A stretch of 49,277 nucleotides of DNA, from contig ONWU01000012.1 in assembly GCA_900321655.1 (NCBI GenBank), positions 1 to 49,277 on the forward strand, given 5' to 3'. A model generated the notes under the pieces. It searched no databases and was not told the DNA's origin. It saw only the letters and a list, made by a program, of their open reading frames with translations. The position numbers were made by a program, and so were the translations under genes. The stretch is from an uncultured Bacteroidales bacterium (GTDB lineage: Bacteria > Bacteroidota > Bacteroidia > Bacteroidales > UBA932). Positions 1 to 49,277 of the stretch are shown piece after piece (the first letter of the stretch is position 1; each line of letters begins with the position of its first letter).

Positions 1-206
1 TTTTTTATAAGGTTTTTACCGTTTTTGGGTGGTTATACTCCGAAAAAATCACTGGATTTTAGGCCGTGAGACTGGGTGGTGATGCTCCGAATTTTGTATG
101 CATTTCTCGTTAAACGTAAGTAAATTTGCCGATGGTGTAAGTTCTGGCGTTAGTATTGGTGTCAAAATTTACCCTGCAAATATAGACTAAAGTTCTTTGA
201 AAAACA
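1..206. other. Left edge: two imperfect direct repeats, no clear gene
   Basis: Two 19-bp copies at 26-44 and 73-91 differ at two positions (core TGGGTGG then CTCCGAA) and are spaced 47 bp apart start to start. A reading frame is open from base 1 to a TGA at 67-69 and could be the last 22 codons of a plus-strand gene starting outside the window, but this is too short to identify. The rest, up to 206, is AT-rich and probably carries the promoter of the following small gene. No clean TAnnTTTG element is visible. Confidence 0.3.
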
Positions 207-404
207 ATGGTTCTAACAGAACCTGCAGTCATTCCAACAGCTCGATATGAGTTAAGGGATGCGTCGAGGGCTCTAGGCATCCACAAGTCAACCCTGCTCT
301 TATGGACCAAACAAGGGTATATCAGAGCAGGTATCAGGAAAGTAAACGGCCGCAAATGCTGGCTGGGAAGTGAAATCCTCAGATGCTGGAGGGCAACGAT
401 GTAA
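207..404 (+). CDS. Small helix-turn-helix (MerR/excisionase-like) protein
   Basis: A 65-residue protein. The stretch around residues 14-45 (ELRDASRALGIHKSTLLLW, then GYIRAG and a basic segment) has the layout of a winged HTH of the MerR/excisionase type: helix, turn with Gly-Ile-His-Lys-Ser, recognition helix, then a short wing. Such proteins on Bacteroidetes integrative elements act as excision factors or repressors; which of these applies cannot be told. It is followed by another plus-strand gene after a gap of about 117 bases, while the rest of the element reads mostly on the minus strand. Small size and low GC fit mobile DNA. The start is the first ATG after an AT-rich leader. Confidence 0.55.
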   Translation: MVLTEPAVIPTARYELRDASRALGIHKSTLLLWTKQGYIRAGIRKVNGRKCWLGSEILRCWRATM

Positions 405-521
405 AAAGACCATAGTCCTAGATCAACGCGAGTATGCTCGCACGGGGCGGCTTGATGAGGGTTGCCCCATTTAGAAAAAAGCGCCGGAGCTATTTCCGGA
501 AACATTTAAAAGTAGTGTATC

Positions 522-878
522 ATGGCAACAACAAAAGCAAACATTGCCAATCTAAAAGCCGACGCGGCGAAAAAGATTCTTAACGGCGAGGTCTCTGAAG
601 AGACACTCAAAGCAATCATCAACCTGAATGATGAATCGCCGGACATTGTGATTCGTGTCGTGGACATTTTGGCGGGTGGTAAGGTGAAGGGGCACTTGAC
701 GACTAAGAAAGAGGCTATTCAATATGTCTCTAGGAGTGATTCCTATGAAACCCTTTTAGAGGAGATAAAAGCTGAAAGGAAACGTTACCTTGGACAAGTG
801 GCCAATGCCGAGAAAGGAAGGTCCGTACTAAACAACGGAAGGCAAGGACAAGGAAACATGGAAGGTGACTCAGTTTAG
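522..878 (+). CDS. Hypothetical protein, 118 aa
   Basis: I do not recognise this family. The protein is soluble, without signal peptide or membrane segment, rich in Lys, Glu and Asp, and predicted by eye to be mostly helical. Residues 1-40 are Ala/Lys-rich, the middle holds a repeated Ile-Val pattern, and residues 85-118 are basic and Gly/Asn-rich, so probably disordered. It lies behind the small HTH gene and ends just before a strong hairpin terminator. The context suggests an accessory protein of the integrated element; no function can be claimed. Confidence 0.5.
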   Translation: MATTKANIANLKADAAKKILNGEVSEETLKAIINLNDESPDIVIRVVDILAGGKVKGHLTTKKEAIQYVSRSDSYETLLEEIKAERKRYLGQVANAEKGRSVLNNGRQGQGNMEGDSV

Positions 879-900
879 TCCCTTTTGTCTAATGAACGAA

Positions 901-933
901 AAAAGGCAGCCAGTAAATGAGGCTGCCTTTTTA
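901..933 (+). terminator. Rho-independent terminator between convergent genes
   Basis: An 11-bp perfect stem (AAAAGGCAGCC paired with GGCTGCCTTTT) with a 9-base loop is followed by more T residues. It sits between the plus-strand 118-aa gene and the minus-strand lipoprotein gene. A-tract on one side and T-tract on the other allow it to work in both directions. Confidence 0.85.
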
Positions 934-955
934 AAAAATAGACTCTAGCATCTTC

Positions 956-2422
956 CTATTCTTTGACGGGCCTTACGGAACAACCATCGCTTCGACGATG
1001 TGATCCACTAGGATCGTGCCCCCATTGAGAAATGGTTATAGCCCAAGCCCACTGTGCGCTATTGCCATTAACATTTCGGGTCGAAGACCAGTATGTCCCA
1101 TAATCATCACCATCTTTAAGGCTGTTTTCACGATACCAACCCGGGCACGGAAGGAAAATATAATTGTTATTAGGGCCGGTCACCTTATAGACATTGTGAC
1201 CACCTAATGTCATCCATGTCCATGTGCAATCTGACACCAATTCCTCAAGCTCGGCTCTTGTTGGCATTCTCCACCCGTCTCCAAGTCTAGCAGAAGCGAC
1301 ATCGTCATCTGGATCTAATTGAGTCTTATTATCAATAGTACCGTATCCCATATCAACTGAATTGTATTTGGTTAGGGATGTATTAGTGCCATTGCACCAT
1401 TTATATGATGCCCAACTATAATCAAATTGTCTAGATATTTCCCCCCAAGCATAATAGTAACCAAATCCCTCAGGACTAGAAGCTCCAATATTAAATGACG
1501 CCCATTTTACACTAAGACCGAGGGGCACAGCAATAGGGACTGAAATAAGAGTAACAGGAAGCGGCGCCATTTTCTTTGCATAGCTTCGGACAATTTCGAG
1601 AGAGGAAGACGTTGATTGTCTAAAAATCCTCCCATCTTCATCCGTGACAGTAATTGTGAATCCTTTTGTAAAGGTCACAGGAGGAAGCGCGAACCAGAAT
1701 TGAGTGTAGTCATTTGATGCCTCACCTATTGTAACCGCGTCTGTACAGGTTAAAGTTATTTCTTCTGTGGCACTTCCCGTCATTGAGACAGCCGGTGTTC
1801 CTCCAAGAGACATCGATATTGTTGCTTCACCAGCTATTTTTTCATGGTTATTACCCTTAATGGAAATGGTTTTAATAGTAGTGCCGACGCTTGTCCCGTA
1901 AAGCTTAAGCATAAGATAGCCGCAGGCATTCTTAAACTGGAAATTGCTGTCATCCGTTACCGCCACCATAGTATTGGCACCAAGTCCAAACGTAGTTGCG
2001 GTGTAAGTCTGCGCTGCAGGGAAATTTACTGTTAAGACTCCCGTATTGCTTATAGACGTTCCACTACTATATGGGTAAATCGCATAAGCATAATCTAGTG
2101 GATTACTTGTCTTAACCTTTCCATCGGGGACAATTGAGAATGTCCCGGCATTGTCTCCCGTATTACCATCAAAACGGTATTCCTGATTATAGGTGTTTTC
2201 ATTGAAGACGGATATCCTATCATCCTCTGTCCAAAGAACCTTATAATCCTCATCAAGGTAGACTTTAGTGTTGGCCTCTTCGCCGATAGAAGCATAAAAG
2301 ACCGGAGCCTGCTGCTCTTCAACGATTATTGAATCATCAATGTTTTCAATAGGGGTTTCAAGCTGCGATGTGCAAGCGGTAAGGAGAGTAGCTGCTCCCC
2401 AGAATAAAACAATCTTTTTCAT
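956..2422 (-). CDS. Fimbrillin-like lipoprotein with C-terminal FISUMP domain
   Basis: The start was placed at 2422, where MKKIVLFWGAATLLTACTSQ gives a lipoprotein signal peptide with lipobox LTAC; the longer frame from 2455 would add 11 residues and overlap the upstream peptide gene. After the lipid-anchored Cys, roughly residues 40-290 resemble the Bacteroidales fimbrillin/Mfa-like fold (acidic N-terminus, WTEDDRISVFN, repeated beta segments). From about residue 300 to the end there is a FISUMP/DUF1566-like domain of C-type-lectin-like fold, with WRMPTRAELEEL, GTYWSS and a closing SVRPVK. A cell-surface adhesin or glycan-binding role is inferred. It is cargo of the integrated element, separated by one base from the small gene before it. 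A terminator lies just downstream at 901-933. Confidence 0.75.
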   Translation of the reverse strand: MKKIVLFWGAATLLTACTSQLETPIENIDDSIIVEEQQAPVFYASIGEEANTKVYLDEDYKVLWTEDDRISVFNENTYNQEYRFDGNTGDNAGTFSIVPDGKVKTSNPLDYAYAIYPYSSGTSISNTGVLTVNFPAAQTYTATTFGLGANTMVAVTDDSNFQFKNACGYLMLKLYGTSVGTTIKTISIKGNNHEKIAGEATISMSLGGTPAVSMTGSATEEITLTCTDAVTIGEASNDYTQFWFALPPVTFTKGFTITVTDEDGRIFRQSTSSSLEIVRSYAKKMAPLPVTLISVPIAVPLGLSVKWASFNIGASSPEGFGYYYAWGEISRQFDYSWASYKWCNGTNTSLTKYNSVDMGYGTIDNKTQLDPDDDVASARLGDGWRMPTRAELEELVSDCTWTWMTLGGHNVYKVTGPNNNYIFLPCPGWYRENSLKDGDDYGTYWSSTRNVNGNSAQWAWAITISQWGHDPSGSHRRSDGCSVRPVKE

Positions 2423-2423
2423 A

Positions 2424-2564
2424 TTACCAGGGAGTATCTTCATCATCTTTACCACCGACTCCTTCGTTAGAGCCAGTTAAAATGTGTCCTTCTGTTCGAA
2501 GTTCATAGATCTGCACCTCGGGGGTTGAGTATTCTTCCAGAGGCGTTTGGGATTTCAAGCTCAT
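2424..2564 (-). CDS. 46-aa peptide translated just ahead of the fimbrillin-like lipoprotein
   Basis: The ATG at 2564 follows a purine-rich stretch (GAGACAGAAGG). The product has the pattern TPEVQIYEL, then EGHILTGSN, then a Gly/Asp-rich end closing with PW. Short proteins of this style (a Pro-containing start, an alternating hydrophobic strand, a Ser-Gly turn and an acidic Gly-rich tail) commonly precede fimbrillin or surface lipoprotein genes in Bacteroidales, and none that I know has an assigned function. Its TAA ends one base before the ATG of the lipoprotein gene, so translation of the two is probably coupled. The same frame opens further upstream (to 2684), but the extra 40 residues look unlike protein. 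Confidence 0.6.
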   Translation of the reverse strand: MSLKSQTPLEEYSTPEVQIYELRTEGHILTGSNEGVGGKDDEDTPW

Positions 2565-2674
2565 GGCCTTCTGTCTCTTTTTCCGCTGGCGCCTAACGGG
2601 GGTATAAACAACAAAAGTGTGGAGCCAAACGCTTATCTGGACTGAGGCTCTGGAAGGCCCAAGATCAAATAAAC

Positions 2675-2706
2675 AACTCCACACTCGTATCGAGGAGTGC
2701 AGAGTT
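2675..2706 (-). terminator. Probable terminator of the 261-aa gene
   Basis: On the minus strand a 12-bp stem with two G-U wobbles and an 8-base loop is followed by GTTTATTT. It lies downstream of the gene ending at 2858 and upstream of the 46-aa peptide gene, so it separates the two transcription units. Confidence 0.55.
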
Positions 2707-2857
2707 GCACAATCCAGACAATACGGGTGATGAATGTTGCTTTTGCCCTTGATCTTGTAAATTTTCCAGATTTCAGTCCAAGGATAAAAGTTACACTTTC
2801 ATCTATGTCGCCACCTTGCGATGGCAAGAACAAAGGTAGAAAAAAAAAATTACTTCG

Positions 2858-3643
2858 TCAAACAGATAGCATATGTAGCTCCGGTTTAACCAGTTCCACT
2901 ATCCGAAAGCCTTCTGCTCTATGACCCTCCTTTGACAGGATAGTCCTTTTTGTTTTAAACCCAAATAGAAGCAGATCTGTTGCTTTTGCCTTGCTTATTA
3001 GGCCGTGTTTGTCGTAAACGCCTTGAAGGATCTGTTTGACTTCGGCGAGAGAATAACGATCTCCCACATGGAACAACTCCAATAAATCATGATAAATCAT
3101 TTCGTATTTGTGTTTTAAATGGTGAGTGTAATTGAAAAGATAATCGCATATCGGTTTAGTGTAGTGGACTGCTACGATTCCCAGGGCAGAAAAATCAAAC
3201 CGAAACAAATGGGTTGTACGATCCTCTTGGGTGACAATCTCGAGGGAGATCGGATTTGGCGCTGAAGAATCATATTTCTTGATGTAGTATTTACTATGTA
3301 CCTTGCCGAGTGCCTTTTGTATCTGATATGAAAAGCAGTCTGTAATATCTTCTACGGACTGTACCCAAACCTTATAGGACGGATTTCGGATGATATAAAG
3401 GTTGGGGTATGATCTGAATTCTTCTGCGCCTATGCAGTACTTCTCCGGCCATATTTGTAGTAGCCCACAATTGGCGGCGAACTTAAGGTGCTCTGATAAT
3501 TTGTCTGGCTTCTGCCCTGTTGAGACCAGTTTTTCTCTGGTTAACCGTGTTCCATGTAACTGCAGCTTGTAGAATGTCCGCAAGAAGGTCGTTAGAACTG
3601 GAATCTTTAGGAGGCAGACTCCTTCATTTAAAAAAAGCCACAT
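2858..3643 (-). CDS. Hypothetical protein, 261 aa, mobile-element associated
   Basis: No signal peptide or membrane segment. The N-terminal half is basic with many aromatic residues and could bind nucleic acid. The last 60 residues (YSLAEVKQILQGVYDKHGL, AKATDL, then a basic strand and EGFRIVEL) look like a compact helical or winged-helix domain. I have an impression of similar C-terminal segments in Bacteroidetes phage and plasmid proteins but cannot name the family. It follows the serine recombinase in the same direction, separated by a strong terminator, so it is probably transcribed on its own. A replication or regulatory role for the element is possible, not shown. Confidence 0.5.
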   Translation of the reverse strand: MWLFLNEGVCLLKIPVLTTFLRTFYKLQLHGTRLTREKLVSTGQKPDKLSEHLKFAANCGLLQIWPEKYCIGAEEFRSYPNLYIIRNPSYKVWVQSVEDITDCFSYQIQKALGKVHSKYYIKKYDSSAPNPISLEIVTQEDRTTHLFRFDFSALGIVAVHYTKPICDYLFNYTHHLKHKYEMIYHDLLELFHVGDRYSLAEVKQILQGVYDKHGLISKAKATDLLLFGFKTKRTILSKEGHRAEGFRIVELVKPELHMLSV

Positions 3644-3718
3644 CTTTAATTCTTAATGGTAATAAATGGTAAATGCCGATGATCTACAGATGTTTTTTTG
3701 TGAATGATAAGCCAATAG

Positions 3719-3769
3719 AAAAAAGGGTGGTCCCTATGAATGATAATATATATGGGACCCCCTTTTTTT
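3719..3769. terminator. Strong bidirectional terminator hairpin
   Basis: AAAAAAGGG followed by GTCCC pairs across an AT-rich loop with GGGAC and CCCTTTTTTT. The A-tract and T-tract flank a GC core, which allows termination on both strands. It follows the stop of the serine recombinase (minus strand) and precedes the 261-aa gene. Confidence 0.8.
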
Positions 3770-3827
3770 CTTCCCGTGTAGTATTTTTTAACCACTTTGG
3801 TAATAATAACCACCTCTCGAGGATTAA

Positions 3828-4469
3828 TCAAGTAAACTTGGATTTCAGCTTCTGAATGGTCGTTGGACTCACTCCTTCCAGTTTTGCCACAGCTCTGACT
3901 GAGTAACCCTTACGCAAGAGTGTTATAGCGCTTGAATATTTGATCTTTAGCTCTTCGTCATGAGTATGTTTGTTCTTAGACCCCATTGGTCTACCCATTT
4001 TCACACCCTTGGACTTGGCCAGTTCCCGGCCGGAGTTAAGACGATAGTATATATTCTGTCGTTCCACTTCGGCACAGGTGCCTAGGGTCGCTATTAAGAT
4101 TGGACACATGATGGACTTCTCGCCATTGCTGTCGAAGAGGGAGAACCCTTCTTTCAAGAAGATAATGTTAATCTTATTGTCGATGGCGCGCTTAACGGAT
4201 TCATTTAGATCCCAGACCGAGCGCCCTAACCGTGAAAGCTCGCTGCAGATGATGGTGGAAGCAGCTCCGGACTCTGCCAATTCGAAGCAATCCTGTAAGG
4301 CCTTTCTTTCCTTATTGGCTTTTGCTCCGCTTATGTGCTCCTCAAAGATAGCAACGACTTTTAGGCCGTGTGCTTCTGCGTACTTGTTAAGGTCATAGAT
4401 CTGGCGTTCTGTGGTCTGTCTGTCTCCTTTGCTGGAGACACGGGCATAGATGATTGCATTAGTGGTCAT
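3828..4469 (-). CDS. Small serine recombinase (resolvase/invertase family)
   Basis: A 213-aa protein, close to the 180-210 aa of resolvases and invertases. With the ATG at 4469, residues 8-13 are YARVSS, giving the conserved Tyr8, Arg10 and nucleophile Ser12. SELSRLGRS at 76-84 supplies the second Arg cluster, EVERQ at 134-138 begins the long E-helix, and GRPMGS at 159-164 is the minor-groove linker. Residues 187-213 form a Hin-like HTH (YSVRAVAKLEGVSPTTIQKLK). The family cuts and rejoins DNA through a phosphoserine link, resolving cointegrates or inverting segments. No crossover site was identified. A longer frame to 4532 adds 21 unconvincing residues. An inverted pair, AACAGCC at 4500 and GGCTGTT at 4540, lies just upstream and may be an operator. 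Confidence 0.9.
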   Translation of the reverse strand: MTTNAIIYARVSSKGDRQTTERQIYDLNKYAEAHGLKVVAIFEEHISGAKANKERKALQDCFELAESGAASTIICSELSRLGRSVWDLNESVKRAIDNKINIIFLKEGFSLFDSNGEKSIMCPILIATLGTCAEVERQNIYYRLNSGRELAKSKGVKMGRPMGSKNKHTHDEELKIKYSSAITLLRKGYSVRAVAKLEGVSPTTIQKLKSKFT

Positions 4470-4563
4470 GGTATAATCAAAGTTTAAAAGGTAAAACAAA
4501 ACAGCCCCATCGCGCCGATTAAACTCTAGCACATAATGAGGCTGTTACGATATTAAGGTCAAA

Positions 4564-5604
4564 CTAGCTAAGGAACCAAGCGTATTTGTCGTCGATTCCG
4601 CGAAGCGTGTTGTTGATGCCGACGCTTAGGTCGGTAGCGTTAAGGGCCCTCTGGAGATAAGAGTCAATGTAGCTGCTCTTATTGGATTCCGTGAGTAGGT
4701 TGTGGAAATCCCAGAGACTAATCTGATTGTCCTTAGCCCCAAAGTCGGGATTGGCAAAGTAGCCACGACAGCAGCTATTAATCTGGCTGTCTGTAATAAG
4801 GAGACGCGGAATAGCCTTTTGCTCCTTAGGAGGAAGAGCTTGATAAAGGCGGCAGCGTCCCACGATAGTGGCGAACTGGGATTCCGTCAGGTAGGTATCC
4901 GTAAGACTCCGCATAAGATGCAGATCCCTTGAAGGAGAATAGGCGCGGAACAAGTCCATGCACTGCAAATAGAGTTCGTCCAGATTGGAGACCTCCATCT
5001 GGAACTTGAGTCCATCCCCTGACAGAATCTGGTTGGAGCAGATGTTTACCCGCCAGCCGATAAAGACAGAGAACTTCTCGAAGCTTCTAGCCGCCCTGTA
5101 GAGATTGAGGTCGTTGTAATTCCTCACGCCTCCGATGCACAGTTCCATCCTTTGGCCATCAATGCTCTCAAAGATGGTGGGAATGGTGAAGGCAAAGGCT
5201 AAACGCTGGAAGAACTTGGTCTTGTCAGACGGGAGTAATTCGCTGGGCTTCTTGTAAAGAGCAGCAGGAATGCGTCCTTTAACCTCGTGAGAAACACGGA
5301 TAGCAGGAGCGTTTACGGATTCCCCACAGAAGTAGTTCTTAGCAGCGTCATAGACGGTGTTGATGAAGTCTTGGTGGGAGATAGTAAGCTCTTGATTGCC
5401 CCAAGTGGGAACAATGCAGTCACTGGTAAGAGCATCCATAGAAATGGAATCCGTGTTGGCTTCCAAGAAATGGACGTTGGAGGGAGTCTCGACTGGTTTA
5501 AAGTCGACAATGTGAGCCTCAGGGATGTTGTCGAGGTCGATAAACGGGAACTGAGGGCTGGGCACAAAGGGAGTTTGTGCAGGTCTGATAATGAGATTGT
5601 TCAT
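4564..5604 (-). CDS. DUF3871 family protein
   Basis: At 346 aa it matches the family's usual length. Features recalled from this Bacteroidetes family are visible: a proline-rich start with FIDLDNIPEA, then FLEANT, DCIVPTW, ELTISHQDFI, IRVSHEVKGRIP, the central EKFSVFIGWR and a C-terminal NKSSYIDSYLQRALNATDL. The family sits on plasmids and integrative elements of Bacteroides and relatives and has no known biochemical role. There is no signal peptide, so it is probably cytoplasmic. It is the gene upstream of the recombinase on the same strand, with about 95 bases between them, so the two may share a transcript. Confidence 0.8.
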   Translation of the reverse strand: MNNLIIRPAQTPFVPSPQFPFIDLDNIPEAHIVDFKPVETPSNVHFLEANTDSISMDALTSDCIVPTWGNQELTISHQDFINTVYDAAKNYFCGESVNAPAIRVSHEVKGRIPAALYKKPSELLPSDKTKFFQRLAFAFTIPTIFESIDGQRMELCIGGVRNYNDLNLYRAARSFEKFSVFIGWRVNICSNQILSGDGLKFQMEVSNLDELYLQCMDLFRAYSPSRDLHLMRSLTDTYLTESQFATIVGRCRLYQALPPKEQKAIPRLLITDSQINSCCRGYFANPDFGAKDNQISLWDFHNLLTESNKSSYIDSYLQRALNATDLSVGINNTLRGIDDKYAWFLS

Positions 5605-6118
5605 AATGATAGTATTAAGTGGACATTATATGCTACAGCATACGCATAGACATAGATTTCACTACCTTTTACCGATTGCTAGTTTTTCTGAAAAAAGAGA
5701 AATCACCAAAGTAGAAGTCCCTTTTAGAAGGTGGTTTAGGGCTTTAAACCAAAAGCATTCTTTTTATTCAAATGTCAAGGGGGGACTAAGGGGGTAGTAT
5801 GCTCTAGAGTATAGGAGGGGGATATATTAGACCAGACCAGATTATTGCGCTGCCGAAGTTAGTAGAGATTGGTCAACAGACTTTTGTCTCTTTAATGGTT
5901 GGCTTGATGCTATTAAGACTGAAAAGGTCTATATAATTGTTACCGGAATAGAGTGGTGGAAAACAACGCAAAAGCAGAAGGGGGCGCCTATTGATCTATG
6001 CTTTTGACGACGCAATGAATGCCTGTGGTCCATTTTTCCAGTAGTGCTTGGAAGATTGCGTATAAACAGTTATAGTTGAGTATAAGCCACACGGGCTATA
6101 TATATAATAATGGTATAA
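5605..6118. other. Intergenic stretch upstream of the DUF3871 gene
   Basis: About 510 bases of AT-rich DNA. It must hold the minus-strand promoter of the DUF3871 gene; the nearest candidate, CAAAGTAG near 5707, is one base off the -7 consensus. No open frame here has protein-like composition. A run of alternating TA lies near 6100, just ahead of the 53-codon frame at 6119. No tRNA or repeat array was seen. The position, between integrase and accessory genes, would suit an origin of transfer, but nothing specific supports that. Confidence 0.3.
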
Positions 6119-6280
6119 ATGAAAGCAACGGAGTTTTTCAATTTTAAAATCCCTGTAGAGCCAGAGGGTTTATCAAGAGATGAAGGGCTAAAACTGGTGC
6201 CTAGAAATAATAATGGCGCCCCAAAGGCGCCATCAACCACGAAGCTTATTGCTAGGCCATCCCAAAACGGATTCGATTAA
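6119..6280 (+). CDS. Possible 53-aa small protein convergent with integrase
   Basis: An ATG at 6119 opens a 53-codon frame (start MKATEFFNFKIPVEPEGL, end SQNGFD) ending at a TAA that shares its bases with the integrase stop. Composition looks protein-like: an aromatic start, then a Pro/Asn/Lys-rich basic tail. Against it, the frame runs through the hairpin at 6213-6233, which looks like the integrase terminator. I do not recognise the sequence. It could be a real small gene of the element or chance. Confidence 0.35.
   Translation: MKATEFFNFKIPVEPEGLSRDEGLKLVPRNNNGAPKAPSTTKLIARPSQNGFD
6213..6233 (-). terminator. Hairpin after the integrase gene
   Basis: A perfect 8-bp stem (ATGGCGCC and GGCGCCAT) with a 5-base loop. 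Read on the minus strand it is followed by the T-rich TATTATTATTT-like stretch, about 45 bases past the integrase stop. Confidence 0.6.
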
Positions 6281-7548
6281 GTTCGGGTCCGTTTTTTTCG
6301 TTTCTCGTAGAAGACCCAATCAAGGACTTCACGATTGGCTTCGTCCACTTTCTTCCTCCAGTCTGTCCTTAGATATGTGGTGGTAACATCGACGGTATGA
6401 TGCCCAAGTGCGGCAGCGATCGTTTCTCGACCTATGCCTAGTTCTGCTTGAGCAATAGTTGCCCATGAAGTTCTTGCCGCGCTTAGGCAAACATCTGGGA
6501 GGATGGCTTTGCCCGTACTCGTCTTTCCGTCGACTCTAGTCAGGCCGACCTTTCGTAAAGTCTTTCCTAACCTATTATAGTAGGTCTTGTAATTAGGGAC
6601 CCGTTCAAGAATGTTCAACAGGTGCGTTTTCCCCTTGTATTTATTGATAATCTCCAAGGCCTCTGGCTCCACTTTTATAGAGTATGGCTTGTCTGTTTTA
6701 CTGCGAGGGTATTCAATTCGTCCCCTCTTTATTCCCGTCAGAGTAACCAGGTCTAAATTATTGATGCCGATTAAGCAGAACATGAGTTTAAAAATATCAA
6801 CGGCCTCCTGCTCTCCGCCGGGATAGCAGTTAAAGGTGAACAAATCGCGTAGTTCTTTAGCCGTGTATGATTTGTCCCGGCTCTGCCCTTGTTTGATTTT
6901 GAACTTGCGGAAGGGGTAGTTCTTGGTGCGTTCTTCATCAACGGCAGCGTTCATTACAGCACGAATATCTCTAAGGTGACGACTGGCTGTATTCTGCTTT
7001 TGTGTTGTAAGGCAGAACTGTTCAAAGTCCCGAAGAAACTGGGGCGTCACGTCATCAAAAGAAATATCGGAGAACTGCCGACCCGAGGCCACGCAAAAGG
7101 CTTCCAGCTTATTATATGTGTCTTGATAGAGTTTCTTTGTGCCTTCTTTGTCTTTTGTGCCGATGAATTCTTGGAAGAAACCTGCTAGGTTATTCAGTTC
7201 AGCCTGCTTTAGTCGTTCCTCCTCTGCCTTTTTCTCGGCAATCTCTGGGTCAAATGTTTCTCGGATGAGGTCCAGAGCTTCTTTCGCTGATTTGCCAGCG
7301 AGCTTGCCAGTAAGATCGAGTTGGATAATAGCCTTGTTTACTTGTGCCAGCTTACCGGATATAACCGTGTTCAACAATTTGGCGTCCTTATGTTTGACAA
7401 CAGTCCCATTCTCCCATTGCTCTGGAAGAAGATTTATCCCAAGAACCATGCTGGCACGTTTACCGTTTTTGGCGATCATGATGCGAAGGGGGAACGATCC
7501 GTCCTTATTTGCTCTCCGGGTATCGTAGTAAATGCTGGCTTTTGTCAT
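6277..7548 (-). CDS. Tyrosine recombinase/integrase
   Basis: At 423 aa it has the Bacteroidetes integrase layout. Residues 1-100 are an arm-binding domain with the typical start (YYDTRRANKDGSFPLRI). Residues 115-205 are the SAM-like core-binding domain. Residues 225-410 are the catalytic domain: box II Arg359 in the AARTSWAT segment, His383/384 in LGHH and the nucleophile Tyr392 in TTTYLRT. Lys284 (SKTDK) is the likely beta-hairpin Lys. In box I, where classical enzymes have Arg, this protein reads FCLIGINNLDL (257-267) without Arg, reminiscent of IntDOT-type integrases. The gene points away from tRNA-Arg with its promoter side toward it, and most likely catalyses integration at that tRNA. 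The basic C-terminal tail (KRKKRTRT) is unusual but fits DNA binding. Confidence 0.92.
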   Translation of the reverse strand: MTKASIYYDTRRANKDGSFPLRIMIAKNGKRASMVLGINLLPEQWENGTVVKHKDAKLLNTVISGKLAQVNKAIIQLDLTGKLAGKSAKEALDLIRETFDPEIAEKKAEEERLKQAELNNLAGFFQEFIGTKDKEGTKKLYQDTYNKLEAFCVASGRQFSDISFDDVTPQFLRDFEQFCLTTQKQNTASRHLRDIRAVMNAAVDEERTKNYPFRKFKIKQGQSRDKSYTAKELRDLFTFNCYPGGEQEAVDIFKLMFCLIGINNLDLVTLTGIKRGRIEYPRSKTDKPYSIKVEPEALEIINKYKGKTHLLNILERVPNYKTYYNRLGKTLRKVGLTRVDGKTSTGKAILPDVCLSAARTSWATIAQAELGIGRETIAAALGHHTVDVTTTYLRTDWRKKVDEANREVLDWVFYEKRKKRTRT

Positions 7549-7687
7549 AATTGTGTCCGTTTTCTTGCTTTGCTCACTTATTGCTCACTTTTCAGTGTGT
7601 AAAAATAGCAAATTTTCTAATAAAATTGCATTCTTTATGGGAGTGATTTTCTCTGTATTGAGCTGAAATATGCAATAAAACAGGCAC

Positions 7688-7727
7688 GAAAAAACCGCCA
7701 ACTCATTCGATATGAACAAGTTGGCGG
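7688..7727 (-). terminator. Terminator downstream of tRNA-Arg
   Basis: Read on the minus strand, a 9-bp stem (CCGCCAACT with AGTTGGCGG) and a 15-base loop are followed by six T residues. It lies 17 bases past the tRNA 3' end and blocks read-through into the integrase promoter region. If integration happened at the tRNA 3' end, this terminator came in with the element. Confidence 0.8.
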
Positions 7728-7743
7728 AGGGAAAGGATCTTGG

Positions 7744-7817
7744 TGATCCCGTCGGGATTCGAACCCGAGACCCACAGCTTAGAAGGCTGTTGCTCTATCC
7801 AGCTGAGCTACGGAACC
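7744..7817 (-). tRNA. tRNA-Arg (anticodon UCU)
   Basis: The minus strand reads a complete cloverleaf: acceptor GGTTCCG with CGGGATC, D-loop GCTCAGCTGGATAGAGC, anticodon loop CTTCTAA with TCT in the centre, and T-arm GGGTTCGAATCCC. The discriminator base is A, and CCA is encoded at 7743-7741. The TCT anticodon reads AGA/AGG. The 5' half overlaps the end of the reading frame of the secreted protein upstream. The 3' end is the probable attachment site of the integrated element. Confidence 0.95.
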
Positions 7818-8696
7818 ATCCTCTATTTGGGGTTGCAAAGTTAGCAATAATTTTGAATCTATAGCGTCCACCATGCGGGTGATGTCTTCCATGGAAGGGT
7901 ATACCAGCACAAAGTTAACATCGTCCCGGGCCTGAAGCAGGCCGATGGTGGAGCCGTCCGAGAGTTTGAAACGCACGGCGGCGTCGAAGGGAATGTGGAA
8001 CTGCTCCTGCGTGCCGATGGCAAAATACAGGTCTATGTCTTCACCACCGTTATTTTTGTACATCAGGTGGGAGATGAGCACGTTGTAGTCGAAGTTGGCG
8101 CCGCGGGCCACCAGGGGATTGGTGGTGGTCATGACGCTGGTGAGGCTTTCCTGGCGGTCCGCCAGGGTGGCCTTGAACTCTACGGTGTTTTCGGAGGCCT
8201 TCAGGATGGCCTCGCAGTGGCGCTTCAGGAGGGCTCCCAGTTCGTCATTGGCGAAGGTGGCCTGGACATAATCGTCCGGATCCCAGCCGGTGACAATGTC
8301 CACGGACTTGATGCCGCGCACCATCTTTTCCATATCGGCCGATTCTACGGCGTACTTCAGCTGAGTAATCTTGCTGGAGGCGGGATACTGGCCGATTTGC
8401 TCCAGACGCACCAGCTTGCCGCCGGTAAGGTTGACTGCCATCTTCACGCCCTTCGGGGCGGCGGTGGAAGCTTTCTTGGCGGGTTCCAGGGTGATGTACA
8501 GCAGGTACAGGGTGGAACCGTCCGGGAAGCCCACCAGCTCCACGCTGGTTTTTCCGGGGACATTGCCGAAGGAGAGGGATTCTGCCTGGGTGGCTATGTG
8601 CGTCATACCGTCTGTGCGGTAGTTGGAACGGACTTGTTGGGCCTGCAGGGCTGCGCAGGTGAGCAGGGCAAAGGCCAGGATTGCCAGTTTTTTCAT
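7779..8696 (-). CDS. Secreted hypothetical protein whose frame runs into tRNA-Arg
   Basis: A 305-aa frame starting with a clean signal peptide (MKKLAILAFALLTCAALQAQ). The mature part is an alternating beta-strand protein with no family I recognise; pairs such as DGSTLYLLYITLE and DGSTIGLLQARDDVNFVLVY suggest repeated beta sheets. No catalytic motif is visible. The last 12 residues (GSVAQLDRATAF) are the familiar translation of a tRNA, so the frame's first stop lies inside tRNA-Arg. The natural stop may have been lost, or a frameshift lies just before; the final 25-30 residues are doubtful. It is transcribed from its own TAnnTTTG promoter, divergent from the PPC gene. Confidence 0.7.
   Translation of the reverse strand: MKKLAILAFALLTCAALQAQQVRSNYRTDGMTHIATQAESLSFGNVPGKTSVELVGFPDGSTLYLLYITLEPAKKASTAAPKGVKMAVNLTGGKLVRLEQIGQYPASSKITQLKYAVESADMEKMVRGIKSVDIVTGWDPDDYVQATFANDELGALLKRHCEAILKASENTVEFKATLADRQESLTSVMTTTNPLVARGANFDYNVLISHLMYKNNGGEDIDLYFAIGTQEQFHIPFDAAVRFKLSDGSTIGLLQARDDVNFVLVYPSMEDITRMVDAIDSKLLLTLQPQIEDGSVAQLDRATAF
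7836..7843 (-). promoter_or_regulatory. -7 element of tRNA-Arg promoter
   Basis: The minus strand reads TAACTTTG, a match to the Bacteroidetes -7 consensus TAnnTTTG, 18 bases before the tRNA 5' end. No clear TTTG -33 box is seen about 20 bases further upstream. It lies inside the coding frame of the neighbouring secreted protein. Confidence 0.6.
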
Positions 8697-8718
8697 GCTT
8701 TCAGTATAGTTTTGTCTG

Positions 8719-8757
8719 CAAAGATAACATTTTCTACGCCAATAATTGCTATCTTTA
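8719..8757. promoter_or_regulatory. Divergent Bacteroidetes promoters
   Basis: CAAAGATA at 8719-8726 is TATCTTTG on the minus strand, 22 bases before the secreted-protein ATG. TATCTTTA at 8750-8757 on the plus strand lies 21 bases before the PPC gene. Both match or nearly match TAnnTTTG, and the AT-rich DNA between them must carry both -33 regions. Confidence 0.65.
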
Positions 8758-8778
8758 CGTGTTTAAAAACAGAAAACC

Positions 8779-9225
8779 ATGTACACATACAAAAAAGTCA
8801 AAGACCTTACCCTTTCCGTTAACGACCGTTACATCCTCAGCATAGACAATCATCAGGAAGTAATGGAGGCCCTGGCGGATTTCTGCCGCAAGAAAAGCAT
8901 CACCGCCGGATACATCACAGGCCTGGGAGCCGTGAGCGAAGCCACTTTCCGTTTCCTGGACCCCAATACTTTGAAGTATGTGGACAAGACTTTCCAGGAG
9001 CAGATGGAAATCACCAATCTCACCGGAAACATCTCCTGCAAGGACGAAGCCCCCTATCTGCACGTGCATCTCACCTGCAGCCGGCGGGACTATACCTGCG
9101 TGGGCGGCCATCTCCTGTCGGCCCGCATCAACGGAGCCTGCGAACTGCTGGTGGAAGATTATTCCCTCACCACCGTTAACCGCAGAACGGATCCCGAGAC
9201 CGGTCTCAACCTCTACGACTTTTAG
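8779..9225 (+). CDS. PPC/DUF296 domain protein
   Basis: A 148-aa single-domain protein. Hallmarks of the PPC (PCC, DUF296) fold: an ILSIDNHQEVMEALADFC start helix, ITGLGAVSEATFRF around residues 45-59, and HVHLTCSRRDYTCVGGHL around 95-112, whose His95, His97 and His111 form the metal-site pattern of bacterial members. Bacterial proteins of this fold are trimeric; some are called DNA-binding by analogy with plant AT-hook proteins, but no AT-hook is present here. The physiological role is unknown. It is monocistronic: own promoter in front, and the next promoter starts 18 bases past its stop. Confidence 0.85.
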   Translation: MYTYKKVKDLTLSVNDRYILSIDNHQEVMEALADFCRKKSITAGYITGLGAVSEATFRFLDPNTLKYVDKTFQEQMEITNLTGNISCKDEAPYLHVHLTCSRRDYTCVGGHLLSARINGACELLVEDYSLTTVNRRTDPETGLNLYDF

Positions 9226-9242
9226 TTGTGGGCAAAAAGTTG

Positions 9243-9250
9243 TATCTTTG
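9243..9250 (+). promoter_or_regulatory. -7 element of the polysaccharide-export operon
   Basis: TATCTTTG, a perfect TAnnTTTG, is preceded at the right distance by a TTTT run at about 9219-9222. The first gene starts at 9292, leaving a leader of about 35 bases. It probably drives the whole run up to the GH125 gene, because no other promoter or terminator is visible before 16.47 kb. Confidence 0.7.
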
Positions 9251-9291
9251 CACGAATATACTAAAGAATAATAACTACAAATTATCTGAAT

Positions 9292-11706
9292 ATGCGTAAA
9301 TTCGTAAGAAGCACGATGGCGCTGGTGGCCGGCTTTATGCTGGTTTCTGCGGTTGCCAATGCTCAAAGCTCGATGACGGATGAACAGGTGCTGGAATATG
9401 TCCAGCAGGCCATGGCCGAGGGAAAAGATCGTGACGATATTGCCAGAGAGCTCTCGCTGAAAGGTGTTAACCGGGCCCAGGCTCAGCGCGTATATGCGCT
9501 TTACCAGTCCCGCTCCTCCTCTAACCAGGCGAAGGCGGAATCCCAGGATGTGAACCGTTCCCATTCGGTCAATGGTTCCGTTGCCGATGACGAGCAAGTG
9601 AACTCTTTCGTGACGGAGAACGCTACGGTTTATGGCCGTAATATCTTCCGTAACAAATCGCTGAATTTTGCGCCTAGCGAGAATCTGGCCACTCCCCGCA
9701 ACTACAGGCTGGGCCCCGGCGATGAGGTCATCATCGACATCTTCGGCCGTAACCAGACCACGCTTCGAAGCGTCATTTCTCCGGAAGGCAGCATCAATGT
9801 GGATGTGCTGGGTCCGGTTTATCTGAGCGGAATGACCATTGACGAAGCCAACAAATACCTGAAAAAGAGACTGGGCCAGATTTACGGTGGCTTGGGAAGG
9901 GAAGGCACGGATATGCGCCTGAGCCTGGGCCAGATCCGAACCATCCAGGTTAACATAGTGGGAGAAGTTCCCAACCCTGGTACCTATGTGCTGTCGGCCT
10001 TTGCCACGGCCTTCCACGCCCTGTATCGTGCAGGTGGTGTGGTGGAACCTGGCACCGTCCGTGACATCAAGGTGGTCCGTGACGGGAAGGTAGTGGCCCG
10101 GGTGGACGTCTATCAGTTCCTGATGAAGGGTAACCTCAACGATGATATCCGCCTGGAAGAGGGCGATGTTATCCTGGTCTCTCCCTACAAGAGCCTGGTT
10201 TCCATCGAGGGTGCCGTCAAGCGCCCCATGTACTTTGAAATGAAGGAAGGGGAGAATCTGGATAAGCTTCTTGAGTATGCAGGAGGTTTCTCCAACGGGG
10301 CCAACACCGCCTCCGTTACCGTATTTCGCCAGCGTGACAAGGCCTTTGAGGTTCGCACGGTTGAGGATAAGGATTATGCCTCTTTCCCCCTTATAACGGG
10401 AGACAGAATCGAGGTGGGTGAAATCCAGTCCCGTTTTGAGAACCGTATTTCCATCCATGGCTTCGTGTATCTCCCCGGTACTTATGAACTGGGTGAGGTC
10501 CGTACCGCCAAGGGACTTGTGGAGAAAGCCGGCGGCCTGCTGCCGGAAGCCTTTACGGATCGCGTGGTGGTTCATCGCGAGCATGCCGACAAAACCATGG
10601 AAGTATTCTCCCTGAACCTGACGGACATCATGGCCGGTAAGAAGCCGGATTTCGTGCTCCAGAACAATGATGAACTGTATATCGCCAGCAGCTATGACCT
10701 CAAGGACCAGGGTACCATGACCATCTCCGGTATGGTCAAAAAACCGGGTTCTTATCCTTTTGCCGAGAATACTACCATTGAAGACTTCATTATCATGGCC
10801 GGAGGCCTGCAGGATGGTGCTTCTACATCCCGTGTGGATGTAACCCGCCGAAAGAAGGACAGGACCGGTATGGTGGCCACCAGCGATGTGGGTGAGATGT
10901 ATACTTTCTCCCTTAAAGATGGCCTGATTGCCGATGGCAGCGCTGAGTTTGTACTGGAACCCTACGATGAGGTCCGTGTACACCGCAGCCCTTCCTACAA
11001 CGAGCAGCGCCACTTTACGGTGGCCGGAGAAGTGAACTTCCCTGGTCAGTATACCATTACCAACCGTGAAGAAAGGATTTCCGACCTGATTGAAAAGGCC
11101 GGGGGTCTCACCGAGTTTGCCTACATCAAGGGCGCCCGTCTGGTCCGCGAAGCCACCCCTGAGGAAATTACCCAGGCCCGTGAGCTGGGACAACTGCTGG
11201 TGAAGCAGATAGACAGTACCGCTGCGGTGAATATGGACCGGAATACGCTCAAGACCGGCACCCGTCACTACAGTATTTCCCTGGATCTGGAATCGGCCCT
11301 GGCCAATCCCGGCGGCCCGTCCGATGTGATTCTCCGTGAGAACGACCGCCTGGAGATTCCAGTGGAATCCAACGTCGTGCGCGTGTTCGGTGCCGTGATG
11401 TATCCGACGGCCGTGAACTGGAACGAGAAGATGACCGTGGCCGATTATATCGACGCCGCCGGTGGTTATTCCCAGCACGCCCGCAGAAGTAAGAAATACC
11501 TGGTGTCCATGGGTGGCCGCGCCAAGAAGGTGTACTCCTGGAACAGGATAGAGCCCGGTTCGGAAATCTTTGTTCCGGATAAGGAGAAGAAGAACGAAAA
11601 GACCGACTTTACCGGCCTCATCGCCATCAGCTCGGCCGCTGCCTCCCTGGGTACGCTGGGCGTAGCCGTCACCACGCTGGTTAGCAACCTCAAGAAAAAT
11701 AATTAG
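9292..11706 (+). CDS. SLBB-domain polysaccharide export protein (Wza-like)
   Basis: An 804-aa protein with a signal peptide (cleavage near VANAQS, residue 25). Residues 30-75 form a small helical segment. A polysaccharide-export (Poly_export) domain follows at about 135-215 (YRLGPGDEVIIDIFGRNQ). Six SLBB-type repeats begin near residues 220, 306, 386, 476, 578 and 697, each with a G-x-V-x-x-P-G-x-Y start. The C-terminus ends with a hydrophobic segment (about 775-800) that may cross a membrane. The family forms the periplasmic and outer-membrane channel for capsule or exopolysaccharide. It is longer than E. coli Wza (about 380 aa), as usual in Bacteroidetes. A Wzz-type partner starts 2 bases after its stop. 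Confidence 0.9.
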   Translation: MRKFVRSTMALVAGFMLVSAVANAQSSMTDEQVLEYVQQAMAEGKDRDDIARELSLKGVNRAQAQRVYALYQSRSSSNQAKAESQDVNRSHSVNGSVADDEQVNSFVTENATVYGRNIFRNKSLNFAPSENLATPRNYRLGPGDEVIIDIFGRNQTTLRSVISPEGSINVDVLGPVYLSGMTIDEANKYLKKRLGQIYGGLGREGTDMRLSLGQIRTIQVNIVGEVPNPGTYVLSAFATAFHALYRAGGVVEPGTVRDIKVVRDGKVVARVDVYQFLMKGNLNDDIRLEEGDVILVSPYKSLVSIEGAVKRPMYFEMKEGENLDKLLEYAGGFSNGANTASVTVFRQRDKAFEVRTVEDKDYASFPLITGDRIEVGEIQSRFENRISIHGFVYLPGTYELGEVRTAKGLVEKAGGLLPEAFTDRVVVHREHADKTMEVFSLNLTDIMAGKKPDFVLQNNDELYIASSYDLKDQGTMTISGMVKKPGSYPFAENTTIEDFIIMAGGLQDGASTSRVDVTRRKKDRTGMVATSDVGEMYTFSLKDGLIADGSAEFVLEPYDEVRVHRSPSYNEQRHFTVAGEVNFPGQYTITNREERISDLIEKAGGLTEFAYIKGARLVREATPEEITQARELGQLLVKQIDSTAAVNMDRNTLKTGTRHYSISLDLESALANPGGPSDVILRENDRLEIPVESNVVRVFGAVMYPTAVNWNEKMTVADYIDAAGGYSQHARRSKKYLVSMGGRAKKVYSWNRIEPGSEIFVPDKEKKNEKTDFTGLIAISSAAASLGTLGVAVTTLVSNLKKNN

Positions 11707-11708
11707 CT

Positions 11709-12809
11709 ATGGAAGAGAACCAGAATATCGCTCCTGTGTACCAAGAATCCGACGAACTTGAGATTGACTGGATGGGCATTTTCACCAAGCTCCTCAAGCA
11801 CTGGAAGCAGATTGTCCTCATTGGCTTTATCTTCGGCTGCCTGGGTATAGTATCCGCTCTGATGATGAAGCGTCAGTACACGGTTCAAATGACCTTGGCT
11901 CCTGAATTGCAGAATCGTAATTCCTCCAGTTTGTCCAGCCTTACTAATATGTTGGGCCTGGGGGGTATGAATATGGGTGCTTCCACGGATGCCATGAACA
12001 TCACCCTGTTCCCGGAAATCTGCGGCAGCACGCCTTTTTTGGCCGCCCTGCTGGATGTCCCGCTTACCTCCTTTGTGAGTGAGAAGCAGGCTGAGGAGGG
12101 AGTACAGCCCAAGCACACCACGGTGTACAAGCACCTGAGCGGAGAAGACAAGCCCAATTTCAAGCCCAAAAAGGATTATAAGCCCTACACTGGAGTAAAA
12201 GACCCTACGGAGCTCACGCCGGGTGTGGCCCGGGTGGTGAAGGCGCTGTCTATGAACATAGGTGCCGATGTGGATAAGAAGACAGGTGTTACTACCATCA
12301 CAGTTTCAATGGACGACCCCCTGATGGCCAAGCAGCTGGCCGATACCGTTTGCAGCCGCCTGCAGGTGTATGTGTCCAACTACCGCACCAAGAAGGCTAC
12401 TGCCGACTACAACTACTACGTCATGCTGGCCGATGAGGCCCACGAAGAACTGGTGAAGGCGCAGGCCGCTTATGCCCGTTCCGTAGACTACGACCGCAGC
12501 GTGATTCTTCAGAGCGCCAACTCGGAGAAAGAGCGTCTCCGTGAAGAAGCTTCCCTGGCCAACCAGATCTATTCCCAGATGGCCCAGCAGCGCGAGCTGG
12601 CCCGCGCCAAGATCCAGGAAGAGAAGCCGGTATATGCCGTGGTGCAGCCTGCAACGCTGCCCCAGCGCCCTGTGAACAGCCGCGCAAAGCGCGTGCTCAT
12701 CTGGGGCTTCTTGGGCGGCTTCCTGGCCGTGGCCTGGTATGGCTTTGGCGCGGATTTCCTGAAGAAGACCCGTTCCGAAGTCAAAGAAAAAATGGAAGAA
12801 GAGCAATAA
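11709..12809 (+). CDS. Wzz-type chain-length determinant protein
   Basis: A 366-aa inner-membrane protein. A cytoplasmic N-terminus (DELEIDWMGIFTKLLKHWK) leads into TM1 at about 36-56. The periplasmic part contains coiled-coil stretches (residues 235-300, rich in Ala, Glu and Arg). A proline-rich TLPQRPVNSRAKR motif precedes TM2 at about 327-347, and the tail is charged. This is the Wzz/polysaccharide co-polymerase layout, without a fused tyrosine kinase. It controls polymer length and docks with the export channel encoded just upstream. No glycosyltransferases or Wzx/Wzy are present nearby, so the pair serves a polysaccharide made elsewhere, or works with the mannosidases downstream. Confidence 0.88.
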   Translation: MEENQNIAPVYQESDELEIDWMGIFTKLLKHWKQIVLIGFIFGCLGIVSALMMKRQYTVQMTLAPELQNRNSSSLSSLTNMLGLGGMNMGASTDAMNITLFPEICGSTPFLAALLDVPLTSFVSEKQAEEGVQPKHTTVYKHLSGEDKPNFKPKKDYKPYTGVKDPTELTPGVARVVKALSMNIGADVDKKTGVTTITVSMDDPLMAKQLADTVCSRLQVYVSNYRTKKATADYNYYVMLADEAHEELVKAQAAYARSVDYDRSVILQSANSEKERLREEASLANQIYSQMAQQRELARAKIQEEKPVYAVVQPATLPQRPVNSRAKRVLIWGFLGGFLAVAWYGFGADFLKKTRSEVKEKMEEEQ

Positions 12810-12818
12810 GCCGTTTTT

Positions 12819-15062
12819 ATGCGACACAAACTGATAACCTTGGCGGCGCTGACCCTTTTGGCAGCGTGTGCCCAGCCCGTAACCAAATCTTCCAAGTGCC
12901 TTGGAGATTGGGCCGAGTATGTGAACCCCATGGGGGGCACCCTTTCCACGTTTAACCTTTCCACCGGTAATACCTATCCGGCCATTGCCGTTCCCTGGGG
13001 GGCTCATTTCTGGACGCCCCAGACCGGCAAGAACGGAGACGGATGGACGTACAGGTACGATGCCACGCACATCCGTGGCTTCAAGCAAACCCACCAGCCC
13101 TCTCCCTGGATCAACGATTACGGCGCCTTCAGCCTGATGCCCGTCACTACGGGCCCGTACTATGACCAGGACCAGCGGACCAGTTGGTTCTCCCATAAGA
13201 CGGAGGTGGCCAAGCCTTATTATTACAGTGTCTACCTGGCAGACCACGATGTGACTACGGAACTGGTTCCGGCTTCCCACGCCGCCTGGTTCCGCTTCAC
13301 CTATCCGGAGAATGAGAAGTCGTATCTGGTGGTAGACGCCTATGAGGGCGGCAAGGTGGAGATTGTGGACGATCATACCATCTGCGCCTGGGCCGTGAAC
13401 AACCACGGCGGCGTGGCCCCCAATTTCTGCAATTACATCATTATCCAGAGTGATACGCCCTTCCAGCCGGAAGAGACCCCCGAGAATATCGGCATGGTGT
13501 CTTTCCCTACCAGCAAAGGACAGGTGGTGCACGTGAAGGTGGCCTCTTCCTTCATCAGTATGGACCAGGCTAAACTGAACCTCGGAGAAGTGAACGACCC
13601 CTTCGAAGAGGTGATGATGTATTCCCGGACGGCCTGGAACCAGGCCCTGGGCAAGATTGAGGTGGAAGACGACAACATAGATCACCTGCGTACGTTCTAT
13701 ACCTGCCTGTATCGCAGCCTGCTGTTCCCCCGGGATCTTTCCGAGATAGGGATGTACGGTGTGCGGCAGCACTACAGCCCCCATACCGGAGAGGTGGAGA
13801 ACGGCCATTTCTATACGGATACGGGCTTCTGGGATACTTTCCGCAGCCTTTTCCCGCTGATGAACCTCCTCTTCCCCACGGTTTCCTCGCAGGTGCAGGA
13901 AGGCCTGGTGAACGATTATCTGGAAAGCGGCTTCCTGCCGGAGTGGGCTTCTCCCGGACACAGGGCCTGCATGGTGGGTAACAACAGTGCCTCCGTGGTG
14001 GCCGATGCCTATCTTTCCGGCATCCGGAACTATGATATCGGCAAGCTCTGGGAGGCCGTCACCCACGGTGCTCATGCCGTTCATCCCACGGTAAGTTCTA
14101 CCGGCCGTCTGGGCTGGCAGTACTACGACAAGCTGGGCTATGTGCCCTGCGACGTGGACATCAAGGAGAATGCCGCCCGTACGCTGGAATACGCCTACGA
14201 CGACTGGTGCATCTACCAGCTGGGCAAGGCCCTGAACATGGACGAAGAGCAGTTGGAGCCCTATAAGAAGGCGGCCCTGAACTACCGCAATGTGTTTGAT
14301 GCAGAGGTGGGTCTTATGAACGGACGGCAGGCCGATGGCCAGTTCCGCCGGCCTTTCAGCCCGCTCAAATGGGGTGGAGACTTCACCGAAGGCAATTCCC
14401 TGCACTATACCTGGAGCGTGTTCCACGATATCGAAGGCCTGATCGGCCTGATGGGTGGAGAAGATGCTTTTAACGCCCAGATGGACACCGTATTCGTGAT
14501 GCCTCCCAAGTACGATGACAGCTACTATGGCTTCCCCATCCACGAAATCATCGAGATGACGGTGATGGGTATGGGCAACTACGCCCACGGCAACCAGCCC
14601 ATCCAGCATATGCTGTACCTGTACGACTACAGCCGTCAGCCCTGGAAGACCCAGGCCCGCGTCCGTGAGGTGATGGAAAAATTCTACACCCCCTGGGCCG
14701 ATGCCTACTGCGGAGATGAGGACAACGGACAAACCAGCGCCTGGTATGTCTTCAGCGCCCTGGGCTTCTATCCCGTTTGCCCCGCCAGCGGAGAATATGC
14801 CCTGGGAACGCCCCTGTTCAAGAAAGCCACGCTGCATCTGGATGGGGGAGACGTAGTGATTGAGGCTCCGGAGAATTCGGCCGAAAACTTCTACGTGAAG
14901 GAGCTTACCCTCAATGGAAAATCCTGGACCCGCAACTACCTCAAGCAGGCAGACCTCCAGAAAGGCGCCAGACTCCGCTTCAAGATGGCTTCCGAGCCCA
15001 ATTACCAGCGCGGCATTGCCGACGAAGACAAACCTTACTCGTTCACGAATGAAAAAGATTAG
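12819..15062 (+). CDS. GH92 alpha-mannosidase, lipoprotein
   Basis: A 747-aa protein with signal peptide and lipobox (LTLLAAC, Cys17). GH92 landmarks: an N-terminal beta-sandwich beginning YVNPMGGT, a catalytic (alpha/alpha)6 domain with GFWDTFRSLFPL, EGNSLHYTW near 524, YAHGNQPIQHMLYLY near 587, and the GDEDNGQTSAWYVFSALG block (632-649) that supplies the catalytic Asp/Glu. These calcium-dependent exo-enzymes remove alpha-linked mannose, mostly alpha-1,2 or alpha-1,3, from N-glycans and yeast mannan. It starts 9 bases after the wzz-like gene and overlaps the GH125 gene by 14 bases, so all four genes appear co-transcribed. Lipidation predicts anchoring to the outer membrane, on either face. 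Confidence 0.93.
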   Translation: MRHKLITLAALTLLAACAQPVTKSSKCLGDWAEYVNPMGGTLSTFNLSTGNTYPAIAVPWGAHFWTPQTGKNGDGWTYRYDATHIRGFKQTHQPSPWINDYGAFSLMPVTTGPYYDQDQRTSWFSHKTEVAKPYYYSVYLADHDVTTELVPASHAAWFRFTYPENEKSYLVVDAYEGGKVEIVDDHTICAWAVNNHGGVAPNFCNYIIIQSDTPFQPEETPENIGMVSFPTSKGQVVHVKVASSFISMDQAKLNLGEVNDPFEEVMMYSRTAWNQALGKIEVEDDNIDHLRTFYTCLYRSLLFPRDLSEIGMYGVRQHYSPHTGEVENGHFYTDTGFWDTFRSLFPLMNLLFPTVSSQVQEGLVNDYLESGFLPEWASPGHRACMVGNNSASVVADAYLSGIRNYDIGKLWEAVTHGAHAVHPTVSSTGRLGWQYYDKLGYVPCDVDIKENAARTLEYAYDDWCIYQLGKALNMDEEQLEPYKKAALNYRNVFDAEVGLMNGRQADGQFRRPFSPLKWGGDFTEGNSLHYTWSVFHDIEGLIGLMGGEDAFNAQMDTVFVMPPKYDDSYYGFPIHEIIEMTVMGMGNYAHGNQPIQHMLYLYDYSRQPWKTQARVREVMEKFYTPWADAYCGDEDNGQTSAWYVFSALGFYPVCPASGEYALGTPLFKKATLHLDGGDVVIEAPENSAENFYVKELTLNGKSWTRNYLKQADLQKGARLRFKMASEPNYQRGIADEDKPYSFTNEKD

Positions 15063-16455
15063 CGTTAGCATTGTGCTGGGCCTGCTGGCCCTGAGTGCCT
15101 GTGCACAGAAATATCCGGACCAGCGTCCGGCTCCCCAGGACCGCCTGTTTGTATCCCAGGCCGTTGAGGAGAAGATAGATCAAGTGGCCCCGCAGCTTAC
15201 CAATCCCAAGCTGCGCTGGATGTTCCGCAACTGCTTCCCCAACACCATTGATACCACCGTCCATTTTGACGAGGAAACCGGGCTCACCTTCGTGTATACC
15301 GGAGACATCCACGCTATGTGGCTGAGGGATTCCGGTGCCCAGGTGTGGCCCTATGTAGATCTTTGCAAGGAGGATGAGCATCTTCGCAAGATGCTTGCCG
15401 GCGTTATCCGCCAGCAGTTTACGCTCATCAACATAGATCCTTACGCCAACGCCTTCAACCAGGGCGCCACGGGAGACCACGGAGACGCGGACGAAACGGG
15501 CACCCCTCAGGATCCGAACGTTTGGGAGCGCAAGTGGGAGATAGATTCGCACTGCTATCCGGTGCGCCTGGCATACCACTACTGGGAGGTAACGGGAGAT
15601 TCTTCCATCTTTGACGATCTCTGGATCAAGACCGTGGAGACCATCCTGGAAACCTTCACCACCCAGCAGCGCAAAGAAGGGAACGGCCCTTACTTCTTCC
15701 TCCGCGTCACAGACCGCCAGCTGGACACCAAGGCCCGTGTGGGTCTGGGACATCCGGTGAAGCCCGTCGGCCTCATCGTCTCCTCTTTCCGTCCTTCGGA
15801 TGATGCCACCCAGTTTGATTTCCTGGTTCCGTCCAATTTCTTTGCGGTGGATATCCTCCGCAAGGCAGCCACCATTCTCACCGAGGTCAATCACAATGCC
15901 GCCTTATCGGCCCGCTGTACCGCCCTTGCCAATGAGGTGGAGGCGGCCCTGAAGAAGTACGCCGTGGTGAAGCATCCGGAATTTGGAGAAATCTACGCCT
16001 TCGAGGTGGATGGCTTCGGCAACTCCTATTTGATGGACGATGCCAACGTTCCTTCGCTCCTGTCGCTGGGTTATCTGATCCCTTCGATGGCGTCAGATCC
16101 CATTTACCAGAATACCCGCCGCTTCGTGTGGAGTAACTCCAACCCCTACTTCTTTAAGGGGAAGGCAGGTGAGGGAATCGGCGGCCCGCACATCGGCACG
16201 GAAGTCATCTGGCCGATGAGCATTATGATGAAGGCCTTCACCGCCACCGACGATGCCGAAATCAAGGCCTGCATGGAGCAGCTCCTTCGTACGGACGCCG
16301 GCCTGGGCTTCATCCACGAGAGCTTCCACAAGGACGATGCCACCAACTTCACCCGTCCCTGGTTCGCCTGGCAGAACACCCTCTTCGGAGAGCTGGTCCT
16401 GAAGCTGGTGAATGACGGGAAACTGGATGTGCTGAATAGCGTGAAAGTCAAGTAG
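15049..16455 (+). CDS. GH125 exo-alpha-1,6-mannosidase
   Basis: Start chosen at 15049 (MKKISVSIVLGLLALSACAQ), which gives a lipoprotein signal with Cys18; upstream extension of the frame is only the shadow of GH92. A 468-aa protein of the GH125 family: LRWMFRNCFPNTIDTT, TGDIHAMWLRDSGAQVWPY (an Asp-rich active-site segment), QFDFLVPSNFFAV, DDANVPSLLSLGY and the late TEVIWPMSIMMKAF. GH125 enzymes cut non-reducing alpha-1,6-mannose with inversion. With GH92 upstream this gives sequential removal of alpha-1,2/1,3 then alpha-1,6 mannose from a high-mannose core. The first 14 bases overlap the end of GH92. A terminator follows at 16477. Confidence 0.93.
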   Translation: MKKISVSIVLGLLALSACAQKYPDQRPAPQDRLFVSQAVEEKIDQVAPQLTNPKLRWMFRNCFPNTIDTTVHFDEETGLTFVYTGDIHAMWLRDSGAQVWPYVDLCKEDEHLRKMLAGVIRQQFTLINIDPYANAFNQGATGDHGDADETGTPQDPNVWERKWEIDSHCYPVRLAYHYWEVTGDSSIFDDLWIKTVETILETFTTQQRKEGNGPYFFLRVTDRQLDTKARVGLGHPVKPVGLIVSSFRPSDDATQFDFLVPSNFFAVDILRKAATILTEVNHNAALSARCTALANEVEAALKKYAVVKHPEFGEIYAFEVDGFGNSYLMDDANVPSLLSLGYLIPSMASDPIYQNTRRFVWSNSNPYFFKGKAGEGIGGPHIGTEVIWPMSIMMKAFTATDDAEIKACMEQLLRTDAGLGFIHESFHKDDATNFTRPWFAWQNTLFGELVLKLVNDGKLDVLNSVKVK

Positions 16456-16476
16456 CAGATAAACAAACGTTTATTA

Positions 16477-16510
16477 AAAGTCCTCCCGGTAGATCTACCG
16501 AGAGGACTTT
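16477..16510. terminator. Bidirectional terminator between two mannosidase operons
   Basis: AAAGTCCTC pairs with GAGGACTTT around an inner CGGTAGATCTACCG palindrome, which lengthens the stem. A residues precede and T residues follow on both strands. The convergent GH125 and GH92 genes end on either side. Confidence 0.88.
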
Positions 16511-16531
16511 GTTTAAAGTGCTCATTATAAG

Positions 16532-18751
16532 CTATTTCCAGGAAATGCCTCGTGTTTCCAAAAGCGAAGCGTGGGAAATCCGGTAACCTTTGTTCTTACC
16601 ATCGACCTGGGCCTTTTGGGCCTGGGCCGATGTTTTTGTAATGGTCAGTTCCCGGCCGTCAGGCAGCGTGACCACAGCCTTTGGGAAGGTGGGGCGTGTG
16701 AGGGTGAAGGCGGGCTCTCCGGGGCAGTCCGGGTAGATACCCAGCATGGAGAACACGGCCCAGGCACTCATCGTTCCGGTGTCGTCGTTGCCAGGGATGC
16801 CGTCCGGGGCGTTCTTGTAGTTGGTGGAGAGAATCTTCTCCACAGCGGCCCAGGTGTGGGCTTCGTAGCCCTTGAAGCGGCTGAACAGGAACGGGTACAC
16901 AATGTCCGGCTCGTTGGCGGGATCGTACAGATTGTCGTCAAATACGTGCTGCAGGTTCTTCACAAAGGCCCTGGTACCGCCCTGGAGTTTGGCGTAACCC
17001 GCCACGTCGTGCGGGACGGCAAAGCTGTAGTTCCAAGCGCTGCCTTCGTGGAAACCGGGGGCATTGGAGAAATCCGCCCCGTCTTCAGGATCGAACGGAG
17101 TGAGGAAACTGCCGTCTTTCATACGGGGACGCAGGCATTTGTCGGCCGGGCTCCAGTAGTGTTTGTAGCCCAGAGAGCGCTGGTAGAAGCGGTCGGCATC
17201 GGCTTTCCGGCCCAGGTCTGCAGCCAGCCGGGAGAGCGCATAATCGGCCACATAATACTCCAGGGCGTGGGAAACGGAGTTGTCTCCGGAGAAGTCTGCA
17301 CTGAAGAAGTTGAGCGGAATGTAGCCCAGCTCCACGTACGGGTCGTTGTCCGGGCGCATCAGGTTCTTCGCGCCGGGGGTATCGGCCGATTTCAGGAAGG
17401 CCTCGTAGGCCGTCTCAATGTCAAAGTCCTTGAGGCCCCGCAGCCAGGTGTCAGCAATCACGCAGATGGCGGGGTCTCCTTCCATGGTCCAGGTTTCGCG
17501 GCCGAAGAGCTCCCACTTGGGCATCCAGCCCCACTCGCGGTACTGGTCTATCATAGAGCGGACCATATCCACCTGTTTCTCGGGCCAGAGCAAGGTCATC
17601 AGTTGGTGCAGGTTGCGATAGGTGTCCCAGAGGGAGAAGACCGTATAGCGGGTGTGACCGCGTTCCACACGGCCCACTCCACCGTTTTCCATCAGCGGAT
17701 ACTCTCCGTTCACGTCATTCAGCACGTTGGGATGCAGGAGGGTGTGATAGAGGGCCGTGTAGAAGATGGTGCGCTGGTCCGGGGTGCCGCCTTCAATCTG
17801 TACGCGGCCCAGGTGCTGCTTCCAGGAAGCATCGGCCTGCCGGCAGACACCGCCAAAGTCAAAGCCCTGCTGCTCGTCCTCAAGGTTCTCGCGGGCATTG
17901 GCGATGCTCACAAAGGAAACACCCATCTGCACCTGTACCTGCTCTCCGGGCTGCAGGCCCTCATAGTGGAACCAGTAGCCGATATCGTCTCCACTGAGTT
18001 CTTTGGAGTAGTTGGCGTAAATCTTATACTTGCCGGCATCGGCATCCCAGGCCGCTTCGGCCGTCATCGGGCGCTGCTTTTTCCAGTAGCCTGCCGATGC
18101 GGGAACCTTGCTCACCCGCAGCACAAAGTACAGCGGGAACACGGCGTTGCGGTTGTAGCAGAAGGTGCCCATCAGCTTGAAGCCTTCAATCTCCGTAGCG
18201 GAAACCTGCCGCACCGTGGCGCCGCTCTCGTTGGTGAGGCCTTCCCCCAGGTTGAGGAGAATGTTGCCCTCTCCGCCCGGGAAGGTATACCGTTCCAAAG
18301 AAGTACGGGTGGTGGCGGTGGCTTCGGCCTGGATGCCATTCAGAAGCTCTACGCTATAGTAGCCGGGATGGGCCACCTCGTTGCGGTATTCGCTACCATA
18401 TATATGATAGTCTACCTGCAGCGGCCCGGTGGTGGGCATAGTGAGCAGTGCCCCCAGTTCCGGACAGCCCACGCCGGAGAGGTTCACGTGCGTGAAACCG
18501 GTGAAGAAGCTGTTCTCGGCCACATACGGGGTACTCCACCAGCGGCTGTCCTTGTCCCAGGTATTGAGCTGCGAGCCCATCACGTTGAACGGACTCACGC
18601 TCATAAGGCCGTTGGGCACCACGGCGCCGGGGTTGCAGGCGCCAAAGTTAGACGTGCCGATAAAGGGGTTCACCCATTCGGTCTGGGCATATCCCAGCAG
18701 CGCCGCGTGGACGCAAATGGCTGATAGCCAAAGCTTTATGTGTTTTCCCAT
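16532..18751 (-). CDS. GH92 alpha-mannosidase, secreted
   Basis: A 739-aa second GH92, clearly diverged from the one at 12.8 kb. The signal peptide ends LLGYAQ, without lipobox Cys, so it is probably periplasmic. Landmarks: WVNPFIGTSNFG at the N-terminus, FFTGFTHVNLSGVGCPELG, FSLWDTYRNLHQL, FHEGSAWNYSF, and the catalytic GNDDTGTMSAWAVFSMLG at 654-671. The first GH92 has GDED at the matching place, the second GNDD; both keep the acidic pair. Two GH92s of different type usually mean different linkage preference. It is the last gene of the minus-strand glycosidase operon, 58 bases after GH130, and ends at the shared terminator. Confidence 0.92.
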   Translation of the reverse strand: MGKHIKLWLSAICVHAALLGYAQTEWVNPFIGTSNFGACNPGAVVPNGLMSVSPFNVMGSQLNTWDKDSRWWSTPYVAENSFFTGFTHVNLSGVGCPELGALLTMPTTGPLQVDYHIYGSEYRNEVAHPGYYSVELLNGIQAEATATTRTSLERYTFPGGEGNILLNLGEGLTNESGATVRQVSATEIEGFKLMGTFCYNRNAVFPLYFVLRVSKVPASAGYWKKQRPMTAEAAWDADAGKYKIYANYSKELSGDDIGYWFHYEGLQPGEQVQVQMGVSFVSIANARENLEDEQQGFDFGGVCRQADASWKQHLGRVQIEGGTPDQRTIFYTALYHTLLHPNVLNDVNGEYPLMENGGVGRVERGHTRYTVFSLWDTYRNLHQLMTLLWPEKQVDMVRSMIDQYREWGWMPKWELFGRETWTMEGDPAICVIADTWLRGLKDFDIETAYEAFLKSADTPGAKNLMRPDNDPYVELGYIPLNFFSADFSGDNSVSHALEYYVADYALSRLAADLGRKADADRFYQRSLGYKHYWSPADKCLRPRMKDGSFLTPFDPEDGADFSNAPGFHEGSAWNYSFAVPHDVAGYAKLQGGTRAFVKNLQHVFDDNLYDPANEPDIVYPFLFSRFKGYEAHTWAAVEKILSTNYKNAPDGIPGNDDTGTMSAWAVFSMLGIYPDCPGEPAFTLTRPTFPKAVVTLPDGRELTITKTSAQAQKAQVDGKNKGYRISHASLLETRGISWK

Positions 18752-18809
18752 AGTCGAATCTTCCTAAGGGTAAAGCGGTAAGTATTTGTAAATAAGCGCG
18801 TTACGCCCA

Positions 18810-19808
18810 CTAGACTATACTGGTCTTCTTGGTAAAGTCTATGATCTCCGGGATGTAGCCGAAGGCCAGGCCGGTGACGGTATCGGCGCAGCCGTAGTAC
18901 ACGGCGATGCGGCCGGTGGCGGCATCGTGCAGGGCGGCGCAGGGGAAGCACACATTGGGAACGTCTCCCATACATTCGTACGGCATCTGAGGGCTGATGA
19001 GGTAAGGGCCGCTGCGGGCGATCACCTTCCAGGGCTTCTCCAAATCCAACAGGGCGCTGCCGAAGCTGTATACGTAACCGTTGCAGCTGTGCAGCACGCC
19101 GTGGTGGAACAGCAGCCAGCCTTCAGAGGTTTCGATGGGCACGGGACCGGCACCAATCTTCATACACTGCCAGGCGCTCTGCTCGAACGGGGCGGGAGCC
19201 ATCACGTGGCGGTGGTGTCCCCAGAACTCCATATCCGGAGACTCGCTGTAGAAGATGTCTCCGAAAGCGGTGTGACCCGTGTCGGAAGGCCGGGAGAGCA
19301 TGGCGTACCGGCCATTGATCTTTCGGGGGAAGAGCACGCCGTTGCGGTTGTAGGGCAGGAAAGCGTTCTCTACCTGGTGGAAAGTCTTGAAGTCCTTGGT
19401 CCAGGCTATGCCGATGGTGGGGCCGTGATAGCCGTTGCACCAGGTGACCCAGAAGCGGTCTTCGATGAAGGCCACGCGGGGGTCGTAGCCGTAGACCCAT
19501 TCTCCCACTTCGGGATCGGCTCCTTCAAACTTGATGGTGCCGGGCTGGATGTCCCAGTGGATGCCATCCTTGGAGAACCCGGCGTGAAGGGTCATCCGGC
19601 GGTTGGTGTCGTCACAGCGGAAAACGCCGGCAAAGCCACCCTCGAAGGGCACGACGGCGCTGTTGAAAATGCTGTTGGAGTCCGGAAGGAGGTTGCGGGG
19701 GATTACAGGATTGGCACTGTAGCGCCACAGGGGGGCGTTGCATCCGGCCGGGCGGTCTTCCCACGGCATACCCGGAAGGGCGTTTCCGGAAATGATCAGT
19801 TTACTCAT
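18810..19808 (-). CDS. GH130 beta-mannoside phosphorylase
   Basis: A 332-aa five-bladed beta-propeller enzyme without signal peptide, hence cytoplasmic. GH130 motifs: [13 protein letters not shown] (28-38), [19 protein letters not shown], the catalytic Asp109 in [20 protein letters not shown], and [22 protein letters not shown], whose basic residues resemble the phosphate-binding set of the phosphorylases (hydrolase subfamilies lack it). The best-known relative in gut Bacteroides (BT1033) phosphorolyses mannosyl-beta-1,4-GlcNAc, the last step in degrading the N-glycan core; other subfamilies act on mannosyl-glucose. Context with GH92 and GH125 favours the N-glycan reaction, as inference. The ATG overlaps the TGA of the LacI-type gene. 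Confidence 0.9.
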
Positions 19809-20281
19809 ATCTTTGAAATTAAATCTTTTATGGTTTGCTCCGGGTTGTTTCCCAGAGGTACGTAAGGTTTTTCAGTCAGGTTGAGGGCCGTCAGGCCTTC
19901 TTCTTCTTCGCCGGGCAGGGGAGAGGCAACAAACCCCTCCACGCCCTTCTGGGCCAGGGCCCGCACCAGGTGGCAGAAACGTACAGGGTCTTCCTGGGCC
20001 GATGCAAACAGCACAGTGTATCCCAAACGGTACGCCCAGTCCGATAACGCCTGCAAGGGGGCTCCCTCCAGCGACGGCACGATGACTCCGATGAGCCGGG
20101 CGGCCGGCCAATGAACACGGGCGGCCTGCCCCTGGCGGTATCCCAGCCGGTCGGCCACTTCCAGGATACGCTGGCGGGTCTGCTCTCCTACTCGGTTCTT
20201 TCCACTGAACACGAAGGAGACCAGCGAGGGCGAAACCCCCGCTTCCCGGGCAATATCCTTGATGGTGGCAGGCTTAGGCAT
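19805..20281 (-). CDS. LacI-family regulator, about half length
   Basis: A 158-aa protein. Residues 5-50 are a textbook LacI HTH ([23 protein letters not shown], then [20 protein letters not shown]). Residues 63-140 match the first lobe of the periplasmic-binding-like sensor domain ([36 protein letters not shown]). Normal members have 330-350 residues, so the second lobe and dimer contacts are missing. The frame ends naturally and its stop forms an ATGA overlap with GH130, while its start overlaps the patatin gene by 8 bases. It is thus cleanly embedded in the operon it may regulate. It may be a working short repressor or a decayed gene whose remnant still couples translation. Confidence 0.8.
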
Positions 20282-21188
20282 TCTTCTTTTCGTATTGGTC
20301 CAGGGCCTCGGCCATCAGCTTCCGGCCCAGTGTGGCAATTTCCTCGGCACGTGTATAGCCGTACACGCCGTGGTAAGAATCGTAGGGCAGGCTGGCCAGC
20401 ACATCCGGGGGCGTATGCTCGATGGCCATCCTGGCCAGGCTGCAGTTCATAATGCCGAAACTGCGCTGCAGGATGGAGGCGAAATTGTCATCGGCCCCTA
20501 CGGGAATCCAGCCGCTGCTGGCCGATACCTCCAGCTGATGCTGCTGAAAACCTGCCTGGATGCGCCCCAGCAGGGTGTGCTCGTTCTCCCGCTCTGCCAC
20601 GATGGCGGCGCGGCTGTCCAGGTAGCCCTGGATTTCGGCGGCGTCTATCTGGTTCACATTGAACCCTACCAGGATATCCCCGGGGGTGCGCTTTACGCGG
20701 TTAAGGGGGAAGGTGTTAACCATTCCTCCGTCTACCAGCGTACGCCCTCTCCATTTCACGGGTTTGAACATCGAAGGGATGGAAATGGACGCCCGGATGG
20801 CCCTGAACAGCGGCCCCTTCCGGAAAATCACCTCCTCTCCGGTAAATAGGTCTGTAGCTATGGCCGTGAAGGGGATGGGGAGGTCTTCAATGTTTACTTC
20901 CGGGACAAAATCCTTGATTTCCCGGATCACTTTCTCTCCTTTCAGAAAATGGTTCTTGCCGACGGACACGTCCATCAGGATCATCACCTTCATCGGGTCC
21001 AGGCCGAAGAGCCATTTTTTGAAGGGCTCCAGGCCGCCGGCGGCGTAAATGCCGCCCACCAGCGATCCGGCACTGGCGCCCGCCACGGAAGTAATATTGT
21101 ACCCGCGGGACAGCAGTTCCTCAATGGCGCCGATATAGGCAAAACCACGGGGACCGCCGCTGGCGAGGACTAGGGCAACGTTTTTCAT
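20274..21188 (-). CDS. Patatin-like phospholipase
   Basis: A 304-aa protein with all patatin landmarks: oxyanion-hole motif GGPRG (11-15), nucleophile elbow GASAG with Ser39, and the second member of the catalytic dyad, Asp153, in LVDGGMVNTFPL. No signal peptide, so probably cytoplasmic or peripheral to the membrane. The family includes acyl hydrolases acting on phospholipids or other lipids; the substrate is unknown. Its presence inside a glycosidase operon is odd. It starts 3 bases after the GH29 stop and overlaps the LacI-type gene by 8 bases, so it is part of the same transcript. Confidence 0.9.
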   Translation of the reverse strand: MKNVALVLASGGPRGFAYIGAIEELLSRGYNITSVAGASAGSLVGGIYAAGGLEPFKKWLFGLDPMKVMILMDVSVGKNHFLKGEKVIREIKDFVPEVNIEDLPIPFTAIATDLFTGEEVIFRKGPLFRAIRASISIPSMFKPVKWRGRTLVDGGMVNTFPLNRVKRTPGDILVGFNVNQIDAAEIQGYLDSRAAIVAERENEHTLLGRIQAGFQQHQLEVSASSGWIPVGADDNFASILQRSFGIMNCSLARMAIEHTPPDVLASLPYDSYHGVYGYTRAEEIATLGRKLMAEALDQYEKKNA

Positions 21189-21191
21189 AGT

Positions 21192-22523
21192 TTATTCTTC
21201 GGTATAGATAGGATCGTAATAGAGGCCGATTTTGCCCAGCAGCGGTTTGGCCAGGGCATCGGTAACGGTGACCCGCACCTCGGAGGCCGAAGTTTCCGGA
21301 ACCAGGAGAATGCGCTTGTGGCCGATGGTGCTTTCCTCGGCCAGCGGCTGCCAGCCATCGGAAGTGAGGGCCTCCACCATAAAGGAAACCACCCGCTGGC
21401 CCTTGGCGATGTCCTCACAGAGGACCACGCGGTTGAAGGGCTTTTCGGGATTCACTTTCACCGTCCAGCTGCGGCCTTTGTGCTTCTGCTCCAGGGCCAG
21501 GTTCTCGCAGAAGATCTGGTCCAGGGCGCTCCGGAATTCCATCAGGCGCGTGGAATCCACCTCGTGCAGGCGGCCCCGGGTGTCCGGCGGCACGTTCAGC
21601 AGCAACAGGGAGTTGCGCCCCACGCTCTCGTAGTAAATCTTCAGGAGCTGGTTCACGCTTTTCACCTGGTCGTTCTCGGATTCTCTCCAGAACCAGCCGG
21701 GCCGGATGGAGACATCCGTTTCGGCCGGTACCCACTCGCTGCCCATACAGTCTCCCTCGTTGAGGGACTTCTCGGAAGGACCGCCCTTTCCGGGGGTGAA
21801 GCCTTCCGTATTCAGGGTGGCCCAGTTGGTGCGGCCGGCTCGGCCTTCTTCATTGCCCACCCAGCGGCAGCCGGGGCCTACATCGCTGAAGATGACGGCG
21901 TGGGGCTGGTTCTTGTATACGGTACCGTTGAAAAGCGGCCAGTCGTAGTCCTGTTTCTTTCCGTTGGGGCCTTCCCCGTTGGCACCATCGAACCACTGCT
22001 CGAAAACAGGGCCGTAGGTGCCTCCCAGAACGCTTTCCAGGGTCTGGACAAAGACATCGTTATAGGCGGGGGTTCCGTAAGTAGGGTCGTGCCGGTCCCA
22101 GGGGGAGATATACACTCCGAATTTGATTCCTTCCCGGGCGCAGGCCTCGGAGAGTTCTTTCAGGACATCTCCCTTTCCGTCCCGCCAGGAACTTTCCCGT
22201 ACGGTGTGCTTGGAAACCGGGCTGGGCCACAGGCAGAAGCCGTCGTGATGCTTGGCGGTGATGATGATGCCCTTGAAACCGGCTGCCTTGGCCGTTCTCA
22301 CCCACTGGTCGCAGTCCAGGGCTGTGGGGTTGAAGAGGTCTTCGGCTTCGGTGCCTTCTCCCCATTCCAGGCCGGAGAAAGTGTTGGGGCCGAAGTGACA
22401 GAACATATTCAGTTCCATATCCTGCCAGGCAATCTGTTCGGGTGTGGGCAGGGCGCCATACGGCTTTTCAGCGCAGGCGGAAAGAACCAGGCCAAGGGCC
22501 AGTGCGGAAATCCATTTATTCAT
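21192..22523 (-). CDS. GH29 alpha-L-fucosidase, lipoprotein
   Basis: A 443-aa protein with lipobox LSAC (Cys17). GH29 features: FCHFGPNTFSGLEWGEG (41-57), GIIITAKHHDGFCLWPS (85-101) with the conserved His pair, GVYISPWDRHDP, and the nucleophile Asp179 in FEQWFDGANGEG. The last 80 residues form a beta domain of F5/8-like character. Retaining fucosidases of this type remove alpha-1,2/3/4/6-fucose; fucose on N-glycan antennae or core fits the neighbouring mannosidases. The ATG overlaps the stop of GH2 by 8 bases (ATGAATAA). Confidence 0.92.
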   Translation of the reverse strand: MNKWISALALGLVLSACAEKPYGALPTPEQIAWQDMELNMFCHFGPNTFSGLEWGEGTEAEDLFNPTALDCDQWVRTAKAAGFKGIIITAKHHDGFCLWPSPVSKHTVRESSWRDGKGDVLKELSEACAREGIKFGVYISPWDRHDPTYGTPAYNDVFVQTLESVLGGTYGPVFEQWFDGANGEGPNGKKQDYDWPLFNGTVYKNQPHAVIFSDVGPGCRWVGNEEGRAGRTNWATLNTEGFTPGKGGPSEKSLNEGDCMGSEWVPAETDVSIRPGWFWRESENDQVKSVNQLLKIYYESVGRNSLLLLNVPPDTRGRLHEVDSTRLMEFRSALDQIFCENLALEQKHKGRSWTVKVNPEKPFNRVVLCEDIAKGQRVVSFMVEALTSDGWQPLAEESTIGHKRILLVPETSASEVRVTVTDALAKPLLGKIGLYYDPIYTEE

Positions 22524-25500
22524 AGCGAAGGGCTTTTTCGGGTCTGTCGGGGGTTAGGATAAAGGAGTAGGAATAGGACTCGGTGCTCCAGAGGGTGCGC
22601 TCCCGCTCGGGACGGGAACCCCAGCTGTCGTAGCCGCCTACTCCGCTCATCAGATAGTCTATGCACAGTTCCGTATAATCTCTTACCGGCACGTCGCAAA
22701 GGTGGGTCTGGGACTTCACGGGACCGCCGTCCAGGTCTTCGATGCTCATCCTGAGGGCATTGAACTCGAAGGGATGCTCATTCGTGCGGGCCACGGTGAG
22801 CCCTCCTATCCTGAGCCAGTCTGTATCCGTGTGGTGACCGGTTTCCTGGGGACGGACGTAAGGATAGTATTCGGCCGATGCCGAGGTTTTCCAAATGCGT
22901 TTGAAGGTGCAGCTGGCGCGGTCCCAGTAGTTCTCCACGGGGCCGCGGCCGAAGTAGCTGAAAGCGTCATCGGCCACCCGCATCCGGAAGCCCAGGCGGG
23001 GGATTTCCACGTTGCGGTCCTTCCCGGGAGCCGTCTGGACGCTGATCTTCAGGGTGCCGTCGGGGTAGACGAGATACTGTTCCCGGGCCCTCACCCCCTG
23101 ACCCTTGACGGTAATGAGGACGGAGCCGTCGGCCTGCCTGGCCGCTTCTACGCTGTCCGGTTTGCCGGGCTCTTTATACTGCGCCGTGCGGATGGGAGCG
23201 TTGTTGCCATAGTCGTTGTCGATGGGCGCGTGCCAGAAGTTGGGGCGGATGCCGAAGGAAGGATCCACCATCTCCACGCCCTTGACTTTCCAGCTTTTCA
23301 CACAGCCGTCCACCTTGTTGAAGACCAGCTCCACCTGGCTGCCGCGTACCACCACCTGGGTGTCTCCGTTGGTGAAATCCAGCTGGCTGCGACCGGTGCG
23401 CGGTTTGCGCTCCGAAGGCGTGTCTTTCAGAAGGACCTCGTCACAGGCAAGGATGGTGCCCTTTTCGATGAGCGGAAGATCCTTGCGGGCCGACACTTCG
23501 AAGAAGATGCGGTACTGCCCGTCCTTTTTCATCCCGGGCAGTTTCACGGTGAACTGCTCTGCCGTCTGGGGTGCGGTGGAGAAGTGTTTGCTACGTCTGA
23601 ACCACCAGAAGGGACGCTTGCCGTCCCGCTCCACCCAGTACTTGACGGTGAAGTTCTCCAGGGAGGTGAAATAGTAGCGGTTGAATACCTCAAAGACCCC
23701 GGCCGCCGCGTCTACAGGGCGGATGGAGACATTCTGGTATACGTGCTTGATCTCATAATAGGCGGGGTGGGGATCCCGGTCCGGGTTCACCAGGCCGTTG
23801 CAGCAGAAATTGGCATCGGAAGGAGCGTTCTCTCCGTAGTCTCCTCCGTACGTCCAGCCCCTTTCCTTGTCGTACAGGCCCTGGTCCACCCAGTCCCAGA
23901 TGAAACCGCCCTGCAGATGTTTGTGGGCGTAGAACTGGTCCCACATCCAGTCTATGGAGCCATTGGAGTTTCCCATAGCGTGGGAGTACTCGCAGAGGGC
24001 GATAGGCTTCTGGGAATAGCTCTCTCCCATTCTCCGGAGCCATTCCGCACCGGGGTACATGGGGTTCAGGAAGTCTGTATTCCAGTCTCCTTCGGCCCTT
24101 TCATAGACCACGGGACGGTTCATCCCGTCCTTTTCCAGTCCCTTGAGGAGTTTGTAGGTTTCGTAGAAAATGGTACCGTTGCCGGCCTCGTTGCCCAGTG
24201 ACAGAATGGTGACGCAGGGGTAGTTGGCGGTGCGGTAGTACATATTGAGGGTGCGGTCCAGATGCTTGGTGAGCCACTCGGTCTTGTTGGCCATCGTGTG
24301 CTTGGGCTCGTAGCCGAAGCCGTGGGTTTCTATATTGGCCTCGTCATACACGTAGAAGCCCAGGGAATCGCAGAGCTCGTAGAATTCCCGGGACTGCGGG
24401 TAATGGCAGGTGCGGATGGCGTTCACGTTGGCCAGCTTCATCAGCTTGAGGTCTTCCAGGAGGTTTTCCCGGGTTACGTAGTGGCCGGTGTAGGGGTTGT
24501 GTTCGTGCAGGTTCACGCCCTTGAACTTAACGGGCTGGCCGTTTACCAGGAAGGCTTTGACCTCCCTCTCTCCGTCTTTCACGGTGGCTATCTCCAGGTG
24601 GCGGAAGCCCACGTGGAAGCGGGTGTATTCTCCGTTTACCTGCAAAAGAAGGGTGTACAGGTTGGGAGTTTCGGCCGTCCAGAGCCGGATGCCCGGTATG
24701 GTGTCCGTTACGGAAAGGATGTCTCCGGAGAACTCGAAGACGGCATCCGCTACGGCCGTTCCGCTGGCATCCAGCAGCTCATAAAACACCTTTGTGGGGG
24801 CGTCCGCGTGCATTCTAAGCTGGAAAAGACCGGTCTGGAAATCCGGTGTAGTGGTGGAGATGACATTGAAATTGAAGCCGCTGTTCACCTTCTCGCTGGA
24901 AAGGTATACGTCCCTTTCCAGGCCGGAGATGCGCCAGAAGTCCTGGTCTTCCAGCCAGGAACCCTGGGTATAGCGGTAAATCTTCAGGAGGAGTTCGTTG
25001 CTCCCTTCTTTCAAGAAATCCGTGATGCGGAAGCGCGCCAGGTCTTTGGAGTCTTCGCAGTAGCCCACTTCCTCTCCGTTCACGTAGACGTAGGTGCCGC
25101 TCTTGGTGCCGCAGAGGTTCAGGTATACCTCCCGGCCTTTCCAGCTTTCCGGAACGGTGAAGTTGCGGTGGTACAGGGCCGCGGGAACCGCTTCCGGCAA
25201 CACGCCGGCCACGGGGTTCTGCGGGCAGAAATCGTAAGCGATATTGGTATAGATGGCGGTGCCCCAGCCCTGGACTTCCCAGTTGCCGGGAACCTGGATC
25301 TTGTCCCAGGTTTGCGGGATGGCCATCTCCCGGTGGTCTTCAAAGTATTTGAAATCCCAGGTGCCGTTCAGGCTCCTGTAGTTCTCGCTGTCGCGGAATC
25401 CCTTGGAGAGGGCATCGGCCCTTTCGGCGAAATAGATGACCTCCGTGCGCTGCGTTTCGGCATTTACGCTGGTGGTCTGAGGGTCCTGCCAGTAGGGGAG

Positions 25501-25530
25501 GACGGCGGCTAACAGAAGAAGGCTATTCAT
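22516..25530 (-). CDS. GH2 beta-galactosidase (LacZ type)
   Basis: A 1004-aa protein of LacZ-like length and order: jelly-roll sugar-binding domain (about 45-210, with GTWDFKYFED and SWLEDQDFWRISGLERDVYL), immunoglobulin-like domain (220-325), TIM barrel (330-620), then beta domains including a C-terminal Bgal small-chain-like domain (750-1000). Acid/base Glu448 lies in SLGNEAGNG and nucleophile Glu514 in ALCEYSHAMGNSNG. HEHNPYTGH and TCHYPQSREFYELCD are further LacZ-type markers. A weak hydrophobic start (MNSLLLLAAVLPYW) could be a signal peptide. It probably removes beta-galactose from complex N-glycan antennae or other galactosides. It overlaps GH3 upstream and GH29 downstream by 8 bases each. 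Confidence 0.93.
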   Translation of the reverse strand: MNSLLLLAAVLPYWQDPQTTSVNAETQRTEVIYFAERADALSKGFRDSENYRSLNGTWDFKYFEDHREMAIPQTWDKIQVPGNWEVQGWGTAIYTNIAYDFCPQNPVAGVLPEAVPAALYHRNFTVPESWKGREVYLNLCGTKSGTYVYVNGEEVGYCEDSKDLARFRITDFLKEGSNELLLKIYRYTQGSWLEDQDFWRISGLERDVYLSSEKVNSGFNFNVISTTTPDFQTGLFQLRMHADAPTKVFYELLDASGTAVADAVFEFSGDILSVTDTIPGIRLWTAETPNLYTLLLQVNGEYTRFHVGFRHLEIATVKDGEREVKAFLVNGQPVKFKGVNLHEHNPYTGHYVTRENLLEDLKLMKLANVNAIRTCHYPQSREFYELCDSLGFYVYDEANIETHGFGYEPKHTMANKTEWLTKHLDRTLNMYYRTANYPCVTILSLGNEAGNGTIFYETYKLLKGLEKDGMNRPVVYERAEGDWNTDFLNPMYPGAEWLRRMGESYSQKPIALCEYSHAMGNSNGSIDWMWDQFYAHKHLQGGFIWDWVDQGLYDKERGWTYGGDYGENAPSDANFCCNGLVNPDRDPHPAYYEIKHVYQNVSIRPVDAAAGVFEVFNRYYFTSLENFTVKYWVERDGKRPFWWFRRSKHFSTAPQTAEQFTVKLPGMKKDGQYRIFFEVSARKDLPLIEKGTILACDEVLLKDTPSERKPRTGRSQLDFTNGDTQVVVRGSQVELVFNKVDGCVKSWKVKGVEMVDPSFGIRPNFWHAPIDNDYGNNAPIRTAQYKEPGKPDSVEAARQADGSVLITVKGQGVRAREQYLVYPDGTLKISVQTAPGKDRNVEIPRLGFRMRVADDAFSYFGRGPVENYWDRASCTFKRIWKTSASAEYYPYVRPQETGHHTDTDWLRIGGLTVARTNEHPFEFNALRMSIEDLDGGPVKSQTHLCDVPVRDYTELCIDYLMSGVGGYDSWGSRPERERTLWSTESYSYSFILTPDRPEKALRYE

Positions 25531-27856
25531 ACAGTACGTTTTGTTTCAGTCGGATGTCATCGGAGGAGGCTCCCACCTGGATTTCGAATTCTCCCTTTTC
25601 CACCACGCGCTCCATCGCGGAATTCACCAGTTCGAAGGCGCTGCGCTCCAGCGGGAGGCTGACGGTGACGGTTTCTCCCGGGCCGATGGCTTTGACGCGC
25701 TTAAAGGCGCACAGCTGCTTGCGGGGCCGGGCCGTAGATGCTACCAGATCCCGGATGTAGACCTGCACCACTTCGTCTCCGGAGAGGCTGCCGGAATTCC
25801 TGACGTCCACTTTAACCACGGTGGCATCCGGCAGGGTGCCTTCCACGCGGAGGTTGGAGTATTCGAAGGTGGTGTAGCTGAGCCCGAAGCCGAAGGGATA
25901 CAGCGGAGCGGCGCTCTCTTCCACATAGTCGTGGCTGTAGGGAACCTTGCGGTTGTAGTACACGGGCAGCTGGCCCACATTGAGGGGAACGCTCACAGAG
26001 AGGCGTCCGGCGGGATTGTACCGGCCCAGAAGGACGTCTGCCAGGGCCGTTCCGCCTTCACCGCCAGGGTACCACAGGGTGAGGAGGGCGTCGGCATTTT
26101 CACTGGTCCACCTCTTGTCCAGCGGACGGCCTTCGATATAGACCACTACCAGCGGGGTCCCGGTGGCCTTGATTTCTCTCAGGAGCTGCGGCTGCAGGCC
26201 CAGAAGGTCCAGGGAACTGCGGTCGAAGCCTTCGCCGGCTTCCATGTCGGAGACGGCGGCCTGGTCCACCACGGCGGCGCCGGTGTCGATGTATTTGGTG
26301 CGGAAGTCACGGGCAGACGAGCCGCCCACCACTACCACGGCTACATCGGCTCTTCTGGCGGCCTGCACGGCCTGGGCGATGTCATTGCTGCGGGTGTCCC
26401 TGATGGCGCAGCCCTTCACATAGGTGACGGCGGCGCCGGCGCTGCGGAGACCGTCCAGCATGGTAACTACGCTTTCGGGGGCCTGCGGGGCGGTATAGTC
26501 TCCCAGCTGGTTGTACTGGTTGTCTGCATTGGGGCCGATAAGCGCAATCCTGGTTCCGGCCCTGAGCGGCAGGATGCCATTGTTCTTCAGCAGGGTGACG
26601 CTTTCCCGGGCCGCCTGGGCCGCCACTTCCACATTTTCGGGGGAACGGACGCCGTCGGCCGCATCTTCCGGAAGGTAGGGGTTGTCGAACAGGCCCGCCT
26701 CGAATTTGCGGATAAGCACGCGCTTCACGGCACGGTCTACATACGCCATGTCCAGGCGTCCGGCTTCTACGGATTCTTTCAGAAGGGCATAGCAGTGGGC
26801 GCCCAGGTCCACATCCACACCGGCCTTCAGGGCCATCTCTCCGGCTTCCTGCCGGTCTTTGGCCACGTGGTGGCTGGCGTAGATGCCGTCTATGCTCTCG
26901 AGGTCGCTTACCACGAAGCCCTGGAAGTTCCAGCGGTCATGCAGCACGCCGGTAAGGAGCTCCTCGTTACAGGTGGTGGGGATGCCGTCGATGGTGTTGT
27001 AGCTGGTCATCACGCTGAGGGCCCCGTTGTCGATGGCCGCCTTGAATGTGGGCAGCACATTTTCTTCCAGGTCCCTGGGGCCGATATGGGAGGGGCTGCC
27101 GTTGTGGCCGCCCTCGGGAATGCCGTAGGCAACGAAATGCTTGAGGGTGGAGATGACGCCCTTCGAAGAGGTGCCCCGCACCATGGCCGATGCCATCTGC
27201 GAGGTAAGATATACGTCTTCTCCGTAGGTCTCTTCCACGCGGGACCAGCGGGGTTCGCGGGAGAGGTCTATCACGGGGCCGTAGCCGATGGTGCCGCCCT
27301 GGGCCATCAGTTCGGAGCCGATCACCTGGCCCACCTGCTCGATGAGTTCCGTATCCCAGGTGGCGCTGAGGCCGATGGAGGTGGGGAACACGGTGGTGCC
27401 GATGGCCATATGCCCGTGGGGGGCTTCTTCGGCCAGGATGATGGGAATGCCCAGGCGGGTGGAGTCTATGGCGTAGTGCTGCAGGGCGTTATAGGCCTTG
27501 ACGGCCAGGCGGGGGTTCAGGCCCGTCTCCAGGGTTTTGCGGGTCCAGGGGTCTGCCCTGAAGGTGGCCCAGAGGCTGCCTCCGTGCTGCTTTTGCACGA
27601 AATCCCGGAAGGCCTGGGTGATGCGCACCTCCCAGGTGGGCTGCTGGGCGCTGTCCTGTTTTTCGTACATCGGCCAGCCCAGCGGACACAGCAGCTGCCC
27701 CAGTTTTTCTTCCAGGGTCATCCGGGAAAGGAGATCATCGGCCCTTTCCTGCGCGCTGCGGGCAGCGTCCTTGTATGCGGGTATCTTTTCTGTGCAGGAT
27801 ATCAGGAGGGAGGCAACGGCCAGACAGGCCATCCATTTGCCGGGAAATGCGAGCAT
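25523..27856 (-). CDS. GH3 beta-glycosidase, lipoprotein
   Basis: A 777-aa protein and first gene of the operon. Signal peptide with lipobox LLISC (Cys21); a start at the second Met (residue 9) would also work. The GH3 N-terminal barrel has EEAPHGHMAIGTTVFPT (143-159), GPVIDLSREPRWSRVEETYGED (193-214) and KHF; nucleophile Asp318 lies in GFVVSDLESIDG. Then come the alpha/beta sandwich domain (about 410-600) and a C-terminal fibronectin-III-like domain. The domain set is that of beta-glucosidases and beta-xylosidases rather than NagZ. Exact substrate unknown; the neighbours suggest action on host or plant glycans. The promoter at 27880-27887 faces away from the polyprenyl synthase gene. Confidence 0.9.
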   Translation of the reverse strand: MLAFPGKWMACLAVASLLISCTEKIPAYKDAARSAQERADDLLSRMTLEEKLGQLLCPLGWPMYEKQDSAQQPTWEVRITQAFRDFVQKQHGGSLWATFRADPWTRKTLETGLNPRLAVKAYNALQHYAIDSTRLGIPIILAEEAPHGHMAIGTTVFPTSIGLSATWDTELIEQVGQVIGSELMAQGGTIGYGPVIDLSREPRWSRVEETYGEDVYLTSQMASAMVRGTSSKGVISTLKHFVAYGIPEGGHNGSPSHIGPRDLEENVLPTFKAAIDNGALSVMTSYNTIDGIPTTCNEELLTGVLHDRWNFQGFVVSDLESIDGIYASHHVAKDRQEAGEMALKAGVDVDLGAHCYALLKESVEAGRLDMAYVDRAVKRVLIRKFEAGLFDNPYLPEDAADGVRSPENVEVAAQAARESVTLLKNNGILPLRAGTRIALIGPNADNQYNQLGDYTAPQAPESVVTMLDGLRSAGAAVTYVKGCAIRDTRSNDIAQAVQAARRADVAVVVVGGSSARDFRTKYIDTGAAVVDQAAVSDMEAGEGFDRSSLDLLGLQPQLLREIKATGTPLVVVYIEGRPLDKRWTSENADALLTLWYPGGEGGTALADVLLGRYNPAGRLSVSVPLNVGQLPVYYNRKVPYSHDYVEESAAPLYPFGFGLSYTTFEYSNLRVEGTLPDATVVKVDVRNSGSLSGDEVVQVYIRDLVASTARPRKQLCAFKRVKAIGPGETVTVSLPLERSAFELVNSAMERVVEKGEFEIQVGASSDDIRLKQNVLYE

Positions 27857-27879
27857 AATACAGATAGTTTGGATTCTTA

Positions 27880-27922
27880 CAAAGATACGGATTTTCCTGT
27901 AAAAGAAAAATGGCTATCTTTG
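27880..27922. promoter_or_regulatory. Divergent promoters: glycosidase operon and polyprenyl synthase
   Basis: CAAAGATA at 27880-27887 reads TATCTTTG on the minus strand, 24 bases before the GH3 start. TATCTTTG at 27915-27922 on the plus strand lies 17-20 bases before the polyprenyl synthase. The 27 bases between them are A/T-rich and hold overlapping -33 regions, so the two units may compete for polymerase. Confidence 0.75.
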
Positions 27923-27939
27923 CATAAATATCTCATTCC

Positions 27940-28914
27940 ATGATGAAAGATTCCGTTTTAGATCAGGCTGTTGCCCAGCTTTTCAATACCATCGAGTTCC
28001 AGGCTCAGCCCGCCGGTCTCTACGACCCTCTCCGCTATATGGTGGCCATCGGCGGCAAACGCATCCGTCCCCGGCTTTGCCTTACTACGTATGGCATTTA
28101 TGCCCAGGATCTTACGCCCTCCATTCTGCAGCCCGCCGCAGGCCTGGAAGTGTTCCATACCTTCACCCTCATCCACGACGACATTATGGACCGCAGCCCC
28201 CTTCGCCGCGGTCACGATACGGTCTGGAAAAAATGGAGCGAAGACACGGCCATTCTCAGCGGAGACGTCATGTGCATTGATGCGTACAAGCGCGTAGCGC
28301 AGGCCCCGCCTGCGGTTCTGCCCCAGGCCCTGGCCCTGTTCTCCAAGACGGCGGCCGAGGTGTGCGACGGCCAGCAGCTGGATATGGACTTCGAGCAGTG
28401 CGGCATTGTGCCGATGGAAGAGTATATGAAAATGATCGGCCTCAAGACGGGTGTCCTCATCGCCTGCGCCGCGCAGATGGGCGCCCTCATCGCCGGGGCG
28501 GATGCCCACAGCCAGCAGTGCCTGTATGACTATGGCTACCAGCTGGGCCTGGCCTTCCAGGTGGCGGACGACTATCTGGATGCCTACGGAGACCAGAAGG
28601 TGTTTGGCAAGCCCATCGGAGGAGATATTCTCAATGAAAAGAAGTCCTGGCTCACGGTGAAAGCCAACGAACTGGGTGCTACGGGGCTGGAAGAGGCCCT
28701 GGCCGCTCCGGCCGTCACTGCCGGGCAGAAGGAAGACAAGATTCGCCGCGTGATGGACATTTACGAGAGCGTGGGCATTGCCCAGGCGGCCCGGGAAGCC
28801 ATAGGAGAGCTCAGCGACAGCGCCATTGCCAAGGCTTCCGCCGCTTCCATGGACCAGGAGGGCTTCGAGAGCCTCAGGCGCTTTGCGGATTCCCTGGTAG
28901 GCCGCGTCAAATGA
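27940..28914 (+). CDS. Polyprenyl diphosphate synthase
   Basis: A 324-aa trans-prenyltransferase. GGKRIRPRLCL (38-48), the first Asp-rich motif HDDIMDRSPLRRG (about 79-91), KTGVLIACAAQMG, and the second Asp-rich motif QVADDYLDAYGD followed by FGKPIGGDILNEKKS are all intact. It condenses isopentenyl diphosphate onto an allylic diphosphate through Mg2+ bound to the two Asp motifs. Product length (GGPP, octaprenyl for quinones, or other) cannot be read safely. The pathway connects to dxs at 46.8 kb. Two adjacent ATGs (27940 and 27943) are possible starts. Its TGA overlaps the ATG of the U32 gene. Confidence 0.92.
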   Translation: MMKDSVLDQAVAQLFNTIEFQAQPAGLYDPLRYMVAIGGKRIRPRLCLTTYGIYAQDLTPSILQPAAGLEVFHTFTLIHDDIMDRSPLRRGHDTVWKKWSEDTAILSGDVMCIDAYKRVAQAPPAVLPQALALFSKTAAEVCDGQQLDMDFEQCGIVPMEEYMKMIGLKTGVLIACAAQMGALIAGADAHSQQCLYDYGYQLGLAFQVADDYLDAYGDQKVFGKPIGGDILNEKKSWLTVKANELGATGLEEALAAPAVTAGQKEDKIRRVMDIYESVGIAQAAREAIGELSDSAIAKASAASMDQEGFESLRRFADSLVGRVK

Positions 28915-30212
28915 TGGACCGGAAAGAACTGGAGATAATGGCTCCTGCAGGCAACTTCGGTTGCCTCACCGCCGCTGTGGAAGGGGGCGCCAATTCCGTG
29001 TACTTCGGCATCGGCCACCTGAATATGCGGTCCCATTCGGCCAACAATTTCTCCCGGGAAGACCTCCCGGAGATAATGCGCATCTGCCGCGCGTACGGAA
29101 TCCGCGGCTATATGACGCTGAATATCACCCTTTTCGGAGAAGATCTCCAGGCAGCATATGAAACGCTGGACGCCGCCAAGGCCGCCGGGGTGGATGCCAT
29201 CATCGCCTCCGACATGGCCTGCATCCTGTACTGCCGGAAAATCGGCCTGGAGGTGCATATCTCCACGCAGCTGAGCATTTCCAACATAGAGTCCCTGCGC
29301 TTTTATTCCCAGTGGGCCGATGTGGTGGTGCTGGCCCGGGAGCTGAACCTGGAGCAGGTGAAGGCCATTCACGAAGCCATCGTTTCCGAAAACATCTGCG
29401 GCCCTTCCGGGCAGCTGGTCCGTATAGAAATGTTCGCCCACGGGGCCTTCTGTATGGCCACTTCCGGCAAGTGCTACCTTTCGCTGGCGGCCTACGGAGA
29501 AAGCGCCAACCGCGGCGCGTGCATGCAGGTCTGCCGCCGGGGTTACGTGGTAACAGACTACGAAACGGGTTTCCAGGTGCACATAGACAACAAGTACCTG
29601 ATGTCTCCCAAGGACCTCTGTACCATCGATTTCCTGGACAAGTTCGTGGATGCGGGCGTGAAGGTGTTCAAGATTGAAGGCCGGGCCCGCAGTGCAGACT
29701 ATGTGAACATTACCTCGGAGTGCTATCGAGAGGCGGCCGATGCCGTGGCCGACGGAACCTATACCCCGGAGCTGGGCGCTTCCTATAAGGAGCGGCTGGC
29801 CACCGTCTTCAACCGCGGCTTCTGGGACGGCTATTACCTGGGAGCGCCGATGGGCGAGTGGAGCGCCAAGTACGGCAGCAGCGCCACCCGCACCAAGGTG
29901 TATGTGGGCAAGGTGACCAACTGGTTTGCCAGGATTGGCGTGGCGGAGATCCAGGTGGAGGCCGCGCCGCTGCGCAAGGGGCAGGACCTTCTGTTTATCG
30001 GCAACACCACCGGTATGCTGGAAATGAAACTGGAAGACCTCTGGCTGGACTTCAAGCCTGTTGAGGAGGTTCCCCAGGGCGTCCGCTGCTCTGTGGCCGT
30101 TCCACTGGATGCTATGCCCCAGGACCAGGTGAACGCCGATGCTGCTCCCGGAGAGAGAATCCATCCCAGAAGGGGAGATAAGGTGTATATCTGGACGTTT
30201 TCCAAAAAATGA
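28911..30212 (+). CDS. Peptidase U32 family protein (TrhP/YegQ type)
   Basis: A 433-aa protein. It begins ELEIMAPAGNFGCLTAAVEGGANSVYFGIG, the usual U32 barrel start, and has the signature EMFAHGAFCMATSGKCYLSLAAYGESANRGACMQVCRRGY, whose Cys residues are the probable iron-sulfur ligands. KVFKIEGRARSADYV closes the catalytic part, and the last 100 residues form a small beta domain. Members once called peptidases are now known in E. coli and Bacillus to hydroxylate tRNA wobble uridine (TrhP) or 23S rRNA (RlhA); the short single-domain form fits the tRNA role best. Translationally coupled to both neighbours by 4-base overlaps. Confidence 0.85.
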   Translation: MMDRKELEIMAPAGNFGCLTAAVEGGANSVYFGIGHLNMRSHSANNFSREDLPEIMRICRAYGIRGYMTLNITLFGEDLQAAYETLDAAKAAGVDAIIASDMACILYCRKIGLEVHISTQLSISNIESLRFYSQWADVVVLARELNLEQVKAIHEAIVSENICGPSGQLVRIEMFAHGAFCMATSGKCYLSLAAYGESANRGACMQVCRRGYVVTDYETGFQVHIDNKYLMSPKDLCTIDFLDKFVDAGVKVFKIEGRARSADYVNITSECYREAADAVADGTYTPELGASYKERLATVFNRGFWDGYYLGAPMGEWSAKYGSSATRTKVYVGKVTNWFARIGVAEIQVEAAPLRKGQDLLFIGNTTGMLEMKLEDLWLDFKPVEEVPQGVRCSVAVPLDAMPQDQVNADAAPGERIHPRRGDKVYIWTFSKK

Positions 30213-31360
30213 CGCGTATGAAACCAATCAAGCATAAACTCTCCAGAAGCATAGTGGAGGCGGTTGTTTTCCTCACCCTCCTGGTTGTCGTCTTTACGCT
30301 GCTGGGCACCCGGATGGGCGGGGCCAATATGATCAAGACCATTATGAACACGGCTCACGACCTCCTTCTGAACACCGTGTTCTACCTGATGGGCATTACG
30401 GTCCTGACGGGCGCCCTGTCCAAACTGATGTCGGAGTTCGGGGTGGTGAGCCTGCTGGAAAAGGTGCTCCGGCCCCTGATGAAACCGCTCTACAACCTCC
30501 CCGGCGTGGCGGCCCTCGGCGGTGTAATGACGTTCCTCTCGGATAATCCGGCCATCATTGCCCTTTCCAAGGACAAGAAGTTTGCGTCCTATTTCAAGAA
30601 ATACCAGCTCATCTCCCTTACCAATTTTGGTACGGCCTTCGGTATGGGCTTCGTGGTCATAGTGACGATGGTGGGCTACACCCAGGTGGGAGCGGCCCTG
30701 GTGGGTTTTGTAGGGGCCATCTGCGGCTCCATCATTTCTACCCGCCTGATGCAGAGAAGCTGTCTGAAAGACTATCCCGAACTGGATTCTCCCGTATCGG
30801 CCACCCTGGAGGAAGGCTTCCCGGAACTGGAGGAAAAGCAGAAGAAGGACAGCGTGTTCATGCGCTTTCTCAACGCCATCCTGGACGGCGGTAAAAACGG
30901 TGTAGAGTTGGGTCTGCAGATTATCCCGGGCGTTCTCATCATCACCACGGCCGTCATTATGATTACCTTCGGCCCGGGCGAAGGGGGCGTGTATGACGGC
31001 TCTTCCTCACAGGGTGTTCCCATCCTGCCCTGGCTGGCAGAGAAGATTCACTGGGTGTTCGAATGGCTGTTCGGCTTCAAGGATATGGAACTCATCGCCT
31101 TCCCGATGACGGCCCTTGGCGCCGTGGGAGCCTCCCTGGGCCTTCTTCCCACCTTCAATGCCGCCGGTATCCTGGACGGTAACGCCATCGCCGTCTTCAC
31201 CGCCATCGGTATGTGCTGGAGCGGTTTCCTCTCCACCCACACCGCTATGCTGGACTCCCTGGGCTACCGCAAGGTTATTTCCAAGGCCCTGGGCGCCCAC
31301 ACCATCGCCGGTCTGTGTGCAGGTGTCATCGCCCACTTCCTCTTCCTCCTTTTCTTCTAA
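30209..31360 (+). CDS. Multi-span membrane protein with Gate-type domains
   Basis: A 383-aa protein with about nine hydrophobic segments (about 17-33, 49-66, 90-106, 134-154, 157-173, 234-252, 288-308, 320-338 and 360-381). Two similar halves contain the pattern of the nucleoside-recognition/Gate fold (GGVMTFLSDNPAIIALSKDKK and FGTAFGMGFVVIVTMVGY). Related proteins are annotated as CD0519/CD1768-type or YjiH-like membrane proteins; the substrate is not known. The start is uncertain: an ATG at 30209 overlaps the U32 stop, and an ATG at 30218 follows closely. It ends 1 base before repeat copy A. Confidence 0.65.
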   Translation: MTRMKPIKHKLSRSIVEAVVFLTLLVVVFTLLGTRMGGANMIKTIMNTAHDLLLNTVFYLMGITVLTGALSKLMSEFGVVSLLEKVLRPLMKPLYNLPGVAALGGVMTFLSDNPAIIALSKDKKFASYFKKYQLISLTNFGTAFGMGFVVIVTMVGYTQVGAALVGFVGAICGSIISTRLMQRSCLKDYPELDSPVSATLEEGFPELEEKQKKDSVFMRFLNAILDGGKNGVELGLQIIPGVLIITTAVIMITFGPGEGGVYDGSSSQGVPILPWLAEKIHWVFEWLFGFKDMELIAFPMTALGAVGASLGLLPTFNAAGILDGNAIAVFTAIGMCWSGFLSTHTAMLDSLGYRKVISKALGAHTIAGLCAGVIAHFLFLLFF

Positions 31361-31361
31361 T

Positions 31362-31468
31362 CCCCTCTCCGCCGCAGCAAGCACTTTTGCCCAAAAACGC
31401 TTGCTGCGGCGTTGTGTGTGACGTGACAGCAAGCGAAAAGTGTCAAAAGTGCGGTGCGCGGTGTAAGG
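31362..31468 (+). repeat. 107-bp structured REP-like repeat, copy A
   Basis: It starts CCCCTCTCC and ends GTGTAAGG. It contains a perfect 12-bp inverted pair, GCCGCAGCAAGC (31371-31382) and GCTTGCTGCGGC (31399-31410), with a 16-base loop. A second, mutually exclusive fold is possible: GCACTTTTG (31381-31389) pairs with CAAAAGTGC (31444-31452), with CGCTTGCTG (31398-31406) and CAGCAAGCG (31427-31435) nested inside. By hand alignment it differs from copy B at 6 of 107 positions and from the inverted copy C at 6. It sits just after a stop codon, upstream of the RAYT-type gene, in the same orientation as copy B. Confidence 0.95.
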
Positions 31469-31574
31469 CTAATTCTAACGTATTATCAATGTGAGAGATT
31501 CTAAAGAAAAGGCATAAGGATTTATCTCATAATCATTTGATTAATATCCGATTATAAGGCAAAATATTTTTCTT

Positions 31575-32519
31575 GTGAAAGATGAAAGAATCTATTTCCT
31601 TTGTCTTATGAATATCAGGAAAAAAAGAGAATCATATCGCAAGGGAGAAGAAGGGTACTACCACTTATGCACAGACGGATGGAAAGACGGTTTAATCTTT
31701 CATAATGCCGCGCAGTTTGCATATGGCCTGATTGTACTTGGACTTCTATGTCTTCGGTTTAATCTGACCATCTACGCTTTTGCTCTAATGCCCAATCATA
31801 TACATCTAATCTTAAAAGGAACAGGGGCTGTCTGTCTGGATGCATTTGATTACTTAAAGCATAAACTCTCTGTCCGTCTCAAGCAGGATGGTCATCCTCC
31901 TCTGCCTGAAGATTATTGGTTCAAGCTAGTGAAGATTGAGGATGAAGAACAGCTTAAACGTGAAATAATATATGTCCTTCGCAATCCCTTGGAAAAGGGA
32001 CAGTATACCGTTGGAGGATATCTGTGGGCAAGCGGGTGGCTCTACTTCTCCGATTTGGTCTATGCCATGGAAGGCACTTCAGCCGCGTCTATGTCCAAGA
32101 GGAGTAAGATCAAATACTTCACCAGCGAGCAGGACATTCCGAACCATTGGATCGCGCATCCTTTTCTGGGCCTTCGCCCGGACTCTTTTGTAGATACGTC
32201 CCTGGTAGAAAAGCTATTTCCTTCTCCAAAAGACTTACGAACGGCACTGGTCAAGGACTACGAAGTTTACTTCCAGATTGCCAGCCGCTTAGGAGAATTA
32301 TGTGAATTCAGTAAGAACGAGATTGCCGGAATAGTGAATCAGACCTTGCAGAAGCGGTTTGGCGGGAGAAATCTGAAGAACCTTACAGAGGAGGATAAAG
32401 GGAAAATGGCCATCATTTTAAATAGAGAGTTCGGCCTAACGTCATATCAAATCTCTACGTCCATCTTCCTCAAAGAACTCGTAGTGCGGCAATTCCTTTC
32501 TTCCAAAGAACTACGATAA
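31575..32519 (+). CDS. REP-associated tyrosine transposase (RAYT, IS200-like Y1/HUH)
   Basis: A 314-aa protein from a GTG start; an ATG at 31608 would give 303 aa and begins closer to the usual family start. The HUH motif is in ALMPNHIHLILKG (His75, His77), and the single catalytic Tyr133 lies in EIIYVLRNPLEKG. The C-terminal 110 residues are helical and likely bind DNA, longer than plain IS200/IS605 transposases, as in RAYTs. RAYTs nick and rejoin single-stranded REP hairpins and are thought to spread them. Two copies of a 107-bp hairpin repeat flank this gene in direct orientation, with a third elsewhere. The gene is AT-richer than its neighbours and lacks the ATCGGCC word, pointing to recent arrival. 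Confidence 0.88.
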   Translation: MKDERIYFLCLMNIRKKRESYRKGEEGYYHLCTDGWKDGLIFHNAAQFAYGLIVLGLLCLRFNLTIYAFALMPNHIHLILKGTGAVCLDAFDYLKHKLSVRLKQDGHPPLPEDYWFKLVKIEDEEQLKREIIYVLRNPLEKGQYTVGGYLWASGWLYFSDLVYAMEGTSAASMSKRSKIKYFTSEQDIPNHWIAHPFLGLRPDSFVDTSLVEKLFPSPKDLRTALVKDYEVYFQIASRLGELCEFSKNEIAGIVNQTLQKRFGGRNLKNLTEEDKGKMAIILNREFGLTSYQISTSIFLKELVVRQFLSSKELR

Positions 32520-32524
32520 TCCTT

Positions 32525-32631
32525 CCCCTCTCCGCTGCAGCAAGCACTTTTGCCAAAAAACGCTTGCTGCGGCGTTGTATGTGACGTGACAGCAAGCGAA
32601 AAGTGTCAAAAGTGCGGGTTGCGGTGTAAGG
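32525..32631 (+). repeat. 107-bp structured REP-like repeat, copy B
   Basis: Same orientation as copy A. It begins 5 bases after the RAYT stop and ends 17 bases before the RNase R stop on the other strand. One arm of the main hairpin carries a C-to-T change (GCTGCAGCAAGC) that leaves a G-U pair. The long-range pair GCACTTTTG/CAAAAGTGC is kept. The differences from A cluster near the 3' end (GGGTTGC instead of GGTGCGC). Confidence 0.95.
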
Positions 32632-32648
32632 GCGGCCGCAGCAAGGGA

Positions 32649-34781
32649 CTACTTCTTTTTCCGGCGGGTGCGGGGACGGCGTTCCTTCGTGGCCATGGCC
32701 CGTTCCATATCCGCCTCGGGGCTTTCCGGCTCCGGGGCGGAAGCCGTTTCGGGAAGGTCTTCCACCAGTTCGTAGTCCAGGAGCTTCTGCTCCAGGGAGG
32801 TGTTCTTAACGCGGATGCGGAGAGGGTCTCCCAGGCGGATGGAGCGGTGGGAGCGGCGGCCGACGGCACGGTAGTGGTCTTCGTCGAAGATGAAGAAGTC
32901 GCTCTTGATGGTGCGGTAAGGGATCATTCCCTCAATCTTGGTGGGTTCAATCTCCACATAGATGCCCCATTCGGTGACACCGGAGACGTGTCCGTCGAAT
33001 TCCTGGCCCACCTTGTCCTGCATGAATTCCACCAGCTTGTACTTGATGCTCTCCCGTTCGGCCTCGGCGGCCACCACTTCGCGTTCGGAGGCGTGTTTGC
33101 ACTGGAGGGCATAGTAATCGGCATTGGCGCTGTCCCCTCCGGCCAGATAGCGGGCCAGCAGGCGGTGCACCATCATATCCGGATAGCGGCGGATGGGGGA
33201 GGTGAAGTGGGTGTAGAAATCGAAGGCCAGGCCGTAGTGGCCGATATTATCTATGGAATAGCAGGCCTTGGCCATGGAGCGTAGGGCCAGGATCTGGATG
33301 GCGCCCATTTCCGGCTTGTCCTTCACTTCCACCATCAGGTCGTTAAGGGCGTGGGCCACGTCTTTTCCATTGCCGATGGGTCCCATCTTGTGGCCCAGGT
33401 TGCCGGCAAAGTCCCGAAGGCCGCTCAGCTTTTCCATATTGGGAAGGTCGTGGATACGATAGACGAAGGTTTTGGCCTTGGCCTGCGCCTTGCCGTTCAT
33501 CTTGCCGCCCGTAGCCACATACTCCGCCACCGAGCGGTTGGCCAGCAGCATAAACTCCTCGATGAGCCAGTTCGCTTCCTTGGAGAACTTCTGGTGTACA
33601 CCGACGGGCTTTCCGTTTTCGTCGATATCCACCTTCATTTCCGGGCGGTCGAAGTTGACGGCTCCGGCCGCAAAACGCTTCTTGCGCAGCTTCAGAGCCA
33701 GTTTATTGAGAATCAGGACGGCTTCCTTCACATCGGCCGGAACTATTCCGCACTCGGAACCGGCACCAAACTCCTGCTCCATCGCAGCGTCTCCGGCCTC
33801 GATGATGGACTGGGCCAGCTCGTAGTCGAAACGGTAGTCCGAGATGATGTTGGTGCGGCCGAACCAGGGATTGATGACCTTGGCCTGGGGTGTTACCTCA
33901 AAGACGGCCGAGAAGGTTAGTTTCTCTTCATTGGGCCGAAGGGAGCACAGCTTGTTGGAGAGTTTTTCCGGAAGCATCGGCACGGTGCGGTCTACCAGAT
34001 AGACGGAGGTGCCGCGGGCCTGGGCCTCTTTGTCCACCGCCGTGTCCGGCTTGACATACCAGGAGACATCGGCAATATGGACACCTACCTCAAAGTTGCC
34101 GTTTTCCAGCTTGCGGAAGCTGAGGGCATCGTCGAAGTCCTTGGCATCGGCCGGGTCTATGGTGAAGGTGAGCACCTTCCGGAAATCCCTGCGATGGGCG
34201 CGGTCCTTGTCCGTAATCTCTTCCGAGATGGAATCGGCCGCATTCTCCACGCTTTTTTCAAAGCGGTAGGGAAGGCCGAATTCCGCCAGGATGGCGTGCA
34301 TTTCCGTTTCGTTCTCTCCAGGCATTCCCAGTACGTCCACCACGTGGCCGAAAGGACCGGCGGCGCCTCTTTCCCAGCCGTCCACCACCGCCGCCACTTT
34401 CATTCCCCGCACCCCGCCTTCCGGGATGGGGACGGAGATGTCGTAGGGCATCGTCTTGGAGCTCATCAGCACCCAGGCCTGCTGGCCAACAATGTGCAGG
34501 AGACCCACAAAAGGCTTGTCGCTCCTCTGGACGATGGAGATGATTTCTCCGCTGCGGCGCTTGGCCGGGCCGGTTTTTTCCTGGGTAACAGCCACCCGCA
34601 CGATGTCTCCGTGCAGGGCGCCCCGGGTTTTGGACGCCTTAACATATACGTCTTCTTCCTGCCCCTCGATGCGCACAAAGGCGAATCCCTCGCGGGACAT
34701 CAGCACTTTTCCCTCGTATTCGGGGACCACTTTCGCTTTCTTGTGATTCTTGCGGTTGGGGCTGTTTTTGCGTCTGGACAT
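32649..34781 (-). CDS. rnr: Ribonuclease R
   Basis: Start set at 34781 (MSRRKNSPNRKNHKK), giving 710 aa; the frame continues 9 codons upstream without support. A lysine-rich N-terminus leads into cold-shock-type OB domains (KVLMSREGFAFVRIEGQEEDVYV). The RNB catalytic domain follows at about 230-560, with TIDPADAKDFDDALSF holding the Mg2+-binding Asp residues and HFTSPIRRYPDMMVHRLLARYL typical of RNase II/R. An S1 domain (GQEFDGHVSGVTEWGIYVEI) and a basic tail (RRPRTRRKKK) close it. The enzyme is a processive 3'-5' exonuclease that degrades structured RNA, including rRNA and mRNA. Own promoter at 34806-34813. Confidence 0.94.
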   Translation of the reverse strand: MSRRKNSPNRKNHKKAKVVPEYEGKVLMSREGFAFVRIEGQEEDVYVKASKTRGALHGDIVRVAVTQEKTGPAKRRSGEIISIVQRSDKPFVGLLHIVGQQAWVLMSSKTMPYDISVPIPEGGVRGMKVAAVVDGWERGAAGPFGHVVDVLGMPGENETEMHAILAEFGLPYRFEKSVENAADSISEEITDKDRAHRRDFRKVLTFTIDPADAKDFDDALSFRKLENGNFEVGVHIADVSWYVKPDTAVDKEAQARGTSVYLVDRTVPMLPEKLSNKLCSLRPNEEKLTFSAVFEVTPQAKVINPWFGRTNIISDYRFDYELAQSIIEAGDAAMEQEFGAGSECGIVPADVKEAVLILNKLALKLRKKRFAAGAVNFDRPEMKVDIDENGKPVGVHQKFSKEANWLIEEFMLLANRSVAEYVATGGKMNGKAQAKAKTFVYRIHDLPNMEKLSGLRDFAGNLGHKMGPIGNGKDVAHALNDLMVEVKDKPEMGAIQILALRSMAKACYSIDNIGHYGLAFDFYTHFTSPIRRYPDMMVHRLLARYLAGGDSANADYYALQCKHASEREVVAAEAERESIKYKLVEFMQDKVGQEFDGHVSGVTEWGIYVEIEPTKIEGMIPYRTIKSDFFIFDEDHYRAVGRRSHRSIRLGDPLRIRVKNTSLEQKLLDYELVEDLPETASAPEPESPEADMERAMATKERRPRTRRKKK

Positions 34782-34805
34782 AGTTCTATAATCTAGGATA
34801 CCACA

Positions 34806-34813
34806 CAAAGATA
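34806..34813 (-). promoter_or_regulatory. -7 element of the rnr promoter
   Basis: The minus strand reads TATCTTTG, an exact TAnnTTTG, 24 bases before the rnr start. A TTG about 18 bases upstream, at 34834-34832, may serve as -33. It lies just past the recO stop, so rnr has its own transcript, perhaps with read-through from recO. Confidence 0.7.
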
Positions 34814-34824
34814 CGCAAAATCTG

Positions 34825-35481
34825 CTAGCGGTACAACTCGCGCAGTACCTGCAGGGATTTCACCTGGATGTTGGTATCCGTGTGGTAAGACAGGTAGCGG
34901 AGCAGCACGTCGCAGAGTGCGTTGCGGTTCTCCCCGGAAAGAGGGAGAAGCATAGAAACTTCGAAACTGCTTTCCAGGAAGGGCTTCAGGCGCGGCAGCT
35001 GTTCCCCGGCAAAGGGAGCGATGTCCTGCAGGGTGGGCCGGAAGCCCAGCGCTCCCGCCAGTTCCAGCAGGAAGCGGATGTGGAAATTGGAAAAGTCGCT
35101 CTCCAGGGCATTGAGGGTGAGGATTTCCCCCACGCACCACTCATAGAGCCCCTCCTCATTGGTTCCGTCCCTGAGGGTTCTGAGAAGCACCTCGGAGAGG
35201 AACAGGGTCATCGTATTTTTGTGGATGTTGTTCCGGATACCGGAAAGGGCATCTTTGGGGCCGATATGCCTCAGGCTCCAGAGTTCCGACCGGGGGTTTT
35301 CCACCACTTCGGCCTCCAGGATATTCAGCGGCAAAAAGCGGGACATCCCGGCCTTGGCGCCGGAGTGCACCAAAAAACCCCGCCGGCCCCACTCCCGGGA
35401 AAGGGTATGGACGACCAGCGCTTTTTCTCCCACTTTCGTGGTAGAGAGGACAATGAGTTCGATGGTTTCTCCGGAGGCCAT
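34825..35481 (-). CDS. recO: DNA repair protein RecO
   Basis: A 218-aa protein. The N-terminal OB fold (ETIELIVLSTTKVGEKALVVHTLSREWGRRGFLVHSG) and a helical C-terminal domain ending in NIQVKSLQVLRELYR match Bacteroidetes RecO. The zinc-binding Cys set of some RecO proteins is absent; only isolated Cys residues are seen, as is common in this phylum. RecO loads RecA on SSB-coated single strands with RecR. Its ATG overlaps the TAA of the upstream pyrophosphatase gene by one base (TAATG), so the two are co-translated. Confidence 0.85.
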   Translation of the reverse strand: MASGETIELIVLSTTKVGEKALVVHTLSREWGRRGFLVHSGAKAGMSRFLPLNILEAEVVENPRSELWSLRHIGPKDALSGIRNNIHKNTMTLFLSEVLLRTLRDGTNEEGLYEWCVGEILTLNALESDFSNFHIRFLLELAGALGFRPTLQDIAPFAGEQLPRLKPFLESSFEVSMLLPLSGENRNALCDVLLRYLSYHTDTNIQVKSLQVLRELYR

Positions 35482-36101
35482 TACTGTTTGAGGTACTCCG
35501 CCATGGCGCGCAGGGCCTTGCCCCGGTGAGAAATGGCGTTTTTCACGGCCTCGCCCAGCTGGGCATTGGTTTTCTCGTAGCCCTCGGGAATGAAAATGGG
35601 GTCGTAGCCGAAGCCTCCGCGGCCGGCGGGAGCATAGGCGATGCGGCCTTCCATCACTCCGTCAAAGAAATGATGCTCTCCATTCATTACCAGGGTAACG
35701 GAGGTGCGGAACCGCGCCTGTCGGTTGGCCTTCGCCGTGGTAACACCGTTGGTGCGTGCCATTGCGGCCTCTTTCTCCCGGCGGGCTATTTCCGTCAGCA
35801 GCTTGGCCATATTGGCCTTAGGATCTTTCTGGGGGCCGGCATAACGGGCGGTTTCTACACCCGGGGCTCCTCCCAGGATGTCTACTTCCAGGCCGGAATC
35901 ATCCGCGAAGCACGGCAGTCCGGTCTTTTTGAAAATGTAATCGGCCTTCTGCATGGAGTTGGCCCTGAGGGTGTTGCCCGTTTCAGGGAGCTCTTCCGTA
36001 ATGCCTAATGACGCGGGGGTAACGAGCTCAAAACCCTCGCCCAGAATTTCTTCCGCTTCCCGGATTTTTCCGGGGTTGCCCGTTGCAAATACAATCTTCA
36101 T
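35481..36101 (-). CDS. rdgB: XTP/dITP pyrophosphatase (RdgB/HAM1 family)
   Basis: A 206-aa protein with the family start MKIVFATGNPGKIREAEEIL, PCFADDSGLEVDILGGAPGVETARYAG (active-site Asp and substrate loop), FDGVMEGRIAYAPAGRGGFGYDPIFIPEGYEKTNAQL and NAISHRGKAL. All motifs are intact. It hydrolyses ITP, dITP and XTP to monophosphates, cleaning the nucleotide pool. An insert of about 15 residues after EKEAAMAR (ending QARFRTS) is somewhat longer than in E. coli. First gene of the unit rdgB-recO; promoter at 36127-36134. Confidence 0.93.
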   Translation of the reverse strand: MKIVFATGNPGKIREAEEILGEGFELVTPASLGITEELPETGNTLRANSMQKADYIFKKTGLPCFADDSGLEVDILGGAPGVETARYAGPQKDPKANMAKLLTEIARREKEAAMARTNGVTTAKANRQARFRTSVTLVMNGEHHFFDGVMEGRIAYAPAGRGGFGYDPIFIPEGYEKTNAQLGEAVKNAISHRGKALRAMAEYLKQ

Positions 36102-36126
36102 AAATACACTAATATCTAACCAGCCG

Positions 36127-36155
36127 CAAAGATAGTGATAATTTTTGTATCTTTG
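36127..36155. promoter_or_regulatory. Divergent promoters: rdgB-recO and the S41 protease
   Basis: CAAAGATA at 36127-36134 (TATCTTTG on the minus strand) lies 26 bases before rdgB. TATCTTTG at 36148-36155 on the plus strand lies 57 bases before the protease ATG at 36212. Both are exact -7 matches and sit back to back, 13 bases apart. Confidence 0.75.
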
Positions 36156-36211
36156 TCAACTGGCATCTTCTTTGAAGATGAATGGTGCAGTTCCAACGAC
36201 AAACCGATAAG

Positions 36212-37828
36212 ATGAAAAAAACCATTATACTATGGGCCCTCGCGGCCTTCTTTTTTGCCTCGATGCCGGCGGCATCGGCCCAGTCCAGGAGTTTCAATAT
36301 GGCCAAGTGGGTGGAAGTATACAATTCCATCCTCAAGGAACTCAACCGCTCGTATGTGGATTCCCTGGAAGCCGGACGCATCCAGCGGGCCGGTATAGAT
36401 GCCATGCTCTCTGCCCTGGACCCTTACACGCTGTATGTGCCGGAGGAAGAGAGGGAAGATTTCCAGATGATGCTCACCAATACCTACGGAGGCATCGGCG
36501 CCATCATCTACAAGCCGGAGGTGAACGGAAACGTAATCATCAATGAACCTTACGAGAACTCCCCGGCCGCCCGGGCCGGCATCCGCTGCGGAGACGAGGT
36601 CCTGGCCATTGACGGGGTGTCCACCCACGGCCTCACCAGCGCCCAGAGCAGCGACCGGATGAGGGGAAAACCCGGCACCACGGTGGTTCTCACCATCCAG
36701 AAACTGCGCGGGGAAACCCTGGACGTGCCGGTGGTGCGGGAGCGCATCTCCCTTCCTTCCGTGCAGTATGTGGGTATGCTCAATGAGGCCGATGGCTATA
36801 TTCTCCTGGACAAGTTTACCGAAGGAGTGGGCCAGGCCATCCGGGAAGGCTACCATACGCTCAAGGACCAGGGAATGAAGCGCCTGGTGCTGGATCTTCG
36901 CGGCAACGGCGGCGGCCTGCTGAACGAAGCCGTGAACATCGTTTCCCTCTTTGTCCCGCGCGGTTCGGTGGTGGTTACCGCCAAGGGCCGGCAGGCCGGT
37001 TCCGAGGAAGTTTACAAGACTACTTCAGACCCTGTGGATACGGAAATACCCATCCTGGTGCTGGTGGATTCCGGCAGTGCATCGGCCTCCGAGATTGTCT
37101 CCGGCGCTCTCCAGGACTATGACCGCGCCACCATCGTGGGCACCCGCACCTACGGCAAGGGCCTGGTGCAGAGCATCCGCCCTATGCCCTACGACGGCCA
37201 GCTGAAGGTGACCACGGCCAAGTATTACACCCCTTCGGGCCGATGCGTCCAGGCCATCGACTATTCCCACCGCAACGAAGACGGCTCCGTGGGCTTCATC
37301 CCGGATTCCCTCACCCACGAGTTCACCACCGCCCACGGCCGCAAGGTGCGGGACGGCGGCGGCATCACCCCGGATTTCACGGTTAAGGCCCAGCGCTACT
37401 CCCGCCTCACGTACTCCCTGGTACTGAGCGGTATCGTGGAGCAGTACGCCCTCAAATATGTTCAGGAGCACGAGAGCATTCCCACCGTGGAAGACTTCCA
37501 CTACACGGATTACGAAGACTTCGTGGCTTATGCGAAGGACAAGGAGTTCGACTACCGCTCATCGGCCCGCGCCCTCTTTGACGAAATGAAGAAAGCCCTC
37601 ACCGAAGACGGTCTCACCCAGGCCGTATCGACGGAACTGGATGCCCTGGAGAAGTCCCTGGATATGGACAAGGCCACCTTCCTGCGCCTGAAAAAGGACG
37701 AGATCATCCCCTTCATCGAAGAAGAGATCGTGGTCCGCTATTACTTCCAGGCTGCTGGCATCCGCGTCCGCATCCGCTACGACAACCAGCTGCACGAGGC
37801 CCTCAAGCAGCCCGCCATCAGCTGGTAA
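36212..37828 (+). CDS. S41 C-terminal processing peptidase (CtpA/Prc type)
   Basis: Start set at 36212, where MKKTIILWALAAFFFASMPAASAQS is a good signal peptide; an in-frame ATG at 36182 adds 10 polar residues. The 538-aa protein has a PDZ domain (about 75-165; YGGIGAIIYK and SPAARAGIRCGDEVLAIDG) and the S41 catalytic domain with nucleophile Ser289 in DSGSASASEIV and Lys316 in GTRTYGKGLVQ. A long helical C-terminal part (about 400-538) follows, as in other Bacteroidetes members. It cleaves proteins from their C-terminus in the periplasm; targets are unknown. Repeat copy C starts 10 bases after its stop. Confidence 0.92.
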   Translation: MKKTIILWALAAFFFASMPAASAQSRSFNMAKWVEVYNSILKELNRSYVDSLEAGRIQRAGIDAMLSALDPYTLYVPEEEREDFQMMLTNTYGGIGAIIYKPEVNGNVIINEPYENSPAARAGIRCGDEVLAIDGVSTHGLTSAQSSDRMRGKPGTTVVLTIQKLRGETLDVPVVRERISLPSVQYVGMLNEADGYILLDKFTEGVGQAIREGYHTLKDQGMKRLVLDLRGNGGGLLNEAVNIVSLFVPRGSVVVTAKGRQAGSEEVYKTTSDPVDTEIPILVLVDSGSASASEIVSGALQDYDRATIVGTRTYGKGLVQSIRPMPYDGQLKVTTAKYYTPSGRCVQAIDYSHRNEDGSVGFIPDSLTHEFTTAHGRKVRDGGGITPDFTVKAQRYSRLTYSLVLSGIVEQYALKYVQEHESIPTVEDFHYTDYEDFVAYAKDKEFDYRSSARALFDEMKKALTEDGLTQAVSTELDALEKSLDMDKATFLRLKKDEIIPFIEEEIVVRYYFQAAGIRVRIRYDNQLHEALKQPAISW

Positions 37829-37838
37829 GCGCCCGGCC

Positions 37839-37945
37839 CCTTACACCGCGCCCCGCACTTTTGACACTTTTCGCTTGCTGTCACGTCACACACAACGCCG
37901 CAGCAAGCGTTTTTTCATGAAAGTGCTTGCTGCGGCGGAGAGGGG
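37839..37945 (-). repeat. 107-bp structured REP-like repeat, copy C (inverted)
   Basis: Reverse orientation to copies A and B, between the convergent ends of the protease and TolC genes. The perfect 12-bp hairpin (GCCGCAGCAAGC/GCTTGCTGCGGC) is kept, but the loop is changed to ACTTTCATGAAAAAAC, so the long-range pair loses two of nine base pairs. Five of its six differences from copy A are in this loop. The copy lies 6-7 kb from the transposase gene, showing that the repeat exists apart from it. Confidence 0.95.
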
Positions 37946-37963
37946 AGGACCCAACAACGGGCC

Positions 37964-39277
37964 CTACAGTTTCAACTGGCCTCCGCGGTAGAAATCTACC
38001 AACGAAGTCTGGTACAGGCACTCGTAAGTAGCCTGGACGGAATCTGACTGGGCCTTCACCAGACGGGTGAGGGCTTCGTTGAATTCGGTGGTGGTGGCTT
38101 TGCCGTTCTCGTATTTGGCCTTGGTGAGCTGGAAGGCGTCTTCGGCCGCGGCCGCGGCTTCCAGGGAGGCGGCATACTTGGCCCGGGAGGCTACGGCCGC
38201 GTTCCAGGCCTGCTGGATTTCCTTATACAGGGCGTGCTGTACGCGGAGCAGCTGCAGTTCCTGGTTGTGGTACTGCACCTTGGCGGAACGCACCTGATTC
38301 CTCAGAGTCAGTTTGTTGAAGATGGGAATGTTCAGGGACAGGCCCACGTGCTGGCTGAAGTTGGAGTTGAGCTGGTCCCAGAAGCCGCGGGTGGCGAAGG
38401 AAGTGTAGTAGTTGGTTCCCAGGCCACCGCTGAGGGAGAGGCTGGGGTAACGGGCCGCCTTGGCAATCTGGATCTGCTTTTTGGCTCCTTCCAGGCGGAT
38501 CTGCTCGGCGTGGATGGCCGGGCGCACCTGCACGGCGTCGGCGTAGATATCGTCCGGGCTGGGAAGATAGGAAGATTCAAAAGTGACCTTGGGCCGATAC
38601 ACGTGGAAGCCGTCCCAGCCGGGGAGTTCCAGCAGCTGGGCCAGCGTGAGGAGGGACGTGCGGATGTTGTTCTCGGCATTGACCAGCGTCACGTGGCTCT
38701 GGGCCAGGGTGGCCTTCTGCTGGGAAACCTCGGCGGCCGATGCGCGTCCGGTGTCGAACATCCCCTGCAGGCGGGCCACCTGCATAGAGTCTATCTGCAC
38801 CTGACGACGGGCCACTTCCCGGATTTCATAGTTGTACAGGATCTGGACATAGGCCTGGGCCACCTGGACGCTGATGTCATCGCGGGCCTTCTGGAGGTCT
38901 GCCGTGGCGGCTTCCAGGTTCAGCTTGGCCAGCTGGATGCGGCGGGGCGTGGCCAGGCCGTCAAACAGCGTCATTGAGGAGTTGAGGGAGAAACTGGTGG
39001 AAGAGCTGTTTCCCTTTTCGTAGGTGTTGTTGCCACCCAGGCCACGGCCGAAGCTCCAGTTCTGGCTGGCCGATCCTCCCACGGAGGGCAGCCAGGACAT
39101 CTGGGCCGTCTGGTTATCAATCTTGCGTCCCTCTACCGTGAGTTCACTTCCGGCTACGGTGAGGTTGTGGTCCATAGCCCAGTCTACGCATTCTTGGAGC
39201 GTCCAGGGGTGCGAGAAATCCGGCAGGGAGTCCGTAGGGGCGGTGAGAACCGCCAGGGCAATCAGGAGCGTTTTCAT
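37964..39277 (-). CDS. TolC-family outer-membrane efflux protein
   Basis: A 437-aa protein with a short signal peptide (MKTLLIALAVLTAPTDS). It carries the OEP repeats: WTLQECVDWAMDHNLTV at the start of the first helical hairpin, FSLNSSMTLFDGLATPRRI (a beta-barrel strand pair) and the second hairpin with QVRPAIHAEQIRLEGAKKQI and LSLNIPIFNKLTLRNQVRSAK. The length fits the family. It forms the outer-membrane duct of the tripartite exporter encoded just upstream. Last gene of the operon, 6 bases after the adaptor gene. Confidence 0.93.
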   Translation of the reverse strand: MKTLLIALAVLTAPTDSLPDFSHPWTLQECVDWAMDHNLTVAGSELTVEGRKIDNQTAQMSWLPSVGGSASQNWSFGRGLGGNNTYEKGNSSSTSFSLNSSMTLFDGLATPRRIQLAKLNLEAATADLQKARDDISVQVAQAYVQILYNYEIREVARRQVQIDSMQVARLQGMFDTGRASAAEVSQQKATLAQSHVTLVNAENNIRTSLLTLAQLLELPGWDGFHVYRPKVTFESSYLPSPDDIYADAVQVRPAIHAEQIRLEGAKKQIQIAKAARYPSLSLSGGLGTNYYTSFATRGFWDQLNSNFSQHVGLSLNIPIFNKLTLRNQVRSAKVQYHNQELQLLRVQHALYKEIQQAWNAAVASRAKYAASLEAAAAAEDAFQLTKAKYENGKATTTEFNEALTRLVKAQSDSVQATYECLYQTSLVDFYRGGQLKL

Positions 39278-39283
39278 AGTAAC

Positions 39284-40375
39284 TTACTTGCTGTTAATGA
39301 TCTGAGGGCCGCGAACCTTGTCGGAAGTAGAGAGCCCTTCCTTGATTTCAATCTTTACGCCGTCGGAGAGGCCGGTAACCACCGGGCGCTTTTCATACCC
39401 TTCGGCCCCCATCACGTAGACAAAGGTGTCTTCACCTTCAAACTGAAGGGCGCTTTCCTCAATGGTGAGGACGTTCTCGGCCCGCTGCAGTTCAATTTCG
39501 GCATTGGCGCTGTAGCCGCTGCGGATGGTGACGTCGCCGGGAACCTGTACGGATGCCTTGATCTCGAAGAGGTTGGTGCCGCCGGAAACGGTGGCCTTGG
39601 GGGCGATATATTCCAGGGCGGCGTCGAAGGAAAGGTCCTTCAGGGCACCCACGGTGATGCGAACGGGCAGGCCGATATGCAGCATCCCCACTTCCGTCTC
39701 GTCGATGTTGCCGTCGAAGATGAGGTCGTCCATATTGGCCACCGTGGCGATGGTGGTACCGTCGTTGAAGGTGTTGGACATCGTGACGGAATTACCCACT
39801 TTCACCGGCACGTCCAGGATAAGACCGGAAATGGTGGAACGGATAAGGGTGGTACTGCCGCTCTTGTTGGCCGATGAAACGCCGTCCCGCACAATCTCCA
39901 GGGTCTCTTTGGCGATGGAGTGCTCTTCCTGGGCCTGTTTGAGGGCCTGGGATACCTTCTCGAAGGATTCGGCGCTCACCAGCTGCTGGTCGAAGAGCTT
40001 CTTCTCACGGTCGTAGTTCACCTGGGCTTGCTTGAGGTTCACTTCAGACAGGCGCACGCGGCTCTGGGCCGACGACAGCTGGTTCATATCCGGAATCACC
40101 TTCAGCTTGGCAATCACCTCGTTCTGCTGCACCATCTCGCCGGCTTTCTTGTACACCTCGGCCACGATGCCGTTGATTTGGGGTTTCACGTTCACTTCGT
40201 CGCGGGGCTGGATCTTGCCCGTGACCACGGTGGATTTGGAGATGGTGCCCATTTCGGGCGTGAGCTCCTCATACACAATTTCTTTGGGCTGGGACCGCTT
40301 GAACAGGTAGGCGAAAGTGCCCACGAAGGCGGCGGCCACCACAACAATCATCAGGATTCGGAAAAACTTTTTCAT
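39284..40375 (-). CDS. Periplasmic adaptor (MacA/HlyD type)
   Basis: A 363-aa membrane-fusion protein. One N-terminal TM helix (residues 6-26) is followed by a barrel-sandwich (lipoyl-like) half GTISKSTVVTGKIQPRDEVNVKPQINGIVAEVYKKAGEMVQQNEVIAKL, then a coiled-coil hairpin (95-155, with SRVRLSEVNLKQAQVNYDRE), the second lipoyl half and beta-barrel domains. It bridges the inner-membrane ABC permeases and the TolC-type duct. The order of genes (ATPase, permease, permease, adaptor, duct) fits a MacAB-like exporter; the substrate is unknown. Confidence 0.93.
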   Translation of the reverse strand: MKKFFRILMIVVVAAAFVGTFAYLFKRSQPKEIVYEELTPEMGTISKSTVVTGKIQPRDEVNVKPQINGIVAEVYKKAGEMVQQNEVIAKLKVIPDMNQLSSAQSRVRLSEVNLKQAQVNYDREKKLFDQQLVSAESFEKVSQALKQAQEEHSIAKETLEIVRDGVSSANKSGSTTLIRSTISGLILDVPVKVGNSVTMSNTFNDGTTIATVANMDDLIFDGNIDETEVGMLHIGLPVRITVGALKDLSFDAALEYIAPKATVSGGTNLFEIKASVQVPGDVTIRSGYSANAEIELQRAENVLTIEESALQFEGEDTFVYVMGAEGYEKRPVVTGLSDGVKIEIKEGLSTSDKVRGPQIINSK

Positions 40376-40393
40376 ATAACTAACAACTATTTA

Positions 40394-41653
40394 TTATTCA
40401 TCTCTCATAGCGTCCACAGGCTTGATCTGCATAGCACGGGCGGCCGGCATAAGACCGGCTACAACGCCCAGCACGGTAAGCAGGGAGGCGGCCAGGATGG
40501 CCGTCCAGAAGGGCACCTGGAAGGGGGCTTTCAGCATACCATCTTCCGTCATCCCCAGTTCTACGCCGTGTAATATCAGCACGCTGAATACGATGGCCGA
40601 CAGCCCCGCCACCAGCGTAAGGACGATACTTTCGGAAATAATCTGGCTCAGGATCTGGTTGGGCGTGGCGCCGATGGCGCGGCGGATGCCAATCTCCGTG
40701 GTGCGTTCCTTCACGCTCACCATCATGATATTGGAAACGCCGATGACGCCGGCCAGCAGGGTGCCCAGGCCGATGAGCCATACAATGAAGTTGACGCCCT
40801 TGAACAGATTGTCCACAATTCCGAAAAGGAGCTGCGTGTTGAGCAGGAAAAGAGCCTGGTCGTCGGTGGGGTCTATATAATGCTTCCGGGCAATCAGCTC
40901 CTGCACCCGCGGCGTAACATCGCTCATCGTAATGCCCGGCTTGGCCGTGAAACACAGCATATGCACGGTATTTCCCAGGTTATAGGCCCTTCTGGCCTGG
41001 TTGAGGGGAATGGTTACCGCCTCACTGGCGCGGCCATTGATGCTGATGCTGTTGTTATCTCTCCAGTCTACGCCCACGATGGTATAGTAACTGCCTTCGA
41101 TGCTGATGCGCTCGCCCAGCGGGGAGCCTCCCTCCGGGAAGAGTTCTTCATAGATACGCCGGCCGATCACGCACACCTTTCGCTCCTGCAGGTTGTCGGC
41201 GTCATTGATCCATCGGCCATATTTGATCTGCGGGGTCTCGATATTGGCATAATCGGGCCGGGCGCCTTTGACTACGGCGCGGGAAGAGACGTTTTCGCCG
41301 CGCGAGACGCTCTTGCCCCAAAGGCTGACGGACGGGGTGACGGTTTCCAGTTCGGGAATCATCGCCTTGAGCCGGTCCACATCGTCGTAGTCCAGGTTCC
41401 AGGTGCGGCCTTTCTCGAAGCCTTTGTAAGGCTTGGACGTACTGTTGGCAAAGGCAATGCAGGTGTTCTGGGCAAAACCGGAAAAGTTCTGCACCAGGAG
41501 CTGTTTGAATCCCTGCCCGCCGCCGGTGAGGAGCATCAGCATAAAGACGCCCCAGAACACACCGAATCCGGTGAGGAAGCTGCGGCTCTTGTTCCGCAGG
41601 AGGCTGTCCAGGATTTCCCGGAAAGTATCTGTATCAAACCACTTTTTCATCAT
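40394..41653 (-). CDS. ABC transporter permease (MacB/FtsX type), second
   Basis: A 419-aa protein: one TM near 25-47 (SFLTGFGVFWGVFMLMLLTGGG), a MacB-type periplasmic domain of about 210 residues, then three TMs (about 290-312, 338-365, 380-402) with the FtsX signature GVIGVSNIMMVSVKERTTEIGIRRAIGATPNQI. It is 35-40% alike by eye to the neighbouring permease, so the pair probably forms a heterodimer on the shared ATPase. The start overlaps the previous stop by 4 bases. Confidence 0.9.
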   Translation of the reverse strand: MMKKWFDTDTFREILDSLLRNKSRSFLTGFGVFWGVFMLMLLTGGGQGFKQLLVQNFSGFAQNTCIAFANSTSKPYKGFEKGRTWNLDYDDVDRLKAMIPELETVTPSVSLWGKSVSRGENVSSRAVVKGARPDYANIETPQIKYGRWINDADNLQERKVCVIGRRIYEELFPEGGSPLGERISIEGSYYTIVGVDWRDNNSISINGRASEAVTIPLNQARRAYNLGNTVHMLCFTAKPGITMSDVTPRVQELIARKHYIDPTDDQALFLLNTQLLFGIVDNLFKGVNFIVWLIGLGTLLAGVIGVSNIMMVSVKERTTEIGIRRAIGATPNQILSQIISESIVLTLVAGLSAIVFSVLILHGVELGMTEDGMLKAPFQVPFWTAILAASLLTVLGVVAGLMPAARAMQIKPVDAMRDE

Positions 41654-42915
41654 TCGGCCCTCAATGCTTCTATGGGTTTAACACGTGCCGCTTTCCAGGC
41701 GGGGATGGCCCCGGCCAGGGTTCCGGCGACAATAAGCAGCAGGGTGGCTTCCAGGGCCACGTCCAGTCCCACATTGGGATTCACCAGCATCCGGATTTCT
41801 TCTCCGCCGATGTTCACCACATCCTGGGCCACGGTCTTGTCCATTATCTGGCAGGCCACCATTCCCATAAACATTCCGATGTAGCCGAATACGGCGGTGA
41901 TGCTGATGCTTTCTGCAATGATCAGTTTGAGGATGGCTCCGGGTTTGGCACCGATGGCCTTCCGGATTCCGAACTCGTGGGTGCGCTCTTTCACGGTGAT
42001 GAGCATGATGTTGCTCACCCCTACGATGCCGCTCACCAGGGTGAGGATGCCCAGGATCCATAAGGCCGTGCGGATCATCCGGGAAGCTTTATGCATTTGC
42101 AGGTTTTCGGTGTAGCCGTTGTTAACCCAGAGGCCGCGGTTGTCATCGGGGGCTATGTGGTGCCGGGCTTTGATGCCGGCGGTATAATTTTTTTCAAAAG
42201 CCCGGTGCTCTTCCAGCGTATTGGGCCCGTTTACGGTAAAGGAGATGGCCTCAACCTTGTCGGAAGGGTCGTAGATTCCCTTGTAGGTAGAGTAGGGTAT
42301 GGGACACAGGCGGGTCATATTGGATTCGTCGGTGCTGTAGATCCCAACCACCCGGAAGGCTACGCTTCCGGTGTTGATCCATTGGCCCACCAGCTTCTCC
42401 GGATTCTTGGGAAGCAGTTCCTTGGCCTGGGCCGAACTCACCACAATGGATTTGCGGTTTTCGCGGACATCGTCCGGATTCAGGAAACGGCCGGCAGCCA
42501 TCCTGATTTTTTCCTGCTGCTGGTATTCGGGCATAACTCCCCGGAGGGAACCGGCAACGGATAAGCCATTGAGGGAAAGCGTGGCGCTGGTGAAGGCCGT
42601 GGCGAGGGATACGTTTTCAATGGTACCCTGCCAGCGGGGAGCCTGGGTGTAGTCAAGGTCTGTCTGGTCCAGCTGGATATCGCGGCCTTCCTTGTATCCG
42701 GCGTACGGCATAGAGGTGCGCCATCCTTCCACCGTGACACTCTCGGAAATGTACTCCTGCATATTCCCCATAAAGGAATTCATCAGGCCGTTGCCGGCTC
42801 CCAGAAGGGCGATGAGAAGGAAAATGCCCCAGCTCACCGCAAAACCCGTGAGGGCCGTGCGGAGCTTGTTGTTCCGGAGGGAACTGGCAATTTCGTGGAT
42901 AATTTCTATTCTCAT
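41650..42915 (-). CDS. ABC transporter permease (MacB/FtsX type), first
   Basis: A 421-aa protein with the same plan as its neighbour: TM1 at about 20-42 (ALTGFAVSWGIFLLIALLGAGNG), a periplasmic MacB_PCD domain, then the FtsX domain with GIVGVSNIMLITVKERTHEFGIRKAIGAKPGAILKL and two more helices. Its start overlaps the ATPase stop by one base (TAATG). FtsX/MacB proteins move cargo by mechanotransmission rather than through a pore in the inner membrane, so the exported molecule is probably picked up in the periplasm (peptide, lipid or lipoprotein). Confidence 0.9.
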   Translation of the reverse strand: MRIEIIHEIASSLRNNKLRTALTGFAVSWGIFLLIALLGAGNGLMNSFMGNMQEYISESVTVEGWRTSMPYAGYKEGRDIQLDQTDLDYTQAPRWQGTIENVSLATAFTSATLSLNGLSVAGSLRGVMPEYQQQEKIRMAAGRFLNPDDVRENRKSIVVSSAQAKELLPKNPEKLVGQWINTGSVAFRVVGIYSTDESNMTRLCPIPYSTYKGIYDPSDKVEAISFTVNGPNTLEEHRAFEKNYTAGIKARHHIAPDDNRGLWVNNGYTENLQMHKASRMIRTALWILGILTLVSGIVGVSNIMLITVKERTHEFGIRKAIGAKPGAILKLIIAESISITAVFGYIGMFMGMVACQIMDKTVAQDVVNIGGEEIRMLVNPNVGLDVALEATLLLIVAGTLAGAIPAWKAARVKPIEALRAE

Positions 42916-43631
42916 TATTTCATAAGGGGACCGCCCCAGGCATCGTGGTGGATGTTTTCTTCTATCTGGCCGATGATCCCGTCCTTGATATGGATGATCT
43001 TGTCGGTCTCGTTGGCCACGCCGCTTTCGTGGGTGACCACGATGATGGTGATGCCTTCTTCCTGGTTCAGCTGTTTCAGAAGCTGCATTACTTCCACGCT
43101 GGTCTTGGAATCCAGGGCGCCGGTAGGCTCATCGGCCAGGATAATCTGGGGATGGGTGATGAGGGCGCGGGCGATGGCGACGCGCTGCTTTTGTCCTCCG
43201 GACATTTCGTTGGGGAAGTGGGTGGCCCAGGGCGTGAGGCCCAGTTTGTCCAGATACTCCATAGCCAGTTCGCGACGTCTGCGGCGCGGAACTCCCTGAT
43301 AATAAAGGGGAAGCTCTACATTTTCCACGGCGGTTTTGAAGCTGATGAGGTTGAAGCTCTGGAAGATAAAGCCAATCATCCGGTTGCGGTAATCGGCCGA
43401 TTGCCTCTCTGTGAGGTCCTTGATGAGTTTGCCGTCCAGGGTGTAGGTGCCGGTGTCGTAGTTGTCCAGGATTCCCAGGATGTTCAGGAGCGTGGACTTG
43501 CCGGAGCCGGAAGCACCCATAATGGACACGAATTCACCCCTTTCGATGCTCAGGTCAATGCCTTTGAGCACGTGCAGGGGCTGCCCGTTGTTGTAGGTCT
43601 TGTTAAGTTCTTTTAGCTCGATGAGGGCCAT
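42915..43631 (-). CDS. ABC transporter ATP-binding protein (MacB/LolD type)
   Basis: A 238-aa nucleotide-binding domain: Walker A GASGSGKST (39-47), Q-loop FQSFNL (90-95), signature MSGGQKQRVAIARAL (143-157; Met replaces the usual Leu), Walker B ILADEPT (164-170) and a switch His in VVTHE. The sequence type, with INDx-like ISFKTAVENVELPLYYQGVPRRRR, is that of LolD/MacB. First gene of the five-gene exporter operon; the promoter element lies at 43664-43671. Confidence 0.95.
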   Translation of the reverse strand: MALIELKELNKTYNNGQPLHVLKGIDLSIERGEFVSIMGASGSGKSTLLNILGILDNYDTGTYTLDGKLIKDLTERQSADYRNRMIGFIFQSFNLISFKTAVENVELPLYYQGVPRRRRRELAMEYLDKLGLTPWATHFPNEMSGGQKQRVAIARALITHPQIILADEPTGALDSKTSVEVMQLLKQLNQEEGITIIVVTHESGVANETDKIIHIKDGIIGQIEENIHHDAWGGPLMK

Positions 43632-43663
43632 TTTTGCTGCTGTATTAGTATTCTATTACACTG

Positions 43664-43671
43664 CAAAGTTA
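43664..43671 (-). promoter_or_regulatory. -7 element of the exporter operon
   Basis: The minus strand reads TAACTTTG, an exact TAnnTTTG, 32 bases before the ATPase ATG. A/T-rich DNA lies upstream, with no sharp -33 TTTG. The divergent MFS gene starts at 43818; no equally clean -7 element was found for it. Confidence 0.65.
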
Positions 43672-43817
43672 ATACAGATTTTTTATTCTGCAAATAAAAT
43701 TTCAATTATCTGACGAAAAACAGTTCCACACGGTTGGCTTTTTGCAGCAAAAAACCGGCCAATTGGATAATTTTTATTAATTTAGCGGCTTCAAAAGACA
43801 ATAATAAGATTCACGAT

Positions 43818-45443
43818 ATGTCTGAAACCATTCAAAAAACCCTCCGTGACTCGGCCGCCATGCGCTGGACAGCCCTTCTGCTGCTGGCTATGGCGATGTT
43901 CTGCAGTTACATCTTCATGGACATCCTGTCCCCCATCAAGGACCTGATGCAGGAAACCCGCGGCTGGGATTCCACCGCTTTCGGTACTATGCAGGGTTCC
44001 GAGGTGTTCCTCAATGTATTTGTGTTTTTCCTCATCTTCGCCGGTATCATCCTGGACAAGATGGGCGTTCGCTTCACCGCCGTGCTCAGTGCCTCCGTCA
44101 TGCTGGTGGGCGCCTGCATCAAGTGGTACGCCGTGAGTGAATCCTTTATGGGCAGCGGCCTGGAGACCTGGTTCAACAACAACCTTAATTATATCCCGGT
44201 CTTTGACGAGCTGGGTGTTTCGCCCTTCTACCGCGGAATGCCCGCATCGGCCAAACTGGCCGCCTGCGGCTTTATGATCTTCGGATGCGGCTGCGAAATG
44301 GCCGGTATCACCGTGAGCCGCGGTATTGTGAAGTGGTTCAAGGGCCGTGAGATGGCCCTGGCTATGGGTTCCGAGATGGCCCTGGCCCGGCTGGGTGTGG
44401 CCACCTGTATGATTTTCAGCCCTTTCTTCGCCAAGCTGGGCGGTCACGTGGATGTTTCCCGCAGCGTGGCTTTCGGCGTGGTGCTTATGTGCATTGCCCT
44501 CATTATGACCATCGTGTACTTCTTTATGGACAAGAAGCTGGACGAGCAGACGGGTGAGGCCGAGGAGAAGGACGATCCCTTCAAGGTGAGCGATATCGGC
44601 AAGATCCTTTCCGACGGCGGCTTCTGGATCGTGGCCCTGCTGTGCGTACTGTATTATTCGGCCATCTTCCCCTTCCAGAAGTACGCCGTGAATATGCTGC
44701 AGTGCAACCTTTCCCTGGAACTGCCGGATGCCGGCTCGTTCTGGGCCAGTTCCCACGTTACCCTTATCCAGTATTTCATTATGCTGGTTGTGGCTGCGGC
44801 CGGTTTCGCCAGCAACTTCCAGAAAAAGAAGACCAACCAGTATATCCTGCTGGGTATTTCCATCGTGTCCCTCATCGTATACTGCTATATGGGTTATATG
44901 CGCCAGAGCGCCGAGGCTATCTTTGCCGTGTTCCCGCTGCTGGCCGTGCTCATTACCCCCATCCTGGGCAACTACCTGGACCACAAGGGTAAGGGCGCAT
45001 CCATGCTGGTGCTGGGTTCCATCCTCCTGATTGCCTGTCACCTTACCTTCGCCTTCGTGCTGCCCGCCTTCAAGGGCAACGACCTGGGCGGGGTCATCGT
45101 GGCCTATGTGACGATCCTGGTGCTGGGCGCCAGCTTCTCCCTGGTTCCCGCCGCCCTGTGGCCTTCCGTTCCCAAGCTGGTGGACTCCAAGGTGATCGGC
45201 AGTGCCTATGCCCTCATCTTCTGGATCCAGAACATCGGCCTGTGGCTGTTCCCTATGCTCATCGGCAAGGTGCTGGACAAGACCAATCCGGGCGTGACGG
45301 ATCCTACTCAGTTCAACTACACCGCTCCGCTGGTGATGCTGGCCCTGCTGGGCGTCGCCGCCCTGGTGCTGGGCCTGGTCCTCAAGGTAGTGGACAGAAA
45401 GAAAGGACTGGGACTGGAGCTGCCTAACATAACGGCTGAGTAA
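43818..45443 (+). CDS. MFS transporter, first of a pair
   Basis: Start set at 43818 (MSETIQKTLRDSAAMRW), giving 541 aa; the longer frame from 43734 adds an unlikely 28 residues from the leader. About twelve hydrophobic helices; GIILDKMGVRF is the MFS loop 2-3 motif. A long insertion between helices 3 and 4 (SESFMGSGLETWFNNNLNYIPVFDELGVSPFYRG) is absent from the paralog downstream. A charged loop (KKLDEQTGEAEEKDDPFK) separates the two halves. Shared motifs with the next gene (GCEMAGITVSRGIVKWFKGREMALAMG, SFSLVPAALWPSVPKLVDSKVIGSAYALIFWIQN) show an old duplication. Substrate unknown. Confidence 0.88.
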   Translation: MSETIQKTLRDSAAMRWTALLLLAMAMFCSYIFMDILSPIKDLMQETRGWDSTAFGTMQGSEVFLNVFVFFLIFAGIILDKMGVRFTAVLSASVMLVGACIKWYAVSESFMGSGLETWFNNNLNYIPVFDELGVSPFYRGMPASAKLAACGFMIFGCGCEMAGITVSRGIVKWFKGREMALAMGSEMALARLGVATCMIFSPFFAKLGGHVDVSRSVAFGVVLMCIALIMTIVYFFMDKKLDEQTGEAEEKDDPFKVSDIGKILSDGGFWIVALLCVLYYSAIFPFQKYAVNMLQCNLSLELPDAGSFWASSHVTLIQYFIMLVVAAAGFASNFQKKKTNQYILLGISIVSLIVYCYMGYMRQSAEAIFAVFPLLAVLITPILGNYLDHKGKGASMLVLGSILLIACHLTFAFVLPAFKGNDLGGVIVAYVTILVLGASFSLVPAALWPSVPKLVDSKVIGSAYALIFWIQNIGLWLFPMLIGKVLDKTNPGVTDPTQFNYTAPLVMLALLGVAALVLGLVLKVVDRKKGLGLELPNITAE

Positions 45444-46810
45444 TGACCTCTCCCGCAGCTCAGAAATTCTACAGGTCAGCATCTTGGATAGTGCTGGCCT
45501 GTTTGGTAGTACCGATGTTCGCATCGTACTACTTTGACGATATGTTCTCCAGCATCTCGTATCTGTTCGAAGACCCTTCGCTCACGCAGCTGGGCTGGGA
45601 TGCGGCCGGGTACGGGCTGTACGCCAGCGGTTACAGTGTCCTGTGCGTGTTCGGCGGCCTGGTGCTGGGAGGCATCCTGCTGGACAAATGGGGCGTCCGC
45701 ATTTCGGGCTCCATCTTCGTGGCGATGATGGCCGGTGGGGCCGGTTTGGTAACCTGGGCCCTCCTGAGCGGCTCTTCGGCTTCCCTTACCGTGGCCTATG
45801 TGGGCGTGATGCTCTTCGGCCTGGGTAGTGAAATTGCCGGAACGGCCGTAACCCGCAGCATCGCCCGCTGGTTCAAGGGAGGGCCGATGGCCTTTGCCAT
45901 GGGCATCCAGCTGGCCATCGCCCGTCTGGGCACGGCCTTCGCCCTGGTGCTTTCTCCCCGGCTGGTGCAGCAGCAGGCCGGGCACGTCTATACCCTCTCC
46001 GAAACCGCCCGTCCCGCCGTGGTGGGAATGGGCCTGATGGTGCTGGGCCTTCTGCTGTGGGCCGTATTCGTGGCGCTGGATGCATCGGCCGGCAAAAGCC
46101 GGAAGGAAGAAGTGGATCCCCTGAAAGGGAAGACCCCCGACAGCGCTTCCTCACCGGCCGGAGCCCCGGAGGACGAGTTCCGCTTCTCCGACATCCTCCA
46201 TGTGCTGGGAAACCGCAATTTCTGGCTCCTGGGCCTTTTGTGCGTGCTGTTCTACAGCAGCGTCATCGCCTTCAAGAAGTTTGCGGGAGCCATCCTCATC
46301 CCCCGTTTTGACATTCCGGCCCAGACGGCCGGCTGGATGATTTCCATGCTGCCGTTCTCTACGGTGATCTTTGCCCCGCTGTTCGGCATTCTGGTGGACA
46401 AGGTGGGGAAAGGTACCCGCTGGATGATGGCGGGTGCCGTGCTGGCGCTCATCGCTCACGCCCTGCTGGCTTTTGCTCCTTCCGGCGTTCCCTTCTGGGG
46501 ATACCTGGCCATGGTGTTCCTGGGCTTTGGCTATTCGCTGGTTCCCGCCGCGCTGTGGCCTTCTGTCCCGAAGATTGTTCCGGACAAGGTGCTGGGCACC
46601 ACCTACGCCCTCATCAACTGGGTGCAGAACCTGGGTCTTCTCAGCTTCAAGTGGCTCTCGGGCGTGATCCTGGGGAAAGGGGCCGAAGGGCCTGTGCACG
46701 TGGAGATTATGTTCAGTGCCCTCTGTGTGCTGGCCGTCCTGGTGGCCGTGCTGTTCCACCGGGATGCCGTGAAGCATCCCGAGCTCCAGCTGGACCAGCC
46801 CAACCGATAG
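45443..46810 (+). CDS. MFS transporter, second of a pair
   Basis: A 455-aa paralog of the preceding gene, overlapping its stop by one base (TAATG). About twelve helices; GGILLDKWGVRISG is the loop 2-3 motif. SEIAGTAVTRSIARWFKGGPMAFAMG and YSLVPAALWPSVPKIVPDKVLGTTYALINWVQN correspond to the shared segments. It lacks the long helix 3-4 insertion. Tight coupling of two unequal paralogs may mean a heteromeric or division-of-labour pair. The dxs promoter lies 18 bases after its stop. Confidence 0.88.
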   Translation: MTSPAAQKFYRSASWIVLACLVVPMFASYYFDDMFSSISYLFEDPSLTQLGWDAAGYGLYASGYSVLCVFGGLVLGGILLDKWGVRISGSIFVAMMAGGAGLVTWALLSGSSASLTVAYVGVMLFGLGSEIAGTAVTRSIARWFKGGPMAFAMGIQLAIARLGTAFALVLSPRLVQQQAGHVYTLSETARPAVVGMGLMVLGLLLWAVFVALDASAGKSRKEEVDPLKGKTPDSASSPAGAPEDEFRFSDILHVLGNRNFWLLGLLCVLFYSSVIAFKKFAGAILIPRFDIPAQTAGWMISMLPFSTVIFAPLFGILVDKVGKGTRWMMAGAVLALIAHALLAFAPSGVPFWGYLAMVFLGFGYSLVPAALWPSVPKIVPDKVLGTTYALINWVQNLGLLSFKWLSGVILGKGAEGPVHVEIMFSALCVLAVLVAVLFHRDAVKHPELQLDQPNR

Positions 46811-46828
46811 TTTATTCGGAAAAATATG

Positions 46829-46836
46829 TATCTTTG
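46829..46836 (+). promoter_or_regulatory. -7 element of dxs, very close to the start codon
   Basis: TATCTTTG, an exact TAnnTTTG, ends only 6 bases before the ATG at 46843. As Bacteroidetes transcripts normally begin about 5-8 bases past this element, the dxs mRNA would be leaderless or nearly so. A TTTATT at 46811-46816 is a weak -33. Confidence 0.65.
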
Positions 46837-46842
46837 TACGAT

Positions 46843-48720
46843 ATGTACGAGATTCTAGACCACATAAATTCGCCTGAAGATCTACGGAAACTCTCTAAAG
46901 AACAGCTGATTAAGCTGTGCGAAGAAGTTCGTTCGTTCATTGTGGAGTGTTGTGCTGTGAACCCCGGCCACGTGGGTTCCAGCCTGGGTGCCGTAGAACT
47001 CATCGTTGCTTTACATTATATATATAATACGCCTTCGGACAAGATTGTCTTCGACGTGGGCCACCAGGCCTACGCGCACAAGATTCTGACGGGCCGAAAG
47101 GAACTGTTCCGGAAGAACCGCACCCTGGAGGGCATCAGCGGCTTCCCCAAGCGGGATGAAAGCCCGTACGATGCTTTCGGCGCCGGGCATTCCTCCACGT
47201 CCATATCGGCCGCCCTGGGTTTTGCCGAGGCGGCGAGGATGCTGGGCAAGAAAGACCGTTCGGTGGCCATCATCGGAGACGGCGCCCTCACCGGAGGACT
47301 GGCCTGGGAGGGCCTTAACAATGCCGGCTCTTCCAAAGCGGATATCCTCATTATCCTGAATGACAACAACATCTCCATCGACAAGAATATCGGAGGAGTG
47401 CACGATTACCTTCTCAGCGTCACCACCCATCCCTTCTACAACCGCGTCAAGAACAAGGTGTGGAACTCCCTGGGAGACGGCAAGGCCCGGGACTGGGTGC
47501 AGAAGAGGGTTATCGATACCAAGTCCAACCTGGTCAGAGGCAGCGGTGGCGCCCTGTTTGAATCCCTGGGCCTCCGTTACTTCGGCCCCATAGACGGGAA
47601 CGACCTGGAGCAGCTGATTTATACGCTGGAGAGATTGAGAAATCTCCGCGGGCCGCGCCTGCTGCACATCCACACCCGCAAGGGGGCCGGTTATCCCCCT
47701 GCGGAAGCCAACCCCACCGTGTGGCACGCCCCCGGCCGCTACAACCCGGTTACGGGAGAGCGCGTGAAGACGGAATATCCTGCAGACCGCTACCAGGATG
47801 TGTTCGGACAAACCTTGGTGGACCTCGCACACCGGGATTCCCGGGTGGTGGGCGTAACGCCGGCCATGGCTTCGGGTTCCAGCATGAATTTGCTGGAAAA
47901 AGCCGTTCCGGAGCGTTTCTTTGATGTGGGTATAGAAGAAGAACACGCCGTAACCTTCTCTGCCGGCCTCGCCGCTGCAGGGATGAAACCCTATTGCAAT
48001 ATCTATTCTTCCTTCTCCCAGAGGGCCTATGACTGCATTATCCACGACGTGGCTCTTCAGAACCTTCCGGTGGTGTTCTGCTTCGACCGGGCCGGTCTGG
48101 TGGGGGAGGACGGCCCCACGCACCACGGATGCTTTGACCTGGCGGCCTACCGCAGCATTCCGGGTACGATGATATCGGCCCCGCGAAATGAGGTGGAACT
48201 CAGGCAGCTGATGTATACCGGACTGTCGCTCGCCGGAGGACCGCTGATCATCCGCTATCCCCGCGGGATAGGGGAGGGCGTGGCGTGGAAGGATGTTCCT
48301 TTCCAGGCGCTTCCCATCGGCAAGGGAGAGAAACTCCTGGAAGGAGAGGACGTTGCCATCCTGGGACTGGGTCCCGTGGTGAACCGCGCCCTGGAAGCCG
48401 CCCGGCTTTTCCAGGCCGAAAGCGGAAAGGCTCCGGCCGTCTACGATGTGCGTTTCCTCAAGCCCCTGGATCAGGAGATCCTGGAGGAGGCGGCGCATTT
48501 CAAAGCCATCATCACCGTAGAAGACGGTACCCTGAAGGGAGGCCTTTATGGCGCTGTGAGTGAATATTTTGCTCCCCGAAAGGATGCTCCTCTCATCAAG
48601 GGAGTGGGCATTCCGGACCGCTTTATAGCACAGGATACTCAGAAAGGCCAGCGGGCCGCCTGCGGCATGGATACAGAATCTCTTCTGGAACTGCTTAAGG
48701 AGATGATGAAAAACTTGTAA
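46843..48720 (+). CDS. dxs: 1-deoxy-D-xylulose-5-phosphate synthase
   Basis: Start at 46843 (MYEILDHINSPEDLRKLSKEQL), giving 625 aa, the usual length; the frame is open further upstream but only through the MFS gene. Thiamine-diphosphate domain: His43 in PGHVGSSLGAVEL, DVGHQAYAHKILTGRK (71-86), GDGALTGGLAWEGLNNAG (145-162) and NDNNISIDKN. Transketolase-like middle domain: EEHAVTFSAGLAAAGMKPYCNIYSSFSQRAYDCIIHDV, DRAGLVGEDGPTHHG. A C-terminal domain with VRFLKPLDQEIL and EDGTLKGGLYGAV follows. It condenses pyruvate and glyceraldehyde 3-phosphate, the first step of the MEP isoprenoid pathway, which feeds the polyprenyl synthase at 27.9 kb. Confidence 0.96.
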   Translation: MYEILDHINSPEDLRKLSKEQLIKLCEEVRSFIVECCAVNPGHVGSSLGAVELIVALHYIYNTPSDKIVFDVGHQAYAHKILTGRKELFRKNRTLEGISGFPKRDESPYDAFGAGHSSTSISAALGFAEAARMLGKKDRSVAIIGDGALTGGLAWEGLNNAGSSKADILIILNDNNISIDKNIGGVHDYLLSVTTHPFYNRVKNKVWNSLGDGKARDWVQKRVIDTKSNLVRGSGGALFESLGLRYFGPIDGNDLEQLIYTLERLRNLRGPRLLHIHTRKGAGYPPAEANPTVWHAPGRYNPVTGERVKTEYPADRYQDVFGQTLVDLAHRDSRVVGVTPAMASGSSMNLLEKAVPERFFDVGIEEEHAVTFSAGLAAAGMKPYCNIYSSFSQRAYDCIIHDVALQNLPVVFCFDRAGLVGEDGPTHHGCFDLAAYRSIPGTMISAPRNEVELRQLMYTGLSLAGGPLIIRYPRGIGEGVAWKDVPFQALPIGKGEKLLEGEDVAILGLGPVVNRALEAARLFQAESGKAPAVYDVRFLKPLDQEILEEAAHFKAIITVEDGTLKGGLYGAVSEYFAPRKDAPLIKGVGIPDRFIAQDTQKGQRAACGMDTESLLELLKEMMKNL

Positions 48721-48725
48721 AAAAG

Positions 48726-48757
48726 TTTGGTGAATTCAAAAAAAGTATCTACCTTTG
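48726..48757 (+). promoter_or_regulatory. Complete Bacteroidetes promoter of the tRNA-tuf unit
   Basis: TTTG at 48726-48729 and TACCTTTG at 48750-48757 are separated by 20 bases: a full match to the TTTG-N19/21-TAnnTTTG consensus. It lies 31 bases before the first tRNA and starts 5 bases after the dxs stop. It is the strongest promoter in the window, as expected for tRNAs and EF-Tu. Confidence 0.85.
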
Positions 48758-48788
48758 CAGTCCTTTCAGCGATGAAGGATTCGTGAGC

Positions 48789-48862
48789 GCCGATATAGCT
48801 CAGTTGGCCAGAGCACGTGATTTGTAATCTCGGGGTCGTGGGTTCGAATCCCTCTATCGGCT
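48789..48862 (+). tRNA. tRNA-Thr (anticodon UGU)
   Basis: Acceptor GCCGATA pairs with TATCGGC; D-arm GCTCAGTTGGCCAGAGC; the anticodon loop holds TGT (GATTTGTAATC); T-arm GTGGGTTCGAATCCCTC. Discriminator T, no encoded CCA. First of four tRNAs ahead of tuf. Confidence 0.95.
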
Positions 48863-48894
48863 CGAAAGAGCTTTGAAATATTGATAAAGCCAAT

Positions 48895-48975
48895 GGGAGG
48901 TTCGCATAGTGGCAATTGCGGCGGACTGTAAATCCGCTCCCTCAGGGTTCGGTGGTTCGAGTCCACCACCTCCCA
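48895..48975 (+). tRNA. tRNA-Tyr (anticodon GUA)
   Basis: Acceptor GGGAGGT pairs with ACCTCCC; the anticodon loop has GTA (GGACTGTAAATCC); a long variable arm (GCTCCCTCAGGGTTC) makes it a class II tRNA of 81 bases. T-arm GGTGGTTCGAGTCCACC. Discriminator A, followed by an encoded CCA. Confidence 0.95.
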
Positions 48976-48987
48976 CCAACTTTTCCT

Positions 48988-49060
48988 GCGGAAGTAGCTC
49001 AGTTGGTAGAGCATCAGCCTTCCAAGCTGAGGGTCGCGAGTTCGAACCTCGTTTTCCGCT
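48988..49060 (+). tRNA. tRNA-Gly (anticodon UCC)
   Basis: Acceptor GCGGAAG with TTTCCGC (one G-U pair); anticodon loop CTTCCAA with TCC; T-arm GCGAGTTCGAACCTCG. Discriminator T, then an encoded CCA at 49061-49063. Confidence 0.95.
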
Positions 49061-49076
49061 CCAGCAAATATATTAA

Positions 49077-49148
<72 letters not shown>

Positions 49149-49205
49149 CTTTTTTTGGGTTAAGGCCCTTTTAAACGCAACAATTGTTTAAACAATAATA
49201 AAACT

Positions 49206-49277
49206 ATGGCAAAAGAAACATTCCAGAGAACCAAACCGCATGTCAACATCGGTACCATCGGCCACGTTGACCACGGT
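49206..49277 (+). CDS. tuf: Elongation factor Tu, 5' end only
   Basis: The first 24 codons are present ([16 protein letters not shown] then TIGHVDHG), running into the G1 P-loop GHVDHG(K) of EF-Tu. The gene continues beyond the window. The order tRNA-Thr, Tyr, Gly, Thr then tuf is the arrangement typical of Bacteroidetes, usually followed by tRNA-Trp and secE. A 14-bp palindrome (ATTGTTTAAACAAT, 49183-49196) lies 9 bases before the ATG and could be an operator or chance in AT-rich DNA. Confidence 0.97.

Follow-up and report, generated by a model that had tools for sequence, protein, structure and literature searches.

A RAYT-like gene with its own REPIN-like repeats at a site of gene inversions in an uncultured Bacteroidales bacterium

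The locus and its RAYT-like protein

The window is the whole stretch of DNA analysed, 49,277 nucleotides of contig ONWU01000012.1, from a 2.11-Mb draft genome of an uncultured Bacteroidales bacterium (59 contigs, 82% complete). This source genome is labelled G000; other G-numbers denote genomes of the same genus and L-numbers fetched loci. The order in the window is U32 (+), transporter (+), repeat copy A, the RAYT-like gene (+), repeat copy B, rnr (−), an ORF at 34825–35481 (−), rdgB (−), S41 (+), repeat copy C (−) and TolC-like (−), with A, B, and C sitting 1–17 nt from gene ends (Table 1). The names U32, Gate-type transporter, RNase R, RdgB, S41, TolC-like, MFS, and DXP-synthase are taken from profile or annotation matches. 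The ORF at 34825–35481, presumably recO, had no NCBIfam match at 1e-10. Rfam at the gathering threshold found only tRNAs (5) in the whole window, of which four stand in a row close to the contig end (48789–49148) and the fifth is at 7744–7817.

Table 1. Features of the RAYT locus in window coordinates
Feature	Position	Strand	Remarks
Repeat copy A	31362–31468	+	Inverted doublet of ~43-nt palindromes; 1 nt past the transporter stop codon
First palindrome of A	31370–31411	+	13-bp perfect stem, 16-nt loop; −19.6 kcal/mol, z −5.9
Leader of RAYT gene, AT-rich	31469–31607	+	26.6% GC
RAYT-like HUH/Tyr gene, 303 aa, helical C-terminal half	31608–32519	+	Likely ATG start; alternative GTG start at 31575
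Catalytic codons	His64 31797–31799; His66 31803–31805; Tyr122 31971–31973		By arithmetic from the ATG
Repeat copy B	32525–32631	+	94% identical to A; left inversion breakpoint versus G294
Segment with rnr, ORF 34825–35481, rdgB-like, S41 protease	32632–37838	.	Inverted in G294; inverted within a longer segment in G321
Repeat copy C	37839–37945	−	94% identical to A; right inversion breakpoint; 10 nt past the S41-protease stop codon
Stretch beyond C	37946–46803	.	In G321, a repeat copy adjoins each end (two contigs), which would fit an inversion

An earlier reading of the DNA letters (the sequence-only reading) had placed an HUH/Tyr transposase of the RAYT type between two direct repeat copies. 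The layout is confirmed: A and B are 107–108 bp long and 94% identical in an ungapped alignment, and B is recovered with A as query at E = 1.2e-42, which rules out a chance match. The RAYT gene (44.2% GC) is indeed AT-richer than the window (55.3%), but the repeats, which had been called GC-rich, match their surroundings at 54–58%. The start codon is likely the ATG, which is kept by close relatives and is better supported than the GTG; the residues given before as His75, His77, and Tyr133 are correct for the GTG start and become His64, His66, and Tyr122 when counted from the ATG.

Profile and fold both support the assignment to the RAYT type. The protein scores 25 bits with the NCBIfam profile REP_Tyr_transpos (NF047646), below the curated cut-off of 80, and 18 with Pfam Y1_Tnp, below the cut-off of 23; because of the first of these scores we file it as a variant rather than as a plain RAYT member. 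Within the family, REP_Tyr_transpos reaches E ≤ 0.1 for 28 of the 37 members, with 2.1e-9 as the best value. The AlphaFold model (mean pLDDT 91, from a 37-row alignment) has as its best PDB match 4er8, a RAYT with a REP hairpin (E 1.4e-4; TM 0.66 by target, 0.38 by query), followed by ISDra2 and IS608 TnpA. His64, His66, Tyr122, and Asn126 are invariant in all 37 alignment rows, and the His-His-Tyr set is kept in 94/94 rows of a wider set that includes E. coli RayT and 12 other Bacteroidota proteins. The C-terminal residues, about 150 in number, are mostly helical in the model; profile searches gave only scattered weak HTH-type matches for this half, and no name could be assigned to it. Judged from sequence and model, the protein is a remote relative of RAYT/TnpA-REP, in a lineage-specific long form of about 303 aa with a predicted helical C-terminal extension.

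The family and phylum surveys scored at most 7 or 11 candidates per genome. With a long-form profile (E ≤ 1e-25), matches were found in 90 of 199 genomes of the bacterium's own family, from 11 of 25 genera. Across 296 genomes of the phylum (E ≤ 1e-15), full-length matches among the candidates scored were confined to the bacterium's own genome, and 10 other genomes matched over the catalytic core only. The 12 other Bacteroidota proteins from this survey comprise nine of 183–206 aa and three of 284, 323, and 549 aa. The sequence-only reading had proposed placing the protein in a tree: in a tree of the core, the 81 long rows lie on one side of a branch and the 13 others on the opposite side (support 84, not starred), in a set that holds no subclass 2.6 reference by name. 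In the surveys made, the long form occurs in the bacterium's own family only, except for one contig labelled as a Fibrobacter MAG (L047, CAMHDS010000135.1), whose long RAYT is 63% identical; this may reflect transfer or mis-binning. The gene fits the RAYT pattern of one gene per repeat type, as opposed to IS-like multiplication: four paralogs found in the bacterium's own genome are 22–46% identical to the protein, and none of them is a near-copy. After merging of split matches, there are 8 RAYT genes in G000 and 4–12 per genome across six genomes.

Structure and distribution of the repeat

The aligned copies show that the repeat unit consists of two palindromes of about 43 nt in inverted orientation, separated by a short spacer, a REPIN-like doublet. 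The unit is long in comparison with classical REPs, as had been noticed, but this is due to the doubling, and single palindromes also occur (one in G294 and two in G215). The local hairpin described before with 12 bp is present, although its stem in A has 13 perfect pairs around the 16-nt loop; because of a mismatch, the local hairpin of B scores below that of A. Both this hairpin and a long one are possible in the repeat, and the competing long-range structure, also proposed earlier, is the minimum-energy fold in all three copies (−29.1, −24.8, and −24.6 kcal/mol; z −4.5, −3.3, and −3.4). For the long-range fold in 12 copies, 84% of cells are paired (reached by 0/500 shuffles) and 11 cells are changed on both sides (2/500); two other covariation measures are weaker, being reached by 25/500 and 61/500 shuffles, and kinship among the copies can mimic covariation. 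For the local two-hairpin fold, covariation was no better than in shuffles.

The repeat has one REP hallmark, the inverted doublet that can form one long hairpin, and lacks the GT[AG]G foot 5′ of the palindrome: GTAG, GTGG, CTAC, and CCAC are absent from A, B, C, and the 10 nt around them. Nor is the copy number high. Five copies were found in the 82% complete draft: A, B, C, and two diverged copies on contigs C9 and C18, which were partial search matches and proved near full length once aligned. REPs often exceed 100 copies per genome, as reported in PMC2817692. The third full copy and the two diverged ones had been missed in the sequence-only reading; the repeat is thereby not restricted to A and B, and the REPtron-like layout proposed there, a gene with its own repeats on both sides and further copies elsewhere in the genome, is borne out. 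By eye, flanking palindromes at several RAYT loci (G141, G081, L048, and L049 among them) have a loop of 14–16 nt whose GCC or GGCC core sits between A- or T-runs; their stems differ, and many other RAYT loci do not fit this pattern. Long repeat arrays flank some RAYT genes, with a period of about 52 nt in L031 and L047, and the RAYT gene at G016:C4:197783–198613 has a flanking direct repeat of 487 nt. A terminator role of the repeat was considered and is unsupported; the one terminator-like site found lies inside the gene.

Repeats of this kind go with their own RAYT genes, as the sequence-only reading had supposed. Among 50 long RAYT genes of six genomes, 22 are bracketed by a direct repeat (E ≤ 1e-3, within 600 nt on either side), one of them weak (G294:C15, 39 nt long and 562 nt from the gene), and no two-sided repeat was found at the other 28; in a control set of 128 ORFs from 24 fetched loci, all non-RAYT and 200 aa or longer, not one has such two-sided repeats. 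Among 82 RAYTs, similarity of the flanks falls with divergence of the proteins, from 12/12 pairs at RAYT identities of at least 70% to 23/103 at 50–70%, 5/202 at 40–50%, 6/403 at 30–40%, and 9/2601 below 30%; shared descent of the flanks contributes to the similarity at high identity.

The suggestion that copies track the presence of this RAYT holds in part. Intact multi-copy sets occur only in G000, G294, and G321, whose RAYTs are 100, 80, and 80% identical, but four further genomes, drafts of 64–87% completeness, carry copies where no close RAYT was found. G318 has one intact copy, whose location matches that of copies in G294 and, in diverged form, G000, with a best RAYT of 46%; G215 has half-units and no RAYT at E ≤ 1e-20; and G122 and G389 have diverged copies, with best RAYTs of 42 and 48%. 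The search of 400 genus genomes, limited to at most two candidates per genome, gave 22 genomes at E ≤ 0.05, of which 7 were below 1e-4; the 15 at E 0.0066–0.040 (18–37-nt matches) are taken as chance and not as carriers. A smaller search gave 2 of 151 genomes at E ≤ 0.001.

Inversions at the locus and at other RAYT genes

In G294, the order is A, RAYT (+), B, S41 (−), rdgB (+), ORF (+), rnr (+), and a half-copy of the repeat, so that the segment between B and C is inverted relative to the window. This is the single inverted block in the 41.4 kb over which G294 and the window contig align, and its ends lie in B and C. In G321, the order is transporter, repeat, S41 (−), rdgB (+), ORF (+), rnr (+), repeat, RAYT (−), and repeat; here, the segment from A to C is inverted. 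Two contigs of G321 also each join a repeat to sequence from beyond C, one at window position 46803 and the other at 46820, which would fit an inversion of the stretch between C and about 46803 as well; in the window, this stretch has a repeat at one end only (C). Like the window, 8 of 15 other genomes have a contiguous 46803/46820 junction; in the remaining 7, no contiguous one was found. The three genomes with intact repeat sets have three different orders, each within a contig. The RAYT lies in the same gene block in three species.

The block as a whole is variable. Its six genes U32, transporter, rnr, ORF 34825–35481, rdgB, and S41 (window 28911–37828) are all found in 19 genomes of the genus, where they occur in 12 signed orders; in 14 of the 19, no RAYT lies in the block, and the order is scrambled anyway. 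Copy-A-type repeats are absent from all 20 gene-block loci searched. Decayed repeats are one possible reason for the scrambled orders in blocks without a RAYT, and a general hot spot is another. Single genes are seen flipped in place, and the ORF and rdgB stay together in 19/19. Other RAYTs occur at junctions of the same gene block in other species (L122 3870–4814, L129 13857–14684, L187, and L190; 55–65% best match to alignment members); the L129 and L187 genes occupy the S41/TolC-like junction, which is the site of copy C in the window.

The other RAYT families were compared between G000 and G294 over about 139 kb of aligned sequence; both genomes are drafts, and the comparison is assembly based. 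Five RAYT pairs are at least 67% identical, and four have alignable flanks. Each of the four is situated in or next to an inverted block that has inverted copies of a RAYT-side repeat at both ends, either directly there or no more than about 25 nt away. The inverted copies of the C15 block are 109 bp long at 93% identity, and this block alone has long collinear flanks on both sides. Those of the C10 block are 103 bp at 88%, and both contigs end near the block. The C50 block has copies of 56 bp at 75% (52 bp at 87% in G294), one flank of 288 nt, and another rearranged block adjoining it. For C37/C34, where the order is complex, the copies seen in G294 are 19 and 23 nt away from the block ends on the outer side, followed further out by 204-bp copies at 91%, and no repeat copies were found at the block ends in G000.

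Inverted RAYT-side repeats are thus present at both ends, in one or both genomes, of 4 of the 12 rearranged blocks tested; the remaining 8 either lack an inverted match at E ≤ 0.01 or have just a 14-bp one. Blocks with no inverted repeat longer than 14 bp, inverted or moved relative to G294, include G000:C10:9146–12848, C10:25812–29558, C37:15114–17587, and C50:3347–9880. Among 300 random pairs of 200-nt sequences, 5 gave an inverted match at E ≤ 0.01, a control against which matches at the junctions are favoured because some junction windows exceed 200 nt.

Interpretation and relation to known systems

Repeats lie at the ends of gene stretches that are flipped in relatives, and the RAYT/repeat pair may therefore help to reshuffle gene order. 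Our preferred reading, which we regard as probable, is that this gut-bacterium locus holds a REPtron-like pair, a long-form RAYT-type HUH single-strand endonuclease with private low-copy REPIN-like repeats, and that the repeat copies seed local inversions. TnpA-REP is described as binding single-stranded REP, cleaving at a CT dinucleotide on the 5′ or 3′ side of the palindrome, and carrying out strand transfer (PMC8266576). By analogy, the enzyme would bind the folded single-stranded repeat, cleave beside the palindrome with Tyr122, and transfer the strand, which would copy or move the doublet, mostly to places near its own gene. If a third copy inserted a few kilobases away and in the opposite orientation, it would create an invertible segment, whose genes would then be flipped when the host or the RAYT recombines the inverted copies. 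A bolder version, which we consider unlikely, would make the RAYT and its doublets an active inversion system. Here, the enzyme would act on single-stranded DNA, for instance that of the lagging strand, and by cutting and joining it at inverted doublets close to its gene would flip the intervening genes. Many private RAYT/repeat families (4–12 RAYT genes per genome in six genomes) would be turned over, and this would drive the unusually frequent gene-by-gene scrambling of local order in the lineage; some segments would perhaps still switch within populations.

The repeats could also be passive, having spread earlier (through this RAYT or otherwise) and now serving as mere homology for host recombination, with the RAYT uninvolved in the inversions; we put the chances of this at about even. 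Inverted copies of about 50–200 bp can serve host recombination, and the persistence of copies in genomes where no close RAYT was found agrees with it. Against it, every RAYT pair with alignable flanks (4/4) lies in or beside an inverted block, and the C50 inverted copies share 10–14 exact bases, little for homologous recombination, although they may have decayed since. We think it unlikely that repeats and breakpoints coincide simply because both favour gene ends in a rearrangement-prone lineage. Such hot spots would fit the 12 signed orders of the six genes, with no RAYT in the block in 14 of the 19 genomes, and the 8 of 12 rearranged blocks without inverted repeats longer than 14 bp, as well as the 1–17-nt distance of A, B, and C from gene ends and the failure to find a contiguous 46803/46820 junction in 7 of 15 other genomes. 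Yet the sole inverted block in 41.4 kb versus G294 has B and C at its ends, and random pairs seldom match inverted (5/300).

Inverted repeats are sites of assembler misjoins, and in draft metagenome-assembled genomes, the inversions could be artefacts of this kind. The longest exact inverted matches at the junction pairs are only 10–63 nt, however, shorter than usual reads, which makes simple misassembly unlikely in these draft assemblies; as three genomes also have three different orders, each inside one contig, we hold assembly errors to be a very unlikely explanation. That the gene is a degenerate IS200/IS605 insertion sequence with the two repeats as its ends is hardly credible. It would account for the Y1 transposase core and for hairpins on both sides, but the four own-genome paralogs are 22–46% identical with no near-identical transposase copies, the repeats also occur on their own, the top fold match is a RAYT and not an IS TnpA, and the RAYT stays in the same gene block in three species.

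The pair of long-form RAYT and doublet is a lineage-specific RAYT/REPIN variant, and the link between RAYT-side repeats and inversions is new; in the titles and opening abstract lines given by searches of open-licence literature, no mention of the long form or of RAYT-linked inversions in Bacteroidales was found. This link is testable (4/4 alignable pairs between two species) and bears on what RAYTs do for their hosts, for which the lineage offers many diverged RAYT/repeat pairs.

The system shares with the E. coli RAYT/TnpA-REP REPtron (subclass 2.2, PMC6006769; 4er8) the HUH/Tyr core and fold, a gene flanked by its own repeats, and inverted REP pairs. It differs in protein length (303 aa versus 165 aa in E. 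coli), in the C-terminal extension, in the lack of a GTAG foot, in the few copies, and in the longer loops (14–16 nt, many with a GCC core; by eye). The RAYT in the Pseudomonas fluorescens study of REPINs is said to belong to another size class than the one here. The REPINs themselves, as described in PMC3116915, are likewise inverted palindrome doublets that can form one hairpin and are tied to a RAYT; their single units are described as remnants, and single palindromes are seen here too. They number hundreds of copies, in contrast to the few found here, and the palindromes here are longer. In the Marinomonas REPtrons described in PMC8266576, copies also lie close to the gene.

TnpA-Y1 subclass 2.6, mostly from Bacteroidetes, is similar in its phylum, in atypical repeats without GT[AG]G, and in copies elsewhere in the genome (PMC6006769), but its median length is given as 179 aa as compared to about 303 aa here; in the tree, where no 2.6 reference is present by name, the 12 other Bacteroidota proteins (nine of 183–206 aa) all fall across the branch (support 84) from the long form. 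Subclass 2.1/TIRYT resembles the long form in its longer proteins and extra C-terminal domain, which is reported there as HTH-like (PMC6006769, PMC3733652). According to PMC6006769, subclasses with a large C-terminal domain are without REPs, and no REP-like flanks were found for subclass 2.1, whereas here, 22 of 50 genes have two-sided repeats; the size class described here joins a long C-terminal extension with cognate repeats.
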